NCBI GenBank assembly: GCA_023150615.1
Contig: JAKLKO010000004.1
Coordinates: 62,001 to 126,000 of the forward strand
From: Phycisphaerae bacterium
Lineage (GTDB): Bacteria > Planctomycetota > Phycisphaerae > UBA1845 > UTPLA1
Direction: 5' to 3'
DNA: 64,000 nt
A program made the position numbers and the translations under genes. Positions 1 to 64,000 of this stretch are shown here, piece by piece (within the stretch, counting starts at the first letter, position 1; every line of letters starts with the position of its first letter). A model generated the notes under the pieces. That model was not told where the DNA came from, searched no databases, and saw nothing but the letters and a program-made list of their open reading frames with translations.

Positions 1-37
1 AGCCGACTCCGTAGAGGAGCATGGCGAGTCGTGCCAT
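1..37 (-). CDS. 5' end of a gene running off the left edge, possibly a membrane protein
   Basis: On the minus strand an ATG at 37-35 is preceded by AAGGAGA (50-44) at good spacing and opens a frame of twelve codons, MARLAMLLYGVG, before the window ends. The strong ribosome binding site and its position downstream of the SnoaL-like gene on the same strand suggest a real start and a shared operon. The hydrophobic LLYGVG start resembles the beginning of small integral-membrane methyltransferases of the isoprenylcysteine/methanethiol methyltransferase type, but twelve residues cannot establish this. Function is left open; only the start is well supported. Confidence 0.5.
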   Translation of the reverse strand, partial: MARLAMLLYGVG

Positions 38-226
38 CGCAGGTCTCCTTCGCCGCGCCACGGCGCGATCGCTTGCGTCGCGCGGGCTTGAACGTCGTCC
101 GCGCGGCGGGCGCAGACGGGCGAGTCTGGGTTTGCCGCCGGTAATCGGCCCGAGTCAGCCCGTGCCGGCGGACGCACGGATCGTAGCGAGATGCGGCGCG
201 AGCCGCAATTCGTCGCCCGGTGGCGA
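38..226. other. Intergenic segment with a GC-rich palindrome
   Basis: This gap lies between two minus-strand genes. It contains the ribosome binding site of the leftmost gene and an imperfect GC-rich inverted repeat near 78-106 (CGCGCGG ... CCGCGCG) that carries GCGCGGGCTTGA. The same core recurs in the gaps near 18157 and 37413. No gene is supported here; the plus-strand reading frame across it is arginine-rich and overlaps the SnoaL-like gene in antisense. Confidence 0.4.
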
Positions 227-634
227 TCAGGGCGACTGGAGTTGTCGCCGCAGCGCGTGCGTATCGCCGAGCACGAACCCGCGGAGGATGAGATTGTTGC
301 AGATCGTCAATAACGCTAATCCATCGTAGCGGATGGACCGGCCGGTCGGTGGGATGTCCAGGAGCGGGCCGCGATGCGTGCCGGTGTAGGTCAGCCGCAC
401 GGCGACGCGATCCTCCTCGGCGATCAGCTCCTCGATCGTGTTGTGGAAATCGGGGAATGCGACGCGGACGAGGCGGACGTAGTCGCGGAACTCGGCGCGG
501 TTGCGGACGGTGATGCCGAGCGAGCCGCGAAACACGACGTGTTCTGCGATCAGTTCGTCGATGGCGGCGTCGTTCCACTCGTTCCAGAGCGATTCGTAGT
601 AACGTCGGATAAGGGCCTTGTTGGCATCGGACAT
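227..634 (-). CDS. SnoaL-like / ester cyclase family protein
   Basis: A 135-residue protein with the usual features of the SnoaL-like branch of the NTF2-like fold. It has an N-terminal helix (NKALIRRYYESLWN), a central segment with FPDFHNTIEELIAEEDRVAVR, and the typical TGTHRG..L.DIPPTGRSIRYDGLALL stretch, split here to keep motifs short. Family members include polyketide cyclases and many uncharacterised ester-cyclase-like proteins, so the substrate cannot be named. The ATG at 634 is chosen because AGGAGG sits at 648-643, eight bases upstream; an in-frame start at 673 lacks such a site. It lies 53 bases after the double-DinB gene on the same strand, suggesting co-transcription. Confidence 0.85.
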   Translation of the reverse strand: MSDANKALIRRYYESLWNEWNDAAIDELIAEHVVFRGSLGITVRNRAEFRDYVRLVRVAFPDFHNTIEELIAEEDRVAVRLTYTGTHRGPLLDIPPTGRSIRYDGLALLTICNNLILRGFVLGDTHALRRQLQSP

Positions 635-687
635 GGGCGCGACCTCCTGCGGCGATGCGGGCGCGAGGTTCATCGCGCCGGGAGCGG

Positions 688-1695
688 CTACGTTCCGCGC
701 CGGATCCAGGCGATGTAGTCAATGGTCGGCGGCTGCGCGCCGACGTGCCGCAGCATGTTCAGGGCCTGCGCCCGATGGTGGACGCCATGGTAGCAGAGTT
801 GGTTGAGCGAAAGACCAAGCGGTACCTCGCGCACGACGCCGGGGCGCGGCGATGCCGTCACGATGCGCGCCAGATCCGCCGGCGTCAGCGACGACAGATG
901 TGCGTCGCGGTCGGCCGCGGTCTGCCGGAATCGCGCGCGAAGCGACTCGACGCCGAGCGACTCGTCCGGCGCGGGGAACTGGGTCCGCGGTCCGTCGCGC
1001 CAGTTCGCGAGCCACCACTGCTCGGCATCGCGGATGTGGATCATTGTTCGGCGCAGCGATCCCAGCCCCATCGGGAATGCGCGGTCGAGATCGGCGGCTG
1101 ACAGCGGCTGCATCGCGTCGAGCACGGACGCGTTGGCCCAGTCGCCGTACGCGAACAGGGCCTGCACGGTCGCAGGGTCGGGCAGGGCACAGGCCGCCGC
1201 GCCCTGTTCGAGCGCCCTCGCGAGGTAATCGAGCCACGGGACCCGCACGCCAAGCTGCCGCAGCATGTTGAGCGCCTGGGCGCGGTGGTGCGCGCCATGC
1301 GTACAGACGTGCAGGATCAGCTCGCCGAGCGGATGTGAGAATGACTCGCCGCGCGAGGTCGTGTACGAGACGTCACGCGAGAGCGCGTCCGGCGGCAGTC
1401 CGCGGAGCCAGTTCGCCCGCGCCCCGCTGCCCGACTGGAAGGCGTCCGCGAGTTGCGCGATCGAGCCGAGCGATTCGGGCGCAGGCAGGCCGGAGAACTC
1501 GGTCGGGGCCCAGCGCTGATACCAGACGCGCTCGGCCAGGTACAGGTGCCGGATCGTCTCGAGAAGCGAGCCAAGGCCGATCGCGAACGGCCGGCGGAGC
1601 GCATCATCGTTCAGCGGGGCAGAGAGTCTGAGCAGATGATCGCGCGCGAAGTCGAGATAGGCGAAATAGTCGTCGGCGGTCTGGAGGTTCAGCAT
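688..1695 (-). CDS. Tandem double DinB-domain protein
   Basis: This 335-residue protein consists of two DinB-like four-helix-bundle domains in tandem, about residues 1-165 and 170-335; single-domain family members are about 160 residues. Each half carries a complete putative metal-binding histidine set: H50, H133 and H137 in the first, H220, H303 and H307 in the second. The two halves share the exact string HHRAQALNMLR, pointing to an internal duplication. DinB/YfiT proteins bind a divalent metal and include thiol-dependent transferases and damage-inducible proteins; the reaction here is unknown. A GGAG sits about ten bases before the ATG. It lies between the RidA-like and SnoaL-like genes in the same direction. 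Confidence 0.85.
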   Translation of the reverse strand: MLNLQTADDYFAYLDFARDHLLRLSAPLNDDALRRPFAIGLGSLLETIRHLYLAERVWYQRWAPTEFSGLPAPESLGSIAQLADAFQSGSGARANWLRGLPPDALSRDVSYTTSRGESFSHPLGELILHVCTHGAHHRAQALNMLRQLGVRVPWLDYLARALEQGAAACALPDPATVQALFAYGDWANASVLDAMQPLSAADLDRAFPMGLGSLRRTMIHIRDAEQWWLANWRDGPRTQFPAPDESLGVESLRARFRQTAADRDAHLSSLTPADLARIVTASPRPGVVREVPLGLSLNQLCYHGVHHRAQALNMLRHVGAQPPTIDYIAWIRRGT

Positions 1696-1741
1696 GGGCG
1701 GTTGACTCCGGCCCGGATCGTAACCCGTCGGAGAAGGTGCA

Positions 1742-2128
1742 TCAATAAACCGCGTCGGCCCCGATCTCGATGAGCATGGCGGGATCGATCAGCCGCGCGC
1801 CTTCGACCATCGTGGTGCACGGTGGATTCGCGGCGAACAGTTCGCCGTGGGCGCGGCCGTATTCCTGCCATCGCGAGAGGTCCGTGACGAACATCCGCGT
1901 GCGGACGACGTGTGGCAGGTCCGCGCCGAGCGATCGCAGGGCGCGCTCGACGATCTCGAAACAGCGTCGCGTCTGCGTGCGGGCATCGCCGGGTGCGAAG
2001 ATCGTGCCATCGTCAGCCACGGGCGCGGCGCCGGTGACGAAGATCTGCGAACCGCGTCGCAGGGCGCGGCAGTCGCGGACGCGCGCTTCCCACGGCGCTC
2101 CGGAAAAGGCGTGGGTGCGTTCCGTCAT
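1742..2128 (-). CDS. RidA/YjgF-family protein, non-canonical active site
   Basis: A 128-residue protein of the Rid (YjgF/YER057c/UK114) family, recognised from the IFVTGAAPV strand, the central EIVERALRSLGADLPHVVR helix region, the RMFVTDLSRW strand and the C-terminal VEGARLIDPAMLIEIGADAV segment. Canonical RidA proteins deaminate reactive enamine/imine intermediates using an arginine in a P-x-R-S motif before the last strand. Here the equivalent stretch reads NPPCTTMVEGARL, with threonine where that arginine would be, so it likely belongs to another Rid subgroup. It is the first gene of the minus-strand set that continues into the DinB and SnoaL-like genes (46-base gap). Confidence 0.8.
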   Translation of the reverse strand: MTERTHAFSGAPWEARVRDCRALRRGSQIFVTGAAPVADDGTIFAPGDARTQTRRCFEIVERALRSLGADLPHVVRTRMFVTDLSRWQEYGRAHGELFAANPPCTTMVEGARLIDPAMLIEIGADAVY

Positions 2129-2717
2129 GGAGGGGCTTCTTGGAACGGGGACCGGTCGGCCGCGATCTTGGCGCGGTTCGCGTGTCGGTCAAGTGATCGC
2201 GATCGGGCCCGGCCGCGAGGCCCGCTTCGCGACGGCGGATTCTCGCGCGTCGGGCAGGCGACCCGTTCGGGATCGAACGGCGTAGACAGGATTACCCGGA
2301 AGTCCCCGGGGATGGTTTGTCGCACCGCGATGTTGACGTAACTCATTTCTGTGCAAAAGGTTACAACGTCGGCGACCGTGTGCTTCGAAGGCGAGGCGTT
2401 GCGCAGAACACCGCAGCGACTGCCGATATCCTAAGTGGCGGTCGCAGTCGGATCGGCCGCGATGGCGGACAGATGTCCAAGCGGGCGTCTCGCAGCATAA
2501 GTTGTTTCCAGTAAATTGGTTATGACTTTGGCTGTGCGACGGCTGACGGAGACGGAGTGCGCCCCGAGGCCGGCAGCCGGACTTCCGCCGGGTCGGCGAG
2601 ATCCCGTAGCCGGCCGGATTCGAGTTTGCGACGATTCGGCGAGCCCGCTACGGTCTGCGGCACGAGTTTCGCGTCCGCGGAATCGCGTGGAGAGGTTCGG
2701 GCCGTTCCGGAATCCAG
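2129..2717. other. Long intergenic region between divergent gene sets
   Basis: About 590 bases separate the minus-strand RidA-like operon from the plus-strand polysaccharide genes. It is less GC-rich around 2331-2375 and 2495-2530, where promoters for either direction would be expected, but no pair of hexamers with standard spacing is convincing. Reading frames across it are short and arginine/proline-rich. I see no gene, RNA or clear repeat. Confidence 0.5.
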
Positions 2718-3305
2718 GTGGCAACACACGCATCGCATCCCGGCGTCTATATCCATCCAACGTCCGTGGTCGAGGAGCCGGTTCAGATCGGCCCGGGGAC
2801 GAAGATCTGGCACTTCTGTCACGTCATGCCGGGGGCGGCGATCGGCGCGGGGTGCGTGATCGGGCAGAACGTTTTCATCGCCGGCCGGGCGCGGCTGGGC
2901 AACAACGTGAAGGTGCAGAACAACGTCTCGGTCTATGACGCGGTGATCCTCGAGGACGATGTGTTCTGCGGGCCGAGCATGGTTTTTACGAACGTGCTGA
3001 TGCCGCGGAGCCACGTGCCGCGGAAGTCGGAGTTCACCGAGACGCGCGTTATGCGCGGCGCGACGATCGGGGCGAACGCGACGATCGTGTGCGGGGCGCA
3101 GCTCGGTCGGTACTGCTTCATCGGCGCGGGCGCGGTGGTGACGCGCGATGTGCCGGAGTTTGCGTTGATGGTCGGCAGTCCGGCGCGGCGGACGGGCTGG
3201 GTCTGCCGCTGCGGCATCAAGCTGGAGCGGCGGGGCGAGCGCTTCGCCTGCCGCGAATGCGGCGCGACCTACCAGGAAGTCGGCGGACAACTCACCGAGC
3301 GATAG
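2718..3305 (+). CDS. wbpD: UDP-amino-sugar N-acetyltransferase, WbpD/WlbB-like, left-handed beta-helix
   Basis: A 195-residue hexapeptide-repeat acyltransferase. Characteristic segments are VQIGPGTKIWHFCHVMPGA, IGQNVFIAGRARLGNNVKVQ, VFTNVLMPRSHVPRK and IGANATIVCGAQLGRYCFIG, matching the WbpD/WlbB family. That family acetylates the 3-amino group of UDP-GlcNAc(3NH2)A with acetyl-CoA on the way to UDP-ManNAc3NAcA. The C terminus carries CRCG and CREC motifs, a likely zinc ribbon seen in a subset of these enzymes. The start is GTG at 2718 with no good ribosome binding site. It heads five genes that together fit this pathway; the next gene starts eight bases after its stop. Confidence 0.87.
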   Translation: MATHASHPGVYIHPTSVVEEPVQIGPGTKIWHFCHVMPGAAIGAGCVIGQNVFIAGRARLGNNVKVQNNVSVYDAVILEDDVFCGPSMVFTNVLMPRSHVPRKSEFTETRVMRGATIGANATIVCGAQLGRYCFIGAGAVVTRDVPEFALMVGSPARRTGWVCRCGIKLERRGERFACRECGATYQEVGGQLTER

Positions 3306-3312
3306 TCTCCGA

Positions 3313-4439
<1,127 letters not shown>

Positions 4440-4443
<4 letters not shown>

Positions 4444-5567
4444 GGTCGATGCGGATCGTGACGGTGGTCGGGGCGCGACCGCAGTTCGTCAAGGCGGCCA
4501 TGGTCAGCGCGGCGATGAGACGGCACAACGCAGAATCGGGCGACTCGATCGTCGAGCGGATGATTCACACCGGGCAACACTACGACGCGAAGCTCTCCCA
4601 GGTGTTCTTCGACGAGCTTTCGATTCCGCCGCCCGTTGCGAATCTCGATGTCGGCAGCGGGCCGCACGGCGATCAGACCGCGCGGATGCTCGAACGCCTG
4701 GAGCCGGCGATGCGGTCCGAGATGCCGGATGCGGTGGTCGTCTATGGCGATACGAACTCGACGCTGGCGGGTGCGATGGCGGCGGTGAAGCTCGGCATTC
4801 CGGTCGTGCACGTCGAGGCGGGTCTGCGGAGCCAGAATCGCCGCATGCCGGAGGAGATCAACCGGGTGCTGGCCGATCGCATCAGCACGCTGCTGATGTG
4901 TCCAACGGCGGCGGCCGTCGAGAACCTGCATCGCGAGGGGATCGACGTCGGCGTGCATCGCACGGGCGACGTGATGTACGACGCAGCGCGGCATTACGCG
5001 GCGCGGGCCGCGGAGCGAAGCCGCGTGCTTTCGGCCCTGTCGCTCGTGCCCGATGGCTACGTGCTTGCGACCGTGCATCGGGCTGAGAACACCGACGATG
5101 CGGATCGGCTGCGCGAGATCGTGCTGGGATTGCGAGCATCGTCGCTGCCGGTGATCTGGCCCATCCATCCGCGGACACGGGCGCGACTGGATGCGACGCG
5201 GCGCAACGGCCTGTCGCCGTGCAGCGAACCGGGAAATCCGATCGGGCTGATCGAGCCGGTGAGCTATCTCGACATGCTGGAGTTGTTGCGACACGCGCGC
5301 TTCGTCGTAACCGACTCGGGTGGCGTTCAGAAGGAGGCGTACTTCTTCGGGCGGCCTTGCGTCACGCTGCGGCGCGAGACGGAATGGGTCGAGCTGGTCG
5401 CGGCGGGCTGGAACCGGCTGGCGGGCGGCGATGAGGGCGAGATTGCGGAGGCGATGCAGTGGGCGGCCCGGTTTGACGGTCGCGACGCCGATTCGGGACT
5501 GTACGGCGACGGTCACGCGGCGGAGCGGATCGTCGAGGTGATGCACCGCTGGTGGCTCGAATCATGA
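4440..5567 (+). CDS. wbpI: UDP-sugar 2-epimerase, WbpI-like (UDP-GlcNAc3NAcA 2-epimerase)
   Basis: A 375-residue paralogue of the preceding epimerase. It shares VGARPQFVKAAMVS, HTGQHYDAKLS, VYGDTNSTLAGA, HVEAGLRSQNRRMPEEINR and TDSGGVQKEAYFFG. The segments VLATVHRAENTDDADRL, RRETEWVELV and LYGDGHAAERI resemble WbpI of Pseudomonas, which epimerises UDP-2,3-diacetamido-glucuronate to the manno form. The assignment rests on remembered sequence pattern and on the neighbouring acetyltransferase, oxidoreductase and aminotransferase. The start ATG at 4440 overlaps the previous stop (ATGA); a longer in-frame extension upstream would overlap wecB and is unlikely. Confidence 0.85.
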
Positions 5568-5653
5568 CCAGGCGAGCGAGTCTGCCCGCGGCAGGAGATC
5601 GCCGAATGTCGAAGCGGGCGCGGGCGTCGCGCCGGCCCGTTACACTTTCGCGA

Positions 5654-6694
5654 ATGCCGGATCATTCGGGATCACCGGTGCTGTCGCTGGGCGTGGTTGG
5701 CATCGGGTCGTGGGGACAGCACGTCCTTGCGGCCTTCGCGTCGACGCCGCGGTGCCGGATTGCGTACGTCTGCGATCGCGATGCGTCGACGCTGGCGTTG
5801 CGAGCCGCGGCGCATCCGGCCGCGCGGGCCGTCGCGTCGTTTGACGCGGTGCTGTCCGATGCGGGCGTTGACGCGGTGGCGATCGCAACCGATGCGCCGG
5901 AGCACGCCTCGCTGGCGCGCGATGCGCTGTCGGCGGGCAAGCACGTCTTCGTCGAAAAGCCGCTGGCGCTGTCGACGTCGGAGGCGCGGGCGGTGGTGGG
6001 GCTGGCGGAGCGGCGGCGGTTGAAGCTCATGGTGGGGCACGTGCTCGAGTATCACCCGGCGTTGCGCGTGATCGAAGGGATGCTGGAGCGCGGCGATTTG
6101 GGTCGCATCTACTACGCGTATTCGCAGCGGATCAACCTGGGCGTCGTCCGACAGCAAGAGAATGCGTGGTGGTCGCTCGCGCCGCACGACGTGGCGATGA
6201 TCTGCCGCCTGTTCGTCGCCGAGCCGGTGGCCGTCGCCGCGCAGGGCCAGGCGATGCTCCAGAAGGGCATCGAGGATGTGGTGTTCGCGACGCTGACATT
6301 CGCCGACGGGCGGCTGGCGCACGTGCACGTGAGCTGGCTCGATCCGCACAAGATTCGAAAGCTGACGCTGGTCGGATCGAGCAAGATGGTCACGTTCGAC
6401 GATATGTCGGTCAACGAGAAGGTGCGCGTTTATGACAAGGGGGCGGAGTGTCGCCAGCCGATGGCCGCGTTTCCGGATGCCGTCACGGTGCGCTCGGGCG
6501 ACATCGTCATTCCGAAGATCCCCGGCGACGAGCCGCTGCGGCTCGAATGCCGGCATTTTGTCGACGCGGTGCTGGACGGCGGGCCGATTCGATCGGACGG
6601 CGCGGCGGGCGTGCGCGTCGTGCGCGTGCTGGAGGCCGGACAACGATCGTTGTCGAGCGGCGGGAGGTTGGTGCGGCTGAGCGACGTGGGCTGA
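5654..6694 (+). CDS. Gfo/Idh/MocA oxidoreductase, WbpB/WlbA-type role likely
   Basis: A 346-residue NAD(P)-dependent oxidoreductase. The Rossmann motif is GVVGIGSWGQHVL, followed by AIATDAPEHASLARDALSAG, the family signature HVFVEKPLAL and GHVLEYHPALR with its conserved histidine. By context it probably oxidises the 3-hydroxyl of UDP-GlcNAcA before transamination, the WbpB/WlbA step. It is not a close textual match to Pseudomonas WbpB, so the symbol is withheld. Start choice is uncertain: the ATG at 5654 begins just before the Rossmann strand, while ATG 5564 overlaps the upstream stop as ATGA and would add about 30 arginine-rich residues. The aminotransferase follows 38 bases downstream. Confidence 0.82.
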   Translation: MPDHSGSPVLSLGVVGIGSWGQHVLAAFASTPRCRIAYVCDRDASTLALRAAAHPAARAVASFDAVLSDAGVDAVAIATDAPEHASLARDALSAGKHVFVEKPLALSTSEARAVVGLAERRRLKLMVGHVLEYHPALRVIEGMLERGDLGRIYYAYSQRINLGVVRQQENAWWSLAPHDVAMICRLFVAEPVAVAAQGQAMLQKGIEDVVFATLTFADGRLAHVHVSWLDPHKIRKLTLVGSSKMVTFDDMSVNEKVRVYDKGAECRQPMAAFPDAVTVRSGDIVIPKIPGDEPLRLECRHFVDAVLDGGPIRSDGAAGVRVVRVLEAGQRSLSSGGRLVRLSDVG

Positions 6695-6732
6695 GTGTTC
6701 GCGCTGCGCGGGCCGCACGGGAGCGGAATTCG

Positions 6733-7845
6733 ATGAAGGTGCCGTTACTGGATTTGCAGGCGCAGTACGCGACGATCCGCGCGGATGTGGACGCGGCGCT
6801 CCGGCGGGTCTGCGAGTCGCAGCAGTTCATCCTCGGCAAGGCGGTCGAGGCGTTTGAGTCCCAGATGGCGGCCTACTGTCGCTCACGGCACGCGATCGGC
6901 GTCAGCAGCGGGACCGATGCGCTGCTGTGCGCGCTGATGGCCGTCGGCGTGCGGCCGGGCGACGAGGTGATCGTCCCGCCGTTCACGTTCTTCGCAACGG
7001 CGGGCGTGGTGGCACGTCTCGGCGCGCGGCCGGTCTTCGTCGACATCGAGCCGCAGACGTTCAATCTCGATCCGGGTCGGCTGGAGGCGGCGATCACGCC
7101 GCGGACCCGCGCGATCCTGCCGGTCGATCTGTTCGGCCAGATTGCGGAGATGCAGGCGATCGGGGAAATCGCGGCGCGGCGCGGCATTCCGGTGATCGAG
7201 GACGCGGCGCAGGCGATCGGCGCGGAACATCGCGGCCGTCGCGCCGGCGAGTACGCGGCGCTGACTTGTCTGAGCTTTTTTCCGACCAAGAACCTCGGCG
7301 GGTTCGGCGATGGCGGAATGATCCTTGCGAACGACGATGCGCTGGCCGGGCGGTGCCGGATGCTCCGCGTGCACGGCGCGCAGCGCGAGTACTTCCACGA
7401 CGAGGTCGGCGGCAATTTCCGGCTCGATGCGCTGCAGGCGGCGGTACTGGCGGCGAAGCTGCCGCACCTCGATGCGTGGATCGACGCGCGTCGTCAACGT
7501 GCGGCGACGTACGATGAATTGCTCGCCGATGCGGGCGTCGGCCGGCCGGTTGCGTGGCCGCACAACCGCCACGTCTATCATCAGTACACGATCCGCGTGC
7601 CGGAGGGTCGGCGGGATGCGCTGGCGGCGCGGCTGAAGCAGGCCGAGATCGGCTGCAAGGTGTACTACCCGCTGGCGCTGCACGAGCAAGGGTGCTTCCG
7701 GTCGCTCGGCCATCGCCGCGGCGACTTTCCCGTGGCGGAGCGGGCCGCGAGCGAGGTGCTGTCGCTGCCGATGTATCCCGAGTTGACGCGCGAGATGCAG
7801 GCTCACGTCGCGGCGACGATCGCGGGGTTCATGCGCGGCGGTTGA
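6733..7845 (+). CDS. wbpE: DegT/DnrJ/EryC1 sugar aminotransferase, WbpE-like
   Basis: A 370-residue PLP-dependent aminotransferase of the sugar-nucleotide class. It shows GVSSGTDALLCALMA, PPFTFFATAGVVARLGA, PVFVDIEPQTFNLDP, VIEDAAQAIGAEH and SFFPTKNLGGFGDGG. The lysine in PTKNLGG (about residue 186) is the expected Schiff-base lysine. The sequence is close in pattern to WbpE, which transaminates UDP-3-keto-GlcNAcA to the 3-amino sugar with glutamate. It closes the five-gene set starting at 2718. Twelve bases separate its stop from the end of the convergent flippase gene. Confidence 0.88.
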   Translation: MKVPLLDLQAQYATIRADVDAALRRVCESQQFILGKAVEAFESQMAAYCRSRHAIGVSSGTDALLCALMAVGVRPGDEVIVPPFTFFATAGVVARLGARPVFVDIEPQTFNLDPGRLEAAITPRTRAILPVDLFGQIAEMQAIGEIAARRGIPVIEDAAQAIGAEHRGRRAGEYAALTCLSFFPTKNLGGFGDGGMILANDDALAGRCRMLRVHGAQREYFHDEVGGNFRLDALQAAVLAAKLPHLDAWIDARRQRAATYDELLADAGVGRPVAWPHNRHVYHQYTIRVPEGRRDALAARLKQAEIGCKVYYPLALHEQGCFRSLGHRRGDFPVAERAASEVLSLPMYPELTREMQAHVAATIAGFMRGG

Positions 7846-7857
7846 CTTGCGGATCGG

Positions 7858-9420
7858 CTACCGTTCGGACGTCTCGGTGTCGATCGTCTCTGTGGTGGGG
7901 CGGGGGGATCGAAGGATACTGAGCAACTCAGCGCGTTCGGACCGGGTGACGGTTACGAAGATCGCAAACAGCAACCCGATACCGCCTGCCGCGGTGCCGG
8001 TCACCAGAAGTTCGAGCATGTTGGTCGGGACGTACCAGCGCTGGATCGTCCAGCCGGCGGCGAGGCTGATCGCGGCCGGTATGAGCGGCCAGACCACGCA
8101 TTTCAGGAAAAACCGGTGCGGCGGGATCGAGACCGTCCGGCAGGCATAACAGTTGATCAGCGTTCGGCGGAAGAGGATTGCGCAGCCGGTCGCGGCGAGG
8201 ACACCGTAAAGCCGCCACGACGTGTATTCGAGAAAGATGATGACGAGGATGCCGTCGAGCGCGACGGCTACGAGGTTGACGACACCCAGGAATCGCAGCC
8301 GTGCCATACCGACAAGCACGGCGTGCGAGGCGCCGCGGGATAGTTCCATCAGAGAGAGGAGCACGCTGGCGGCGAGCAGGGGCGCGTACTGCACGTACTC
8401 GGGCGTGCGATGCAGCCAGATGCGCAGCAACGGTTCGGCGAAGGCCGCAATCGGGGCGGCGAGCAGGCCGGCCAAAATCAGGCCGTACTTGCTGCCGAGG
8501 AGCAAGAGATTGCGTACCGCGTTCAGATTGTCGGCGGCCTGATACTTCGCCACCGGGGCGATCATGGTCCCGGTGAACTGGAGATGCAGGTTCTCGATCA
8601 TGTCGCGGAAGACGATCGCGACGGTGTAGTAGACGGCGACGTCGGCCGGTCCGAGGATCTTCCCGATCAGCAGCCGGTGCAGGTGCACGTTGAGCATGAA
8701 GGCGACCTGTCCCATGAACGACGCGATGGAAAACCTCAGGATGGACCCGAACCGATCGCGGCGAACGGCGGCGCGCTGGTAGCGCGCCCAGGAGTAGTGC
8801 CAGTGGACCGCGACGACGAGGGCGAAATTGGAGGCGATCGTGGTGACGGCGGTGACGGCCATGACCATGACGATGTTGGTCGTCCAGTAATGCAACGTGA
8901 CCACGATCAGTCCGGCGCGGACGACGTCGGTGATGATCTCTACGACGGCGATGAAGAAGCCGCGTTGGTACCCGCGGAGCACGCCGCGGTAGGCGTTCGC
9001 CGGAAATCCCAGGGCCAGCATGGCGACGGCGATCAGGGTCAGCGAACGCGCCGTGCCATGCTGGGACGGGTCGAGCCTGATCATGTGCTCGATCCATGGG
9101 GAGGCCGGCATGACCACGAGCAGCAGGATGGCGGACGGGAGCAGGTAGGCGACGAACGACGTGAGCCAGTATTCGCGACAGGCGCGGTCGTCGCCCAAAG
9201 CGGCCTCGCGCGCGATGTAACGCTCGACCGCCCCGCTGACGCCGATGTCGAGGATGGCCAGCAGGCCGGTGATCGCCATGACGTTCAGGAGTACGCCGTA
9301 CGTGTCTTCCCCGACTTTTCCAAGGATGTACGGGACGAGCGCGAGGTTGACGAGCAGGCGGACGCCCTGACGGCCGTACGACGCGGCGGTGTTGAGCGCG
9401 ATCAGCGTCTTCTGATTCAT
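7858..9420 (-). CDS. Wzx-type polysaccharide flippase (MATE/MVF superfamily)
   Basis: A 520-residue integral membrane protein with about a dozen or more hydrophobic segments from YGRQGVRLLVNLALVPYILG at the N terminus onward. The N-terminal pattern LNTAASYGRQG...LVPYILGKVGEDTYGV and the motif LDIGVSGAVERYIARE are typical of O-antigen/teichoic-acid flippases, which move undecaprenyl-linked repeat units across the inner membrane. The start MNQKTLIALN at 9420 is chosen because the upstream in-frame extension is arginine-rich and not membrane-like. It is oriented against the flanking plus-strand genes, convergent with wbpE and divergent from asnB. Confidence 0.88.
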   Translation of the reverse strand: MNQKTLIALNTAASYGRQGVRLLVNLALVPYILGKVGEDTYGVLLNVMAITGLLAILDIGVSGAVERYIAREAALGDDRACREYWLTSFVAYLLPSAILLLVVMPASPWIEHMIRLDPSQHGTARSLTLIAVAMLALGFPANAYRGVLRGYQRGFFIAVVEIITDVVRAGLIVVTLHYWTTNIVMVMAVTAVTTIASNFALVVAVHWHYSWARYQRAAVRRDRFGSILRFSIASFMGQVAFMLNVHLHRLLIGKILGPADVAVYYTVAIVFRDMIENLHLQFTGTMIAPVAKYQAADNLNAVRNLLLLGSKYGLILAGLLAAPIAAFAEPLLRIWLHRTPEYVQYAPLLAASVLLSLMELSRGASHAVLVGMARLRFLGVVNLVAVALDGILVIIFLEYTSWRLYGVLAATGCAILFRRTLINCYACRTVSIPPHRFFLKCVVWPLIPAAISLAAGWTIQRWYVPTNMLELLVTGTAAGGIGLLFAIFVTVTRSERAELLSILRSPRPTTETIDTETSER

Positions 9421-9525
9421 GAACGGATTCGCGTTACCGTGGTCCGACCTGTCGACAGGACGCCTTGAGCCGCGTTCCGGATGCGACCAGAAACGAGCTC
9501 CCGACCGCGGGTGCGCTCGCGACGC
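9421..9525. promoter_or_regulatory. Presumed divergent promoter region of flippase and glycan run
   Basis: The gap begins at the divergent flippase start and must hold its promoter and possibly that of the long plus-strand run beginning with asnB. No standard -35/-10 pair can be pointed to with confidence, so the call rests on gene orientation alone. Confidence 0.3.
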
Positions 9526-9891
9526 ATGACGGCGCCTTCCGAGTATCCTGAGAAAGCCGCGCCCGATCAAGTGGGACGCTCCGTATCGCGATCGCCCGAT
9601 ACGAAGCTGCGCCGGGTCTGCGGCGCGCGATCGGCGCAGACGGTCGGGTCGATCGCCGGGATCGTTCCGCTTAGGACGCTCGCGCTGGCGTTGCAGGCGC
9701 GCGTCGTCGTCGCCGTGCCCGAGCTTCATGACAACAGCGATCTGTTCGGCGAGGCGCGCGAGCCGCGGTTCATCGGCGCGTGCCGCGTCCGCGAGGCGGA
9801 CAACGAACGCATCGCCGCGCGGGTGATGCAGGGCGTCGAGCCGCTCGTGCGGACGCGGCCTGACACGGGACGGAAGGCAGGCAGGCGCTAG
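9526..9891 (+). CDS. Possible small hypothetical protein
   Basis: A 121-codon frame fills most of the gap between the divergent flippase and asnB genes and ends two bases before the asnB start. From about 9600 on it shows the strong G/C bias at third codon positions seen in real genes here, and the stretch LALALQARVVVAVPELHDN looks protein-like. The N-terminal third does not. No family is recognised and no ribosome binding site is convincing. It could be a small gene, the remnant of a decayed one, or simply leader DNA for asnB. Confidence 0.25.
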   Translation: MTAPSEYPEKAAPDQVGRSVSRSPDTKLRRVCGARSAQTVGSIAGIVPLRTLALALQARVVVAVPELHDNSDLFGEAREPRFIGACRVREADNERIAARVMQGVEPLVRTRPDTGRKAGRR

Positions 9892-9893
9892 CC

Positions 9894-11750
9894 ATGTGCG
9901 GTATCGCGGGAATCGTGCGACTCGACGGCGCGGCGGTGGACCGGGGCGTGCTGAGGGCCATGACCGACGCGATCGCGCATCGCGGTCCGGACGACTTTGG
10001 CTACTGGCTCGACGCGGGCGTCGGGCTCGGCCATCGCCGGCTGAGCATCATCGACCTGTCGCCGGCCGGGCATCAGCCGATGTCGAACGAAGATGGATCG
10101 GTCTGGATCACGTACAACGGCGAGGTCTACAACTTCCAGGACATTCAGCCGGAGCTGGCCCGGGCCGGACATCGTTTCCGGTCGCGCAGCGACACGGAAG
10201 TCATCCTGCATTCGTACGAGCAGTGGGGGCCGGAGTGCCTGTCGCGGTTCAACGGGATGTTCGCGTTCGGGTTGTGGGACGGGCCGCGACGGCGACTGTT
10301 CCTCGCCCGGGACCGTTTCGGCGTCAAGCCGCTTTTCTACTGGACCGACGGCCGGACGTTCTGCTTCGCGAGCGAGATCAAGGCGCTGCTGGCGCATCCG
10401 GACGTGCCGAAGCGGCCGCAGCTCGACGTGGCCTGCGACTATCTTGCGGAGGGATTGATCGATCACCGGACCGAGACGTTCTTCGAGGGCATCTACTGTC
10501 TGCCGCCCAGCACGGCGATGCTGGTCAGCGCGGATGGCACGCGGTCATGGCGCTACTTCCGGCTCGATCCGGAGTTCAAGCGCCGCGTGGAGGATTCGCG
10601 CGAGCCGATCGAGGAGTTCCGGAGTCTGTTCAGCGACGCGGTGCGACTGCGGCTCATCAGCGACGTTCGCGTGGGCACGAACCTCAGCGGTGGGCTGGAT
10701 TCGTCGTGCGTCGCGTCGATGGCCGTCGCGCAGTTGCGCCGCAGCGGCGGCTATCTGCCGCACATCACCTTCAGCGCGTGCTTCGACGATCCGGAGTTCG
10801 ACGAGCGGCCTTACATCGACCTGGTGGCCCGCGAGCTGCCGCTCGAGCGACGCGAGTGTTTCCCGGAGGACGCGGACCTGCTCGAGCAGATTCACGCACT
10901 GATGAAATGCCAGGACCAGCCGGTCATGAGCGCGGCGATGATCGCGAAGGGCGACGTGATGGCGCTGGCGCGGGCGAACTCGATCAAGGTCGTGCTCGAA
11001 GGTCAGGGCGCTGACGAATACCTCGCGGGATACTCCGACGCGGCGGCGCCGGCCGTCGCGGATCAGCTCCGCCGCGGCCGGCTCGGCGCAGCGCTGAGGC
11101 AGTTCAGCGCGTACCGGCGGCTGCAAGGGCTGACGTTGGCGCAGGCGGCGCGGTCGGTGGCGCGCTACGCGGTGCCCTCCGGGCTGCTGCACGAATGGCG
11201 CGGGTCGAGCAACGGCCGGGCGGGGTGGCTCGCCGATCCGAACCGGCGGCGGCCGCCGGTCGAACCGGTGCGCTTCGCGAGCGGGCACCTCGATCACTGG
11301 TGCCTCGAGGCGATGTTCCATCACTTTCTGCCGTTCTATCTTCGCACCGACGACCACAACGCGATGGCGCATGGCGTGGAGGGGCGCCAGCCGTTTCTCG
11401 ATTACCGGCTGGTTCAGTTCGTGCTTTCGTTGCCGGGCGACTACCGCATTCAGAACGGCATCAGCAAGTGGATCCTGCGCGAGGCAATGAGCGGTATCGT
11501 GCCCGAGCCGATCCGTGTGTACCCCGGCAAGCGGCCGTTCCCTACGCCGGACGGCAAGTGGATGCACGGCTCGCAGCGGGCGGCGGTGGAAGCGCTGCTG
11601 ACGAGCCGCTCGTTCGCGTCGCGGGGGATCTTCGATCCGGCGGGGGCGCGAGAGGTCTTTCGGCGCTTCTGCGACGGCGACATGCGGCTGCGGCCCGTGG
11701 TATGGCGTCTGGTGAATTACGAGCAGTGGCTGCGCTGCTTCAACATTTAG
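9894..11750 (+). CDS. asnB: Asparagine synthase-type glutamine-dependent amidotransferase (first copy)
   Basis: A 618-residue class II amidotransferase. The N-terminal nucleophile cysteine follows the initiator methionine (MCGIAGIVRLDG). The glutaminase domain continues with HRGPDDFGYW, GHRRLSIIDLSPAGHQPM and TYNGEVYNF. The synthase domain has the ATP-binding loop NLSGGLDSS at about residue 265 and an intact EGQGADEYLAGY segment. The family makes asparagine, but in polysaccharide loci relatives such as WbpS amidate uronic acids. Placement beside the ManNAc3NAcA-type genes makes a sugar-amidating role attractive but unproven. It leads a compact plus-strand run extending to 25030. Confidence 0.9.
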   Translation: MCGIAGIVRLDGAAVDRGVLRAMTDAIAHRGPDDFGYWLDAGVGLGHRRLSIIDLSPAGHQPMSNEDGSVWITYNGEVYNFQDIQPELARAGHRFRSRSDTEVILHSYEQWGPECLSRFNGMFAFGLWDGPRRRLFLARDRFGVKPLFYWTDGRTFCFASEIKALLAHPDVPKRPQLDVACDYLAEGLIDHRTETFFEGIYCLPPSTAMLVSADGTRSWRYFRLDPEFKRRVEDSREPIEEFRSLFSDAVRLRLISDVRVGTNLSGGLDSSCVASMAVAQLRRSGGYLPHITFSACFDDPEFDERPYIDLVARELPLERRECFPEDADLLEQIHALMKCQDQPVMSAAMIAKGDVMALARANSIKVVLEGQGADEYLAGYSDAAAPAVADQLRRGRLGAALRQFSAYRRLQGLTLAQAARSVARYAVPSGLLHEWRGSSNGRAGWLADPNRRRPPVEPVRFASGHLDHWCLEAMFHHFLPFYLRTDDHNAMAHGVEGRQPFLDYRLVQFVLSLPGDYRIQNGISKWILREAMSGIVPEPIRVYPGKRPFPTPDGKWMHGSQRAAVEALLTSRSFASRGIFDPAGAREVFRRFCDGDMRLRPVVWRLVNYEQWLRCFNI

Positions 11751-11782
11751 AACCGACGGCCGTCTCGGCGGCTCGAACGATC

Positions 11783-13618
11783 GTGACGCTCGATGACTTT
11801 GCCGGCGCCGTCTGCTTCGATCGGCCCGATCGCGTCGGACGTGCGCTCGACGCCATGACGCGGGAGTTCCTGCGCTTCGACGGTGTGGCAACGGGGGAGG
11901 CGTCCGGCCGCGGATGGGTCGTGCGGCGATTTGCGTGTCGCGATGATCTCGCGTCTGCGCGGCCGATCCGTTCACCGGACGGGCACCGCGTGATCGTTTG
12001 GTTTGGCGACTTCTACGATGCGGCGATGAGGGCGGGCGGCGACGTCGGAGCGGCGCTGCTGGAGGGTGTGCATTGTCATGGAGCGGACTGGGTCTCGAAG
12101 CAGAACGGCGTCTTCGCCGGGGCGATGATCGACGCGCGCGAGCGAACGGTCGTGCTCTTCGGCGATCGCTACGCGACGCGGGCGCTATTCTATCGGATCG
12201 ACGCGGACGGTGTGCTCTTCTCGACGCGGCTTCTGCCGCTGTGCCGCACTTGCGAGGGCGGCGTGCAATTGAACCAGCGCGCGCTGGCCCGACGGATGCG
12301 AGCCCAGTTCCTGCGCGGCGATGACACGCTGGTTTCGGGAATCGAGCAGCTTCCGCCGGCGACGGTCCTCACGATCCGCGACGGCCGGCCAACCTCAACG
12401 ACCTACTGGTCGCCGCAGTATCGCACCGCCTTTCGTCCCGACGACCTCGACCGTTGCGCAGACGGATTCGTCGACTCGCTGACGCGGGCGATTCAGCGTG
12501 CAGTGTCGGCGTCCAGCGCTCCGTTCGGCAGCCTGCTGAGCGGCGGACTGGATTCGCGAATCATCGTCGGTCTGGCCGCTCCGATCTGCCGCGACCTGTA
12601 CACGCTGGCTTACGGGATCGACGGCAGCGACGACCGCGTCTACGGCGCCGCGGTGGCGTCGGCCGTCGGCGCTGCGCACGACGGGTTGACGATTGATCCG
12701 GACGCGCTGCTGGATCGGCTCGATCGCGGGCTGTTCCTGACCGATGGGATGCTCGACCTTCGGCACTTCCACGGACTGGCGGCGTACGGTCGCATGAAGC
12801 CGCGCGTGCGGGCCATCTTTGACGGGCAGGCGGGCGATCATTTCACCGGATACCTGCTGACAAAGACGCTGGAGTGGATGCGCGAGCGGTCGCCCGCGGC
12901 GCTGGTTCGCGCGCTGTACGAGATTGACGCGACCTCGTCCGAGGCGCTCGGGGATGAGGTGCTGGCGGCGGTGCTGCCAACCGAGCTGCGCGAGCACTAC
13001 CGCGCGATTCCGTCGGAGTATCCGCAGTTCGTAAACGCCTGCCGACAGGAGCGGTTCGGCGACTGGGTCGACGCGTTCCATCTGCGGCAGCGGCAGCGGC
13101 GCTACATCGCGAACACGGTCAACAACATCCGCGCCGAGCTGCCCGTGCTGACGCCGTTCCTCGACTACGAATTCGTGGATTTCTGCCTGACGGTCCCGGA
13201 GGAGATGCGCTGGAAACGCCGGCTCTACATTCACACATTCACCCGGCACCTGCCGGCGCTGTCGCGGATTCCGTGGTCCGCAACCGGCCGGCCGATCGGA
13301 GCGGATCCGCTTCCGGTGTCGCGCTGGAAGGAGCTTCGGGCCCGGTGCGTCGCGACGATCCGGCGGCGCTCGGGGTATCGGCTGTTCGCGAACGACCCGC
13401 AGCGATTCGCCGATTACGACGCGTGGATGTCGCGTCACGCCGGCTGGCGCGCGACGGTGATCGACTCACTGACCGGTGCCGAGAGTCGACTCGCGCCGCT
13501 GTTTGATGCGGGATTTCGGCATGACGTGCTCAATCGATTCGTACGCCGCGGCGCCGGGGGCGGGACGGTCAGCAACCTCGTGTCGATCGAACGCTGGTTG
13601 CGGCTGGCGCTGGGATGA
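11783..13618 (+). CDS. AsnB-like protein lacking the glutaminase cysteine
   Basis: About 611 residues with two-domain AsnB architecture. The N-terminal half keeps the fold signature (GVFAGAMIDARERTVVLFGD, LFYRIDADGVLFSTRLLPL), but the cysteine that must follow Met1 is missing: MTLDDFAG aligns with MCGIAG so that Asp4 replaces it. The C-terminal half has an intact ATP-pyrophosphatase loop LLSGGLDSR at about residue 253 and a later DGQAGDHFTGY. It may use free ammonia or another amine, as in beta-lactam-synthetase-like or other AsnB-derived ligases. The start is GTG at 11783, with ATG 11702 (overlapping asnB) possible. It overlaps the methyltransferase that follows by four bases. Confidence 0.82.
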   Translation: MTLDDFAGAVCFDRPDRVGRALDAMTREFLRFDGVATGEASGRGWVVRRFACRDDLASARPIRSPDGHRVIVWFGDFYDAAMRAGGDVGAALLEGVHCHGADWVSKQNGVFAGAMIDARERTVVLFGDRYATRALFYRIDADGVLFSTRLLPLCRTCEGGVQLNQRALARRMRAQFLRGDDTLVSGIEQLPPATVLTIRDGRPTSTTYWSPQYRTAFRPDDLDRCADGFVDSLTRAIQRAVSASSAPFGSLLSGGLDSRIIVGLAAPICRDLYTLAYGIDGSDDRVYGAAVASAVGAAHDGLTIDPDALLDRLDRGLFLTDGMLDLRHFHGLAAYGRMKPRVRAIFDGQAGDHFTGYLLTKTLEWMRERSPAALVRALYEIDATSSEALGDEVLAAVLPTELREHYRAIPSEYPQFVNACRQERFGDWVDAFHLRQRQRRYIANTVNNIRAELPVLTPFLDYEFVDFCLTVPEEMRWKRRLYIHTFTRHLPALSRIPWSATGRPIGADPLPVSRWKELRARCVATIRRRSGYRLFANDPQRFADYDAWMSRHAGWRATVIDSLTGAESRLAPLFDAGFRHDVLNRFVRRGAGGGTVSNLVSIERWLRLALG

Positions 13619-14595
13619 TGGAAGCGGACACGGCGAACGACGCGCGTGCGACACCGGACGCAGAACTCGCGAAGATCGTGGCCGATCCGCAGTCGGTGCA
13701 GGCCGGGGCGTGGCTGGCGGGCGTGCTCCGACACAATCCAAGAGCGGTCGTGTCCGACGTTGCCGATCCGCGCGGAGTGCCCGATCCGAACAGTGACGTG
13801 CCGATACCCGATTGGCCCTTCGCGCCGGGCGATGGCAGATCGCGGCAGGTGCTTGAAGCGTTGGCGCGAGCCGGATTGCTGGAGCGGGTCGGGGCGGAGG
13901 CATTTTGCGCGTCGAGCGCCGGCCGGCCGATCCTGGCGGCGCTGCCGCTGTATCACGCGCGGAATCGCGAGGGGTACGAAGCGGCCTGGGCGGAGTTTGT
14001 GGACACCGTCGCGGGCCGACGGGTACTCGACGCAGGTTGCGGCGTCGGCGCGGGCACGCGCTGGCTGGTGGAACTCGGCGCGCGGCACGTCGTGGCGCTC
14101 GACCACTCGGCGGAGCGGCTTGGTGTGGCGCGGCGGCTGGCTCCGTGCGCGGGTCGTTCCGCGAGCTTCGTTCGGGCGTCGGTGGAGTGCCTGCCACTGC
14201 AGGATGGTTGCGTCGACCGGATCTTCAGCCGGGTTGTGCTTCCGTACGTGAACCACCGTCGATCGCTGTCGGAGTTTGCGCGGGTGCTTGCGCCCGGCGG
14301 ACTGGCGATGCTGATCCTGCACGCGCCTTCGTTTTACCTGCGGTCGCTGCTTCGGATTCGACCGACCGTTGCGGGTGTCCGCGAGGCGGCATACTCCGTG
14401 TTCGGCTTGCTGGGCGGTGCAGCGTTGGAACGGCTGGGGCGCGAGCCGCGCTGGCGATCGTCGCGTCGGGGGTTTCATCTCGCCTACGAGCGGCGCGGCA
14501 CGATGGCTCGACTGGTGGAGCAATGCGGAATGGAGCTGGTTCGCTGGGTGCCCGCCGGGACCAAACCGATCGCGTGTCTGAGAAAGGGTGCCTGA
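13615..14595 (+). CDS. Class I SAM-dependent methyltransferase
   Basis: A 326-residue protein. The SAM-binding motif I is VLDAGCGVGAGTRW near residue 137, followed by HVVALDHSAERLGVARRL and ECLPLQDGCVDRIFSR. The later RSLSEFARVLAPGGLAML is the usual post-motif III. This is a Methyltransf_11-type enzyme; the first 120 residues form an N-terminal extension without a recognised domain. The gene starts at an ATG overlapping the stop of the Cys-less AsnB-like gene. Methylation of a sugar or of an amide-bearing intermediate is plausible from context, but the acceptor is unknown. Confidence 0.82.
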   Translation: MMEADTANDARATPDAELAKIVADPQSVQAGAWLAGVLRHNPRAVVSDVADPRGVPDPNSDVPIPDWPFAPGDGRSRQVLEALARAGLLERVGAEAFCASSAGRPILAALPLYHARNREGYEAAWAEFVDTVAGRRVLDAGCGVGAGTRWLVELGARHVVALDHSAERLGVARRLAPCAGRSASFVRASVECLPLQDGCVDRIFSRVVLPYVNHRRSLSEFARVLAPGGLAMLILHAPSFYLRSLLRIRPTVAGVREAAYSVFGLLGGAALERLGREPRWRSSRRGFHLAYERRGTMARLVEQCGMELVRWVPAGTKPIACLRKGA

Positions 14596-14656
14596 TTCCG
14601 CAGCCCGGACCGCGCGGGCGCGAAGTGCCGCCGTGCAGCGGGCTGGACGCGATATC

Positions 14657-15697
14657 ATGATTCCGCATCCGCTTCACGATTGGGCCCGATGTCCGTACGA
14701 CGTCGCGGCCGGCCCGCTGGCGGTCGTCGAGTCGTCGGCGGACGGGTCGTCCGCCACGCTCCGATGCCCGTCGTGCGGCCGGACGTATCCGATTTCGGAT
14801 GGGATCTACCGGCTGATGCCGGATGAACTGCGCGACGATGCGCACGCGGGCGATGCGGGGGGCGATCCCGTGCTTGCGCAGATGAAGCGTGAGATGCGGC
14901 AGCGCGACGAACGAGCGTCGACGTCGGGCGTGGCCGCCCCCGCGCCGCCATCGCAAGCGCTGGACTGGATGGGCATCCAGTTTTCGGCGGTCACGCGTCA
15001 TGTCACGGTGGCCGCCGGCGCGATCTGCGCCGACTTCGGCTGCGGCGCCGGGCGCTACACGACGTGGTTGCTGGAGCGGTGCGATCGGATCATCGCGACG
15101 GATTTTTCGTATGCGTCGCTGCGGGCGCTGGCACGATCGCTCGACGATTCGCAGAGGCGCCGCTGCATTCTGATCCAAACGGATCTGACAAGGCTTGCCC
15201 TGGCCTCGTCGGCGGTCGATCAGGGCCTGTCGGTCGAGGTCCTTCAGCACATCCCGAGCGCGGCGCTGCGCGCCGACGCCCTGGCGCAGCTCGCGCGGGC
15301 CCTCAAACCCGGTGCGCGACTGGTGCTCGTGACCAAGGCCTACTCGCCAATCCTGCGACTTGTCGATGCGCGAGATCGCCTCACCTGGTGGTTTCGGCGC
15401 ATGCTCGGGGATCGCTCCCCGCGACCGCGCGGGTGTCGGGAGGACCAGAACGGGCCGATCTACACGTATCGCCATTCCTTTCACGAAGCCCGCCGCGCCG
15501 TCACGCATGCGTATGAACTGGATCGGGCGTTGGGGATCATCTCGTACGCGTCGCCCCCGCTGGCGCGATTGCCGCAATGGCTGCGAGTGCGGGCCGATCG
15601 CTGGTGCGAACAAAACGTCGTCGGCCGATGGCTCGGCCGCGACCTCTTGTTCGAGCTTCGTCGGAAGGACGCCGAATGCCCGCAAGCGAACTCATGA
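14657..15697 (+). CDS. SAM methyltransferase with N-terminal zinc-ribbon (Trm112-like) segment
   Basis: About 346 residues. The first 60 contain a cysteine pattern (ARCPYD ... LRCPSCGRTYPISDGIYRLM) like Trm112-type zinc ribbons found at the front of many bacterial methyltransferases. The methyltransferase part has ICADFGCGAGRYTTWLLE, DRIIATDFSYASLRAL and a hydrophobic post-motif LARALKPGARLVLVTK. The ATG at 14657 is chosen; GTG 14588 would add 23 residues and overlap the upstream gene. It overlaps the next gene by ATGA. It is the second methyltransferase in a row, so both may act on the same glycan. Confidence 0.8.
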   Translation: MIPHPLHDWARCPYDVAAGPLAVVESSADGSSATLRCPSCGRTYPISDGIYRLMPDELRDDAHAGDAGGDPVLAQMKREMRQRDERASTSGVAAPAPPSQALDWMGIQFSAVTRHVTVAAGAICADFGCGAGRYTTWLLERCDRIIATDFSYASLRALARSLDDSQRRRCILIQTDLTRLALASSAVDQGLSVEVLQHIPSAALRADALAQLARALKPGARLVLVTKAYSPILRLVDARDRLTWWFRRMLGDRSPRPRGCREDQNGPIYTYRHSFHEARRAVTHAYELDRALGIISYASPPLARLPQWLRVRADRWCEQNVVGRWLGRDLLFELRRKDAECPQANS

Positions 15698-17052
15698 GCG
15701 GCAGACCCCAATCCGCGACTTCGGCGGACTCGATCGGCGCTCGGCCCGGCCGGCTCAAGCGAGTGCTCATGGTCGCTCAGCAGTTCTATCCCTGCGCGGC
15801 GATTGGCTGTCATCGAACGGGCAAGTTCTGCAAGTACCTGCCGGAATTCGGCTGGAAAGCGTCGGTCCTTACGGTCGCGAAGGACTATTCGAATGAGCGC
15901 TACGATCCGTCGCTGTTGAAGCAGCTCCCGGCGGACACGGAGATCCTCCGCACGTTCTATCCCGACGAGGCCGTGCTCCGCCACCTGGTTCGATCCGTGT
16001 TGCGGCGTCGGCCGCCGACGGTCGCATCGCCCGCGGTCTCCGCTCCGTCGGCAAACGGTTCGCGGCCGCAGATTCCGCTGATCCGCTGGCTCGCCGTTCC
16101 CGATTGGGCGGTCTACTGGTGGCCCTGGGCGGTCTCGGCGGGTCTGCGGATGGCGCGCCGCGCGGACGCGATCTACGCCACGGCGCCGCCGCATGGTTCG
16201 CTGGTGATTGCGGCGACACTGGCGCGGCTGGCGCGGCGGCGGCTCGTCCTCGACCTGCGCGATCCGTGGATGCTCGATCGGACGCTCGCGTATCCGACGT
16301 CGGCGCACCGCGCGGCGAACGAGCGCCTCGAGCGCTGGTGCTTCGGCATTGCCGATCGCATCGTCGTCAATACCGTGCCGGCCCGTGACGCGTATCGGCG
16401 GCTGCATCCGGATCTCGCCGACCGGTTCGTGACGGTGCCGAACGGATACGATCGCGCGGACTTTGACGGACTGACGCCGACGGCGATCGCACGTCGCGAT
16501 CCGCGTGCGGTGACGATGGCCTACGTGGGAAATCTCCATGGCGAGCGGGACCCGCGCCCGCTGTTGCGGGCCGCTCGACAATTGCAGGGCGAATCCGGTG
16601 GAGCGCTCCGAGCGGAAGTGCATTTCTGGTCGGCGACGGGCGAGCTCGTCGCGAGCGCGATCAGGGACGCCGGCGCGGAGGCGATCGCGACGCTGCACGA
16701 TCCAGTTGCGCATCGCGATGCGCTCGGCGCGATGCTCGGCGTCGATGTATTGCTGGTCTTCGGGGCGTCGGACACCGACGATCTTCACGTGCCGGGAAAG
16801 CTGTTTGAGTACATCTACTGTCGAAAACCGATCCTGGCGCTCGTGCGACGCGGCGCCATCTCCGACCTGATTGACGAGTACCGGCTCGGTCTGTGGTGTG
16901 CGCCGGACGATGCGACGACGCTGGCGCAACACCTGCAGCGGCTGGCAGAATGGCGCGTGAGCGGGACGCCGTGGCCGTTCCGCCCCGACGTGTTCACGGC
17001 GTTCGATCGTCGTGAGCAGGCGCGGCAGCTCGCGGAGTTGCTGAACGGATGA
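15694..17052 (+). CDS. Glycosyltransferase, GT4-like (GT-B fold)
   Basis: A 452-residue protein. The N terminus KRVLMVAQQFYPCAAIGCHRTGKFCKYLPEFGWK is typical for GT-B transferases acting on glycans, with the acceptor-side Rossmann strand. Later segments are VTVPNGYDRADFDGL, MAYVGNLHGERDPRPLLRAARQL, a donor-side region, and VPGKLFEYIYCRKPILALV. Such enzymes transfer a sugar from a nucleotide donor to a lipid-linked oligosaccharide at the cytoplasmic face. Start 15694 overlaps the previous stop; an in-frame ATG lies at 15676. The FemAB-like gene follows with a four-base overlap. Confidence 0.83.
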   Translation: MSGRPQSATSADSIGARPGRLKRVLMVAQQFYPCAAIGCHRTGKFCKYLPEFGWKASVLTVAKDYSNERYDPSLLKQLPADTEILRTFYPDEAVLRHLVRSVLRRRPPTVASPAVSAPSANGSRPQIPLIRWLAVPDWAVYWWPWAVSAGLRMARRADAIYATAPPHGSLVIAATLARLARRRLVLDLRDPWMLDRTLAYPTSAHRAANERLERWCFGIADRIVVNTVPARDAYRRLHPDLADRFVTVPNGYDRADFDGLTPTAIARRDPRAVTMAYVGNLHGERDPRPLLRAARQLQGESGGALRAEVHFWSATGELVASAIRDAGAEAIATLHDPVAHRDALGAMLGVDVLLVFGASDTDDLHVPGKLFEYIYCRKPILALVRRGAISDLIDEYRLGLWCAPDDATTLAQHLQRLAEWRVSGTPWPFRPDVFTAFDRREQARQLAELLNG

Positions 17053-18134
17053 GCGGTAGCGTGTACGGCGCGCTGCGGCCGGAGGAATTCGCCGAGTGGA
17101 ACGACTACGCGCGGCAGAGTCCGCTCGGGAACATCTTCTGCAACACCGACTGGGCGGCGACGCTGGCCGTGTGGGACAACGAATTTGAGGTCTTCGCGGG
17201 CCGGCGGGACGGGACGTTTTGCGGCGGGGTGGTTATCAACTCGCGACGGCTGCCGGTCGTGGGCTGGCGGCTGGCGAACGTCGAGGGCGGCGTGCTGCTC
17301 GACCCGGAAGACGCGGAGGAGTTCGCGCGGTTTTACGACGCTCTGATGGGACACCTGCGGCGCACGGGATGCGTCGAGTTGCGGCTGCTTATCAGGAATC
17401 CGATCCGGGTCGGCGACTCCACGTTCGAGAACCGGCGGCGGATCGACGAGTTCCTCGCCGCGCGCGGCATCCACAACACCGTACCGGTGAACGGGACGTA
17501 CTGGATCGATCTGAAGCAGGACGACGACGCGCTGCTGGCGCGGATGAGCAAGAACTGCCGCCGCGACGTCCGCAAGGCGGAGCGGGAAGGCGTCACCGTC
17601 GAGGACTCCAACTCAGCCGAGGCACTCGACACGCTGTACGATCAGTTCGCCGCAACGTACGGGCGAAAGGGACTTCGAATCCCCAAGCGCGACGTGTTCG
17701 TTGCCACGATCGAGCCGCTGCTGCGAAAAGACCTGATGCGGATCTACTACGCGCGCTTCGACGGCCGAATCGTGAACATGGCGCTCGTCGCTCGATTCGG
17801 CTCGGCACGATATACCCGCGGGGCGTCGATCGCCGCCGAATTCGAGCGGCCGATCCCGCCGACCGGCCAGATCCTGCACTTCGAAATCATGCGGCGGCTG
17901 CGGGCCGAAGGGTACCGGCTCTATGATCTGGGCGGCAGTCCGGGTCCCGAGCCGCAGGAGGGCCATCCGAACTACGGCGTGTGGCGCTTCAAACACGGCT
18001 TCGGCGGGTCGTTCGCGCAGGACCTCGGGGACTATTCCATCGTCCTGAACCGCGTCGGACGGCGGCTGATGCAGTCCGCCCGGCGCTTGCACGATCGATT
18101 CAGCGGGCGACATGTCCGGCTGCCGGCGGAGTAA
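17049..18134 (+). CDS. FemAB/FemX-like GNAT-fold acyltransferase
   Basis: A 361-residue protein with the double-GNAT arrangement of FemAB-related proteins. Notable segments are SPLGNIFCNTDWAATLAVWD near the N terminus, NGTYWIDLKQDDDALLARMSKNCRRDVRKAEREGVTV, split here as a typical W.DL....L...M....R..I..A pattern, and YDLGGSPGPEPQEGHPNYGVWRFKHGFGG near the C terminus. Classical members add amino acids from aminoacyl-tRNA to peptidoglycan; many in exopolysaccharide loci are uncharacterised. The gene overlaps the glycosyltransferase before it by ATGA. An amino-acyl or acyl decoration of the polysaccharide is a reasonable guess. Confidence 0.82.
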   Translation: MSGSVYGALRPEEFAEWNDYARQSPLGNIFCNTDWAATLAVWDNEFEVFAGRRDGTFCGGVVINSRRLPVVGWRLANVEGGVLLDPEDAEEFARFYDALMGHLRRTGCVELRLLIRNPIRVGDSTFENRRRIDEFLAARGIHNTVPVNGTYWIDLKQDDDALLARMSKNCRRDVRKAEREGVTVEDSNSAEALDTLYDQFAATYGRKGLRIPKRDVFVATIEPLLRKDLMRIYYARFDGRIVNMALVARFGSARYTRGASIAAEFERPIPPTGQILHFEIMRRLRAEGYRLYDLGGSPGPEPQEGHPNYGVWRFKHGFGGSFAQDLGDYSIVLNRVGRRLMQSARRLHDRFSGRHVRLPAE

Positions 18135-18245
18135 CATGAACCGGGGCGTGTGCGGACGCGGGTCAAGCCCGCGCGGTCGTTCCGCCGTTACGAGAGGTAG
18201 TCGCACGGACCGCGTCCGCGCGGGACGAACAGGAGCACGGCTTAC
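18135..18245. repeat. Intergenic gap with GC-rich palindrome (CGCGGG-TCAAG-CCCGCG)
   Basis: A perfect six-base-pair stem with a five-base loop lies at 18157-18173. No T run follows, so it is not a standard intrinsic terminator. Its core, read on the other strand, is GCGCGGGCTTGA, similar to the gaps at 78-106 and 37413-37430. The remainder holds an AGGAG ribosome binding site (18231-18235) for the GTG start at 18246. Confidence 0.45.
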
Positions 18246-19598
18246 GTGACGCAATACGGTCAACTTGCGTACCCGGCCTTCGGTGCGTCCGAGCTGTCGG
18301 CGTCGTGGAGCGCGCCGGCCGAACTTGACGACGTGGCCCGTGCGCCGCTGCTTCTGGTGTTGTTCATCGGGTTGTTCGCGGGCTCGTCGTTCGCGCTGGG
18401 CGATCATCCGACGCTGTTCCGCATTCCGTATTACCTCGGCATTGCCAGCGCCGTGATGGTCACGATCATGTACCTTCGGATGCAGCTCAGCATCCCCGCG
18501 CCGGTCTTCATCTACGCCGCATGGGTCGTGTGGGCGGCCATCGGCGTGTTTACAGCCGAGTTCCGCGAGATGGCGCTGCTGTCGATGTCCACGGCGCTTC
18601 AGTTTCTGGTCCTGATGGCGCTGTTTGCGACGATGTGCCAGGACAGCCGCGCGATGTGGATCGTCGGAATCTGCATCGTGCTGGGGTCATTTGCCAACGT
18701 GGTCGCCACGTGGGCCGGATTCACAGCGATACCGAAGTTCTCGGATCGCGCGGCGGGATTGCTCCGCAATCCGAACTCGACGGCGCTTGCCTACGGGATC
18801 GCGGTGTGCATCTGCTACGGCGGACTGGTGGCGACGCGAAGCTGGATCGTCCGCATCATCACGATCGGACTGATCATCGGTTTCATGTACGGCATCGTGC
18901 GTACGGCCTCACGAAGCGGCGTCCTCTCGGTCGGACTGATGACGCTGTACGGGCTGTGGCACTATCGCCGCCGGATCGTCCGGCGGCCGTCGGCGCTGAT
19001 TCTGATCGCGATGACCGTGATCGTCTCTGTGATCGCGCTGCCGAGGGTCCTGTCCCAAACGGTGCTTGCCGAACGCATGACGGCGGCCGTGGGGCAGATT
19101 CGCGGCACAGCCTATCGCAAGGAAGGCTCGGTCGAGGCCCGGGTGGGGCTGAAGTTCGAGGCCCTGCGCGTCATCATGGACCATCCCGTGTTCGGCGTCG
19201 GACTGACGAATTTCCCCGTCTACACGCTGCGTCGCGAAGGGCGGGACCTCAGCACGCACGACAACTACCTCGAGATCCTCGCGTCGACGGGTCTCCCCGG
19301 TTTCGCGTTCTTCTACGCGATCTACGTCTGGGCCTGGTACTGGGCGGGGCGCCTGCGGAAGTCCGAGCTCATCACCGATTCGGAACGGACGCTGACGTCG
19401 CTCATCCGGATGTTCGTGATCCTGCTTCTGTCCGCCGACATCTTCTCGAACACGACCTGGAGCAACAAGGCTGTGTGGACGCTGATGGCGCTCTCGGCCG
19501 GGCTGTTGCAGGGCCTGCGCACGCGGATCACCCGCCGTGCGGCAATGGTCGCGGTCGACGAGACGCCCGAGACGCTCCCGGTGCCCACGCGCGCCTGA
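18246..19598 (+). CDS. O-antigen polymerase/ligase family membrane protein (Wzy/WaaL type)
   Basis: A 450-residue polytopic membrane protein with about ten or more hydrophobic segments beginning near residue 30. The Wzy_C-type core is visible: RTASRSGVLSVGLMTLYG, EARVGLKFEALRVIMDHPVFGVGLTNF and the large periplasmic-loop motif STHDNYLEILASTGLPG. The family polymerises undecaprenyl-linked O-units or ligates polysaccharide to lipid A/acceptors; the two activities cannot be separated by reading. GTG start at 18246 has AGGAG ten bases upstream. It sits with the Wzx-type flippase, consistent with a Wzx/Wzy route. Confidence 0.87.
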   Translation: MTQYGQLAYPAFGASELSASWSAPAELDDVARAPLLLVLFIGLFAGSSFALGDHPTLFRIPYYLGIASAVMVTIMYLRMQLSIPAPVFIYAAWVVWAAIGVFTAEFREMALLSMSTALQFLVLMALFATMCQDSRAMWIVGICIVLGSFANVVATWAGFTAIPKFSDRAAGLLRNPNSTALAYGIAVCICYGGLVATRSWIVRIITIGLIIGFMYGIVRTASRSGVLSVGLMTLYGLWHYRRRIVRRPSALILIAMTVIVSVIALPRVLSQTVLAERMTAAVGQIRGTAYRKEGSVEARVGLKFEALRVIMDHPVFGVGLTNFPVYTLRREGRDLSTHDNYLEILASTGLPGFAFFYAIYVWAWYWAGRLRKSELITDSERTLTSLIRMFVILLLSADIFSNTTWSNKAVWTLMALSAGLLQGLRTRITRRAAMVAVDETPETLPVPTRA

Positions 19599-19660
19599 TC
19601 GCGGCGCGTGCCTGCGGTCGATCTCTCGACCGGTCTGATCGTTCTGGCTAAGCCGAATCC

Positions 19661-21589
19661 ATGTGCGGAATCGCGGGTTTCCTGACGCGGTCTGAGTCGC
19701 GCGATGCGGAGCGCAAGGTCCGCGCGATGACCGACGCCATCGCGCACCGCGGGCCGGACGACGCGGGCTGTCACGTCGCGCACTACGACGATCCCGCACT
19801 GACCGTTGCACTGGGACATCGGCGTCTCAGCATCATCGATCTGTCGCCCGCCGGGCATCAGCCGATGCAATCCTCGCGCGGCGAAGACCTGTGGATCGTC
19901 TTCAACGGCGAGGTCTACAACTTCCTCGAGGTCCGCAAGGACCTGGAGGCGCGAGGATTCGCCTTCCGCTCGGCCACGGACACCGAGGTCATTCTTGCCG
20001 CGTACGAGGCGTGGGGCGTCGAATGCGTCGCCCGACTGGACGGCATGTTCGCCTTTGCGATCTGGGACGGCCGCGAGCGCCGGCTGTTTCTCGCTCGGGA
20101 TCGAATCGGGAAAAAGCCGCTTCTGTACCGCCTCGCGTCCGACGGAATCGCGTTCGCGTCCGAACTGACGGCCCTGACGACGCTGTCCGACGTTGACCGG
20201 CGCTTCGACGAACAGGCGCTGGCGGGCTATTTCACGCTGGGCTTTGTTCCTGGTGAGCGGACGGTCTTTTCGGCCGTTCGCAAGCTGCCGCCGGGATGCT
20301 ATGCGATGTGGCGTGATGGAGATTGGACGTGTCGACCGTACTGGGAGGTGCTTCCGCACCTGCGCAGCACCGGCGGGTCGTCGCCGAACGAGGAAGCCGT
20401 CCTCGACGAACTGGATGCGCGGCTCCGCGCCAGCGTTCGCAAGCGGTTGATCAGCGACGTGCCGCTGGGCGCGTGGCTTTCGGGAGGGATCGACTCCAGT
20501 CTCGTGGTCGCCGAGATGTGCGCAGCGCAGGGCGGCGACGTGCGGACCTTCACGATCGGCTTCGACGATGAGGCCCACGACGAGTCCGGTGTCGCCCAGG
20601 CCGTGGCAGCGCACTTCGGCACGCGCCACGAGGTTTTCCGCATCAGCGCCGCCGAGTTGCTCGCGGCGGTGCCCGACGTCGCCGGCGTCTATGACGAGCC
20701 GTTTGCGGACACGGCCGGGGTCCCGACGTACGTTCTGTCTCGATTGAGCCGCCGGCAAGTGACCGTCGCGCTGTGCGGCGACGGAGGCGACGAGGGTTTC
20801 ATGGGCTACCTGCATTACCGGCAGGGGCGGGTGCTCGACGCGTTGCAACGCGTGCCGCGCGCGGTTCGGCGGAGCGCCGCGGCCGTCGCGGGTCGATTCG
20901 GTGGCTTGCGCTGGCGGCAGCGCGCGCGCACGATTGCCTTCGACGACTGGGCCGCGCTCTATGTCTCGCTGACCTCGTCGCTGAGGGCCGCGGACGGCCT
21001 TCAGGTCGTACCGTACTCGTTCCTGCTCGATGGTACGATCTACCGCCGCGTCGCCGAGGCCCTCGAAGGGCGCGACGCCCTCACGATGCTGACGGCCCTC
21101 GATCTGTCGACCACGCTGCCCGACAAGTTCCTCGTTAAGGTCGATCGCGCCGCGATGAGCGTCGGGTTGGAGGTCCGGGCTCCGTTCCTCGATCACCACC
21201 TGATTGCGTGGGCGGTCACGCTGCCTGCGACGCTCAAACTCCGCGGTGGCGTGACGAAGTATCTGCTCCGCCGCCTGTTGCGTCGGAAACTCCCCCACGC
21301 GCTTGTCGAACGACCGAAGTGCGGTTTTTCGCCCCCGATGGGCCGCTGGCTCCGCGAGGACCTGGCCGACTGGGTCCGCGACACGCTCGCGCCGCGGAGG
21401 GTCCGAGACACGGGGATCCTGAACGAGCGGGCGGTGACATCGCTCGTCGATGCACACCTGTCCGGACGCGCCGAGCTGGGAACGGCGTTGTGGATGCTCC
21501 TCTGCTTCATGACGTGGCACGCGCGGGTCTTCGGTCCGTCGAGCACCGCACGCGCGCCGGCTGTCCCGGCGGTCGCCGAGCCATCATGA
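19661..21589 (+). CDS. asnB: Asparagine synthase-type glutamine-dependent amidotransferase (second copy)
   Basis: A 642-residue complete class II amidotransferase. Cys2 is present in MCGIAGFLTRSES, followed by HRGPDDAGCH, GHRRLSIIDLSPAGHQPMQ and FNGEVYNFLEV. The synthetase loop WLSGGIDSSLVV starts at about residue 274, and CGDGGDEGFMGY carries the second ATP-side motif. The C terminus ends VDRAAMSVGLEVRAPFLDH with the usual family tail. It differs clearly from the copy at 9894, so it is not a recent duplicate. It overlaps the deacetylase behind it by ATGA, which argues for a glycan role rather than general asparagine supply. Confidence 0.9.
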   Translation: MCGIAGFLTRSESRDAERKVRAMTDAIAHRGPDDAGCHVAHYDDPALTVALGHRRLSIIDLSPAGHQPMQSSRGEDLWIVFNGEVYNFLEVRKDLEARGFAFRSATDTEVILAAYEAWGVECVARLDGMFAFAIWDGRERRLFLARDRIGKKPLLYRLASDGIAFASELTALTTLSDVDRRFDEQALAGYFTLGFVPGERTVFSAVRKLPPGCYAMWRDGDWTCRPYWEVLPHLRSTGGSSPNEEAVLDELDARLRASVRKRLISDVPLGAWLSGGIDSSLVVAEMCAAQGGDVRTFTIGFDDEAHDESGVAQAVAAHFGTRHEVFRISAAELLAAVPDVAGVYDEPFADTAGVPTYVLSRLSRRQVTVALCGDGGDEGFMGYLHYRQGRVLDALQRVPRAVRRSAAAVAGRFGGLRWRQRARTIAFDDWAALYVSLTSSLRAADGLQVVPYSFLLDGTIYRRVAEALEGRDALTMLTALDLSTTLPDKFLVKVDRAAMSVGLEVRAPFLDHHLIAWAVTLPATLKLRGGVTKYLLRRLLRRKLPHALVERPKCGFSPPMGRWLREDLADWVRDTLAPRRVRDTGILNERAVTSLVDAHLSGRAELGTALWMLLCFMTWHARVFGPSSTARAPAVPAVAEPS

Positions 21590-22638
21590 GTGCCTGGCAG
21601 AACGCAAGACTCGCGGGCGGTGCGGCCGTCATGCGGGCGATGGGCCTGCCGCGGATCGCCCGGCGGCGGTATGACTGGTATCCACTCGTTGTCACGTATC
21701 ACGGGGTGCACGATGGATCGCTCGCCGATGATCACGCGCGATTCAGCACGAAACACGTCGGCGTCGACGAGTTCCGCCGGCAACTCGAATGGCTGCGTCG
21801 CCATTATGAGATCGTCCCGCTCTCGGAGATCGAGTCGATCCTCCGCGAAGGCCGATGGCGGCGCGGTGTCGCGGCGATCACGTTTGATGACGGCTATGAG
21901 AATAACCTGACCGTGGCCTGGCCCGTCCTCAAGGCGCTGGGGCTTCCGGCGACGCTGTTCGTGACGGTCGAGGTGGTCGATCGACGCCGCCCGTACGACC
22001 ACGATCGCATCGAACTCTCGCTGCGTTACGCGTCCGCGCGGCGGATCGATCTGGAGGCCGGCGGCGCGCGGCGGACATTCGAGCTGTGCGACGATGCGAC
22101 CCGTGCGGCCGCCGTGTACGCCGCGAAGGCATGGTATGCGTCGCTGCCCGCCGACAAGGCCGCGCGGTGGCTCGATCAACTCATGGCGCAATGCTGGCAG
22201 GACGACTTCGTCGATCGTTGCCCGGTCGCCTACCGGCCGCTGACGTGGCCGCAGGTCCGACGGCTCTCGGACGAGGGATTCGAGATCGGCAGCCACACGC
22301 TGTCACATCCGCACCTGGCGCGTGTCGACGACGCACGACTGCGACGCGAGCTGACCGAGAGCCGGGCGGTGCTCGAAGCAAAACTTGGACGCCCCGTCCT
22401 CCGCGTCAGTTATCCGTACGGGAGCGTCGATGCGCGGACGCCGCGCGCCGCCGCCGAGGCCGGCTACGCCTCCGGCTACACGACGCGGACCTGGTGGACG
22501 ACCGACCCGCGCGATGCGTACCGCGTCGCGCGGATCAGCGTCGGCGCAGGCCAGCCGTTCGGCCTGTTCGTGGTCGCCATGACGCGCGCCCTGCAACTCG
22601 TCGGGCTGGGCGGCCGGTCGGCCAGTTCGTCGAGCTGA
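21586..22638 (+). CDS. Polysaccharide deacetylase (NodB-like, CE4)
   Basis: A 350-residue enzyme. NodB motif 1 is ITFDDGYENN with the catalytic base and metal aspartates, and motif 2 is IGSHTLSHPHL with the two metal histidines. VTYHGVHDGS precedes them and SYPYGSVDARTPRAAAEAGY forms the later conserved strand. CE4 enzymes remove N- or O-acetyl groups from sugar polymers using a divalent metal. No signal peptide or membrane anchor is evident at the N terminus, so a cytoplasmic or lipid-linked substrate is possible. The start at 21586 overlaps the asnB stop. Confidence 0.87.
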   Translation: MSAWQNARLAGGAAVMRAMGLPRIARRRYDWYPLVVTYHGVHDGSLADDHARFSTKHVGVDEFRRQLEWLRRHYEIVPLSEIESILREGRWRRGVAAITFDDGYENNLTVAWPVLKALGLPATLFVTVEVVDRRRPYDHDRIELSLRYASARRIDLEAGGARRTFELCDDATRAAAVYAAKAWYASLPADKAARWLDQLMAQCWQDDFVDRCPVAYRPLTWPQVRRLSDEGFEIGSHTLSHPHLARVDDARLRRELTESRAVLEAKLGRPVLRVSYPYGSVDARTPRAAAEAGYASGYTTRTWWTTDPRDAYRVARISVGAGQPFGLFVVAMTRALQLVGLGGRSASSSS

Positions 22639-22668
22639 CGGTGCTCCGCCCGTCGATCGAATTCACCC

Positions 22669-23814
22669 GTGTCGAATAGGCCCATCCACGTGTTGCACGT
22701 CTTCGGCACGCTGCTGCCCGGCGGCGCCGAGCGACAGGCGCTGGTGATCGTTCGCCACAGCGATCGGCGGCGGTTTCGCTACAGCGCGGTCAATTGCTGC
22801 GCGGCCGAGAACCTCCTTGCGCCGGAATTCGCCGCGGCAGGCTGCGAGATGCACCTGCTGGACAAGTTCTCGATGGCTTATCCGGCGTTTCTGTGGCGGT
22901 TGCGCGGACTGATTCGACGTCTGTCGCCGGATGTCGTTCACACCTGGCTCTACGCCCCCGCGTTCTGGGGTCGCGCGGCGGCGTGGCTCGCCGGTCATCG
23001 AGCGATCGTCGCATCGACGCGGACGAGCAAGCCGTATCGCCGCGCCCACGAGCGCGTCCTCGATCGCTGGTTGTCCCGTCGCACGACGGTCCGGATCGTG
23101 AATTCACGGTGGATTCGCGATATGCTGGTCGAGCAGGTCGGCATCGATCCCGCGCGGATCACCGTGATTCCCAACGGCGTCGAGGCCGGGCGCTTCGAGG
23201 GCGCCCTTCCCCGTGCCGAGGCGCGGGCGGTGCTGGGTTGGCCGGTTGATGCACCGATCGTCCTGGCAGTCGGCCGCCTCGTGGAGGCCAAGAACTACGA
23301 GTTGCTCCTGCGGGCCATGGCGCACGTGCGGATCATGGTGCCGGACGCGCGGGCCTACATCGCGGGATGGGGGCCGCTTGGCGAGCGGCTCGAGGCGCTG
23401 CGGGCGCGGCTCGGCTTGGACGGCGCCGTCGAACTGCTCGGTCGGCGCGAAGACGTTCCGACACTGGTTTCCGCGGCGGACGTGTACGTGTTGTCGTCGG
23501 CGTGGGAGGGATTCCCGAATGCGCTGCTCGAGGCGATGTGGAGCGGCGCGGCGGTCGTTTCGACGCGCGTGAGCGGCGCGGAGGAACTCGTGCTCGATGG
23601 CCGGAACGGGTTTCTGGTCGATGTGAACGACGAAGGGAACCTGGCGTGGCGGATCATTCAACTTCTTCTGGACGCGTCGTTCCGGAAGCGCGTGGGACAG
23701 GCGGCGCTGGAGTCCGTGCGCGCCCGGTACTCGATGACGGCGATGGTCCTCGCGCACGAAGCGGTGTACGAACGAGCCGCCGGCCGCATGGCGTCGGCGG
23801 CGCTTGAGGTGTAG
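22669..23814 (+). CDS. Glycosyltransferase family 4
   Basis: A 381-residue GT-B transferase. The N terminus IHVLHVFGTLLPGGAERQAL is the classic acceptor-domain start. The donor domain has ITVIPNGVEAGRFEG, ILAVGRLVEAKNYELLLRAM and the E-x7-E type nucleotide-sugar motif in WEGFPNALLEAMWSGAAVV, then GRNGFLVDVND. The start is GTG at 22669. Transfer of a sugar onto the lipid-linked repeat unit is expected; the specificity is not readable. The SGNH gene starts four bases after its stop codon. Confidence 0.88.
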   Translation: MSNRPIHVLHVFGTLLPGGAERQALVIVRHSDRRRFRYSAVNCCAAENLLAPEFAAAGCEMHLLDKFSMAYPAFLWRLRGLIRRLSPDVVHTWLYAPAFWGRAAAWLAGHRAIVASTRTSKPYRRAHERVLDRWLSRRTTVRIVNSRWIRDMLVEQVGIDPARITVIPNGVEAGRFEGALPRAEARAVLGWPVDAPIVLAVGRLVEAKNYELLLRAMAHVRIMVPDARAYIAGWGPLGERLEALRARLGLDGAVELLGRREDVPTLVSAADVYVLSSAWEGFPNALLEAMWSGAAVVSTRVSGAEELVLDGRNGFLVDVNDEGNLAWRIIQLLLDASFRKRVGQAALESVRARYSMTAMVLAHEAVYERAAGRMASAALEV

Positions 23815-23818
23815 ACCT

Positions 23819-25030
23819 GTGAACGATGTTTCTCCGTCAAGGGTAGCCCGGCCGCAGCCCGCGCGACGCGAGCGCCGTGGCGGGGTCTGGTTGCTGCGGT
23901 TCGGAGTCCTCGCCGTTGCCCTGATTGTCGCGCTCGGCCTGACCGAGGCCGCGCTGTGGATCGTCGCCCCGATCAAGTTCCATGAGTGGATGATCTGGAT
24001 ACCGGACGGTCACATCAAGGGACGAGCCGAGCCGGGGCAGGTCTTCAAGACCGGCGACGGCTACGACGTGCGGATCAACAAGCTCGGGTTCCGCGGACCG
24101 GACTACACGTGGCATCCCGCGCCGGGGACGCTTCGCATCGCATGTTTCGGTGGATCGTCGACGTTCTGCTATCACGAACGCGGCGAGGAGGAGACCTGGC
24201 CCGGCCGTCTCCAGACCAATCTCTCGAAGGTCCTGGGCATGCCGGTCGAGGTCATCAACCTCGGCCTGCCGGGTTACGACACGTCGAACTCGAAGGTCAA
24301 TTACGTGTTCGTGGGTCGCGAGCTGCATCCGCACGTCGCGCTGGTCTACCACACGTGGAACGACATGAAGTTCTTCCGCAGATTGGCGGACGGACCGATC
24401 GTTTTCTTCGACGTGGCATCGAACAAACCGCTCTGGCAGAAGATCGCGCGGCAGACGCAGATCGCGCGGCGCGTCCGCAACTTTCTGCTCGCCATGGAGT
24501 ACATGAAGACCGAGAATTACTACACCAGTCTCGAGGAGTCTGACGCGGAGGCGAATCAGCCGGTCTCGCCCGCGGCGCTCGCGTGGGCCCGGCGTAACTT
24601 CGATGACATCGCGCGCTTCGTGCGGGGGGACGGTCGGCTTCCGGTGCTGATCACGCAGGCGACGATCTGCGTTCCGGAGAATTTCGACGATACGGAGTAC
24701 CGCCGGCAGATGGGCAGCGAGATGGTCGGGATGACGGTTCCGATCATCCACCGGACGTGGCTGGAGATGAACCGCATCATCCGGGACGTCGCCGAGGAAC
24801 GAAACGCCGTTTTCGTCGATGGCTACAACGTCGTACCGCACGACTTCGAACACATGCAGGACGAGGTGCACCTGACGTCCAGGGGATGCGCCGTCCTCGC
24901 CGCGGAGATTGTGCGGGTACTGATGCAGGACCCGAGGTTCCTCGAGGTGGTCGAGCGCGTTCGGGGTGAGGGGCTTTCGGCGGCAACGCAGCCCTCGGCA
25001 ACGCGGCCGACCGTGCCGGCAGGGGATTGA
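23819..25030 (+). CDS. Membrane-anchored SGNH/GDSL-family hydrolase
   Basis: A 403-residue protein with one N-terminal membrane segment (about residues 22-45, FGVLAVALIVALGLTEAALW) and a periplasmic SGNH domain. Block I is CFGGSSTF with the nucleophile serine, the glycine block is NLGLPGYDTSNSK, block III is YHTWND and the final block is DEVHLTSRG with the Asp-x-x-His pair. Relatives act as esterases or acetyltransferases on extracellular polysaccharides. GTG 23819 is chosen, with GAGGTG (23806-23811) upstream. It is the last gene of the plus run, converging with the GT4 gene after 22 bases. Confidence 0.83.
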   Translation: MNDVSPSRVARPQPARRERRGGVWLLRFGVLAVALIVALGLTEAALWIVAPIKFHEWMIWIPDGHIKGRAEPGQVFKTGDGYDVRINKLGFRGPDYTWHPAPGTLRIACFGGSSTFCYHERGEEETWPGRLQTNLSKVLGMPVEVINLGLPGYDTSNSKVNYVFVGRELHPHVALVYHTWNDMKFFRRLADGPIVFFDVASNKPLWQKIARQTQIARRVRNFLLAMEYMKTENYYTSLEESDAEANQPVSPAALAWARRNFDDIARFVRGDGRLPVLITQATICVPENFDDTEYRRQMGSEMVGMTVPIIHRTWLEMNRIIRDVAEERNAVFVDGYNVVPHDFEHMQDEVHLTSRGCAVLAAEIVRVLMQDPRFLEVVERVRGEGLSAATQPSATRPTVPAGD

Positions 25031-25052
25031 GTTTGCGCACCCGCTGGCGGCC

Positions 25053-26138
25053 TCAGGACGATGTCCGGCCCGCGACCTTGATGGCACGCTGCAACAGCGA
25101 TTCGAGTTGTTCCAGCAGCCGATTCCGATCGAGACGTTCGATGATCGTGCGGCGGTTGATCTCTCCGGCGCGTTCGCGCAGCGGGGCGTCTGTGGCGGCG
25201 CGCCGCAGGGCTTCAGCACATCGCGCATCGTCGCCAACCGGGAACAAGAGGCCGTTCTCTCCATTGCGGAGCCAATCCCGATTCGCGCGGATGTCCGTCA
25301 CGACGGGGAAGACGCGGCAACTCATGGCCTCGAAGAGCGAGCTGGGGGCGCCGTCCGACTTCGCCGCGGACACGTACACGTCGGCCCAACGGAGATGATC
25401 CGGAACCTGTACGTGGTCCACGTCGCCGAAGATTCGGACACGGTCATCGAGCGAGAAGGCACGGACAAGCGAGCGGGTCTTCTCGATCGTCGTGCCGGAG
25501 CCGACGAAGCGGAACTCGAATTCAAAGCGGGCATCGCGCAGCCGCGCCAGCGCCCGCACGATCGTCTCGTTGTCGTAGATCGGATCGTGCTTCCGCGTGC
25601 AGATGATCCGCGGCGGTCCAGCGTCGCGCGGACCGCATCGAGGCGCAAACACGGCTGGATCGGTCCCGAGCGGGAACACCGTGAACCTCTCGGCCGGCAG
25701 GCCTATCGCAATGAGCGCCTCGGCCAACTCGGCGCTGGACGCGTGCAGCAGGTCGGCCCGCCGACCGATCCATCGCAGGAGTCGATCTTGCAGGAACTTC
25801 GGCAGCGGGAATCCCCCGTCGGTGCCTCGCGAGCTGATCACGAGCGGCGTTCGCTTCGTCAGCGCGCCGATCAGGCCGTTCGAACGCACGTACGTCGCCA
25901 TGACGACGTCCGGCGCGATCGTTCGGATCAGGTTTCGAACCCGTCGTGCGCGAAGCAAATAGATAAACTTGGGCAGTTCGCCCGTGGCGCTATCCGCGCC
26001 GACGTAGTGCACGCGGATGCCGGGGATCGGCTTCGGATGGAATGAGATCACATGGACGTCATGTCCGCGCGATTGCAGGTATTGCGCGTAGTACGGGGCC
26101 CAAGGCGAGTTCGTATGAGCGATGAAACACACGCGCAT
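25053..26138 (-). CDS. Glycosyltransferase family 4 (paralogue of divergent neighbour)
   Basis: A 361-residue GT4 enzyme. It starts MRVCFIAHTNSPWAPYYAQYL at 26138 and contains VVMATYVRSNGLIGALT, IICTRKHDPIYDNETIVRAL, FVGSGTTIEKT and APSSLFEAMSCRVFPVVTDI. It is clearly paralogous to the head-to-head neighbour at 26243, which shares the same motif order. An upstream in-frame start at 26204 would add 22 residues lying within the short divergent gap. It probably adds a sugar to the same glycan or a variant of it. Confidence 0.87.
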   Translation of the reverse strand: MRVCFIAHTNSPWAPYYAQYLQSRGHDVHVISFHPKPIPGIRVHYVGADSATGELPKFIYLLRARRVRNLIRTIAPDVVMATYVRSNGLIGALTKRTPLVISSRGTDGGFPLPKFLQDRLLRWIGRRADLLHASSAELAEALIAIGLPAERFTVFPLGTDPAVFAPRCGPRDAGPPRIICTRKHDPIYDNETIVRALARLRDARFEFEFRFVGSGTTIEKTRSLVRAFSLDDRVRIFGDVDHVQVPDHLRWADVYVSAAKSDGAPSSLFEAMSCRVFPVVTDIRANRDWLRNGENGLLFPVGDDARCAEALRRAATDAPLRERAGEINRRTIIERLDRNRLLEQLESLLQRAIKVAGRTSS

Positions 26139-26242
26139 CGCGCCGTCCCAGGGGCCGCCGATCGAGGCACGTACGGTTGTACCACATGCGGCCGACCTCG
26201 CCAAATGACGCGTCGTCCGAACGCCCGGGGGATATTCCGCGC
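26139..26242. promoter_or_regulatory. Divergent gap between two paralogous GT4 genes
   Basis: Roughly 100 bases lie between the two likely ATGs. Both genes must be transcribed from here or from further out. No recognisable -10/-35 pair, palindrome or hairpin stands out, so this is an orientation-based call only. Confidence 0.3.
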
Positions 26243-27388
26243 ATGCGGATGGTGATGCTCTCGCACACCGTCGCGCCGTGGACGCCGCACTACGCGCGGT
26301 ACTTCGCCGCGCGCGGCGACGAAGTTCTCGTCATCACCATGTCGCCGCACGCAATTGAGGGCGTCCGCACCGAGTTCATCGGCGCCGAGCCGTTCGACAA
26401 GTACAAGAACAAGCACCTGTTCCTCACGCGATTGCCGCGGATCCGGCGGCGACTCCGCGAGTTCCGGCCCGACCTCGTCTATGCCGCGTACCTGACCTCC
26501 AACGGACTGACCGCCGTGCTCTCCTGGAGCGGACCGCTCGTGCTGTCGGCGCGCGGCGGCGACGTCCTCGGCTCGCTGCGGCAGTCGGGTCCCGGCGGAT
26601 GGATGCGCCGCGCCATGCTTCGTTATGTCTGCCGTCACGGCCAGATGATCCATACCGTCTCGCGCGAGCTGGATGAGACGCTCGCATCGCTCGGCGTGCC
26701 GGCCGATCGGCTGGTACGGATACCGGTCGGCGTCGATCTGGACCGTTTTCGTCCTCGGTCGTTCTCCGGCGATGCGAATCCTCAGCGGGTGGTGCGGATG
26801 ATCTGCACGCGGCGGCACGAACCGGTCTACGACATGCCGACGATCGTTCGCGCGCTTCGGCGGCTTCGTGATGCCGGCCGCGCGTTCGAATTCTCGTTCG
26901 TCGGCGGCGGGTATCTCATCGATGAACACCGCAGGCTGGCCGAGTCGGCCGGACTGGCCGGGCGCGTGCGGTTCCTTGGTCATTGCGATCATGTGGACTT
27001 GCCGCGGCAGCTCGCTTCGCACGATGTGTACGTTTCGGCGTCACGGAGCGACGGGACGAGTTCGTCGCTGCTGGAGGCGATGGCGGCGGGCCTCTATCCG
27101 GTCGTCACGCGGATTGCGGCGAATCGTGCGTGGCTCGACGAGGATCGGACCGCGCGGATGTTCGAGCCGGGCGATGAAGGCGGACTGGCCGACGCGCTGG
27201 AGCGGGCGATCGACGACCGACAACATTGGGGCGAGGCGGCGGCCGCGAACCGTCTCCGCGTGGAACAGGACGGCGATCAGTCGCGCAACATGCAGCGCCT
27301 CGCGGAGCTGTTCGAACGCGTCGCTGCCGTGCATCGGTCGTCGCGGCGCTCTGCGGAGGCGGCGCACGAGGATTCCCGGGAAAGTTGA
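26243..27388 (+). CDS. Glycosyltransferase family 4 (paralogue of divergent neighbour)
   Basis: About 381 residues. It shares with the minus-strand gene at 25053-26138 the start MRMVMLSHTVAPWTPHYARYF, the LVYAAYLTSNGLTAVLS region, MICTRRHEPVYDMPTIVRAL, FVGGGYLIDE and TSSSLLEAMAAGLYPVVTRI. The ATG at 26243 matches the start of its paralogue; ATG 26186 or TTG 26177 would add about 20 non-conserved residues. Divergent paralogues suggest duplication with inversion and then specialisation for different donors or acceptors. Confidence 0.86.
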   Translation: MRMVMLSHTVAPWTPHYARYFAARGDEVLVITMSPHAIEGVRTEFIGAEPFDKYKNKHLFLTRLPRIRRRLREFRPDLVYAAYLTSNGLTAVLSWSGPLVLSARGGDVLGSLRQSGPGGWMRRAMLRYVCRHGQMIHTVSRELDETLASLGVPADRLVRIPVGVDLDRFRPRSFSGDANPQRVVRMICTRRHEPVYDMPTIVRALRRLRDAGRAFEFSFVGGGYLIDEHRRLAESAGLAGRVRFLGHCDHVDLPRQLASHDVYVSASRSDGTSSSLLEAMAAGLYPVVTRIAANRAWLDEDRTARMFEPGDEGGLADALERAIDDRQHWGEAAAANRLRVEQDGDQSRNMQRLAELFERVAAVHRSSRRSAEAAHEDSRES

Positions 27389-27415
27389 ACGGCGCTGTCG
27401 CGCGCCGGGCCCATC

Positions 27416-28654
27416 ATGCACGTTCTGTATATCCATCAGTACTTTGCGACGCCGCACGGAAGCACCGGCACGCGCAGCTACGAGTTTGCCCGCCGCTGGA
27501 TCCGCGCTGGGCACCGCATCACGATGCTGACCTCGACGGCTCAGTTGCGTCCGGCGGACGTGCCAGGCGGCGATCTGTCCCGCCGCGCGGAGTTCGACTG
27601 CGATGGGATTCGGGTGATTGCGCTGCCGGTCGCCTATTCGCAGAAGATGGGGAAGCTCGCACGGATCGTCGCATTCCTGCGCTTCATGTGGCGCAGCTCG
27701 TGGACCGCGCTGCGCGTCTCCGACGTCGACATCGTGTACGCCACGAGCACGCCCCTGACCGTCGCCGTGCCCGCGATGATTCGCAGGCTCTTTCGCCGCA
27801 CACCTTACGTCTTCGAGGTCCGGGACCTCTGGCCGGCGATCCCGTACCAGCTCGGGTACCTCAAGAGCGGCCTCTTCCTGCGGCTGCTGCAACGCTTCGA
27901 GCGCTGCGTGTACCGGTCGGCCCGCGCCGTCGTCGCGCTCTCGCCCGGAATGCGCGACGGTGTTCGGGGCGCGGCGGGCGAGGAAATCTGTGTCCTCGTC
28001 GCGCCGAACTGCTCCGATACCGACCGGTTCCATCCCGATATCGACGGCCGGCCGGTCCGGCGCGAACGCGGCTGGGATGAGAAGTTCATCTGCATACACG
28101 TCGGCGCGATCGGCATGTCGAACGGTCTCGACTTCGTCATCCGCGCGGCGGATCAGGTGCGGGATGATCCGGCTGTTCACTTCGTGCTGGTCGGCGACGG
28201 CCGCGAGCGGCCGGCGCTCGAACGGATGGCCGCGGAGCGGGGCCTGAAGAACGTCGAATTCACGGGCGACGTGCCGAAATCCGACGTGCCGCGCTTGTTC
28301 GCCGCCGCCGATCTGTCGCTCGTCGTCTTCGCCGCCTTTCCGATCCTGGAGCACAACAGCGCCAACAAGCTCTTCGACTCGCTCGCCGCCGGCCGGCCGG
28401 TGCTGCTCAATTACGGCGGATGGCAGCGCGAGATTCTGGAGTCCGAGGGGGCAGGACTTGGCTGCCGGCAGGGCGACCTGGACGCGTTCGTGGCGCGGCT
28501 AATGGCGCTGAAGGCCGACTCCGCGCGCTGCGCCGAGATGGGGCGCCGGGCCCGCATGCTCGCCGAAACGCGGTTCAGCCGGGATCGGCTCGCGTCCGAG
28601 GTGCTGGCGCTGCTCGAATCCGTCGTTCGACCGGCGTCGGCCGCGCATCCGTAG
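27416..28654 (+). CDS. Glycosyltransferase family 4, WbuB-like
   Basis: A 412-residue transferase beginning MHVLYIHQYFATPHGSTGTR, with YEFARRWIRAGHRITMLTS and the characteristic VFEVRDLWPAIPYQLG segment of the WbuB subgroup. The donor side shows VLVAPNCSDTDRFHP, HVGAIGMSNGLDFVI and LVGDGRERPALERMA. WbuB-type enzymes transfer amino-deoxyhexoses such as N-acetyl-fucosamine, but the actual donor is not certain here. It starts 27 bases after the preceding GT4, and the GT2 gene follows nine bases after its stop, indicating one transcript. Confidence 0.85.
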   Translation: MHVLYIHQYFATPHGSTGTRSYEFARRWIRAGHRITMLTSTAQLRPADVPGGDLSRRAEFDCDGIRVIALPVAYSQKMGKLARIVAFLRFMWRSSWTALRVSDVDIVYATSTPLTVAVPAMIRRLFRRTPYVFEVRDLWPAIPYQLGYLKSGLFLRLLQRFERCVYRSARAVVALSPGMRDGVRGAAGEEICVLVAPNCSDTDRFHPDIDGRPVRRERGWDEKFICIHVGAIGMSNGLDFVIRAADQVRDDPAVHFVLVGDGRERPALERMAAERGLKNVEFTGDVPKSDVPRLFAAADLSLVVFAAFPILEHNSANKLFDSLAAGRPVLLNYGGWQREILESEGAGLGCRQGDLDAFVARLMALKADSARCAEMGRRARMLAETRFSRDRLASEVLALLESVVRPASAAHP

Positions 28655-28663
28655 TCAGCTCCG

Positions 28664-29833
28664 ATGCAAGCATTCGTCATCATCTTCTGGGTCGCGGTCG
28701 GCCTCGTGGTCTATACACTGGTCGGCTACCCGCTGTTGTGCGTCGTGCTCGCGGCGCTTCGTCCGCGGCCGATCGACAAGCGGCCGATCACGCCGCGCGT
28801 GACGATGATCATAGCGGCCTACAACGAGGAGGACGTGATCGGCGAGAAGCTGCGCCGGACGCTGGAGCTGGACTATCCGCGCGAGCAGCTCGAGATCATG
28901 GTCGCGTCCGATGGATCGAGCGATCGCACGGACGAGATCGTGCGGTCGTTTGCCGATCGCGGCGTGCGGCTGTATCGCAGCGAGGGCCGCGTCGGGAAAA
29001 CCGCGACGCTCAACGGCGCGGTGGCCTGTGCCACGGGCGAGATCATCGTTTTTTCCGACGCGACGGGCGACTTCAATCGCGAGTCCCTGCGCGAGCTCGT
29101 CGCGAACTTCAACGACGCGACGGTCGGTTGCGTCACGGGCCGCGTCGCGTACCGATACGGCGCGGATGCGACGTCGCGCGGGTTCCGCGCGTACCAGCGT
29201 TTCGTCGTTCCGGTGCGGCTCGCCGAAAGCCGCTGGGGTTCGCAGACGTCGGTCAGCGGCTCGATTCACGCGATGCGACGCGCGCTGTATCGCCCCACGA
29301 ACCCGGCGTTCTCGCTCGACGTGATCGACGCCGTGCACACGGTCGCAGCCGGGCAGCGCGTCGTGTATGAATACAACGCGGTCTCACTCGAGCAGGCCCG
29401 CGGCAGCGCGCGGGACGAGTTCCGCTGTCGCGTGCGGATCGGCGTCCGCGGCTGGTCGATGATGCCGTACATCCTTCGCGAGCTCGTCCATGCCGGCCGC
29501 TGGTCGTACCTGTTCCAGATGATCAGCCACAAGTTCGCCCGCTGGTGGCTGTGGTTTTTCCTCCTGACCGCGCTGGTCAGCGGTGCGGTGCTGGCGGTTG
29601 ACTCGCCGTTCTATCGCGCGCTGACCGCAGCGCAGCTCGGCGGCTATGCGCTCGGGATGGTCGGTCTCGTGCTGCGCAACGCCGGTGCGAGGGTGCCGCT
29701 GCTTTCGTCGCTCGCACTGTTTCTTCTCGGGAACGCCGCAGTCTGCATCGGGGCGCTGAAGTGCATCGCGGGCGGACGCATGGCCGCGTGGCAGCCGGTC
29801 CGCGAAGCGCCCGATCAAGTCTCCTCCGCGTGA
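28664..29833 (+). CDS. Membrane glycosyltransferase family 2
   Basis: A 389-residue GT-A enzyme with an N-terminal membrane helix (about residues 3-33) and two to three C-terminal ones (from about residue 290). The catalytic part has VTMIIAAYNEEDVIGEKL, VASDGSSDRTDEIV, GKTATLNGAVACATGEIIVFSDA and GSIHAMRRALY. The DGS and SDA motifs bind nucleotide-sugar and metal. The arrangement resembles processive synthases and N-glycosyl/hyaluronan-type GT2s, but a single-sugar transfer is equally possible. It ends the local plus-strand transcript. Confidence 0.86.
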   Translation: MQAFVIIFWVAVGLVVYTLVGYPLLCVVLAALRPRPIDKRPITPRVTMIIAAYNEEDVIGEKLRRTLELDYPREQLEIMVASDGSSDRTDEIVRSFADRGVRLYRSEGRVGKTATLNGAVACATGEIIVFSDATGDFNRESLRELVANFNDATVGCVTGRVAYRYGADATSRGFRAYQRFVVPVRLAESRWGSQTSVSGSIHAMRRALYRPTNPAFSLDVIDAVHTVAAGQRVVYEYNAVSLEQARGSARDEFRCRVRIGVRGWSMMPYILRELVHAGRWSYLFQMISHKFARWWLWFFLLTALVSGAVLAVDSPFYRALTAAQLGGYALGMVGLVLRNAGARVPLLSSLALFLLGNAAVCIGALKCIAGGRMAAWQPVREAPDQVSSA

Positions 29834-30242
29834 CGGCCGACGATCCGATGGGCGATGGGTTGATTGTGCGTGGCGGCGGAGTGTGTTCGCCTGGCGCAAT
29901 GGGACAGCTCTCAATCGAGGGGAAAACGCTGCCGGTTCGAACGAGCGCGGCTTCGTCGGCTTGAACTCCGCGGTCATTGTGCTGGATGGCAAGACGGTTG
30001 CAGCGGGAACGCCCAACGCGATGACAGCGCCCAGCGTCGCGCTGCATCGGCTCGTGACCCGCGAACGGTAGGAGAGAATCGACTTGCGGAACGTTGACAC
30101 CGAGGATTCGGGGTGCCGATACTGAAGGCAGCGCGCCGCGCGTCGTGGAAACCCCTCTCGCAGGCCCGTTGACACGGTGCAAGCCACTCGTCGAGTCCCG
30201 GCGGGTTGACGCCCTGCCGGCCACAGCCCGAAAGGACAGGCT
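29834..30242. other. Intergenic region upstream of an acyltransferase-like gene
   Basis: About 400 bases without a supported gene. It contains the candidate promoter at 30094-30123. A weak relative of the GCGGG-TTGA palindrome occurs near 30199-30221. The frame at 29883-30071 has some protein-like codons (FVGLNSAVIVLDGK) but no ribosome binding site or family and is not called. Confidence 0.45.
30094..30123 (+). promoter_or_regulatory. Candidate sigma-70-type promoter
   Basis: TTGACA (30094-30099) is followed after 18 bases by GATACT (30118-30123). The -35 element is a full match to the consensus. It lies about 120 bases before the TTG start at 30243. A near-identical arrangement with the same TGCCGATACTG context occurs at 50276-50304 ahead of another gene, which strengthens both. 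Confidence 0.55.
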
Positions 30243-31190
30243 TTGAGCACGGAAACATTCGACGAATCTGATGTCGTCTCCTGGGAGACGGACGAGTACG
30301 CACGGCGACTGGCCGTCCGGGGGCATCCGGTTCATTGCCATGACGGCGTGTGGTGGCTGGCCGTGCGAAAGCGGTACTGCTGGACGCTGGACCCGCTGAT
30401 GGTGGAGCCGCCGGGCCGGCGCGTGCGACCGGCGCGGCGTCCTGCGCTCGCGGGGTATCAGATCCGCGTCACCGATCCGGACGAGGCGAACGGCTACTTC
30501 AATCCGATGGTGCTCGACGACCTCCCGGCCTATCGCCTGGAGAAGACCGTCGATGCCGCCCGGCGGAACCGGATTCGAAAGGGGTTGAAGGTGTTCAGCG
30601 TCCGGCCGCTACGGGTTCCCGAAGCGCTGATCCGTGACGGCTGGAAGATTGAGACGGAGTTCTTCGAGCGCACGAACTGGCATCCACCGCCGACACTCGA
30701 CGAGTGGCCCGAGTACTGCGAACGGGCCTTTCGGCCGCCGGTCATCGATCACAAGTTGGGCGCCTTTGCCGGCGAACGGTTGGTTGCGTACATGACCTGG
30801 TTCGGGATCGGTCGAGCGGCGCATGTCGCGCACATCGCGTCCGGCCACGAGGGCGTGAAGCAGTGTGTGAATGACGCCTTGCTCTACGAGTGGCTTCGAA
30901 TTCTGCGCGAGTCCGGACGGTTTGATCGGGCCGTCTATTCGATCCGTTCCTTCAAGGCGTCGCTCGATGCGTTCAAGGAGGAGCATGGGTTCCGGATGCA
31001 GTCGTATCCCAGCCGGATCGTAATCAATCCCGTCGTCCGCGTCGTCCTGCGCGCGGCGAAACCGCAATTCGTGCCGCGCGTCATGGGTTTGGACGCCGCG
31101 GGCGTCCGCGCGTGGCTTGAGTCGGGCCGGAGAGTCAGCGCGAGCGACCAGCGCGGTTCCACGGTGCCGACGGCTCCGGGCGAGCGCTGA
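30243..31190 (+). CDS. GNAT-fold acyltransferase-like protein, FemAB-related
   Basis: A 315-residue protein whose pattern fits the GNAT/FemAB-like group: DDLPAYRLEKTVDAARRNRI, FEERTNWHPPPTL-type central part, VAYMTWFGIGRAAHVAHIASG, and SIRSFKASLDAFKEEHGFRM near the C terminus. The last segment is the usual acyl-CoA or tRNA-acyl acceptor lobe in this fold. It starts with TTG at 30243 after AAAGGA (30231-30236). A candidate promoter lies at 30094-30123, so it probably starts its own transcript. Substrate unknown. Confidence 0.65.
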   Translation: MSTETFDESDVVSWETDEYARRLAVRGHPVHCHDGVWWLAVRKRYCWTLDPLMVEPPGRRVRPARRPALAGYQIRVTDPDEANGYFNPMVLDDLPAYRLEKTVDAARRNRIRKGLKVFSVRPLRVPEALIRDGWKIETEFFERTNWHPPPTLDEWPEYCERAFRPPVIDHKLGAFAGERLVAYMTWFGIGRAAHVAHIASGHEGVKQCVNDALLYEWLRILRESGRFDRAVYSIRSFKASLDAFKEEHGFRMQSYPSRIVINPVVRVVLRAAKPQFVPRVMGLDAAGVRAWLESGRRVSASDQRGSTVPTAPGER

Positions 31191-31281
31191 GGTCCGAAGA
31201 CGGTCGGATCCTCAGGCGGACGGACTCGCCCGAGCTCAGCGGTGGTCGGCGAATGGAAACGGCTCAACATGGGAGGCTGAA

Positions 31282-32331
31282 ATGAGCGCCCGCACGATGC
31301 GTATCCTGGCGGCGTCGCTGCTTCTCGGCGGAATTCACGACGTGTGCGTCGGAACGGACGCAGCCGTGTCCGATACCGCCGTTCTCGTCCGTAACGAGGA
31401 TGAACTACGTGCCGCGGCAGCCCGCGCCGCCCGCGGCGATCTTAACATCCTGATCGACGGCGTGATCACCGTGCGGCGCGGCGTTTACTTCTCCGCGCGG
31501 GATTCCATCGTCCGCCTGATGGGCACTCGCGAGAACGCCGGAATCCGCTTCGATATGGTCTTCGACGGCAATTGGGCAAATCCCGGATTCCGTACCGACA
31601 ACGGAATCCACTTCAATTGCCGCCAGGCCATCGTCCGCGGCCTGACGTTCAGCGGATACGAGTGGTCTGGGGCGGTGATCAAGGGTCACTGCACCGAGCT
31701 GTTGGCGGTGACGAAGTGCCGCTTTTTCGACATCGGCCGCAAGCAGTACAAGCCGCGCCGCGAGCCACCAGCCGATTCGGGCGACTGGCTCTACAACCAC
31801 TGTATCGCCGCACACGAGATGAACGCCGGGCACATCTCGGTTACGGATTGCGAATTCGAACGCTGCGTCTGGAGTAGTTGGGCCTGGTCGCATTGCATGT
31901 ACATCTCCGCGCGCTCGGTGCTCGTTTCCGGCAATCGGTTCATCGAGTGCGGAAACCCGTTTGCGGTGGGCGGGCAGGTCCGAGGCGCGTCGGTCACGAT
32001 CCTCGACAACGAGGTGTTGCGTCCGCACGCCGGGCCCGATCAGCGAAAGACCCAACGCTTCGCGTTCTTCGCGAGCCTCGACACCGCCGATCTGACGGCC
32101 ATCGCGTTCAACCGTCTGGAAGGTCAGTTCGAATGCCCTTGGACCGGCCAGCCCAATCCGCCCCGACACCTCGTCGATTACAACGACTATTCCGGCGCCG
32201 TTGTCGGCGGCGGCTGGGCAGCCGACACGACGCGCGGAAAATACTTCGGCTGGGAGGATTGGCAGCGCGCCGGTTTCGATCGGAATTCCCGCCCGCCCAA
32301 ATCAGCGCCGGCACGCGCGCCGGCTCCCTAG
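31282..32331 (+). CDS. Secreted right-handed parallel beta-helix protein
   Basis: A 349-residue protein with an N-terminal signal-like segment (MRILAASLLLGGIHDVCVG) and a repeated beta-helix pattern. Visible coils include GIHFNCRQAIVRGLTFSGYEW, split as I..N..A.VRGLTF, ISVTDCEFERC, ARSVLVSGNRFIECGNPF and VTILDNEVLRP, each with the regular N or hydrophobic ladder spacing. Family members are polysaccharide lyases, epimerases or inert binding proteins; no catalytic set is recognised. GGGAGG (31271-31276) precedes the ATG. Its position among deacetylase genes suggests action on the exported glycan. Confidence 0.75.
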   Translation: MSARTMRILAASLLLGGIHDVCVGTDAAVSDTAVLVRNEDELRAAAARAARGDLNILIDGVITVRRGVYFSARDSIVRLMGTRENAGIRFDMVFDGNWANPGFRTDNGIHFNCRQAIVRGLTFSGYEWSGAVIKGHCTELLAVTKCRFFDIGRKQYKPRREPPADSGDWLYNHCIAAHEMNAGHISVTDCEFERCVWSSWAWSHCMYISARSVLVSGNRFIECGNPFAVGGQVRGASVTILDNEVLRPHAGPDQRKTQRFAFFASLDTADLTAIAFNRLEGQFECPWTGQPNPPRHLVDYNDYSGAVVGGGWAADTTRGKYFGWEDWQRAGFDRNSRPPKSAPARAPAP

Positions 32332-32367
32332 AGTCGTTTGCGGCGTCCGGACGGATAGAATCCACAC

Positions 32368-33384
32368 GTGTTCTGGCTTGCGCTCGTTGTCTTCGGCGTT
32401 TTTCCGGCGCTGCTGCTGCTGGAGATGGCGCGCTGCGCCTGGCTGGAACACCGCACCGACCGCATCCCGATCCTGCTGTACCACCGGCTGATCTCGCGCG
32501 AGGCTGTTCGCGCCGGCCGCATTCCCGACGACGAACCGATCTACGCCAGCTACGACGATGTCTTCGCAGCGCACATGGACTACCTGCACCGTGCCGGCTA
32601 CGTGACGCTCAGTCTCGACGACGTGCTGGCCATCCGCGCGGGACGAATCGCCCCGCCGGAGCGGGGGGTGGTCGTCACGTTCGACGACGGCTACGAGAGC
32701 AACTACACGATGGCCTTTCCGGTGCTCAGGCGTAACGGGCAGCGGGCGACGATCTTCGTTGCGCCACAGCCCGACGAGCACACGCGGCGGCTGGTTGCGG
32801 GGATCGACGGATTCCTCACCCCGGCGCAGATGCGGGAGCTCGACTCCGGCGGCGTCGCGATCGAGTCGCACACGCTGACGCATTGCATCCTCGCCGACCT
32901 CGACGATGACGCGGCACGGCACGAACTTGTCGAATCGAAGCGCGTGCTGAGCGAGCTGATCGGCCGGCCGGTCCGGCACCTGGCGATCCCGCGTGCGGGC
33001 TACAGCCGGCGGATTCGCCGCCTGGCGATCGAGGCCGGCTACGAGTCGGTCTGCTGCAACAACAAGGGCAGCAGCAACGGCTGGTCGAACCGCTACGCGT
33101 TGCCGCGGATCGTGATCGAGCGGGACATGACGGTCGAGGACTTCGCGGCGGCGCTGCGGCCGCGATCAGCGATGGTGCTGCGTCTCGTCGGAAACATCAA
33201 GCGAATTCCCGAGCGTATCTTCGGCGCTCGAGGCGCCCGCGCCTTGCGCGTGTGGCTGTACAATGGCCCGCTGGCCGGATGGTTCGTGACGCGCCGTCTG
33301 AAGCGCGTGCTGGCGGGTGCCGCGCTGGCCTACGTCGTACTTTGCGGAGTGTTTCTCTGGAAATGGTTTGTCGGCGCTCGCTGA
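32368..33384 (+). CDS. Membrane-anchored polysaccharide deacetylase (CE4)
   Basis: A 338-residue protein with an N-terminal hydrophobic helix (LALVVFGVFPALLLLEMA) and a second one near residues 312-332 (VLAGAALAYVVLCGVFLW). The catalytic domain shows IPILLYHRLIS, VVTFDDGYESNYTMAFPVL and IESHTLTHCILADL with motif 1 aspartates and motif 2 histidines intact. It starts with GTG at 32368 and its last base is shared with the ATG of the next deacetylase. Tandem arrangement suggests stepwise deacetylation at two membrane sites. Confidence 0.85.
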   Translation: MFWLALVVFGVFPALLLLEMARCAWLEHRTDRIPILLYHRLISREAVRAGRIPDDEPIYASYDDVFAAHMDYLHRAGYVTLSLDDVLAIRAGRIAPPERGVVVTFDDGYESNYTMAFPVLRRNGQRATIFVAPQPDEHTRRLVAGIDGFLTPAQMRELDSGGVAIESHTLTHCILADLDDDAARHELVESKRVLSELIGRPVRHLAIPRAGYSRRIRRLAIEAGYESVCCNNKGSSNGWSNRYALPRIVIERDMTVEDFAAALRPRSAMVLRLVGNIKRIPERIFGARGARALRVWLYNGPLAGWFVTRRLKRVLAGAALAYVVLCGVFLWKWFVGAR

Positions 33385-34328
33385 TGTCGGCGTTCATGGA
33401 CTTCTGGCTCATCGTGGTTCTGGCCGGCTTCGCGGCAGGAACGCTGGGGACGTATGCTTGCCTCTGGTCCGCCGAGTCTCGCCGCCCGCGGCTGATCTGC
33501 CTGATGTATCACCGGTTCGTCACGGACGACGAGTATCGCCGCTGCCGTGGCGCGGACCGCATCTACTCCCTGCCGCTCGCCCGCTTCGAGCAGCAGCTCG
33601 ATTACCTTCGCCGCAATGGCTATCGCAGCGTCAGCCTGGCCGAGGCCGTCGCCTTCGCCGAGCGCCGCGCAACGCTTCCCGAACGATCGGTCCTGATCAC
33701 GATTGACGATGGCGCGCGGAGTGTCCTGACGCGGGCGTTGCCCCGCCTGCGCGAGCACGGCTTTTGCGCCACGCTGTTCGTGACGACCGACCCGACCGCG
33801 TACGTCTTCGACGCCTCGGAGCCGGAGCAGCAGCGATTGACGGACGATGAGCTGCGCGCCCTCGACCCCGACGTGATCGACGTGCAGGCCCACGGCGTAA
33901 CGCATCGGCCGCTGACGTCGCTCGGCGACGACGAGCTGCGGCGCGAACTCGTGGACTCGCGCGCCGCGCTCGAACACATCCTCGGACGGCCGGTCCGGTA
34001 CATGGCCGTGCCCGGCGGGTGGTACGACGGCCGCGTCCGTCGCCTCGCGCGCGAGGCCGGGTACGAGGGCGTTTGCGTCTCCGACGTCGGCGCGATCCGT
34101 CCCGGCACGGACGTGATGCGACTGCGGCGCGTCAACGTCGCCGGCTACAACGACCTCGACGAGTTCATCGCGCGGATCCAGCCGGCGAGCCTTGCGCGCA
34201 TCCGGTTCAAAACGGCGCTGCGGCGCGTTCCCAAGCGGCTCCTCGGCCCGCGACTCTGGATGCCGATCCGCGCCGTGCTTCGAGGCTCGCGCTCGCCGGG
34301 TCAGGTCGCCGCACGGCACGGAAGCTGA
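33384..34328 (+). CDS. Membrane-anchored polysaccharide deacetylase-like protein
   Basis: A 314-residue relative of the upstream gene. A hydrophobic helix occupies about residues 5-25 (DFWLIVVLAGFAAGTLGTY). The domain keeps LICLMYHRFVT, a motif 1 variant VLITIDDGARSVL and VQAHGVTHRPLTSL with the paired histidines. The usual F-D-D-G-Y is I-D-D-G-A, so catalysis may still occur because both aspartates remain. YMAVPGGWYDGRVRRLAREAGY is the third motif. The TGATG overlap with the preceding gene indicates translational coupling. Confidence 0.8.
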   Translation: MSAFMDFWLIVVLAGFAAGTLGTYACLWSAESRRPRLICLMYHRFVTDDEYRRCRGADRIYSLPLARFEQQLDYLRRNGYRSVSLAEAVAFAERRATLPERSVLITIDDGARSVLTRALPRLREHGFCATLFVTTDPTAYVFDASEPEQQRLTDDELRALDPDVIDVQAHGVTHRPLTSLGDDELRRELVDSRAALEHILGRPVRYMAVPGGWYDGRVRRLAREAGYEGVCVSDVGAIRPGTDVMRLRRVNVAGYNDLDEFIARIQPASLARIRFKTALRRVPKRLLGPRLWMPIRAVLRGSRSPGQVAARHGS

Positions 34329-34370
34329 GCCGCGGTTTCGCGGTGGCAATGCCGCCGCCTGATACATCGC

Positions 34371-35471
34371 ATGACGGACGCACCGGCCGCATCACGATCC
34401 GCCGCACCGGCGATTGTCCATCGGCTGTTGCGCGCCGACGAGCTGGACGCGTTCGCGGAGCTTTCGCGGCGCTGCTTCGGCGAGCGCGCCGACAGCATCG
34501 ACTTCATCCGCTCGCGCTACACGCACTCCGACGGCCCGGTGGCCCATGTCATGATCGCGGAGGCGGACGGCCGCCTCATCGGCTCGCAGGCCGTCACGAT
34601 GCTCCCGTTCTTCGCCGGCGGAGAGCCCGTCGCCGGCGGGATGTTCACGGCCGGCATGACGCATCCGGACTATCGCGGTCGCGGCGTGTTTCGCGGCGTG
34701 GTCGATGCATGCCTGCGCTTCGCGTTCGATCAGGGCGCGGCGTTTCTCTTCACGATGCCGAACGAGGAGTCGTTCCCCGCGTTTCAACGAATGCGCGACT
34801 GGTGCTGCCTGCCGGACCGTCTGCTCCGCGCGCTGCCGCTGGATCCGGCGCGCGTGCTGCGGGATCGGCACGTTCCACGGTTCATCGCCGCGCCGATCGG
34901 CTGGCTGGCGAACCTCCGCGCGCGACGCCGCTGGCAGCGCGTGCCGGCGGGTGTGCAGGAGTGTGCGCACTTCGAGCCGTTCGCTTCCGGGCTCGACGCG
35001 CTGGCGCATCGCTGCGGCGCGCAGTTCGGCGGATTCATGTGCCGGCGCGACGCCGCGTTTCTCCGCTGGCGATTCGAATGCAATCCGTCCTATCGCTATC
35101 GCTATTTCCTCTCGACGGGCGCGGACGGTGTCGATGGCTACCTCGTCACCACGATCGAGCGGCGCTACGGAACGCGCGTCGCGCACGTCGTTGATTGGCT
35201 GGACGACGGCCGACCGGGGGTCGTCGCCGGATTGCTGGCCGCCGCCGCTCGTGCCGCGCGCGAGGATCACGCCGGACTGATGTCGCTCATCGCCGCCTCG
35301 GGCGCGGCGATCGAGGAGTTCCGCGCGTTCGGCTTCCGGCTCGTGCCGCGGATCCTCGCGCGCCGAGGCTTTCACACGGCGGTCTGCGCCTCGCCTCGGC
35401 GGCCCGAGATCGCGGCCGTCGTCCGCAGCGCGCCGTGGTACCTGACGCTGGGCGACTTCGATACGATCTGA
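34371..35471 (+). CDS. GNAT family N-acetyltransferase
   Basis: A 366-residue protein. The acetyl-CoA loop YRGRGVFRGVVDACLRFAFD is preceded by the strand AGMTHPDY, and MTMPNEES-type segments follow (FLFTMPNEESFPAF). The C-terminal half carries a second domain resembling Eis-type or sterol-carrier-like folds, which I cannot assign firmly. Starts at ATG 34371, 42 bases after the deacetylase. N-acetylation of an amino sugar or an amine-bearing decoration is the most plausible contextual role. Confidence 0.78.
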   Translation: MTDAPAASRSAAPAIVHRLLRADELDAFAELSRRCFGERADSIDFIRSRYTHSDGPVAHVMIAEADGRLIGSQAVTMLPFFAGGEPVAGGMFTAGMTHPDYRGRGVFRGVVDACLRFAFDQGAAFLFTMPNEESFPAFQRMRDWCCLPDRLLRALPLDPARVLRDRHVPRFIAAPIGWLANLRARRRWQRVPAGVQECAHFEPFASGLDALAHRCGAQFGGFMCRRDAAFLRWRFECNPSYRYRYFLSTGADGVDGYLVTTIERRYGTRVAHVVDWLDDGRPGVVAGLLAAAARAAREDHAGLMSLIAASGAAIEEFRAFGFRLVPRILARRGFHTAVCASPRRPEIAAVVRSAPWYLTLGDFDTI

Positions 35472-35499
35472 TCCGGCGAACGTGGAGCGGGCCCGCACG

Positions 35500-36426
35500 A
35501 TGCTCAACGCGCTGACCGTCGACGTCGAGGACTACTACAACCAGCTTGCGATTGACTTCTGCGATCGCATCGAGCCGCCGCGCCCGCAGTCCGAGGTTGA
35601 CACGCACCGCATGCTCGATCTCTTCGCCGAGTTCCGCGTCCGCACAACCTGCTTCATCCTGGGCGAGATGGCCGAGCACTTTCCCTCGCTCGTGCGCCGC
35701 ATCGCGGACGAAGGGCATCAGCTCGGCGTGCACGCCTACTACCACCATCAGGTCTGGCGGCACACGCCCGCTCAGTTCCGCGAGATCACCGGGCGGGCCA
35801 TCAAGACCATCGAAGACGTCGCCGGCCGGACGGTCGACGCCCACCGGGCCGTCGCGTTCTCGATCGTCAAGGAGACGCTTTGGGCCTTGCCAATCCTCGC
35901 GGACCTCGGCATCGTCTATGATTCGAGCATCTTCCCGTTCAAGGGCCGCCGCTACGGCATCGCGACGTCCGCGCGCGGCCCGCACCGCATCGAACTGCCG
36001 GACGGCCGGTCGCTCTGGGAGTTTCCACTGAGTACGGTGGATGCGTTCGGACGCCGCTGGCCCGTCTGCGGCGGCGGCTACCTTCGGCACTTTCCGCTGA
36101 CCTACTCGCGCTCGGGCATCCGGCGTCTGCACGCCGAGGGCCTGCCGGCCAATCTCTACCTGCATCCGTACGAGATCGAGGTGGCGCCGCGTATTGCGCC
36201 GATCGACGGATTGACGTCGTGGCGGCAGCGGCTGAAGTTCCGTTTCTTCAACTTCCACCAGCTCCGGCGCCGCGCCGAGACGCTGCCCAAGCTCCGCGCG
36301 CTGTTGAGCGAATTTCGCTTCGGGCCGATCGACGACGTGCTCCGTGAGTGGACCGCATCGCTCGCGCCGGCGTCAGGCGCGAGCCCGCCCTCCATCCCCC
36401 GCGTCAGGCTGGCGCAGATCGCCTGA
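35500..36426 (+). CDS. XrtA-locus-type polysaccharide deacetylase (DUF3473-like)
   Basis: About 308 residues, beginning MLNALTVDVEDYYNQLA, the typical start of the deacetylases found with exosortase (XrtA/PEP-CTERM) polysaccharide loci. Further marks are RTTCFILGEMAEHFPSLVRRI, GHQLGVHAYYHHQVW, FRAVAFSIVKETLW-type middle part and a C terminus with NLYLHPYEIEVAPRIAP. Metal histidines are in GVHAYYHHQ. ATG 35500 is preferred over GTG 35482. No exosortase gene is in the window. An 80-base gap separates its end from the convergent methyltransferase gene. Confidence 0.83.
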   Translation: MLNALTVDVEDYYNQLAIDFCDRIEPPRPQSEVDTHRMLDLFAEFRVRTTCFILGEMAEHFPSLVRRIADEGHQLGVHAYYHHQVWRHTPAQFREITGRAIKTIEDVAGRTVDAHRAVAFSIVKETLWALPILADLGIVYDSSIFPFKGRRYGIATSARGPHRIELPDGRSLWEFPLSTVDAFGRRWPVCGGGYLRHFPLTYSRSGIRRLHAEGLPANLYLHPYEIEVAPRIAPIDGLTSWRQRLKFRFFNFHQLRRRAETLPKLRALLSEFRFGPIDDVLREWTASLAPASGASPPSIPRVRLAQIA

Positions 36427-36506
36427 TCGACGCGCGGCGACCCTTCCTTTCCCGATCATGATCTGCTCAGAGAATGCAATCGACGGCGACGGAGTTCTGC
36501 GCCGAT

Positions 36507-37364
36507 TCAGCGTCGCTCGAATTGGGCGACGAACCCGTTCGCTACGATCGCCGCGGGAACCCCTCCGCGCCGCTCGATGAAACGCTTCGCCGCGAATGCC
36601 GCGGATGGCGCGACGCGATTCAGGGGATACGGCAGGAGCTCGAAGTCGTAGTACGCGACGGCAACGTGCCGCCAGCCACGCTGCTCGAAGCCCGCGCGAA
36701 CCTGGCGCACGGTGTACGCGCGCCGCTCGACATCGCGCGGACCGATCGAATGGCCGGTCGCGCGGCGGATCGAATGCCAGAAGCGCGTGATGATGCCGAG
36801 ACGCCGACCGAGGACGCGATTCAGACTTGACGCATTCGGGAGCGTGACGAGGGCGCTTCCACCGCGGGGGCCGGGTGCGCCCGGCCGCACGATCCGCGTC
36901 AACTCGGCGATCGCTGCGTCGAGGTGATTGAGGTATTCGAGTACTCCGGACGCAACCACCACGTCCGCCGCGCCGTCCGGGATGTCGAGTCGTTCGATCG
37001 AGCCGATCTCGCACGTCGCGCGTGGATCGTCGCCGTAGCACCGGGCGATCGCGGCGCGCGTCTCGTCCACCATGCCCGGAGCCGCGTCGAACCCGCGATA
37101 CGTGCAGCCGCGCCGCGCAAAGAAGGGCACCAGATTGCCGCTGCCTGGTCCAATCTCGACGACGACGCACCCCGGCCGGACGACGTCGGAAAGCAGCCGC
37201 TCGATCTCTTCCTGCCGTCGGACGTAGCTCCAGTTCGTTCGCGAATCCGCCGTGCCAGAGTAGCGCCGCGCCCAGTCGCCCGTTCGCCCCAGTTCATTGA
37301 AGTGCTGCGTGACAGGCGACGGCACCTCACGTCGAACCGGTCGCTGGCGTACGATCGTCGTCAT
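36507..37364 (-). CDS. Class I SAM-dependent methyltransferase
   Basis: A 285-residue protein with VVEIGPGSGNLVPFFARRG (motif I), YRGFDAAPGMVDETRAAI, DVVVASGVLEYLNHLDAAI and ELTRIVRPG before a hydrophobic strand ALVTLPNASSLN. This is a Methyltransf_11/25-type enzyme. The ATG at 37364 is used; the longer frame upstream runs into the zinc permease. It follows znuB on the same strand by 56 bases, so it may ride on the zinc transporter transcript, though a glycan role is equally possible. Confidence 0.8.
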   Translation of the reverse strand: MTTIVRQRPVRREVPSPVTQHFNELGRTGDWARRYSGTADSRTNWSYVRRQEEIERLLSDVVRPGCVVVEIGPGSGNLVPFFARRGCTYRGFDAAPGMVDETRAAIARCYGDDPRATCEIGSIERLDIPDGAADVVVASGVLEYLNHLDAAIAELTRIVRPGAPGPRGGSALVTLPNASSLNRVLGRRLGIITRFWHSIRRATGHSIGPRDVERRAYTVRQVRAGFEQRGWRHVAVAYYDFELLPYPLNRVAPSAAFAAKRFIERRGGVPAAIVANGFVAQFERR

Positions 37365-37412
37365 GTCGGCAGTATCGGCCGATGTCGCGCGGGTGCTGGA
37401 GTGCTTGTCGAT

Positions 37413-37430
37413 GCGGGGGCTCAACCCCGC
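37413..37430. repeat. GC-rich palindrome overlapping the znuB stop codon
   Basis: GCGGGG (37413-37418), loop GCTCAA and CCCCGC (37425-37430) form a perfect six-base-pair stem whose loop contains the znuB stop (37421-37423). It is related in core sequence to the palindromes at 18157-18173 and near 78-106. It may dampen or terminate transcription into the methyltransferase gene, but there is no T tract after the stem on the minus strand. Confidence 0.45.
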
Positions 37431-38320
37431 GCGCTGGCACGCGGCAACCGCCCGACGGACAATGAGAGCACGAAGATCGAGGCGGCCACGAGGATGATCG
37501 CCGCTCCGGCGGCCGTGTCGGCGTAGAACGAGCCGATCAGCCCGCCGACGCCGCTCGCCCATCCGATCAGCACGGCCCACACGAGCATGCCGCCCGCCGA
37601 CCGGGCGATGTTCCGTGCCGCCGCCGCCGGAACGACGAGCATCGCCGTCACGAGCAACAGACCGACGCTCGGCAGGCTCACCGTCACGACGAGCGCGACG
37701 AGCAGCGAAAACGCGTGATCCATCGCCCGCGTTCGTATGTCGCGGCTGCGGGCCAGCGACTCGTTCAGGCCGATCAGCAGCAGGGGATTGAAGTTCAGCG
37801 CGAGGAACAGGAGCACGACGAACGCGGCGATGATCGCGACCGCGACGTCCGACGGCGCTGCGCCGATGAGCGAACCGTAGAGGTAGCGTTCGAAGTCGGC
37901 CCGCAGATGGAGGTGCGAGATCACGGCGATCCCCATCGCAATGACCGTCGCGAAGAACACGCCAATCACCGTGTCGGACGCGAGATCGGTCTTCCGGCGC
38001 ACGGCCGTGATCCCCGCGCCGACCGCCACGCCGAAGAGCACAACCGTCGCGGGCGGAAGGATGCGATTCCACGCCGCCGCGCCCGGCCACGTCGCCTCGA
38101 ACACCGGCACGAGCAGATAGCCGATCACGACGCCGGTAAAGGCCGAATGCGAGATCGCGTCGGAGAAGAACGCCATGCGAAAGTTTACGACCTGCACCCC
38201 CAGCGCCGCGCAGCACGGCGCAAGAAACGCGACGGCCAGCAGGGCGTGGATCATGAACCGGTGCTCGGCCCATTCGAACGGCATCAGCGACCGCAGGACG
38301 GCGTGAATCGTGTCGATCAT
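37421..38320 (-). CDS. znuB: Metal ABC transporter permease, ZnuB-like
   Basis: A 299-residue polytopic inner-membrane protein of the ABC-3 permease group. It shows VVNFRMAFFSDAISHSAFTGV near the N terminus, then KTDLASDTVIGVFFATVIAMG, SLIGAAPSDVA, and SVGLLLVTAMLVVPAAAARNIA in the typical order, with about eight or more hydrophobic segments. It forms a transporter with the ATPase (16 bases upstream) and the solute-binding protein. The family imports Zn2+ or Mn2+. Zinc is favoured by the neighbouring histidine-rich tail and HERGH protein but cannot be proved. Confidence 0.87.
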   Translation of the reverse strand: MIDTIHAVLRSLMPFEWAEHRFMIHALLAVAFLAPCCAALGVQVVNFRMAFFSDAISHSAFTGVVIGYLLVPVFEATWPGAAAWNRILPPATVVLFGVAVGAGITAVRRKTDLASDTVIGVFFATVIAMGIAVISHLHLRADFERYLYGSLIGAAPSDVAVAIIAAFVVLLFLALNFNPLLLIGLNESLARSRDIRTRAMDHAFSLLVALVVTVSLPSVGLLLVTAMLVVPAAAARNIARSAGGMLVWAVLIGWASGVGGLIGSFYADTAAGAAIILVAASIFVLSLSVGRLPRASARG

Positions 38321-38335
38321 GGTCGTTCGCCTTCG

Positions 38336-39163
38336 TCAGGGGCCGGCGTGTTCATGTCCGTGATGATCGGGGTGCGCGTGTGTCGGATGGCTGTGCCGCG
38401 CGCCCTCGTGCGCGTGCACGTGATGATGCAGTGCCGCGGTCGGGCCGTAGATCGTGCGCAGGTTCTCGGCCGTCAGCGTGTCCACCGTGCGACCCTGGCA
38501 GTGGATCGTCCGGTTCATGCAGATGACGTACGAGGCGTGCTCGGTCACGACGCTCAGGTCGTGCGACACGAGCACGACCGTGCAGCGAAGCCGCCGCTGC
38601 AGCGTGCCCACGACGTCGCAGAACATCCCGCGCCCGGCCAGGTCGACCCCCGCCACCGGTTCGTCGAGCAGCAGGATCTCCGGCTCGCGGAGCAGCGCCA
38701 TCGCCAGCAGGACGCGCTGCAATTCGCCGCCGGAGAGTTGCCCGAGTCGACGGTCGATGAGGCCCGCGGCGCCGATCTGCTCCAGCGCGGCGATCGCCGC
38801 GCGCCGCACGGAGCGCGCGATCCCCAGCCACAGCGCGCGGCGCTGAGACCCGCACGCGAGAAAATCCACGACGCGGATCGGCGCGCCGCGATCGAAGTCG
38901 AGCGTCTGCGGAACGTATCCGATTCGCGGTCGTGCGTTCGATGCGCCGCGGAACTCCACCCGCCCGACGTACGGCACTTGGTTGAGCAGCACGCGCAGCA
39001 GCGTCGTTTTGCCCGCGCCGTTCGGACCGATCAGCGCCGTCAGTTCGCCGGCCGGAATCTCGGCGGAGACGTCGGACAGGATCGACTGCCCGCCGAGTCG
39101 CACGCAGACGCCGCGCAGCGTGATGGCCGCCGGACCGCGATGACCGCCGGGAACTTGCGTCAT
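38336..39163 (-). CDS. znuC: Metal ABC transporter ATP-binding protein with histidine-rich tail, ZnuC-like
   Basis: A 275-residue ATPase. Walker A is GPNGAGKTTLL, the Q-loop region is IGYVPQTLDFDR, the signature is QLSGGELQRVLLAMA and Walker B is ILLLDEPVAGVD, with VVLVSHDLSVV as the switch histidine. The last 31 residues contain 13 histidines with aspartates and glutamates, an unusual metal-binding tail for an ATPase. It overlaps the end of znuA by four bases and precedes znuB. Together the three genes form a complete zinc/manganese importer. Confidence 0.9.
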   Translation of the reverse strand: MTQVPGGHRGPAAITLRGVCVRLGGQSILSDVSAEIPAGELTALIGPNGAGKTTLLRVLLNQVPYVGRVEFRGASNARPRIGYVPQTLDFDRGAPIRVVDFLACGSQRRALWLGIARSVRRAAIAALEQIGAAGLIDRRLGQLSGGELQRVLLAMALLREPEILLLDEPVAGVDLAGRGMFCDVVGTLQRRLRCTVVLVSHDLSVVTEHASYVICMNRTIHCQGRTVDTLTAENLRTIYGPTAALHHHVHAHEGARHSHPTHAHPDHHGHEHAGP

Positions 39164-40131
39164 TGAAGCGCCTCGAGCATCACGTTCAGGTTCCGCCGCA
39201 TCCGCCGCTCGTAGTCATCGGTCGCGGCCCGGCCCGATGTCGTCGAAACCGGGTCGAGTTCAATCACGCGTGATCCCGCCTCGGCCGCGACGCGATCCGC
39301 CAACCGCCGGTCGTCGCCGATGGCGCACAGAATCGCGCGGACGCCCTGATCGCGCGCGGCGCGGACGACCTCCGCCAGGTGCGCCGCGGACGGTTCCTCG
39401 TGCGCGCTCCGCGCGATCGTCGCGACGACGGTAAGCCCCAGATCGCGCGCGAGGTAGTCGAACACGTCGTGCGATGCGATGACGCGATGATGCCGAAACC
39501 GCGATGCGGCTTTCGACATCTCCGCGGCCAGCGCCTCGAGCCTCGTTGCGTACGACTGCGTATTCGCGCGAACCGTGCCGGCGTGCGCGGGATAGTACGC
39601 CGCCAGCGCGTCGCCGATCATCCGTACCTGCCGCGCGGCCTGACGCGGACTGACCCATGCGTGCGGATTGACCTCCGGCTCGTGCGGGCCGTGTTCATGT
39701 TCCGCGGGGTCCTCGGCGCGCTGCGCAAGATCGCCCTTGCCGGACGCGAGTCGATCGCACGCCGTGCGGGCCTCGATCCAGCGGATCCGCGGGTTGATGC
39801 GGCGAACGGTTGCTTCGTCGAATCGCTCGATCCCGCCATGCACGATGAGCACGTCCGCGCGGGCGAGCCGCCGCGCATCGCGGACCGACAGTTCGTAGTC
39901 GTGCGGGCAACCCTGTGCCGCCGGCAGCAGCATCTCGACTTCGACGTTCGGCGTGTCGCCGATGATGTTCCGCGCAAACAGGTACATCGGCGCAAACGAA
40001 CAGACGATCCGCGCCGTCGCTGCCTCGGGCGGCGTCGACGCATCCGACGCGTCGGAGCGGCACGCCATCGGCGCGGCGGAAATCGCCGACAACAGCAGCG
40101 CTGCAAGACTCACTCGGCCCGATACGCCCAT
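39160..40131 (-). CDS. znuA: Metal ABC transporter substrate-binding protein, ZnuA-like
   Basis: About 323 residues. The N terminus (MGVSGRVSLAALLLSAISA) is a signal peptide ending near APMAC, so the cysteine may be lipidated, although the lipobox is not perfect. The metal site is suggested by GCPHDYEL, VNPHAWVSP, VIASHDVFDYL and a C-terminal acidic residue; a short histidine stretch (EHEHGPHE) follows the first lobe. An alternative ATG at 40143 adds four residues and overlaps the palindrome at 40143-40153. It starts 55 bases after the secreted protease-like gene, in the same direction. Confidence 0.88.
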   Translation of the reverse strand: MGVSGRVSLAALLLSAISAAPMACRSDASDASTPPEAATARIVCSFAPMYLFARNIIGDTPNVEVEMLLPAAQGCPHDYELSVRDARRLARADVLIVHGGIERFDEATVRRINPRIRWIEARTACDRLASGKGDLAQRAEDPAEHEHGPHEPEVNPHAWVSPRQAARQVRMIGDALAAYYPAHAGTVRANTQSYATRLEALAAEMSKAASRFRHHRVIASHDVFDYLARDLGLTVVATIARSAHEEPSAAHLAEVVRAARDQGVRAILCAIGDDRRLADRVAAEAGSRVIELDPVSTTSGRAATDDYERRMRRNLNVMLEALQ

Positions 40132-40142
40132 GCGGTCATACA

Positions 40143-40153
40143 TTGTAATACAA
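40143..40153. promoter_or_regulatory. Candidate metal-regulator operator (TTGTAATACAA)
   Basis: TTGTAATACAA is a perfect inverted repeat (TTGTA, one base, TACAA) just upstream of or overlapping the znuA start. On the minus strand the adjacent TACAAT (40147-40142) could be a -10 element for a transcript beginning close to ATG 40131. A repressor of the Fur/Zur or DtxR type binding here would explain the position, but the sequence is shorter than usual boxes of those families. Confidence 0.35.
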
Positions 40154-40186
40154 CGCGTCCGTGCCGCACCGCCGCCGGCCGGCGGA

Positions 40187-41233
40187 CTACTTCCGCCGCC
40201 GATCCTCGTACGCGCCGTGCTCGGCGTGGAACGCCTCCTGAATCTGCCGGTCGGCCACGACGAACGCCGCGTCCAGGTGCACCAACTCCTCGTTGAACGT
40301 CCGAATATCTTCAGCCTCCAGCGCCTCCGGAGGCTTCGGAAGCAGCTTCGACCAGCGCGTCGGCGGAACCAGCGCGATCGACGTCCGAAGCGTCAGCAGC
40401 TCACCCTGGCCCTCGCGAAACGCCTCCCATCGCCGGCCGAGTTTCTCCGACTTCCAGTACCACGCCAGCGTCGAACGGCGGCCCGTCGATCGCTGCGGGC
40501 TCCACGTCTGCGGACCCGCCAGCACCGTCAGCATCGCCTCGAGCGACTTGGCGCCGTGGCCGCGTTCATGGTCTTCGCGATCCTTCGCCGTCGCCTCGTC
40601 CTTCGGATCCGCCAGGATTGCGATCGATTGTTCGAGGCGGAAGGTCACGGGGGTCATGAGCGTCGCCTCCAGGCGCGTCGCACGGCGCGGAACGACGCTC
40701 CGGTTCGCCCACGCGTCATCGCTTCTGTCCGCCGACGTCGAGACTTCGTGCACCGTGATCAGCACCCGCGCCAGGTCTCGCGTCGTTAGCTCGTGGAAGT
40801 GGATACCGACCACGTCCCGCATCGTGGGATCGACCCACTTGTCCCACAGCACCGGCGGCACGCGAATGACCGGGATGGCCGTGGTCCGCTCCACGAGCGC
40901 CCAGCTCGAAGCCGGCCGCCATGCCCGTTCGTTTTCGCCGATCGGCCGTGCGTGCAATCTCCACGGCACGCTGTCGGCCGGCTGCGGATTTCGCTCGGCG
41001 CGGTACGCCCACCCGCCCAGCTCGACCTCGCGCTCGATCCGACCGAAGCGCTGGACGCGCTGCTGTGCCTGCGGCGAATCCGGCTTCAGATCCACCGGCC
41101 ATTGTCCCGTCCGTCCGCCCAGTCCGGCCGTGTCCTGGCCCTTGCGCTGCTTCGGCGGATCGGCGGCGCGGAGGTGGGCGGCGACGCATCCGAGCGTCGT
41201 GATCACGACGAGGATCGCGGAAATGCGCTGCAT
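40187..41233 (-). CDS. Secreted protein with HERGH zincin motif, probable metalloprotease-like
   Basis: A 348-residue protein with a signal peptide (MQRISAILVVITTLGCVAAH). Residues 222-226 read HERGH, fitting the HEXXH zinc-protease signature, inside EDHERGHGAKSLEAML, an arrangement reminiscent of the DUF922-type putative secreted Zn-dependent proteases. A third ligand cannot be identified by reading. The middle has VGIHFHELTTRDLARVLITV. It lies 55 bases upstream of znuA in the same direction, so the metal importer and this possible metal enzyme may be co-expressed. A candidate promoter is at 41277-41305. Confidence 0.65.
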   Translation of the reverse strand: MQRISAILVVITTLGCVAAHLRAADPPKQRKGQDTAGLGGRTGQWPVDLKPDSPQAQQRVQRFGRIEREVELGGWAYRAERNPQPADSVPWRLHARPIGENERAWRPASSWALVERTTAIPVIRVPPVLWDKWVDPTMRDVVGIHFHELTTRDLARVLITVHEVSTSADRSDDAWANRSVVPRRATRLEATLMTPVTFRLEQSIAILADPKDEATAKDREDHERGHGAKSLEAMLTVLAGPQTWSPQRSTGRRSTLAWYWKSEKLGRRWEAFREGQGELLTLRTSIALVPPTRWSKLLPKPPEALEAEDIRTFNEELVHLDAAFVVADRQIQEAFHAEHGAYEDRRRK

Positions 41234-41276
41234 GGATCGCCTCGATCGGCCGGGCGGAGGATCGTGCCCGCTGTTG

Positions 41277-41305
41277 ATCTTATGGCCGCAACTCGCCGCC
41301 GCCAA
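41277..41305 (-). promoter_or_regulatory. Candidate promoter of the secreted protease / zinc importer operon
   Basis: Read on the minus strand, TTGGCG (41305-41300) and TAAGAT (41282-41277) are separated by 17 bases, in front of the start at 41233. Both hexamers match the sigma-70 consensus at four of six positions. It would drive the HERGH protein and possibly the zinc ABC genes downstream. Confidence 0.4.
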
Positions 41306-41322
41306 GCATGAACCGCCCTTGG

Positions 41323-41351
41323 TGGACACGCGCCGACCCATCATCTATACA
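41323..41351 (+). promoter_or_regulatory. Candidate promoter giving a near-leaderless helicase mRNA
   Basis: TGGACA (41323-41328) and TATACA (41346-41351) are separated by exactly 17 bases. The expected transcription start falls at about 41358-41359, at or one base before the ATG at 41359. This predicts a leaderless transcript. The lack of a ribosome binding site upstream of that ATG agrees. Confidence 0.5.
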
Positions 41352-41358
41352 TTGTTGC

Positions 41359-43503
<2,145 letters not shown>

Positions 43504-43508
43504 GCACC

Positions 43509-44918
43509 ATGCCCAACAACGGAATCCAACTCTACTACCGGAACGCCCTGGCCGACGCGGTCGGCGCCGAGCACGGCGTCGCAAGCGCCGAGCTCGACCG
43601 GCTCGCGCCGCGCATCGCCGAGATCGTGGAACGCATCGAGCACGAACGGAAGGCGGGCAAGCGCCGCTACCGCGACCTGCCGTTCGACGCGAGGATGCTC
43701 GCGGCCGTGCACGACGCCGTACGCAAGCACCGGCCGGGCTGCCGCAATCTGCTCGTGCTTGGAATCGGCGGCTCGGCCCTCGGCAACATCGCCCTGCAGA
43801 CAGCGCTCAACCCGCCGTACTACAACCTGCTGCCGGCGGCCAAGCGCCCCGGTCCGCGGCTCTTCGTCCTCGACAATGTCGACCCGGTGCAGTTCGGCGA
43901 GGTCCTCGATCTGATCGAGCCGGAACTCGATGCCACCTGCGTCAACGTCATCACCAAGTCGGGAGAGACGGCCGAGACCGCCGCGCAGTTCCTCGCCATT
44001 GTGGACCTCCTGCAGCGCCGCCTCGGGCCCGCGGCGCGGCAGCGACTCGTCATCACGACGGATCCGGCGACCGGCGCGATGCGCCGTCTCGCGCAGGACC
44101 AGCGCATCGACACGCTGCCCGTGCCCGACGGCGTCGGCGGACGATTCTCCGTCCTCTCGGCGGTCGGGCTCTTCAGCGCCGCCATGTGCGGCATCGATGT
44201 GGATCGCGTCCTCGCCGGCGCAGCGCGGATGAACGATCGCATCTCGCGCGCCGTGCTGCGCGAAAATCCTGCGGCCCTGATCTCTGCGATCCACTTCCTG
44301 CTCTACGAACGCGGCAAGCGGTTGCACGTCATGATGCCCTACGCTCATCAGCTCAAGGACCTCGCCGACTGGTACCGCCAGCTCTGGGCCGAGAGCCTCG
44401 GCAAGCGACTCGCCCTCGACGGCTGCGAGGTCTTCGCCGGCCCGACGCCGATCAAGGCCCTCGGCACGACCGACCAGCACTCGCAAGTGCAGCTTTATCG
44501 CGAAGGACCGAATGACAAGGTCATCACGTTTCTCGTCGCCGAGGCCTTCGACCGCGACGTGATCCTGCCGCCGCGCTTCTCCGAGATTGAATCGCTCAGC
44601 TACCTCGCGAACGTCCCCATGAGTCGGCTCATCCTCAGCGAACAGATCGCCACCGAACTCGCCCTCGTCGAAAGCCGCCGGCCGTGCCTCTCGATCCGCT
44701 TCCCGCGGATCGCCCCTGAGACCATCGGCGAGTTCATCTATCTCTACGAGGCTGCGACCTCGATCATGGGCCTGCTGATGAACATCGACGCCTACGATCA
44801 ACCGGCCGTGCAGTTGGGCAAGGACCTGACCTACGCGCTCATGAACCGCCGCGGCTATGAGGCCAGGGCCGCCGAGCTGCGACCGAAGATCGCGCTGGAT
44901 CCGAACTATCTCGTATAG
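43509..44918 (+). CDS. pgi: Glucose-6-phosphate isomerase
   Basis: A 469-residue isomerase. The SIS-like sugar isomerase signature is VLGIGGSALGNIALQ, followed by VNVITKSGETAETAAQFLA, LVITTDPATGAMRRLA, FSVLSAVGLFSAAM and the active-site region YAHQLKDLADWYRQLWAESLGK. The C-terminal AATSIMGLLMNIDAYDQPAVQ..K is the usual end. It interconverts glucose-6-phosphate and fructose-6-phosphate, feeding both glycolysis and, through the next gene, GDP-mannose synthesis. It starts six bases after the helicase stop codon. Confidence 0.92.
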   Translation: MPNNGIQLYYRNALADAVGAEHGVASAELDRLAPRIAEIVERIEHERKAGKRRYRDLPFDARMLAAVHDAVRKHRPGCRNLLVLGIGGSALGNIALQTALNPPYYNLLPAAKRPGPRLFVLDNVDPVQFGEVLDLIEPELDATCVNVITKSGETAETAAQFLAIVDLLQRRLGPAARQRLVITTDPATGAMRRLAQDQRIDTLPVPDGVGGRFSVLSAVGLFSAAMCGIDVDRVLAGAARMNDRISRAVLRENPAALISAIHFLLYERGKRLHVMMPYAHQLKDLADWYRQLWAESLGKRLALDGCEVFAGPTPIKALGTTDQHSQVQLYREGPNDKVITFLVAEAFDRDVILPPRFSEIESLSYLANVPMSRLILSEQIATELALVESRRPCLSIRFPRIAPETIGEFIYLYEAATSIMGLLMNIDAYDQPAVQLGKDLTYALMNRRGYEARAAELRPKIALDPNYLV

Positions 44919-44957
44919 CCGCGCGGTGTTTGCCGCAGACGACCCGGTCGGAAGTAG

Positions 44958-46061
44958 ATGGAAACCTCGAGCATGACTCAGCGAGCCGGCGTCATCCTGG
45001 CGGGCGGATCGGGCATACGCCTCTGGCCGCTCAGTCGCCGCAACCGTCCGAAGCAACTGCTCCGGCTTTTCGACGGCAAGAGCCTTATCCGCCTCAGCTT
45101 CGAGCGCCTGCGGTCGGCCCTGCCGATCGAGTGCATCCACGTCTGCGCCGCCGAAGCACACCTGCGGGCCATCGGAAACGAGGTCGGCGAGCTGCCGGCG
45201 GATCATCTCATCGGCGAACCTGCCGCGCGCGACACCGCTGCCGCGATCGCGCTTTCGGCGGCCGTGCTCGAAGCGCGCCGGCCGGGCTCGATCATCGGTG
45301 TCTTCACGGCGGACCACTACATCACGCCGACCGAGCAGTTTGCGGCCGTCGTCGCCCGCGCGTACGAATGGGCCGAGTCCGATCCGGCCGCGATGATCCT
45401 GCTCGGCATCCGCCCGACGCATCCCGCGACCGGCCTCGGCTACATCGAGCGCGGCGACCAGGTCGGCCCCGGCATCTTCCGCGCGCGCGCGTTCCGCGAG
45501 AAGCCCGACGCGAAGACCGCCGAGCAGTACTTCGCCGCCGGCCGCTACGCCTGGAACAGCGGGATGCTCGTCGCCCGCGCCACGACGATCCTCGAAAATG
45601 TCCGTCGGAACCTGCCCGAGACGCACCGCGTCGTGATGCTTGCCGCGCAGGGACGCGCTGCCGGTGCGGCGTGGGCGGAGGACTACGCGCGGCTGCCGGC
45701 CACGTCGTTCGACTACGGCGTGCTCGAGCACGCATCGAACCTGCTGGTGATCGACGCCGACTTCGAATGGCGCGATGTCGGCGGTTTTACGACGCTCGCG
45801 GAACTTGCGGGCCGACCCGCCGAGTCGGTGCCATCGGCGGCGGGGCCGGACAATCGCGCCGTGCAGTCCTTCGCGATGGTCGTCGATGGCCGGCGGAACA
45901 CGTTTGTCTCCGAGCAGGAGCATGTCTTCGTCGCGATCGGCGTCGATGATCTCGTCGTCGTTCACACGCCGGACGCGACGCTTGTGTGCCGCGCCGATCA
46001 ACTCGATCGCCTCAAGGAGGCCTGCGCGCAACTGCGCGTCGCGTCCGACCAGGTCCTCTGA
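44958..46061 (+). CDS. manC: Mannose-1-phosphate guanylyltransferase
   Basis: A 367-residue nucleotidyltransferase. The signature GVILAGGSGIRLWPLSRRNRPKQLL (split, the usual G-T-R-L is G-I-R-L here) lies near residue 15. Other marks are EPAARDTAAAIALSA, VFTADHYI, GLGYIERGDQ, FREKPDAKTAEQY, YAWNSGMLVARA and FEWRDVGGFTTL. It makes GDP-mannose from GTP and mannose-1-phosphate for polysaccharide building. The bifunctional PMI domain is absent. ATG 44958 has GGAAG close by; an alternative start is ATG 44973. It follows pgi by 39 bases. Confidence 0.88.
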   Translation: METSSMTQRAGVILAGGSGIRLWPLSRRNRPKQLLRLFDGKSLIRLSFERLRSALPIECIHVCAAEAHLRAIGNEVGELPADHLIGEPAARDTAAAIALSAAVLEARRPGSIIGVFTADHYITPTEQFAAVVARAYEWAESDPAAMILLGIRPTHPATGLGYIERGDQVGPGIFRARAFREKPDAKTAEQYFAAGRYAWNSGMLVARATTILENVRRNLPETHRVVMLAAQGRAAGAAWAEDYARLPATSFDYGVLEHASNLLVIDADFEWRDVGGFTTLAELAGRPAESVPSAAGPDNRAVQSFAMVVDGRRNTFVSEQEHVFVAIGVDDLVVVHTPDATLVCRADQLDRLKEACAQLRVASDQVL

Positions 46062-46078
46062 CCGCTCGGAGCCTGTCG

Positions 46079-46531
46079 ATGACCCGCTATCTCGGCGTCG
46101 ATTACGGTCGAAAGCGAATCGGTCTCGCCGTCGCGACCGACGATCCGCCGATCGCGTCGCCGCTGGAGACGCTTCGCGGCACCGGCCGTCCCGCGGCCGA
46201 CGCCGAGGCGGTGCTCGCCATCGTCCGCCGCGAGGCCGCGGACGTGATCGTTGTCGGCCTGCCGCTCAACATGGACGACAGCGTCGGGTCGCAGGCGCGG
46301 ACGACGCGGCGCTTCATCGCCGCGTTGCGCGATCGAACCGACCGCGCGATCTACGAGCACGATGAGCGCCTTTCGACCGACGCCGCCGAATCGCAACTCC
46401 TCGACGCCGGCCTGACGCGCACGCGCCGCACGGCGAAGCGCGACAAGCTCGCCGCCGCGGTCATCCTCCAGGCTTTCCTCGAAGGCCGTGCGTCCGGCGC
46501 GGAAGGACCCTCGCGCGGCGCGCCCGGTTGA
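46079..46531 (+). CDS. ruvX: RuvX/YqgF-family Holliday junction resolvase-like nuclease
   Basis: A 150-residue RNase H-like protein. It contains YLGVDYGRKRIGLAVATDD, ADVIVVGLPLNMDDSVG, IYEHDERLSTDAAESQL and the acidic helix KRDKLAAAVILQAFLEGR, which together provide the metal-binding acidic residues. YqgF is implicated in pre-16S rRNA processing and has been proposed as an alternative resolvase. It starts 17 bases after manC. It ends 34 bases before the nucleoside-type ABC ATPase. Confidence 0.9.
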   Translation: MTRYLGVDYGRKRIGLAVATDDPPIASPLETLRGTGRPAADAEAVLAIVRREAADVIVVGLPLNMDDSVGSQARTTRRFIAALRDRTDRAIYEHDERLSTDAAESQLLDAGLTRTRRTAKRDKLAAAVILQAFLEGRASGAEGPSRGAPG

Positions 46532-46565
46532 TCTTTTCCGCGCGTCCACCTACAACCACCGCCGC

Positions 46566-48080
46566 ATGCTCGAGGCGCGGCGCATCGCAAAACGATTCGG
46601 GCCTGTCGTCGCTCTCGCCGACGTCTCGGTCGAGTTCCACGATCGGGAGGTCCACGCCGTTCTCGGCGAGAACGGCGCCGGAAAGTCCACCCTCATGAAC
46701 ATCCTGTACGGGTTGATTCGACCCGACGCGGGCCAGGTCGTCCTCGACGGCCGCGCGCTGCGCCTGCGACGCCCCATGGACGCACACGCCGCCGGCATCG
46801 CGATGGTCCACCAGCATTTCATGCTCGTTGAGGATTTCACGGTCGCCGAAAACCTGATGCTCGGCCACCTGGACGTCGGCTGGTGGCTGCCGCGATCGGC
46901 CGTGCGTCGCCGCGCCCGTGAGGCCGCGCGACGCTTCGCGCTCGACGTCGATCCCGACCGGCGCGTCGAGGAGTTGTCCGTGGGTCAGCGTCAGCGCGTT
47001 GAGATCCTCAAGGCCCTGCTCCGCGAGGCACACACGTTCATCCTCGACGAGCCGACCGGCGTGCTCTCGCCCGACGATGCGCAGCAGCTCTTCGAATCGC
47101 TCCGCCGGCTCCGCAATCGCGGCGCGCGGATCCTCTTCATCTCGCACAAGCTCAACGAAGTCATGGCCATCGCCGACCGCGTCACGGTTCTGCGACGCGG
47201 CCGCAGGATCATCACGGAGTCCGCCGATCGTGCGACGCCGGAATCGCTCGCGCAGCAGATGGTCGGGCGCCCGCTCGGGGAGTTCGTTCGGCCGCCGGCG
47301 CCGTCGTCCGGGGATGCGGTGCTCGAACTGCGAAACGTCAGTTCCGCCCGCGGGCACGTCGCGCTGCGCGATGTGTCGCTCGTCGTGCGGTCCGGAGAGA
47401 TCGTCGGCATCGCGGGCGTCGATGGCAACGGCCAGACCGAACTGGCGCGCATGGTGCTCGGACTCGATCGCCCCGAGGCGGGCGACGTCCGCCTGTTCGA
47501 CCCCGACGGCGGGCGGATCGAGCCCGCCCCGCGCGCCGTGGCGCACATCGCGGATGATCGCCGTCGCGAGGCGCTCGTCCTCAACATGAGTCTCGCCGAG
47601 AACGCCGTCCTCAAGCACCACACCGACGCGACGTTCAGCCGCCGCGGCTGGCTGAACCGACGCGCGATCGCGTCGCATGCTGCACAGCTCGTCCGCGAGT
47701 TCGACATCCGCCCCGCCTCGCCGTTCGTAGCCGCCGCCTCGCTTTCCGGCGGGAATCAGCAGCGCCTCGTCATCGGCCGCGAACTTGCCGCCGGCCGCGG
47801 CTTGGTCCTCGCCGTCAATCCGACGCGCGGACTCGACGTCGCTTCCACCGACTTCGTGCACCGCCGCCTGTCCGAGCGGGCGGCGAACGGCTGCGGCGTA
47901 CTGCTCATCAGCGCCGACCTCGACGAGATCCTCCGTCTCGTCGACCGCATCTACGTCATTCACTCCGGGCGACTCACCGAGTCTCGCCGTGCCGGCGACC
48001 CGGCGCGACCGACGCACGACACGGCCGAGATCGCCCGGCTCATGGCCGGCCTGCCGCCGGATTGCGGAGGACGGACATGA
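46566..48080 (+). CDS. Nucleoside-type ABC importer ATP-binding protein (NupO/YufO-like)
   Basis: A 504-residue double-cassette ATPase. The first domain has Walker A GENGAGKSTLMN, Q-loop GIAMVHQHFMLVEDFTVAENL, signature LSVGQRQRVEILKAL and Walker B FILDEPTGVLSPD. The second has a degenerate Walker A GVDGNGQTEL and signature LSGGNQQRLVIGREL. The MVHQHFMLV segment is typical of the BmpA-linked nucleoside importer group and of sugar importers. It overlaps the first permease gene by ATGA. The three genes form the core transporter. Confidence 0.87.
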   Translation: MLEARRIAKRFGPVVALADVSVEFHDREVHAVLGENGAGKSTLMNILYGLIRPDAGQVVLDGRALRLRRPMDAHAAGIAMVHQHFMLVEDFTVAENLMLGHLDVGWWLPRSAVRRRAREAARRFALDVDPDRRVEELSVGQRQRVEILKALLREAHTFILDEPTGVLSPDDAQQLFESLRRLRNRGARILFISHKLNEVMAIADRVTVLRRGRRIITESADRATPESLAQQMVGRPLGEFVRPPAPSSGDAVLELRNVSSARGHVALRDVSLVVRSGEIVGIAGVDGNGQTELARMVLGLDRPEAGDVRLFDPDGGRIEPAPRAVAHIADDRRREALVLNMSLAENAVLKHHTDATFSRRGWLNRRAIASHAAQLVREFDIRPASPFVAAASLSGGNQQRLVIGRELAAGRGLVLAVNPTRGLDVASTDFVHRRLSERAANGCGVLLISADLDEILRLVDRIYVIHSGRLTESRRAGDPARPTHDTAEIARLMAGLPPDCGGRT

Positions 48081-49186
48081 CCGATCGGCCTCTCGATGCA
48101 CCGACTCACGCCGACCTCGATCCATCGCGCAGAGCGTCGAGTGCGAACGGCGCCCTGCGATCGCTCGTCGCGGCGCTGGGCTCGGTCGCCGTCGGACTGC
48201 TCGTGATGCTCGCCGCCGTGGCGGGTTTCGGCTATCCGCCGCTGATCGTCGCCCGCGCCTTCGTCGCATCGGTTCTTGGCAACGGCGATCGGATTGCCGC
48301 CGCGCTCGTCCTGGCCTGCCCGCTCGCGATCATCGGACTTGCGATTGCCGTGTCCTTCCGCGCCGGCGTCTGGAACATCGGCGGCGAAGGCCAGTACGTC
48401 CTCGGCGCGCTGGCCGCGTTTCTTGCCGCGCACGCGGGCCTGGCTCAAACGCCCGTGCTCGGTCCGATCGTGTTGCTCGTCGCCGGGGCGCTTGGCGGCG
48501 CCGCCTGGGCTGCACTCGCCGCGCTGCTGAAGCGCTACCGCGGCGCGCCCGAAATCCTCACGACGATTCTGCTCAACTTCATCGCCGTGCAGGTCGTCGC
48601 CATCGCCGTCCACGGACCGCTCGCGGATCCGCTCAGCGGTGACCGCGACACGACTGCGTCCATCCCGGCCGCCGCGCAGCTTCCGCAGCTCATTCCGACC
48701 GCCGGCCTGCATGCCGGGATCCTCGTGCCGATCGCCCTCGCGGTCGTTGCCTGGATCGCGCTTGCGCGGACCACGCCCGGCTTTCGCCTGCGCGTCGTCG
48801 GAGACAATCCGATCGCGGCGCGCTTCGTCGGGATCCACGCCGATCGCGTCGCGGCTCGAACGCTGATGCTCAGCGGAGCAATCATCGGACTCGCCGGCGC
48901 GGTCGAACTGGCCGGCAACACGCACTACCTCACGGCCGCCTACGACGCCGGATACGGGTACACCGCGATCGCCGTGGCGCTGCTCGCACGGCTGCACCCG
49001 ATCGGCGTCCTGCCCGCCGCGGCGTTCTTCGCCGCGCTCGAGACCGGCGCCCGCGGGCTTCAGAAGCTGCCCGATGAGGCCTTCCGCGATTTCCCCACCG
49101 TTCTGACCTTCTTCGCGCAGGGAACCGTCATTCTTGTCACCGTCCTCCTGACGCGGATGCGAATCTCCGGAGCGACTTCGCCATGA
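48077..49186 (+). CDS. Nucleoside-type ABC importer permease 1 (NupP/YufP-like)
   Basis: A 369-residue polytopic protein of the BPD_transp_2 family. Hydrophobic segments are frequent from about residue 33. The family motif NIGGEGQYVLGAL-type stretch appears as VWNIGGEGQYVLGALAAF, followed by GAPEILTTILLNFIA and VVGDNPIAARFVGIHADRV. It pairs with the second permease to form the membrane pore. It overlaps both neighbours by four bases, a strong sign of one operon. Confidence 0.88.
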   Translation: MTDRPLDAPTHADLDPSRRASSANGALRSLVAALGSVAVGLLVMLAAVAGFGYPPLIVARAFVASVLGNGDRIAAALVLACPLAIIGLAIAVSFRAGVWNIGGEGQYVLGALAAFLAAHAGLAQTPVLGPIVLLVAGALGGAAWAALAALLKRYRGAPEILTTILLNFIAVQVVAIAVHGPLADPLSGDRDTTASIPAAAQLPQLIPTAGLHAGILVPIALAVVAWIALARTTPGFRLRVVGDNPIAARFVGIHADRVAARTLMLSGAIIGLAGAVELAGNTHYLTAAYDAGYGYTAIAVALLARLHPIGVLPAAAFFAALETGARGLQKLPDEAFRDFPTVLTFFAQGTVILVTVLLTRMRISGATSP

Positions 49187-50091
49187 ACGATGTCACTGTT
49201 CCGGAACTCGTCGCGTCGACGCTGCACCGCGGCGTGCAGGCCGCCGTCCCCCTTGCGCTCGCCGCCAACGGCGAACTCATCGCCGAACGCGCCGGACTCC
49301 TCAACATTGGGATCGAGGGCGTCATGCTCATCGGCGCGCTCGGTGGCGTCGCGAGCGCGTGGTGGACCGGCTCGGCCGTCGCGGGCCTCATCGGCGCAGC
49401 GCTGGCGGGCGCGCTGGCCGCGCTTCTGTTCGCGCTGTGGACCGTGGCGTGGCGACGCGACCAGGTCGTCACCGGGCTGGCGATCAACCTGCTCGCGTTC
49501 GGATTGACCGGCGTTGCCGTGCAACGGCTCGACCGCTTCGCCGAGTCGCACGGCTCGACGTTCGTCGCGCCGCCGCTGCCGATGCCGGCGGGCATTGATC
49601 CGCTCGCGACACTGACGCTCCTCGTGGTCGCGGTCACTCACGTCGCAATCTTCTGCACCCGACCGGGACTCACGCTTCGCGCCGTGGGCGAAAATCCCGA
49701 GGCCGCCGATACCGCCGGCATCCGCGTCGCACTTGTCCGGTTCATCGCCGCCGCGGTCGGCGGAGCGCTGGTCGGCCTGGCCGGCGGCGCGCTCTCGGTG
49801 GGCATGACGCATCGCTTCCAGGAGTTCATGACCGGCGGGCGCGGGTTCCTCGCGCTGGCGCTGGTGATTTTCGGCCGTTGGTCGCCGATTGGCGTGGCCA
49901 TCGCCGCGTGCTTCTTCGGATTGCTCGACGCACTCCAGGTCACGCTCCAGCCCACCCTCGGCGACGCCGTGCACCTGCTCTATCCGGCGCTCGTCGCGCT
50001 GCCCTATGTGCTCACGCTTGTCGCACTGGCCGGCGTGACCGGTCGCGCCCGCGCCCCGGCCGCACTTGCGACACCCTACGACCCGCGGTGA
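49183..50091 (+). CDS. Nucleoside-type ABC importer permease 2 (NupQ/YufQ-like)
   Basis: A 302-residue polytopic permease. Its marker strings are LALAANGELIAERAGLLNIGIEG with VMLIGALGGV, QVVTGLAINLLAFGLTGV, LRAVGENPEAADTAGIRV and MTHRFQEFMTGGRGFLALALVIFG. It completes an ATPase-permease-permease set. The substrate-binding lipoprotein (BmpA type) expected for nucleoside import is not in the window, so the pair may use one encoded elsewhere. About 380 bases with a promoter follow. Confidence 0.88.
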   Translation: MNDVTVPELVASTLHRGVQAAVPLALAANGELIAERAGLLNIGIEGVMLIGALGGVASAWWTGSAVAGLIGAALAGALAALLFALWTVAWRRDQVVTGLAINLLAFGLTGVAVQRLDRFAESHGSTFVAPPLPMPAGIDPLATLTLLVVAVTHVAIFCTRPGLTLRAVGENPEAADTAGIRVALVRFIAAAVGGALVGLAGGALSVGMTHRFQEFMTGGRGFLALALVIFGRWSPIGVAIAACFFGLLDALQVTLQPTLGDAVHLLYPALVALPYVLTLVALAGVTGRARAPAALATPYDPR

Positions 50092-50472
50092 GTCTGCCCC
50101 TGTGCTCAATGCCGCTACGGTTCATGGGCATAAGACGGCCGTACACAGAGAAACGGTGTCCGACCGGCTGCGGCGGGCGGGCGCTTCACCCGTAGCCCGC
50201 CGTCGTGAGCAGGCAATCCCGAGACCTGCGACCGGGAATTGCCGCGTTTCCGCCTCGGGCCACGGTATCGCCGAATTGACATCGCCCTGCGAAATGCCGA
50301 TACTGGAATATGCCGACATGGTCCCCGCTGGAAGAATCCGGCCTCGGCAGGCCGGTGGTCACCCCTCAACGGCAGAACATCGCGACGGCCCGACCGCGAC
50401 GGCGGGTCGTCAGGCGGGTGCAGGACGCGGCGGACCGGGCGCGGGGCGGGTTCAGGCAGGAGCGATGGTGCG
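50092..50472. other. Intergenic region with promoter upstream of the BRCT-like gene
   Basis: The stretch contains the strong promoter at 50276-50304. Further on (50305-50472) no gene is supported; frames are arginine/glycine-rich. The leader from promoter to start is about 160 bases, long enough to hold an RNA structure, but none is recognised. Confidence 0.45.
50276..50304 (+). promoter_or_regulatory. Candidate sigma-70-type promoter, strong
   Basis: TTGACA (50276-50281) and GATACT (50299-50304) are separated by exactly 17 bases. The -35 is a full match to consensus. The same hexamers in the context TGCCGATACTG occur at 30094-30123. It likely drives the coiled-coil membrane protein gene at 50473. 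Confidence 0.6.
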
Positions 50473-51960
50473 ATGGCGGGAGCTAAGCCTCAACGGCGTG
50501 GCGGCGGCCTGACGGCAATCCATATCTGGTTGATCGTCTTCGTCGTCCTCTGGGTGGCCTCGACGGGGACGTTGATATTCCTCTTCACGCAGCAGGAGCA
50601 ACTGCGGCAGACCGCCGCGCAGGCCGAGAACGACTTTCGCAAGGTCGCCTCGCGCGCTGATCTCTCGGTCCCGGCGATCGCCGCCTTGTCTCAGCAGGCC
50701 GCGGCCGGCGGCGCGCAGACGACGCTGGTCCGCGTGATGTACGAAGGCATGCGCTCGCTCGCCGGACGTCTAACCGGCAACAAGGACGACGACATCAAGA
50801 CCATCGAGACGCAGTGGAACGCTCTCGTCGACGAGATCGCCTCCGGCGGCAAGGTTCCCGACGCCGAGCAGATCGGCCGCGGGACGGGCGTGATCCCCGG
50901 CGTGCGGCAATTGTACGAGTGGTACGTATCCGAGCGGGATGCCCGACAGGCGGAGGCCGCCGCGCGCGAGCAGGCGACGCGCTCGCTCGCTGAGGCCGAG
51001 GCCCGCACGAAGGCGCTCGAGGCGCAGTTCGGCGACAAGCTCAAGGAACTGGAGAAGAAGGTCGCCGACATCTCCGCCGATCGCGACAAGCTGGCCGAGT
51101 TGAAGCGGCAGGAGGTGGACGACCTCGGGCGGAACATCAACTCAAAGAAAGAAGAACTGGTGGCACTTGCGGCCGCGAACGAAAAGCAGCGCGCCGCCCA
51201 CGAGGCCGCCCTGCGGGACGTGCAGAAGACGCTGCGTGAACAGGCCGACGTGCTTGCGACCTATCGCACGCCCGGCCCGGAAGGCACGAACGAACTCGAC
51301 ACCGCCCGCCAGCCGGTCGGACGCGTCCTGCGGGCGTTGCCCGGCGATTCGCTGGTGCATATCGACGTCGGCCGGCTCGACGGCGTGAACCTCGGCATGC
51401 CGTTCGCGGTCTATTCGTTCAGCAAGCGCGTGCCGGTCGATGGTCGCGGCAAAGCCACCATCGAAGTCGTCAGCGTGGGGCCGCACACGGCGGAGTGCCG
51501 CGTTGTGTCGCCGCCTCCGGCGGACGAGCCGATCCTCGAAGAGGACCTTGTTGGCAACATCCTGCTGACGCGAAACCGGGACCGAAGACCGCGCTTCGTC
51601 GTCGTGGGCGAATTCGACATCGACTACGACGGCGTTGATGACCCGGTGGGCTACGACAAGGTCTCGGCGTTCATCGAGCGCTTCGGCGGCGAGCTGACCG
51701 ACAAGGTCGACGCGACGACCGACTACGTCGTCGTGGGGCGTCGCCCGTCGGCACCGACGGCGCCGACCGGCGCGGATCGCGCCCGTCGCGATCCGACGGC
51801 ACCGACCCGGGCGCGTCGCGCGGCGCGCGACGCGGCGACCTACGACGCAGCGCTGGAGCAGGCGCTGCTTCTGGCCGTGCCGCGACTTCGCCAGGATCAG
51901 TTCTTCAACTTCGTCGGGATGGAGTTGGGTCGCGACGTGGCAGCGCGGCTCTCGCCCTGA
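50473..51960 (+). CDS. Membrane-anchored coiled-coil protein with BRCT-like segment
   Basis: A 495-residue protein. A single membrane helix (about residues 15-38, IHIWLIVFVVLWVASTGTLI) is followed by a long charged coiled-coil region (about 160-285, rich in K, E, A and Q). A beta-rich part with SLVHIDVGRLDGVNLGMPFAVY follows. At about residues 373-428 the text FVVVGEFDIDYDG ... FIERFGGELTDKVDATTDYVVVG follows the BRCT pattern (start strand, conserved GG, and T-D-Y-V-V-x-G end). The family is not recognised. A promoter at 50276-50304 lies upstream. BRCT domains usually bind DNA-repair partners, so a membrane-anchored one is unusual. Confidence 0.7.
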   Translation: MAGAKPQRRGGGLTAIHIWLIVFVVLWVASTGTLIFLFTQQEQLRQTAAQAENDFRKVASRADLSVPAIAALSQQAAAGGAQTTLVRVMYEGMRSLAGRLTGNKDDDIKTIETQWNALVDEIASGGKVPDAEQIGRGTGVIPGVRQLYEWYVSERDARQAEAAAREQATRSLAEAEARTKALEAQFGDKLKELEKKVADISADRDKLAELKRQEVDDLGRNINSKKEELVALAAANEKQRAAHEAALRDVQKTLREQADVLATYRTPGPEGTNELDTARQPVGRVLRALPGDSLVHIDVGRLDGVNLGMPFAVYSFSKRVPVDGRGKATIEVVSVGPHTAECRVVSPPPADEPILEEDLVGNILLTRNRDRRPRFVVVGEFDIDYDGVDDPVGYDKVSAFIERFGGELTDKVDATTDYVVVGRRPSAPTAPTGADRARRDPTAPTRARRAARDAATYDAALEQALLLAVPRLRQDQFFNFVGMELGRDVAARLSP

Positions 51961-52418
51961 GATCGGGGCTGCGTCGATCCACTTGGTTACGGCATTGGTA
52001 AAAGCCCGGATGCGGGCGGGAGGAGCTCGCGTCGATATCCCCGTCCATGAGAAAAGCGCGAATTCCGCGCCGACATCGTACGCACAGGATCGGCACCGTC
52101 CGCGAACGCGTTCTAACCGCAGCATTACACCGTCATAACTTCATTAATTGCATATGGTTGTCCGTCGTTGCCAGGTGCGTCACCATTAATTGTCGGCGCC
52201 GAGACTTTACACGAAAAGCGCGCGGATAGCCGTCTTGAACTGCTTATCGGGCGCGGTAATATAGGAAAGTCTGAGGGGCGGGCCTACCTAGGCTTTCCGG
52301 ATGAGAAAGAAGCGAAGGAAGAGGGTGGCACACACCCTCCGTCCCCCTACTTTTCACAACTCGCTTCCATTGGACTCCGTGGCGTCGCAGCGCGCGGCCG
52401 GTTCTCCGTCGGCCTTGT
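51961..52418. other. AT-richer gap between convergent genes, with hairpins
   Basis: This stretch between the plus-strand coiled-coil gene and the minus-strand mnmE is clearly less GC-rich around 52120-52270. It contains a hairpin at 52004-52017 (GCCCG-GATG-CGGGC) followed on the minus strand by TTTT, a hairpin at 52321-52339, and a nine-base direct repeat CATTAATTG at 52142-52150 and 52184-52192 (42 bases apart). No gene or tRNA is supported; plus-strand frames look random. Confidence 0.45.
52321..52339 (-). terminator. Possible mnmE terminator hairpin
   Basis: GAGGGTG-GCACA-CACCCTC is a perfect seven-base-pair stem about 80 bases downstream of the mnmE stop. On the minus strand the sequence after the stem is pyrimidine-rich (TTCCTTCGCTTCTTTCTC), a weak but plausible intrinsic terminator tail. 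Confidence 0.45.
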
Positions 52419-53807
52419 TCACTTCCCGATGCAGAAGCGCGAGAAGATCCGCCCGAGCAGTTCGTCCGGCACGAGGATGCCCACCAGTTGGCCGAGCGAC
52501 TCGGCCGCGGCGTGGAGCTCGAGCGCGATCAGCTCCGCGTCACGCTGAATTGCGTCGGCATCCGCCGCGAGCGCAATCGAACGGCGCAGTGCTTCGATCG
52601 CCGCTTGCAGCGCTTCGCGGTGCTCAATCGTCAGCGCCAATTCCTGCACCTGCGTGGTTCCCGTCTCCGAGACACGCTGATCTAGCGCACGGCGAAGCAC
52701 ATCGATGCCCTCACCCGTCTGCGAGCTGACCATTACGACATCGACACCCATGCGCGTCCGAAGCAGGTCCGCACAGCGCGCCGCTTCGTTCGGGTCGAGC
52801 AGATCGATCTTGTTGAGCACAACGAGGTCGGCCCGCTGACGAGTTGCGTGCGAAGGCTGCCCGTCTGCAATTGCCGTCCCGTCCATGATGCGTACGACCA
52901 GGTCCGCGTCACGGACGGCCAGGCCCGCAGCAGCCTGCGCCGGGGCGTTCAGTGGGGCATCGCCCGCCTCTTCACCCGCGACATCGAACAGTAGTACGTC
53001 CGTTCTCGTCAGCGGCACAACGACGGAGAGCGCATCGCGCGTCGTGCCGGCGCGCGGTGACGTCACCGCGCGCGGAAAGCCGGCCAGCCGGTTGAGCAGG
53101 GAGCTTTTCCCCGCGTTGGGCTGACCGCAAAGGACGACCCGCGGCGGCCGGCCGAATCGCTCGACCGCCGCGCCGGCGGCGAGCGTCTGTTCGAGCGTGG
53201 CGCGGACGGCACCGAGCCGGCGCTGCAGTTCGTCGGCGGCAATGAACTCGATCGGCTCATCAGCGAAATCGAGCCCGCTTTCCACGAGGCTGAGCAGGTC
53301 GGCGAGCTCCTCGCGCGCGGCGTGCGCGCGGCGCGACAGTTCGCCGTCGAGCAGACGTTGCGCTGCGCGGGCCTCGTCGTCGGACGAGGCGGAGATCATG
53401 GCGGCGACGCCCTGCGCTTCGGAAAGATCGAGCGCGCCGGAGAGAAAGGCGCGGGCGGTGAACTCGCCGTGGCCGGCGGTGCGGGCACCGTTCTGGCGGC
53501 AGAGTTCGACGATTCGCGCGAGCAGACCGGGGCTTCCGAGCACGTGCAATTCGACGAGGTCTTCGCGGGTGTAGCTCCGCGGCGTACGAAAGACATAGGC
53601 AACGCCCGGAATGATCGCGCCATCGATCCGCAGCGTCCCCGAAATCCGCCGATTTCCTGTCAGATCGGCGAGCGACGCGCCATCCTGCGGGCGAAAGAGC
53701 TGCGCGGCGATCGAGACGGCGTCAGGGCCGCTGAGTCGGACGATCCCGCGCACGGCGGGTCCGGACGGCGAGCTGACAGCGACGATGGTGCCCGCGGTGT
53801 CGATCAT
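52419..53807 (-). CDS. mnmE: tRNA modification GTPase MnmE (TrmE)
   Basis: A 462-residue protein beginning MIDTAGTIVAVSSPSGPA. The N-terminal tetrahydrofolate-binding domain has RGIVRLSGPDAV, EDLVELHVLGSPGLLARI and GEFTARAFLSGALDLSEAQGVA. The G domain has GQPNAGKSSLLNRLAG (G1), AGTTRDAL (G2), LFDVAGEE where most members have D-T-A-G (G3), and VLNKIDLLD (G4). The C terminus is the diagnostic FCIGK. With MnmG it installs the 5-carboxymethylaminomethyl group on wobble uridine of certain tRNAs. MnmG is not in the window. Confidence 0.93.
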   Translation of the reverse strand: MIDTAGTIVAVSSPSGPAVRGIVRLSGPDAVSIAAQLFRPQDGASLADLTGNRRISGTLRIDGAIIPGVAYVFRTPRSYTREDLVELHVLGSPGLLARIVELCRQNGARTAGHGEFTARAFLSGALDLSEAQGVAAMISASSDDEARAAQRLLDGELSRRAHAAREELADLLSLVESGLDFADEPIEFIAADELQRRLGAVRATLEQTLAAGAAVERFGRPPRVVLCGQPNAGKSSLLNRLAGFPRAVTSPRAGTTRDALSVVVPLTRTDVLLFDVAGEEAGDAPLNAPAQAAAGLAVRDADLVVRIMDGTAIADGQPSHATRQRADLVVLNKIDLLDPNEAARCADLLRTRMGVDVVMVSSQTGEGIDVLRRALDQRVSETGTTQVQELALTIEHREALQAAIEALRRSIALAADADAIQRDAELIALELHAAAESLGQLVGILVPDELLGRIFSRFCIGK

Positions 53808-53864
53808 CGCGCAAAGCATAGCGTTGAAGGCGGTAACACTTCGCCGGGCGGGCGACCGGCTCGA

Positions 53865-53893
53865 TGGAATCGGCCGGACGAACTTGGTATGAT
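53865..53893 (+). promoter_or_regulatory. Candidate promoter of the GH15-type gene
   Basis: TATGAT (53888-53893) is a good -10, with TGGAAT (53865-53870) 17 bases upstream as a weak -35. The expected transcript start is near 53900, inside the palindrome that follows. The gap is divergent with mnmE, and the same region could serve it from the other strand. Confidence 0.45.
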
Positions 53894-53901
53894 ATTCAGT
53901 G

Positions 53902-53915
53902 ATAAAACGTTTTAT
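53902..53915. promoter_or_regulatory. Perfect 14-bp LacI-type operator (ATAAAACGTTTTAT)
   Basis: ATAAAACGTTTTAT is a perfect palindrome with the central CG step typical of LacI/GalR-family operators. It lies right after the -10 element and about 17 bases before the ATG of the GH15-type gene, so a bound repressor would block transcription. Sugar-responsive LacI-type control of a starch- or maltodextrin-cleaving enzyme is a common arrangement, but no regulator gene is in the window. Confidence 0.6.
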
Positions 53916-53931
53916 TTCGGGTGGGCGAAAG

Positions 53932-56900
53932 ATGAAAACTGAAGCGCGGCACGTCGTCGGGTCGGCCCTGCTGATCGTGCTTGCGTGCGTGGCCATCGCG
54001 CGGGCCGCACCGACCTCGGTCGAGCACATTCCGGCCGCGCCGGCCTACGACGAGCCACCGGACACGACGCAGCGCGAGCCAGAGATTCCGCGCGAGGATG
54101 ACGCGGTCACGATCTATTTCCGCGTCTCATTCCAATTCACGTACGACCGCGTCGCGGTCTATTTCACCACCGATGGTTCGGAACCGAACGGCCTGTTCGG
54201 CGTCGGAAGCGGAACGACGCAGGTGCACTCGACGTTTAACGGACTGGTGACGTTTGTGCGCAACGAAAGCACGATGGAGGGCGTGCGCGACTGGTGGAAG
54301 ACGACGCTGCCGATTTCGGCGCGCGTGTTCGGCCAGACGATTCGATACAAGCTCGGCGCGTGGAGCACCGGCGGCGGCGGGGAGATTCAGGCGAACGGTG
54401 GCAACCCCTACGCGTACACCAATAAGCTCGCGTGGCCCGGCGCGGGGGCCGGGGCACCGAATCCGCAGGAGGGCTACCCGTCGGTCTACTTCTGGAAAGA
54501 AGAGGCGCTGATCGGCAACCAGTACATCAACGTGATGCTGGACCAGAACGGCACCGTGTTCGACATGTTCTATCCCGGGGCGGGCGCGCACTACGGCGTC
54601 GGCACGCGAAACGAGGGCTACGCGGGCGGAAATGACACGTTTCCGGCGTTCACGTCCGGCCGCGGCCAGATGCACGTCAATCAGCTCATGTGCGGCATCC
54701 GCGTCGACGGCCTGACACACTGGCTGAACAACCCGAACGCCGTCAGCTTCGATCAGATCACGCAGAGCTACACGGCCAATTCCAATACGGTGCAGACCTC
54801 GGCGCGGTTGTTCGCGGGCGGCAACGACATCCTCGTGCAGCAGTACGACTTCTGTCCGGCCGGGATTGAGTTTCCGCTGACGCTCGACAACGTTTCGAAC
54901 CGCGGCATCTACATCAAGCGGTTCATCCTGACGAACCAGAGCGCGGTCGCGAAGACGGTCAATTTCTACGCCTACGGCGACTTCGCGATCAACGGCGGCG
55001 ACGGCTCGGACGCGATGTATCAGGACACCGGCGCAGCGCACGGGGCGATGATCGCGTACGACAACGCGGGCGGCTCGGCGAACAGTCGCGGCGAGTACAA
55101 CCCGACGTTTTTCGCCGACTACGCGAAGGAGGTCTCGATCTTCTTCGGCGCCGCGCTGAAGCGCTGCAACGCGGTCGGTTCGGCCGCGGGAACGCCGGCC
55201 ACGGATTCGTGGCGCGACACGAGCGCCGACAACGGGCAGGGCTGGATCGGCCTTCAGGTGACGCTGCCGCCGGGGACGCCGGTCGAGATCGACCTGGCGG
55301 TCGCGGGCGGGTTCACGCCGGACGATCTGGACGGGCAGGTCGGCGATCGACAGGTCCGGCCGGTCTTCGACTGGTTCTTCGCTCAGTCGATGGCGGGCGT
55401 TCAAAGCGCGACGGACGCATACTGGCAGGCGTGGCTGTCGAACGGCGTGACGGTGGACCTGCCGGACGACCGCTTCGACGAGGTGTTCGTCCGCGGTTTG
55501 CTCGCGACGGCGCTGCACGTGGACGGCGAGCATGGTGCGCTCGTCGCCGGGTATCACAACGGGGCGTATCCGTTCTGCTGGCCGCGGGACGCGGTCTACG
55601 GCGCGGTCTGCCTGGCGCGAACGGGGCATCTTGCCGAGGCGGCCGGCGTCTATGCGTGGATGCGCGACACGTGCTACCGCGATCCGGAGCCGTGGGGACG
55701 GGGGTTCTGGAAGCAGAAGTACACGACGAACGGCTACACGATCTGGTCGGCGCCGCAGATCGACGAGACGGCCGTGTTTCCGTGGGGCGTGTACTACCAG
55801 TTCCTGGTCACCGGCGACGCCTCGTGGCTCAGTTCGCATTACGCGACGGTCAAGGAGGCCGCGATCACGATGAGCAGCAGCCCGAGCGATCCCGGACTGC
55901 TGCCGTTTCTGAACTACAACGCCACCGAGCGCCTGATGTGGAGCAACAACGTCTGGGAGGACAGTTACGGGTTCTTCATCTACTCGAACGCGAACGTCGT
56001 TCGCGGCCTGCGCGATGCCGCGAGCATTGCGACGCAGCTCGGAAACGGCGCGGACGCGGCGGACTTCACGAACCGTGCCAACACGATCCAGTCGGGTCTC
56101 GACGACGCGCTCAATGCGAACGCCGAGATCACCGACATCTCGCAGCTCGGCATCGTCTATCCGTTTCAAGTCTACTCGCCGGTCGACGCGAAGGCCGTCC
56201 GCTACATCGACCGCGTCAACGGCGTGCATCCGGACACGAGCGGGATGAATCACCCGCTGGTGAACTTCACGAACCGTTATGGCTGGCTCGATCTCATCAA
56301 TCGCTATCACGGGGACGGATACTGGGGCAACGGGAGCGCGGCATCGCCGTGGGGCGCCGGTCCGTGGTTTCTGAGCACGCTCTGGTACGGGCTCTACTAC
56401 GCCGAGCGCCAGGATCATACGCCCGGCCGGGGCGACATCGACAACCATCGCTATCGCGTCGAGCGGCTGCTGGACCATCTCGGTCCGGTCGGGCTGGGCG
56501 CGGAGCAGATCGCGCCGCACTGCGCTGATAACTGTCCCGCGCCGGATTGTCCGAATTGCGGCAGCCTGCTCTACGCGGGCCAGCCGGACTTCACGTTGCA
56601 GACGGCCTGGCCGAACGCGTGGGAGAGCATGTCGACGTTCGTCGATGCGGTGATGGCGTTTCTGGATTTCCGCCCCGATGCAACCACCGATCGCATCCTC
56701 ATCTCGCCGAAGCATCCGACGGGCTGGTCGACGATGACGTTCTCGCGGCTGCCGATGCGCGATCGGCGCGTGAGCGTGACGTGCCAGGACACGCCGACGT
56801 ACATCCGCAACGCGTTCACGAACGAGGTCGGCGGCACGGTCAATGTCTCGACCACGATGCGGATTCCGGTCGGCAGGACGGTGTTTGGCGCGACGCGCGA

Positions 56901-57189
56901 CGGCGTTCTGATTTCCATCGCGTCGAGCAACCCGGCCGTTGGAGCGTATGAGCTGACCGGGGCACTCAACGGCGGGGTGGCGGCGGTGACGGACTTCCGG
57001 CTGTACTACGGAATCCCCGGCGACATCGAGGGCGACGGAACGGTCGATCCGGACGACCTGCCATCGTTCGTGGCGGTGCTGCTGGGGTTGGACACCGATC
57101 CGATCCACGTCGCGATCTTCAACATGAACGGCGTCGGCGGTACGGACGGCGCGGACATGCAGCCGTTCGTCGAGGCGATGCTGCCGTAG
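53932..57189 (+). CDS. Secreted GH15-type glucoamylase-like enzyme with dockerin-like C terminus
   Basis: A 1085-residue secreted protein. A signal peptide ends near IARAAP (about residue 25). An N-terminal beta-sandwich region (to about residue 500) precedes the (alpha/alpha)6 catalytic domain. That domain shows YPFCWPRDAVYGA (W550-D553), APQIDETAVFPWGVYYQ, NNVWEDSYGFF with the likely acid E676, and VGLGAEQIAPH with the likely base E858, consistent with glucan 1,4-alpha-glucosidases. The C terminus (about 1030-1085) has two EF-hand-like dockerin repeats, GDIEGDGTVDPDDL and MNGVGGTDGADMQ. ATG 53932 is preferred over GTG 53899. An operator-like palindrome precedes it. Confidence 0.87.
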   Translation: MKTEARHVVGSALLIVLACVAIARAAPTSVEHIPAAPAYDEPPDTTQREPEIPREDDAVTIYFRVSFQFTYDRVAVYFTTDGSEPNGLFGVGSGTTQVHSTFNGLVTFVRNESTMEGVRDWWKTTLPISARVFGQTIRYKLGAWSTGGGGEIQANGGNPYAYTNKLAWPGAGAGAPNPQEGYPSVYFWKEEALIGNQYINVMLDQNGTVFDMFYPGAGAHYGVGTRNEGYAGGNDTFPAFTSGRGQMHVNQLMCGIRVDGLTHWLNNPNAVSFDQITQSYTANSNTVQTSARLFAGGNDILVQQYDFCPAGIEFPLTLDNVSNRGIYIKRFILTNQSAVAKTVNFYAYGDFAINGGDGSDAMYQDTGAAHGAMIAYDNAGGSANSRGEYNPTFFADYAKEVSIFFGAALKRCNAVGSAAGTPATDSWRDTSADNGQGWIGLQVTLPPGTPVEIDLAVAGGFTPDDLDGQVGDRQVRPVFDWFFAQSMAGVQSATDAYWQAWLSNGVTVDLPDDRFDEVFVRGLLATALHVDGEHGALVAGYHNGAYPFCWPRDAVYGAVCLARTGHLAEAAGVYAWMRDTCYRDPEPWGRGFWKQKYTTNGYTIWSAPQIDETAVFPWGVYYQFLVTGDASWLSSHYATVKEAAITMSSSPSDPGLLPFLNYNATERLMWSNNVWEDSYGFFIYSNANVVRGLRDAASIATQLGNGADAADFTNRANTIQSGLDDALNANAEITDISQLGIVYPFQVYSPVDAKAVRYIDRVNGVHPDTSGMNHPLVNFTNRYGWLDLINRYHGDGYWGNGSAASPWGAGPWFLSTLWYGLYYAERQDHTPGRGDIDNHRYRVERLLDHLGPVGLGAEQIAPHCADNCPAPDCPNCGSLLYAGQPDFTLQTAWPNAWESMSTFVDAVMAFLDFRPDATTDRILISPKHPTGWSTMTFSRLPMRDRRVSVTCQDTPTYIRNAFTNEVGGTVNVSTTMRIPVGRTVFGATRDGVLISIASSNPAVGAYELTGALNGGVAAVTDFRLYYGIPGDIEGDGTVDPDDLPSFVAVLLGLDTDPIHVAIFNMNGVGGTDGADMQPFVEAMLP

Positions 57190-57200
57190 CGGCGAGTTGC

Positions 57201-59372
57201 CTACGGGGCGACGGCGGGCGTGAGCGATTCCAACCCTTCCGAACGGTCTGCGGGGAGTTCGATGCGAATCCGGTCGCAGAACCGCTCGCCGGGGGCCCAC
57301 ACCATTGTCGGATAGGCGCCCGCGGCGAAGTAGTACGGTCCCCAACTCCGGCCGGTGGCCTCGTGTTTCAATTCGAAGCGAAGGTCCTTCGCGATCGCGG
57401 CGGTGCATTGCCAGTGGAGCGTCACGTCGACGAGTGCCGCACCGTATCGCGCGGTTCCGGCGCAACGGGTCTCGATGGCGATGAGTTGAATTCCCGGCGC
57501 GAGTTCACGGGGCTGCGTCGATGCGCGCGGCGGTGGCGCTTCGGGCCTGAGTTGTCGGGCGAGCGCAGACGGCTGTGCGTCGCGCCGCAGCACGACGAAG
57601 TGGCCATCGGCGTGGATCGGCTGGTATTCGCCGGCGCGGTGGGCGCGGACGAGTGCGGCGCGCGGTGGAACGCGGTCGTAGTCGTCGCGGTCGTCGATGA
57701 TGATCCAATCACCGAGCGCGTCGTTGGCGACGGTCCAGAGTCGATCGACGTACGTAAAGTGCGCGGCGACGCGATAGCTGGCCGTGACGGTTGCGGCGGC
57801 CGGGACCTGCGCGCGGATGGCGGGAAGCGCGATCCGCGTGTCGGCGAGCCGGGCGGATGGATCAGGCGGGAGCGGGTTGCCGCCGAGCGCTCCGACGCCG
57901 AGGTAGTAGTGCGCCGACGTGGCGGCGACGGCGGCTGCGGCGAGTCGCATCGTGAGGCGGCGCGTCGATCGACGACGTTGCGCGTTCGATGGGACGTCGC
58001 TTTTCGATCGCGTGATCCGGTCCGGGCCGCGAAGAACGGCGAGGAAGAGTGCGGGGATCGCGGGGGTGTAGTAGTGGTAGCAGAGGCTGCGCAGCTCGGG
58101 GTTGGCGACCAGCAGCGTCTCGACGATGGAGGGCGTGGCGAGCCAGAGCGCGGCCGAGGATCGCAGCGGCTGGAACGCCAGCGGGATCAGCAGCGCGAGC
58201 ACGAACGACGAGCTGGATAGCCAGCGCTGCGCGTCGGTAACATCCGCCCCGGCTGCGTAGTGAAATGAGAAGTGCGGATACGGCGCGCCGCGGAAGTACG
58301 GGATGATCCAGAGCACCGCCGTGGCGAAGTAGCCGGCCGCGACGACGGTGGTGGTCCACCCGAGCGCCGGTCGTCGCCGGCCGATGGCGACCCACGCGCC
58401 CCACGCGGCAACGGTCAGCGCGACGTCTTCGCGGACCATCATCGCTGCCAGCATGCAAATCGACGCGCCGCGGAACCGGTCCGATTCTCCGAGCAGGTAC
58501 CCGGCGAAGAGGAAGGGCACCGCGAGGTAGACCTCGTGGAAGCCGTAGCCGTTGGCCCAGATCAGGCAGGAATGAAACGGGAGCATCAGCCAGGCGATCG
58601 ACGACAGCAGCATCGCGAGCCATGAATTCGTTCGGCGCCACGTCCAGGTGGCGATGAGCGCCGCGGGGGCGTAGAGGCTGATGACGGATGCGAACGCGAG
58701 CACGTCGAATGGCGGGACGCCCAGCCGACAAAATGGCGTCAACAGCGCGAGTGCGAAGGCGGCATGTTCGCCGAAAAGCGATCGGCCCAGCGAGTCGACC
58801 CAGAACCCGCGGCCGTGCGCGCTGCTGTGCAGCGCACGGGCGAAAAGCCCGATGTCGTGGTAGCCGAATTCGAGCGCGGCCCACAGGTCGTATTGAAGCG
58901 CGAGGCCGGCGGCGATCAAGATCGCGGCGAGTCCGATGGTGACGATCAGCGCGGGGCGTTTTGGCAGACGGATGCTTGCGATGAGGGGTGCGGCGCAATA
59001 CGCGGCCCAGGAAATCGCGGCGAGCCAGGCGTAGAGCATCCAGGGCGCGTGAAGGTCGGCGAGCGATTGCACCAACGCGATCGGAAGTCCGAGTGCAAGC
59101 GGCCTTGCTGCGCGGATGATCCGTCGGCGGAGCATCGGCGCGGTGACGATGAATCCGATGAATAGCGCGAGCGGCACGGCAACCGTCATCGCGTCGTGGC
59201 GAGGCGTCGGCGGCGCGGGATGCAGTCGGTGGGCGATCCAGTCGAAGCGAACGTGGCTGAAGGTCGCCAGCGCGGCGAGCGTGCCGCCGAGGATCAGGAC
59301 CGCCGACGTGAGGAGAGGCGGCGAAGTGAATCGTCGAATTCCGGCTGCGGCGGAGGTGCGTCGCGCGGGCAC
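57201..59372 (-). CDS. DUF2079-type polytopic membrane protein
   Basis: A 723-residue protein with many membrane helices in the first 450 residues and a soluble C-terminal part. The stretch FGYHDIGLFARALHSSAHGR followed by LFGEHAAFALALLTPF is characteristic of DUF2079 membrane proteins of unknown function, which often occur next to glycosyltransferase-like genes and may have a GT-C fold. The C-terminal half has a beta-rich region near PGIQLIAIETRCAGTARYG. It ends eleven bases from the GH15-type gene end and starts nine bases before the methyltransferase end, on the same strand as the next genes. Confidence 0.8.
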   Translation of the reverse strand: MPARRTSAAAGIRRFTSPPLLTSAVLILGGTLAALATFSHVRFDWIAHRLHPAPPTPRHDAMTVAVPLALFIGFIVTAPMLRRRIIRAARPLALGLPIALVQSLADLHAPWMLYAWLAAISWAAYCAAPLIASIRLPKRPALIVTIGLAAILIAAGLALQYDLWAALEFGYHDIGLFARALHSSAHGRGFWVDSLGRSLFGEHAAFALALLTPFCRLGVPPFDVLAFASVISLYAPAALIATWTWRRTNSWLAMLLSSIAWLMLPFHSCLIWANGYGFHEVYLAVPFLFAGYLLGESDRFRGASICMLAAMMVREDVALTVAAWGAWVAIGRRRPALGWTTTVVAAGYFATAVLWIIPYFRGAPYPHFSFHYAAGADVTDAQRWLSSSSFVLALLIPLAFQPLRSSAALWLATPSIVETLLVANPELRSLCYHYYTPAIPALFLAVLRGPDRITRSKSDVPSNAQRRRSTRRLTMRLAAAAVAATSAHYYLGVGALGGNPLPPDPSARLADTRIALPAIRAQVPAAATVTASYRVAAHFTYVDRLWTVANDALGDWIIIDDRDDYDRVPPRAALVRAHRAGEYQPIHADGHFVVLRRDAQPSALARQLRPEAPPPRASTQPRELAPGIQLIAIETRCAGTARYGAALVDVTLHWQCTAAIAKDLRFELKHEATGRSWGPYYFAAGAYPTMVWAPGERFCDRIRIELPADRSEGLESLTPAVAP

Positions 59373-59381
59373 GCGGGCAAT

Positions 59382-60131
59382 CTAGGCCCCGCGCGATCGG
59401 TCGGCAAGCAGAGCGCGGAACAGCCCATGATGGACGAGCGGTCGCGGGGCGAAGCCGGCCGATCGGGCCGCGCGGCGCAGGTGTCGGAACGAGGGATAGC
59501 ACATGTGCGCGGCGAGTCCGTTGAAGTGCTCGGGGAAGTAGTATGGCCGGCCGCGCAGTGACCGCGGGAGACACCGCTGCTTGAATCGATCCCAGCGCAG
59601 CCGCCATGCGTGCCGCGTCCAACGGTCCTTGTCGATGACGATGAAGGCGCCGCCGGGCGTCAACCAATCGTGCCAGCGGCCGATCCAGCGTGTCGCCTGC
59701 CGATCGGTGAGATGGCAGAAGACCTCCACGGCGATGACGAGGTCGACGGGTTTCGGCGGCGTGAAGGTATCTCCGTCGGCGATGAGCAGTTCGGCGCGCG
59801 GATGTCCGGCCAGGCGGGATCGACCGTGCTCGATGCGAGTTTCGGTGACATCGAAGCCGGTGTATGCGACGCGACGATCGGCTTCCGGAATGGCGCGGAA
59901 GATCTCAACCGCCCACGTGGCGTCTCCGCAGCCGACTTCGAGGACGTGAAGCGAGTCCGTGGTTCGCAGCCGCGTGCGAATCTCGGAGAGGACGGTGCGG
60001 TCGAAGGTCTCGCGGAAGGTCGCGGAGGGGGTCCAATCGCGGAAGTCGTCGGCAAGTGCGACATAGGCGTCGCGGATGCGGCGGGTCCGCGCGTGAGCGA
60101 TGGTCGGCAGTCCTGCGGTCGGCGCGGTCAT
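59382..60131 (-). CDS. Class I SAM-dependent methyltransferase
   Basis: A 249-residue protein starting MTAPTAGLPTIAHARTRR at 60131. Motif I is VLEVGCGDATWAVEIFRA, followed by AYTGFDVTETRIEHGRSRL, LVIAVEVFCHLTDRQATRW and WLTPGGAFIVIDKDRW. The last 80 residues are basic and may form a membrane-associated tail. It overlaps the preceding FemAB-like gene by four bases (stop and ATG share TCAT on the plus strand), so it is translationally coupled to it. The acceptor is unknown. Confidence 0.82.
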   Translation of the reverse strand: MTAPTAGLPTIAHARTRRIRDAYVALADDFRDWTPSATFRETFDRTVLSEIRTRLRTTDSLHVLEVGCGDATWAVEIFRAIPEADRRVAYTGFDVTETRIEHGRSRLAGHPRAELLIADGDTFTPPKPVDLVIAVEVFCHLTDRQATRWIGRWHDWLTPGGAFIVIDKDRWTRHAWRLRWDRFKQRCLPRSLRGRPYYFPEHFNGLAAHMCYPSFRHLRRAARSAGFAPRPLVHHGLFRALLADRSRGA

Positions 60132-61210
60132 CGATCCGAACTCCGTCGCGAAAAGCGCCAGGGAATCCAGCGCATCCAGCGGCGCATCGGGCCGCGGTCG
60201 GAGTCGCGGCGGCGCGACCAGCTCAATCGCACGTAGGGCACCAGCGACGGGCCGAAGGCCTGCTTGGCGTGCGCGATCCGTGGTAGGTTTGCGCCGACCC
60301 AGTCCAGCGTCGAGCAGTGCTGCGCGAGGCGTTCGAGCGCGCAGGCCATCGCGAGCTGAACCGCGCCCGACGTAGAGGCCGACGTGTCGGACGCGGCAAG
60401 CCAGTACCACGCGGTCTCGCCGCATTGCAGGACGACGTTTATCGCGGCGAGCCGGCCGTCGGGCAGTCGCGCGGCGTGGATGTGAGTCGTCGGTTCCGCG
60501 CGAAGCTGTTCGATCAGAACGCCCAGTGCAGCCGGCGGAATGGGCGGTCGCGCGTGGGTTCGGCGCAGCGTCTCGGCCCAGAGCGCGGCGAACTCATCGC
60601 TTGCCACGTCCTGGGCCAGGTGAACGCCGGATTCGGTCGCGCGGCGGATGCGACGGCGGACGTCGGGGTCGAAGTCGTCCGGCCGGGCGATTCGCAGGTC
60701 GCTGCGGAGGGTGTAGCGGATGGACGAGGACCAGTCGGCCCAGAGGAACGGGCGTATGTCGGCGCATTCGGGTACGGCGTCGATGTCGGCGCGATCAAAC
60801 TCGTCGGCGACGTACGTCGCGAGCGCACTGAGAATTCGATGCTCGCGCCGAACGCGGCGCTGCAGGAGCCGTTCGGTGCCTGCGACGACAAAGACGCCGG
60901 TGTGCGGCACGAGCGGAAGGCGTTCGAGGCAGCGCGGTCCGTCAGGCGCAAAATCGACGCCGGCCAACCCGGCGACGAGCCGATCGCGCTCGAAGCAGGC
61001 GATGCGGACGATCGGTCGGTCAAGCGTTGTCTGAAGTCTCCGCAGGAACCTGCTCGTCAGGAACGGATTGTTCGTGCCGGAGGCATCGAGCGCTGCATCC
61101 CAGGCGGCCTCGTCGTGCGACGTGCAGCGGCGAACGGACGTGACCTCGCCGGGCGCAACGAGCGGCTTGTCACGCAGTGCCACCGGGATGGACGCGACGG
61201 CCCGCGGCAC
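60128..61210 (-). CDS. FemAB/GNAT-fold acyltransferase-like protein
   Basis: About 360 residues with FemAB-like pattern: TNNPFLTSRFLRRLQTTLDR at the N terminus, VRIACFERDRLVAGLAGVDF, DVRRRIRRATESGVHLAQDV, and DGRLAAINVVLQCGETAWYWLAASDT near the C terminus. The last stretch resembles the acceptor lobe motif of the group (the D.....A..K.FG.... tail follows as HAKQAFGPSL). The GTG start at 61210 follows the stop of the ABC ATPase by one base. A third FemAB-like protein in the window, so amino-acyl or acyl decoration of surface glycan is likely a local theme. Confidence 0.75.
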   Translation of the reverse strand: MPRAVASIPVALRDKPLVAPGEVTSVRRCTSHDEAAWDAALDASGTNNPFLTSRFLRRLQTTLDRPIVRIACFERDRLVAGLAGVDFAPDGPRCLERLPLVPHTGVFVVAGTERLLQRRVRREHRILSALATYVADEFDRADIDAVPECADIRPFLWADWSSSIRYTLRSDLRIARPDDFDPDVRRRIRRATESGVHLAQDVASDEFAALWAETLRRTHARPPIPPAALGVLIEQLRAEPTTHIHAARLPDGRLAAINVVLQCGETAWYWLAASDTSASTSGAVQLAMACALERLAQHCSTLDWVGANLPRIAHAKQAFGPSLVPYVRLSWSRRRDSDRGPMRRWMRWIPWRFSRRSSDR

Positions 61211-61211
61211 T

Positions 61212-62438
61212 TCAGACCCCTTGCGGCAAGGCGAGTTCGCGCGACAGGGAGCGGACGTCGACCGTGGGCGCGACGTGCACGGGTCCGGTGCTGAGGGCGT
61301 CGCCTTCGACGAAGAGCCGCGCGGCGTACGCCTCCTCTGCGGCGTAGAGCGTCGCGTCGCGGTCCCGGACGTGCAGCCCGATGGCATACTCGCCGGGCGG
61401 AACGTTGATCCGAAACTCGTAACGCACGCGCTGTCGATCGCCGCGCGCGGCCGGCGGGGCGTGCACGTTCAGCCGCGTGCTGCTCGTCTCAAACAGCATG
61501 AGGTGGTCCTCGAGCCGCGTGAGGTACAGGCCGTAGGACGGACGCGGGATGTCGACGCCGAAGGCGGCCTCGAACTCGAAGCGCAGGCGGTCGCCGGGAC
61601 GGACGCGCGTCATCGGCCGGCCGAGGCGGTTCCTGATCGCGAGTCGCTCAATGCGGACGACGCGCGCCCCGGCGGGGCCTTTCAGCAGCACGGACTCGGC
61701 GCACGCACCGTAGTAGCGGCCGATGGCCGCGGTCGCGGGCCCGACGAAGGTCGTGCGGCCGTCGGCGAGGACCAGCGCACGGTGGCAGAAGCGCCCGACC
61801 GAGCCGAGATCGTGCGAGACGAAGACGATGGAGACGCCGCGGCGGAGAAATTCCTGCATCTTGTCGAGGCATCGGGCGCGGAACGCGCGGTCGCCGACGG
61901 AGAGGACTTCGTCGACGAGCAGGATCTGGGCATCGACGTGCGCGGCGATGGCAAAGCCGAGCCGCGCGTGCATGCCGCTGCTGTAGCGCTTGATGGGCGT
62001 ATCGAGGAAATCGCCGATGCCGGCAAAGGCGACAATCTCGTCGAACTTGCGGCGCGCCTCGCGCCGCGGCATGCCGAGCAGCACGGCGTTGAGGAAGATG
62101 TTCTCACGGCCGGTGAGGTCGGGGTGGAAGCCTGCGCCGAGTTCGATGAGCGCGGAGACGCGGCCACGAGTCTCGAGCGTTCCGGCGTCGGGCTTGAGGA
62201 TGCCTGCGAGGAGCTTGAGCAGCGTGCTCTTGCCGGCCCCGTTGGGACCGATGATGCCGAAGCACTCGCCGGGGTGGATCTCGAAGCTGACGTCGTCGAT
62301 GGCGTAGAAGTCGTTCGTCGACGCTCGGCGGCCGCGACGCGTCCATGCGCGTGCGATCAGGTCGCGGAGCGAGTCGACGTGCTCGCCGCGGCGAAACTGC
62401 TTGCAGAGATGATCGGCACGGATCAGCGCGTCCGACAT
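61212..62438 (-). CDS. wzt: Wzt-type polysaccharide ABC exporter ATP-binding protein
   Basis: A 408-residue protein. The ATPase half has AIDDVSFEIHPGECFGIIGPNGAGKSTLLK with Walker A GPNGAGKST (about residue 65), GRVSALIELGAGFHPDLTGREN (the Wzt/TagH marker), signature KRYSSGMHARLGFAIA and Walker B ILLVDEVLSVGD. The C-terminal beta-sandwich (about 250-408, RIERLAIRNRLGRPMTRVRPGD) is the glycan-recognising Wzt carboxyl domain. It exports a finished polymer with a Wzm permease, which is not seen and may lie beyond 64000. Confidence 0.9.
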   Translation of the reverse strand: MSDALIRADHLCKQFRRGEHVDSLRDLIARAWTRRGRRASTNDFYAIDDVSFEIHPGECFGIIGPNGAGKSTLLKLLAGILKPDAGTLETRGRVSALIELGAGFHPDLTGRENIFLNAVLLGMPRREARRKFDEIVAFAGIGDFLDTPIKRYSSGMHARLGFAIAAHVDAQILLVDEVLSVGDRAFRARCLDKMQEFLRRGVSIVFVSHDLGSVGRFCHRALVLADGRTTFVGPATAAIGRYYGACAESVLLKGPAGARVVRIERLAIRNRLGRPMTRVRPGDRLRFEFEAAFGVDIPRPSYGLYLTRLEDHLMLFETSSTRLNVHAPPAARGDRQRVRYEFRINVPPGEYAIGLHVRDRDATLYAAEEAYAARLFVEGDALSTGPVHVAPTVDVRSLSRELALPQGV

Positions 62439-62555
62439 TCTGGTCGCCCCGGGGACGGAAGAGCGGGCACGACGGGCGTTCGCTTGAGGCGGCCGAGGAT
62501 CATCGCGCGATGCTCTGCTGTGGATATCGGCCGCTCCGCGAGTGTGCTTGACGGG

Positions 62556-63761
62556 TTATCGGTCGTCCCGGCTTGGCCGCCGGGATTGCCAACGGCCGAC
62601 GCGCCACCAGTGGCAGATCGTCCTCGGGAGCGCGACCCAGGCCTCGCGGTCGGCGGCGAGCGTTTCGCACACGGCCTCGTAGGCGCGGCGCCAGGCCGGC
62701 GTGCCATGCCAGTGACCGACGTGCCAGTTCAGCACGGCCAGCCCGCCGATTTCGCGCGTGCGGCGAAGGTGCTCAAGTGCGATGGCGATGGCGGCCGCGT
62801 CGTCATCGGTCGGCAGGTGCATGTCAGCGAGGGTCATGGGTAGCTCAAGGAGTTCTCGACGCGGGGCCTCGACGATGTCAGGCGCGGCGCCGGGCAGAAG
62901 GTGGTAAGGCGCAGCGATCCCGGCCCGCCAGCCGGGTCGGCGGAGAAAGCCGACGCTCGTGTCGTAGGCCAGCCCGGCGTCGAACTGCGCGCACCAGGAT
63001 CGGCGGGGGTCGTTTGCGTTCCAGCGAAGGTAATGATGCCGTACCCCGAACACGCGGCGCGCGAGCTGTTGCTGAAGTCGGTCGACCTGCTGGCGTAGCG
63101 GCGGTCGATCTTCGCGAGTGGCGTAGGATGAGTGAAGGCCGATCTCCCAGCCGTCGCGATCGAGTCGCGCGACCAGCGAGCGATACCGCCGGCGGCGGAT
63201 GTCGTACGCGACATCGCAGGGATGTGCGTCCCTGCGCGGAACAACGGAGAAGTACCATGCCGAGCGAAATCCGAATCGATCTTCAAGGCCGCAGAAGTCG
63301 TCGAAGTCCCAGCCGGCGGACGCGGGGCGGCGACGCGGGGAGCGGAATTCCCAGTAGGCGCGGCGGACATCGCCGCTTTGCAGGTACCTGATGGCCGGCC
63401 GATAGGAGACGGGCCGCTCGGCGTCATCGACATCATGCGTGAGTGCGACGGCGTAGCGCTTTCCGGTCGGCCAGCGTGGCGCGCGGCGGTCGGGACGCCA
63501 GGCTTCCATGTCGCGCGAGCGGTCGATGGCGACGCGCAGCAGGCGATGCAAGGCGGGCTCCTCGATCGGTCCGGCGGGGACGTTCGGCTTATCGGAGGAA
63601 ACGATCGCGCGACCATGTTCGTCGAACAAGGCGCCGGTCACCTCGTGCCGCAGTGAGAGACGGCGTGCGGCGCGGCGCGCAATCGGGCTGAGGCGCTGCG
63701 CGACGACCGCGAACTCGTCCGGGTCGAGGGCGACACCGGCGAGCGCGGTAATTTGCGACAT
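62556..63761 (-). CDS. Polysaccharide deacetylase-like protein (CE4 superfamily)
   Basis: A 401-residue protein. The NodB-like motif 1 appears as YAVALTHDVDDAERPV with the HDVDD aspartates, and the later WEIGLHSSYATREDR carries the histidine of motif 2 in a variant form (L-H-S-S). The C-terminal part LAVLNWHVGHWHGTP adds a histidine-rich strand. Similar proteins sit in capsule and exopolysaccharide clusters. The start MSQITALAG at 63761 is chosen; frames to 63929 or 63938 would add 56-59 residues without a ribosome binding site. It ends 117 bases before wzt on the same strand. Confidence 0.75.
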   Translation of the reverse strand: MSQITALAGVALDPDEFAVVAQRLSPIARRAARRLSLRHEVTGALFDEHGRAIVSSDKPNVPAGPIEEPALHRLLRVAIDRSRDMEAWRPDRRAPRWPTGKRYAVALTHDVDDAERPVSYRPAIRYLQSGDVRRAYWEFRSPRRRPASAGWDFDDFCGLEDRFGFRSAWYFSVVPRRDAHPCDVAYDIRRRRYRSLVARLDRDGWEIGLHSSYATREDRPPLRQQVDRLQQQLARRVFGVRHHYLRWNANDPRRSWCAQFDAGLAYDTSVGFLRRPGWRAGIAAPYHLLPGAAPDIVEAPRRELLELPMTLADMHLPTDDDAAAIAIALEHLRRTREIGGLAVLNWHVGHWHGTPAWRRAYEAVCETLAADREAWVALPRTICHWWRVGRWQSRRPSRDDR

Positions 63762-64000
63762 GCCGTAACTTGTTTCGGTGTCGTTCGCGGAATACCGATG
63801 GCGAAACGGGTGCGATTCGCCGCAGAGTCGCGAGTCCGTTTCGTGACGCGGCGCGCGGCCGGTTGCAATCACCGGCGGCGAACTCGCGCGCCGGCCGGTG
63901 GCGAGGGCATCAAGTCCGGCGGTTGACATGATCGGCATCCGAGTTGTTACGCGGTTCCGGACCGCCCGGCGGAGCGAACCAACGCGCGGGCCGGGCCGTT
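63762..64000. other. Right-edge segment, no gene called
   Basis: The region upstream of the deacetylase-like gene holds no supported gene. A longer in-frame start for that gene (63929 or 63938) is possible but not favoured. The sequence ends before any neighbouring gene can be read. Confidence 0.4.

Follow-up and report, generated by a model that had tools for sequence, protein, structure and literature searches.

A cysteine-less asparagine synthetase-like protein in a planctomycete polysaccharide locus and its very probable place in an SGGxDSR branch of the AsnB fold family

The window, that is, the whole 64,000-nucleotide stretch of Phycisphaerae DNA analyzed here, contains an open reading frame at 11783-13618 (+ strand, GTG start) encoding a 611-amino acid protein, P0001, which very probably belongs to an old branch of the AsnB fold family whose members lack the glutaminase cysteine and carry an arginine directly after the PP-loop (SGGxDSR). 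The losses of glutaminase and synthetase residues are lineage-wide and not peculiar to P0001. Cys-less AsnB relatives, like the AsnB fold itself, are already known. The open-access literature searched yielded no account of the SGGxDSR branch, which is no proof of absence, and a search for papers on a Cys-less AsnB branch in loci for O-antigen or exopolysaccharide brought no direct match; a solved structure from the branch was also sought, and none was found.

Results

P0001 is encoded in a polysaccharide operon

When compared with Pfam, P0001 matched Asn_synthase (8.2e-23), GATase_7 (6.8e-7) and, weakly, GATase_6, and it passed the gathering score of the Asn_synthase fold family (PF00733) with 82 bits vs 21. 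Matches to PF00733 number eight in the whole genome from which the window comes. P0001 missed the cut-offs for glutamine-hydrolysing AsnB (TIGR01536; 108.7 bits vs 267.1), the XrtA/PEP-CTERM amidotransferase (TIGR03108; 74.3 vs 816.9) and the lasso-peptide cyclase (NF033535; 57.4 bits vs 525). GC content by codon position in the gene was 0.70/0.51/0.82, with similar values in the neighboring genes, and codon bias was normal. The gene run that includes P0001 begins with a complete AsnB (9894-11750), and its other members are listed here with it.

9894..11750, + strand: complete AsnB-type amidotransferase (MCGIAG, SGGLDSS, PGKRPF), 32 bp upstream of P0001
13615..14595, + strand: SAM methyltransferase MT1, whose start overlaps the P0001 stop by 4 bp
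14588..15697, + strand: SAM methyltransferase MT2, with a Trm112-like N-terminus, overlapping MT1
15577..17052, + strand: GT4-type glycosyltransferase, with distant relatives beside other Cys-less homologues
17049..18134, + strand: FemAB/Acetyltransf_6 (GNAT) protein
18246..19598, + strand: Wzy_C O-antigen ligase/polymerase
19661..21589, + strand: another complete AsnB-type amidotransferase, nearest to TIGR03108 (XrtA system) and below its cut-off

A first-pass annotation of this DNA had coupled the gene to two methyltransferases, which the overlaps of MT1 with the P0001 stop and of MT2 with MT1 bear out, and had assigned it to a glycan locus, in agreement with the glycosyltransferases, Wzy_C ligase, FemAB/GNAT protein and polysaccharide deacetylases around it, the last lying further along the locus on the same strand. 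Several of the operon proteins belong, as distant members, to families known from the XrtA/exosortase system; the single exosortase of the genome is encoded on a different contig. In the window, the overlapping frames 32368-33384 and 33252-34328 each match a PgaB-type polysaccharide deacetylase and are apparently tandem genes, and long frames at 24966-26045, 30243-31190 and 31117-32331 in the glycan locus had no Pfam or NCBIfam match.

The glutaminase site of P0001 is lost

The first-pass annotation described an AsnB-like protein with aspartate at the cysteine position, and this proved real: LDDFAG of P0001 aligns to MCGIAG, placing Asp4 (11792..11794, + strand) in the column of the AsnB glutaminase nucleophile Cys1. 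The glutamine-site residues Asn74 and Asp98 are replaced by Phe and Val in the 72-row alignment described below. The reading frame is open upstream as far as an ATG at 11195, and an MC start was sought in the in-frame upstream residues (...GMASGELRAVAALLQHLEPTAVSAARTIVTLDDFAG); there was none, which ruled out a missed upstream start and left the Cys-less N-terminus standing. We also considered the adjacent AsnB as a source of ammonia and found that it has its own glutaminase domain; since this neighbor is complete, a split glutaminase partner for P0001 was ruled out. The aspartate itself had been regarded as a meaningful substitution, a view that the relatives do not favor, as they carry Pro or Ser at the same position, and Asp4 was rejected as a new nucleophile because the position is not conserved. 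From these residues, hydrolysis of glutamine by P0001 is very unlikely.

The PP-loop is kept and synthetase residues are replaced

The ATP loop, SGGLDS, was found intact at residues 253-258, as had been claimed. This and three further motifs of the synthetase domain are located as follows.

12539..12559, + strand: SGGLDS PP-loop followed by Arg259 (SGGLDSR), the mark of the Cys-less branch
12821..12841, + strand: DGQAGDH where AsnB has GEGSDE, with the metal-binding Asp351 kept and Glu352 changed to His
13088..13105, + strand: QRQRRY motif, common to the nearest Cys-less relatives (L038, L050, L053)
13271..13297, + strand: PWSATGRPI where AsnB has the Lys449 motif WRQKEQF

In the 72-row alignment, Glu352, Lys429 and Lys449 correspond to His, Ile and Arg of P0001, with the Lys429/Lys449 region aligning less surely than the rest. 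A motif of the R-x-K-x-x-F type was sought in that region of P0001 and is absent, and PWSATGRPI has no lysine at the equivalent of beta-lactam synthetase Lys443, the counterpart of AsnB Lys449. Because the equivalents of Lys429, Lys449 and Glu352 are missing as well, the fault in P0001 extends beyond the glutaminase site. The subgroup that includes P0001 combines the QRQRRY/F motif (QRQRRF in L052) with a P-x3-TG-x-P motif at the place of the Lys449 motif. An AlphaFold2 model of P0001 has the two-domain AsnB fold (pLDDT 70, pTM 0.79), with residues about 500-546 poorly predicted, and its best PDB matches were TsnB9, asparagine synthetases, beta-lactam synthetase and carbapenam synthetase.

Cys-less proteins with SGGxDSR form a separate branch

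Seventy-two family members were aligned, 48 with Cys1 and 24 without, one of the latter (L075) being a truncated fragment. Arginine follows SGGxDS (position 240, E. coli numbering) in 23/23 full-length Cys-less proteins vs 0/48 Cys-bearing ones. Conversely, Arg49, Asn74, Asp98, Asp351, Glu352 and Lys429 are present in 48/48 Cys1 proteins and Lys449 in 47/48, and none of these residues is common to the 23 Cys-less proteins, which at position 1 have Pro (14), Ser (6), Asp (P0001 only) or otherwise a gap. Because part of the 72-row set had been collected with a profile of Cys-less proteins, we examined a second sample, drawn from 31 relatives with the general Pfam model. It yielded 29 further sequences with cysteine at position 1 (L130 doubtful), all of which keep Asp351, Glu352 and Lys449 and none of which has the arginine; the newly found Cys-less proteins L120, L121 and L122 all have it after the loop.

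In a maximum-likelihood tree of 34 rows, one 100/100 branch split 18 Cys-less from 16 Cys-bearing proteins, and P0001 grouped on the Cys-less side, where the inner order is unresolved and branches are long. Values of dN/dS between close pairs of Cys-less genes were 0.16-0.25; these pairs are thus under purifying selection, which argues for a working protein. The pair L040 and L043 was left out of these values because of wrong coordinates. Another Cys-less AsnB relative, L131:8485-10254 (G021:C72), has Ile after the PP-loop and keeps both synthetase lysines; because the lysines are kept and the arginine is missing, it is of a different kind from the SGGxDSR branch.

Relatives of P0001 and their loci

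A scan of 84,980 species genomes for close relatives, with P0001 alone as query, gave no match, and in the genomes searched no relative exceeded about 28% identity along the length of P0001. The best relatives are L052 of an Acidobacteriota MAG, with 28% identity across most of the protein, and L053 of Jettenia, and a protein of the L038 type from the same phylum as P0001 is nearly identical to a Candidatus Jettenia protein. Further Cys-less members came from a profile search across 392 Planctomycetota genomes. Most of the Cys-less relatives lie in loci for polysaccharides, in Planctomycetota as well as in one MAG each of Acidobacteriota and WOR-3; where the surroundings of the Acidobacteriota and Jettenia relatives were read, the Cys-less gene had no AsnB next to it. 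Methyltransferases, GNATs and glycosyltransferases recur as neighbors of several relatives, but they are common in such loci anyway, and an attempt to deduce the substrate from these conserved neighbors was dropped for that reason.

The window's own genome encodes a second Cys-less paralogue, with SGGVDSR (L044:8658-10703, G000:C4). It is 45% identical to L121:9161-10903 (G010) from a genome of the same family, and the SGGVDSR type is therefore more conserved in the family than P0001.

At L047:11162-13144 and L048:6033-8015, a glutamate-mutase gene has a Cys-less AsnB-like gene directly downstream in a glycan locus. The mutase is MutE (E chain) fused to a weak match to a B12-binding domain, with one copy per genome, and the MutE type is rare in the phylum (over the cut-off in 6/392 genomes). 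The link was seen in two close genomes only, and a search for methylaspartate ammonia-lyase, which had a match nowhere, is uninformative about it. This neighbor hints at an amino acid substrate (3-methylaspartate) in that lineage only.

Fusions of AsnB-like parts to glycosyltransferases were also seen. L103:1-3411 (G003:C43) holds a frame of >1100 aa in which a complete AsnB is joined to a family 2 glycosyltransferase, and long frames of L104 and L106 are similar to it; the 1375-aa frame at L123:7695-11819 (G014:C1) combines GT2 and GT4 domains with a degenerate AsnB-like part in which no PP-loop is recognisable.

Discussion

A possible role for P0001 and its rivals

The reading that we tentatively prefer, rating it somewhat below an even chance, is that P0001 is a glutaminase-dead, ATP-binding condensing enzyme which would act on a glycan building block or a lipid-linked glycan. 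What we infer for its substrate and reaction is that P0001 may still bind ATP or another pyrophosphate compound and would link a pair of units of the polysaccharide made by the operon, with no use of glutamine. The likeliest course would be activation of the carboxylate of a uronic acid or an amino acid, followed by its transfer to an amine or hydroxyl, with Arg259 and the arginines of QRQRRY perhaps replacing the lost lysines in phosphate or transition-state contacts. The conventional upstream AsnB would make a separate primary amide, e.g., a uronamide, and MT1 and MT2 may modify the unit further. AsnB and beta-lactam synthetase chemistry depends on the lysines that P0001 has lost, and because of this, adenylation by P0001 is not assured. 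It is doubtful, though conceivable, that the SGGxDSR branch is a separate ligase class which uses arginines for the AsnB lysines and, in many polysaccharide pathways of bacteria, couples an amino or uronic acid to a glycan unit through an amide or ester. For P0001 itself, the amide- or ester-forming ligase suggested in the first-pass annotation may still be right.

The strongest rival to a condensing enzyme is a catalytically dead pseudo-enzyme subunit that would bind the upstream AsnB and steer or stabilize it. Such a role would fit the loss of the AsnB synthetase lysines on top of that of the glutaminase site, as well as the tandem arrangement with a complete AsnB, but the strictly kept PP-loop and the near-invariant arginine are unexpected for a dead domain, and the Acidobacteriota and Jettenia loci are without an AsnB beside the Cys-less gene; we consider this reading unlikely, while giving it serious weight. 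Decay of the gene to a state without function is very improbable: P0001 is indeed very divergent and sits on a long tree branch, but its 611-codon frame is intact, its codon bias normal and the genes of its operon overlap, and there is purifying selection among Cys-less relatives.

Two further readings keep P0001 within known chemistry. AsnB Cys mutants retain ammonia-dependent activity, which would suit an ammonia-dependent uronic-acid amidotransferase forming a WbpS-type uronamide from free NH3, but Lys429 and Lys449, required in the AsnB reaction, are missing from P0001. Although the AsnB-type WbpS of P. gingivalis does make uronamide (PMC7468200), a third, crippled AsnB would be redundant in the P0001 locus, because two complete AsnBs already share it, and such an amidotransferase is improbable. 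An amide formed within one substrate, in the manner of beta-lactam synthetase or lasso cyclases, would agree with the Cys-less state and the common fold; the Lys443 position without lysine, the lasso model score of 57 against a cut-off of 525, and the different kind of Cys-less relative in the phylum that keeps the lysines and has no arginine (L131) make it hardly credible.

SGGxDSR proteins are named asparagine synthases by family, although residues for each of the two half-reactions are missing from them. Should they be active, as in the condensing-enzyme reading, they would represent an unassigned step in the building of surface polysaccharides and would offer a way to test how chemistry can be switched on the AsnB scaffold; if they are inactive partners, the asparagine-synthase annotation would be equally misleading. 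The sequence signature that separates the branch from true AsnB is the absence of Cys1, the presence of SGGxDSR and the absence of the Lys449 motif.

Comparison with known systems

P0001 shares with E. coli AsnB (PF00733 + GATase_7) the two-domain fold, the SGGxDS PP-loop and Asp351, and differs from it by having no Cys1, Asn74, Asp98, Glu352, Lys429 or Lys449 and by the arginine after the PP-loop. WbpS (PGN_1234), the AsnB-type protein of P. gingivalis that makes glucuronamide (PMC7468200), and the XrtA-system amidotransferase (TIGR03108) belong, like P0001, to the AsnB family and to surface-glycan loci. The two complete AsnBs of the window, at 9894 and 19661, resemble this WbpS kind, which fits them, both having Cys1, and not P0001.

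The first-pass annotation had compared P0001 with beta-lactam synthetases and lasso cyclases. Beta-lactam synthetase (1jgt) and the carbapenam synthetase CarA (1q15) have the same fold as P0001; both are without the glutaminase cysteine, keep the catalytic lysine and act on antibiotic substrates, whereas P0001 lacks that lysine. Lasso-peptide cyclases (NF033535) also have the AsnB fold and sit in peptide clusters, in contrast to the glycan locus of P0001. Given the missing lysine and the low lasso score, the comparison did not hold up, and both are poor models because the branch lost its synthetase residues lineage-wide. The best structural match of P0001 is the hydroxyamidotransferase TsnB9 (7ylz; TM 0.65-0.68), which, unlike P0001, has a cysteine at position 2 (MCG) and SGGLDSS at the PP-loop.

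Follow-up and report, generated by a model that had tools for sequence, protein, structure and literature searches.

The locus and the layout of its product

The DNA analysed here (hereafter "the window") is a stretch of 64,000 nucleotides, which carries on its forward strand a gene for a protein of 495 amino acids, whose start (MAG...) is common to its relatives in the alignment (Table 1). The gene is flanked upstream by an ABC-type permease on the same strand and downstream by mnmE on the opposite strand (both according to Pfam), and it looks like a single transcription unit. The initial annotation had credited it with a strong promoter and good expression; a sigma-70-type pattern does lie ~170 bases 5' of the gene and scores 10/12 (one match seen vs. 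0.3 expected from shuffled sequences), but a match to a pattern is not proof of expression. Further along the window (53899-57189, + strand) lies a large ORF whose start is export-like and whose end has dockerin-like repeats (GDIEGDGTVDPDDL...).

Table 1. Features of the gene and of the encoded protein, in window coordinates
Feature	Position	Strand	Basis
Whole gene, 495 aa plus stop	50473..51960	+	ORF, ATG start
Promoter-like match, sigma-70 type, TTGACA-N17-GATACT	50276..50304	+	Consensus match only
Shine-Dalgarno-like AGGAG, 10 nt 5' of ATG	50458..50462	+	Sequence
Single transmembrane helix, residues ~16-38	50518..50586	+	Hydropathy; AF2 helix 15-58
Long coiled-coil helix, residues ~140-264	50890..51264	+	AF2 full-length model; coiled-coil-type Pfam matches
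FlgT_C-like beta domain, residues ~282-370	51316..51582	+	Pfam in members; VIA-align
BRCT domain, residues ~373-482, beta1-alpha1-beta2-beta3-alpha2-beta4-alpha3	51589..51918	+	Profile, AF2 model, alignments
Inserted calcium-type loop DIDYDGVDD, residues 382-390, beta1-alpha1	51616..51642	+	Alignment with LigA BRCT; counts
Flexible linker beta3-alpha2, residues 426-442	51748..51798	+	Alignment; low pLDDT

The protein begins with a short tail, which is followed by one membrane helix, a long coiled coil and an FlgT_C-like beta domain, and it ends in a BRCT domain. The tail (residues 1-15) is positively charged (K5, R8, R9), and hydropathy analysis of the 495 residues revealed no second hydrophobic helix at the level of the one that follows the tail, as expected from the single membrane anchor proposed in the initial annotation. 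The long coiled coil and the beta-rich part behind it, also proposed there, were both recovered by AlphaFold2 (AF2), the former as a continuous helix of 125 residues; the models were built with 12 sequences and have a mean pLDDT of 75.7 (C-terminal part) and 70.8 (full length).

The beta domain resembles the C-terminal domain of FlgT, a protein of the Vibrio flagellar basal body, in its fold and, weakly, in its sequence. Pfam FlgT_C was matched at E<=1 in 11 of 28 members (best 4e-4), and the domain in the AF2 model was aligned by VIA-align with FlgT in 8z5n (Z 9.2) and in 3w1e (Z 8.8), although F1-ATPase barrels align with it nearly as well (Z ~8.7). In the one relative with a score shown, the cut-off of FlgT_C (PF16538) was not reached (14.2 against the 27 bits demanded), and the window protein has no listed match; we therefore speak of likeness and not of membership. 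The other FlgT domains are missing from the family; FlgT, for its part, is not known to possess a membrane anchor, a coiled coil or a BRCT domain. MreC, which appears among the weaker Foldseek matches, shares with the family the succession of a short cytoplasmic tail, one helix, a coiled coil and a beta domain, but has no BRCT. A Pfam scan of the window protein detected no match to the MreC domain (PF04085), and the possibility of an MreC orthologue was rejected, as a separate true MreC is encoded elsewhere in the same genome.

The BRCT domain, its loop and its pocket

The initial annotation had drawn attention to a BRCT-like segment in the C-terminal part (FVVVGEF...GGEL...TDYVVVG). For the single sequence the resemblance is weak (E 0.03, under the Pfam BRCT cut-off), and among the close members Pfam BRCT is matched at E<=1 in 14 of 28; for the family as a whole it is clear. 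The family profile compared with the PDB retrieves the BRCT domains of DNA ligase (1l7b, E 4.4e-6) and RFC1 (2ebu, E 8.5e-5), while the strongest support comes from the deep members, which score over the Pfam cut-off by themselves (L093, 3.9e-10 and 3.8e-7; L094, 1.8e-18; L095, 3.3e-7), with two BRCT domains in the protein of L094. These deep members share the anchor, the coiled coil and the beta domain with the window protein. They are also found when the BRCT domain of the LigA protein from the window's own genome is used as the phmmer query (down to 2.8e-17), and the entire family can be aligned with this LigA domain column for column. Structure prediction, which had been named beforehand as the test that could overturn the assignment, yielded a core with pLDDT ~80 and with strands and helices in the BRCT order. 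The AF2 model superimposes on the BRCT domains of LigA (9a6z_B; Z 8.9, with an rmsd of 1.9 for 76 residues) and RFC1 (7u1a_A; Z 8.8), values just moderately higher than the usual background of 7-8, and the sequence evidence therefore carries weight. Judged by profiles and model together, the C-terminal domain is a genuine BRCT fold. It does cover the region first assigned to it (residues 360-440) but is longer, with alpha2, beta4 and alpha3 reaching ~482.

The BRCT domains of LigA and RFC1, which are the best matches of the family in both sequence and structure, have in common with it the fold, the order of strands, the Gly-Gly turn between alpha1 and beta2 (G in 77/83 and 79/83 members), the T-D-[FY]-[LV]-[VI]-x-G strand and the C-terminal helix. 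Unlike in LigA, the domain sits on a membrane-anchored coiled coil, bears an inserted loop after beta1, does not conserve the Thr, Arg and Lys of the pocket, and has a long linker ahead of alpha2, which in some relatives accommodates a long acidic insertion. To our knowledge, all other BRCT domains reside in the cytosol or the nucleus. In the f1 family (L064-L072, L102, L103) most members carry between beta3 and alpha2 an Asp/Glu-rich low-complexity insertion, which is long and variable in length and which neither the window protein nor its closest relative possesses.

The phosphoserine pocket of BRCT domains is defined in a review by a Ser/Thr-Gly pair after beta1 and a Thr/Ser-x-Lys motif at the start of alpha2 (PMC10386641). 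The residues that bind phosphate or phosphopeptide were looked for in 83 members and are not conserved: Ser or Thr precedes the conserved Gly in only nine (the window protein has Val), and the positions of the LigA lysines are variable. The Gly itself and the Gly-Gly turn are kept, and thus the fold has been retained and the known ligand site has not. A BRCT domain that binds phosphate or 5'-phosphate DNA was accordingly rejected. Deep members possess a Lys near the position of the LigA Arg ("NKED", "YSKE").

In most members the connection from beta1 to alpha1 contains extra residues relative to LigA and the deep members. A Dx[DN]x[DN]G motif occurs in this loop in 55 of the 83 aligned members, in all 55 together with an acidic residue at +9 (43) or +12 (12), while in shuffled proteins the motif was encountered anywhere in the sequence in 1.2%; it is absent in the alignment from the LigA BRCT and from the deep members. 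The window loop conforms to the linear Dx[DN]xDG motif and has an additional acid, and in part of the long-loop members the motif is incomplete (e.g. FDLDHDRTID, FDLDQIGQLS), so calcium would not be universally required. According to PMC3123361, known Dx[DN]xDG motifs show a strong bias towards proteins that are secreted or located in the periplasm or at the surface, and an extra acid at +9 or +12 is the pattern of real calcium loops. The beta1-alpha1 loop thus has the sequence pattern of a putative calcium-binding-type loop. The likeness to calcium-blade and EF-hand loops lies in the DxDxDGxxD of the window protein and the EF-hand-like DxDxDGxxxxxE of some relatives; the difference lies in the structural context, as a position after beta1 and before alpha1 in a BRCT domain is not one of those described in the consulted passages of that source. 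Loop length clusters on the tree of the neighbouring beta domain, a tree based on few columns and containing some long branches (three changes vs. 10.5 after shuffling; 0 of 500 as low), and the insertion may have had a single origin. As most members have gained the calcium-type loop, an envelope role is now suggested for the BRCT domain, and since the deep members without the loop have a more ordinary BRCT, the ancestral role may have differed.

Distribution and genomic neighbourhood

The initial annotation had suspected a planctomycete-like cell and advised a search for homologues within Planctomycetota. The 11 relatives with names all belong to the planctomycetes (some of them to Phycisphaerae/Phycisphaerales), which places the window's assembly in Planctomycetota, and the family proved near-universal in the phylum, with members in 97 of 101 close relatives (protein search) and in 334 of 392 genomes across Planctomycetota (profile search).

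The gene is placed head-to-head with polA in 15 order-level relatives and in 24 of the 78 polA-positive genomes of the phylum (39 in total, counted by hand from the coordinates listed), with ~0.1-0.5 kb between the two genes in the loci read. The pairing spans at least 10 family-level groups and is therefore old; it is absent from the window's genome, where polA is on another contig, and from many others. The divergent neighbour may reflect shared control or mere joint inheritance. The loci with the gene divergent from polA include L086-L088 and L109, and in several loci coaE and rho come after polA; in L100 and L101 coaE adjoins the gene and polA is missing there. In six loci of the class (L079-L084) a homologue of lipid A acyltransferase (lpxL-like), its identity established by Pfam in one of the six, lies on the same strand as the gene, 31-186 bp downstream of it. 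In five of these six a response regulator is found ~1.2-1.4 kb downstream, also on the same strand.

Side of the membrane and possible role

The N-terminal flank of the membrane helix is more positive than the C-terminal flank in 47 of 57 members, and the reverse is true in four. This bias is modest (mean net charge +1.2 on the N side vs. -0.3 on the C side), and if only Lys and Arg are counted, the C side has the higher number (2.65 vs. 1.46 on the N side). The content of cysteine, used as a test of compartment, gave no discrimination.

The initial annotation had suggested that the protein could tether DNA or a repair partner to the membrane, a proposal that our results do not support. The calcium-type loop occupies the site of the pocket, whose Ser/Thr-Gly and Lys are not conserved, and the charge bias and the company of the other domains point to the extracytoplasmic side; together with the calcium motif, the FlgT-like domain and the lpxL-like gene, the charges favour an envelope-facing, protein-binding role over a DNA tether. 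We propose that the N-terminal helix would anchor the protein in the inner membrane with its short tail in the cytoplasm, while the coiled coil would form an oligomeric rod extending into the periplasm and presenting the FlgT_C-like and BRCT-derived domains. The BRCT domain would make no use of a phosphate pocket; with its beta1-alpha1 loop converted to a calcium-binding type (DxDxDGxxD in the window protein), it might act as a calcium-stabilised protein-binding head. The whole could be a scaffold or tether that links the membrane to another component of the envelope in the manner of MreC or FlgT. In our view this solution, a scaffold that faces the envelope and carries a calcium-type BRCT head, is the most likely one, with about an even chance of being correct, and it ranks ahead of a tether that faces the cytoplasm. 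The broader scenario, in which a BRCT domain left DNA metabolism, was exported on an MreC-like rod, had its pocket replaced by a calcium loop and became an envelope scaffold in nearly all Planctomycetota, is put forward tentatively, with somewhat less than an even chance.

If the protein instead faced the cytoplasm, its coiled coil and BRCT domain would tie DNA or a partner from repair or replication, e.g. Pol I or ligase, to the membrane. The usual cytosolic location of BRCT domains is consistent with this, as are the closest matches, LigA and RFC1 (both from DNA metabolism), the tandem BRCT domains of one relative and the Lys that deep members keep near the LigA Arg position; the head-to-head polA also weakly maintains a link to DNA metabolism, and possibly to DNA synthesis. 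We nevertheless consider this tether rather unlikely, given the unconserved Ser/Thr and Lys of the phosphate pocket, the loop at its site, the N-in charge bias and the FlgT_C-like domain, and given that a divergent neighbour does not constitute an operon and that polA is unlinked in the window's genome. An envelope scaffold could also do without calcium, with the Dx[DN]xDG loop as a metal-free acidic surface loop and the BRCT domain as a plain protein-binding module. The incomplete motifs of some long-loop members would agree with such a loop, but all 55 complete motifs have the acid at +9 or +12 as in real calcium loops (PMC3123361), and we regard this variant as unlikely. A chance resemblance of an unrelated alpha/beta domain to BRCT, to which the sub-threshold Pfam score of the window sequence alone might point, was rejected in view of the family profile, the structure model and the relatives over the cut-off, and is highly improbable.

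Planctomycetes have an unusual envelope, in many cases divide without FtsZ and possess many conserved proteins to which no role has been assigned, and the relations between their chromosome and membrane are debated. Within the open-licence literature on BRCT domains in Planctomycetes/Planctomycetota, or on BRCT together with EF-hand and periplasm, we found no description of this family. A near-universal membrane protein with a domain combination unreported in that literature is thus a candidate for genetics in cultured planctomycetes. Were the BRCT domain to lie outside the cytoplasm and to bind calcium, it would clearly exemplify the re-use of a DNA-repair fold at the surface of the cell; were it to face the cytoplasm, DNA synthesis would have a membrane-bound partner in this protein.

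As for copy number, several lineages (L093-L096, L099) carry two adjacent copies of the gene. Two copies and polA are also present in one assembly (G015; C31 and C62, corresponding to L064 and L069), in which one of the copies is apparently the same protein as that of G002, perhaps as a result of a mixed bin.
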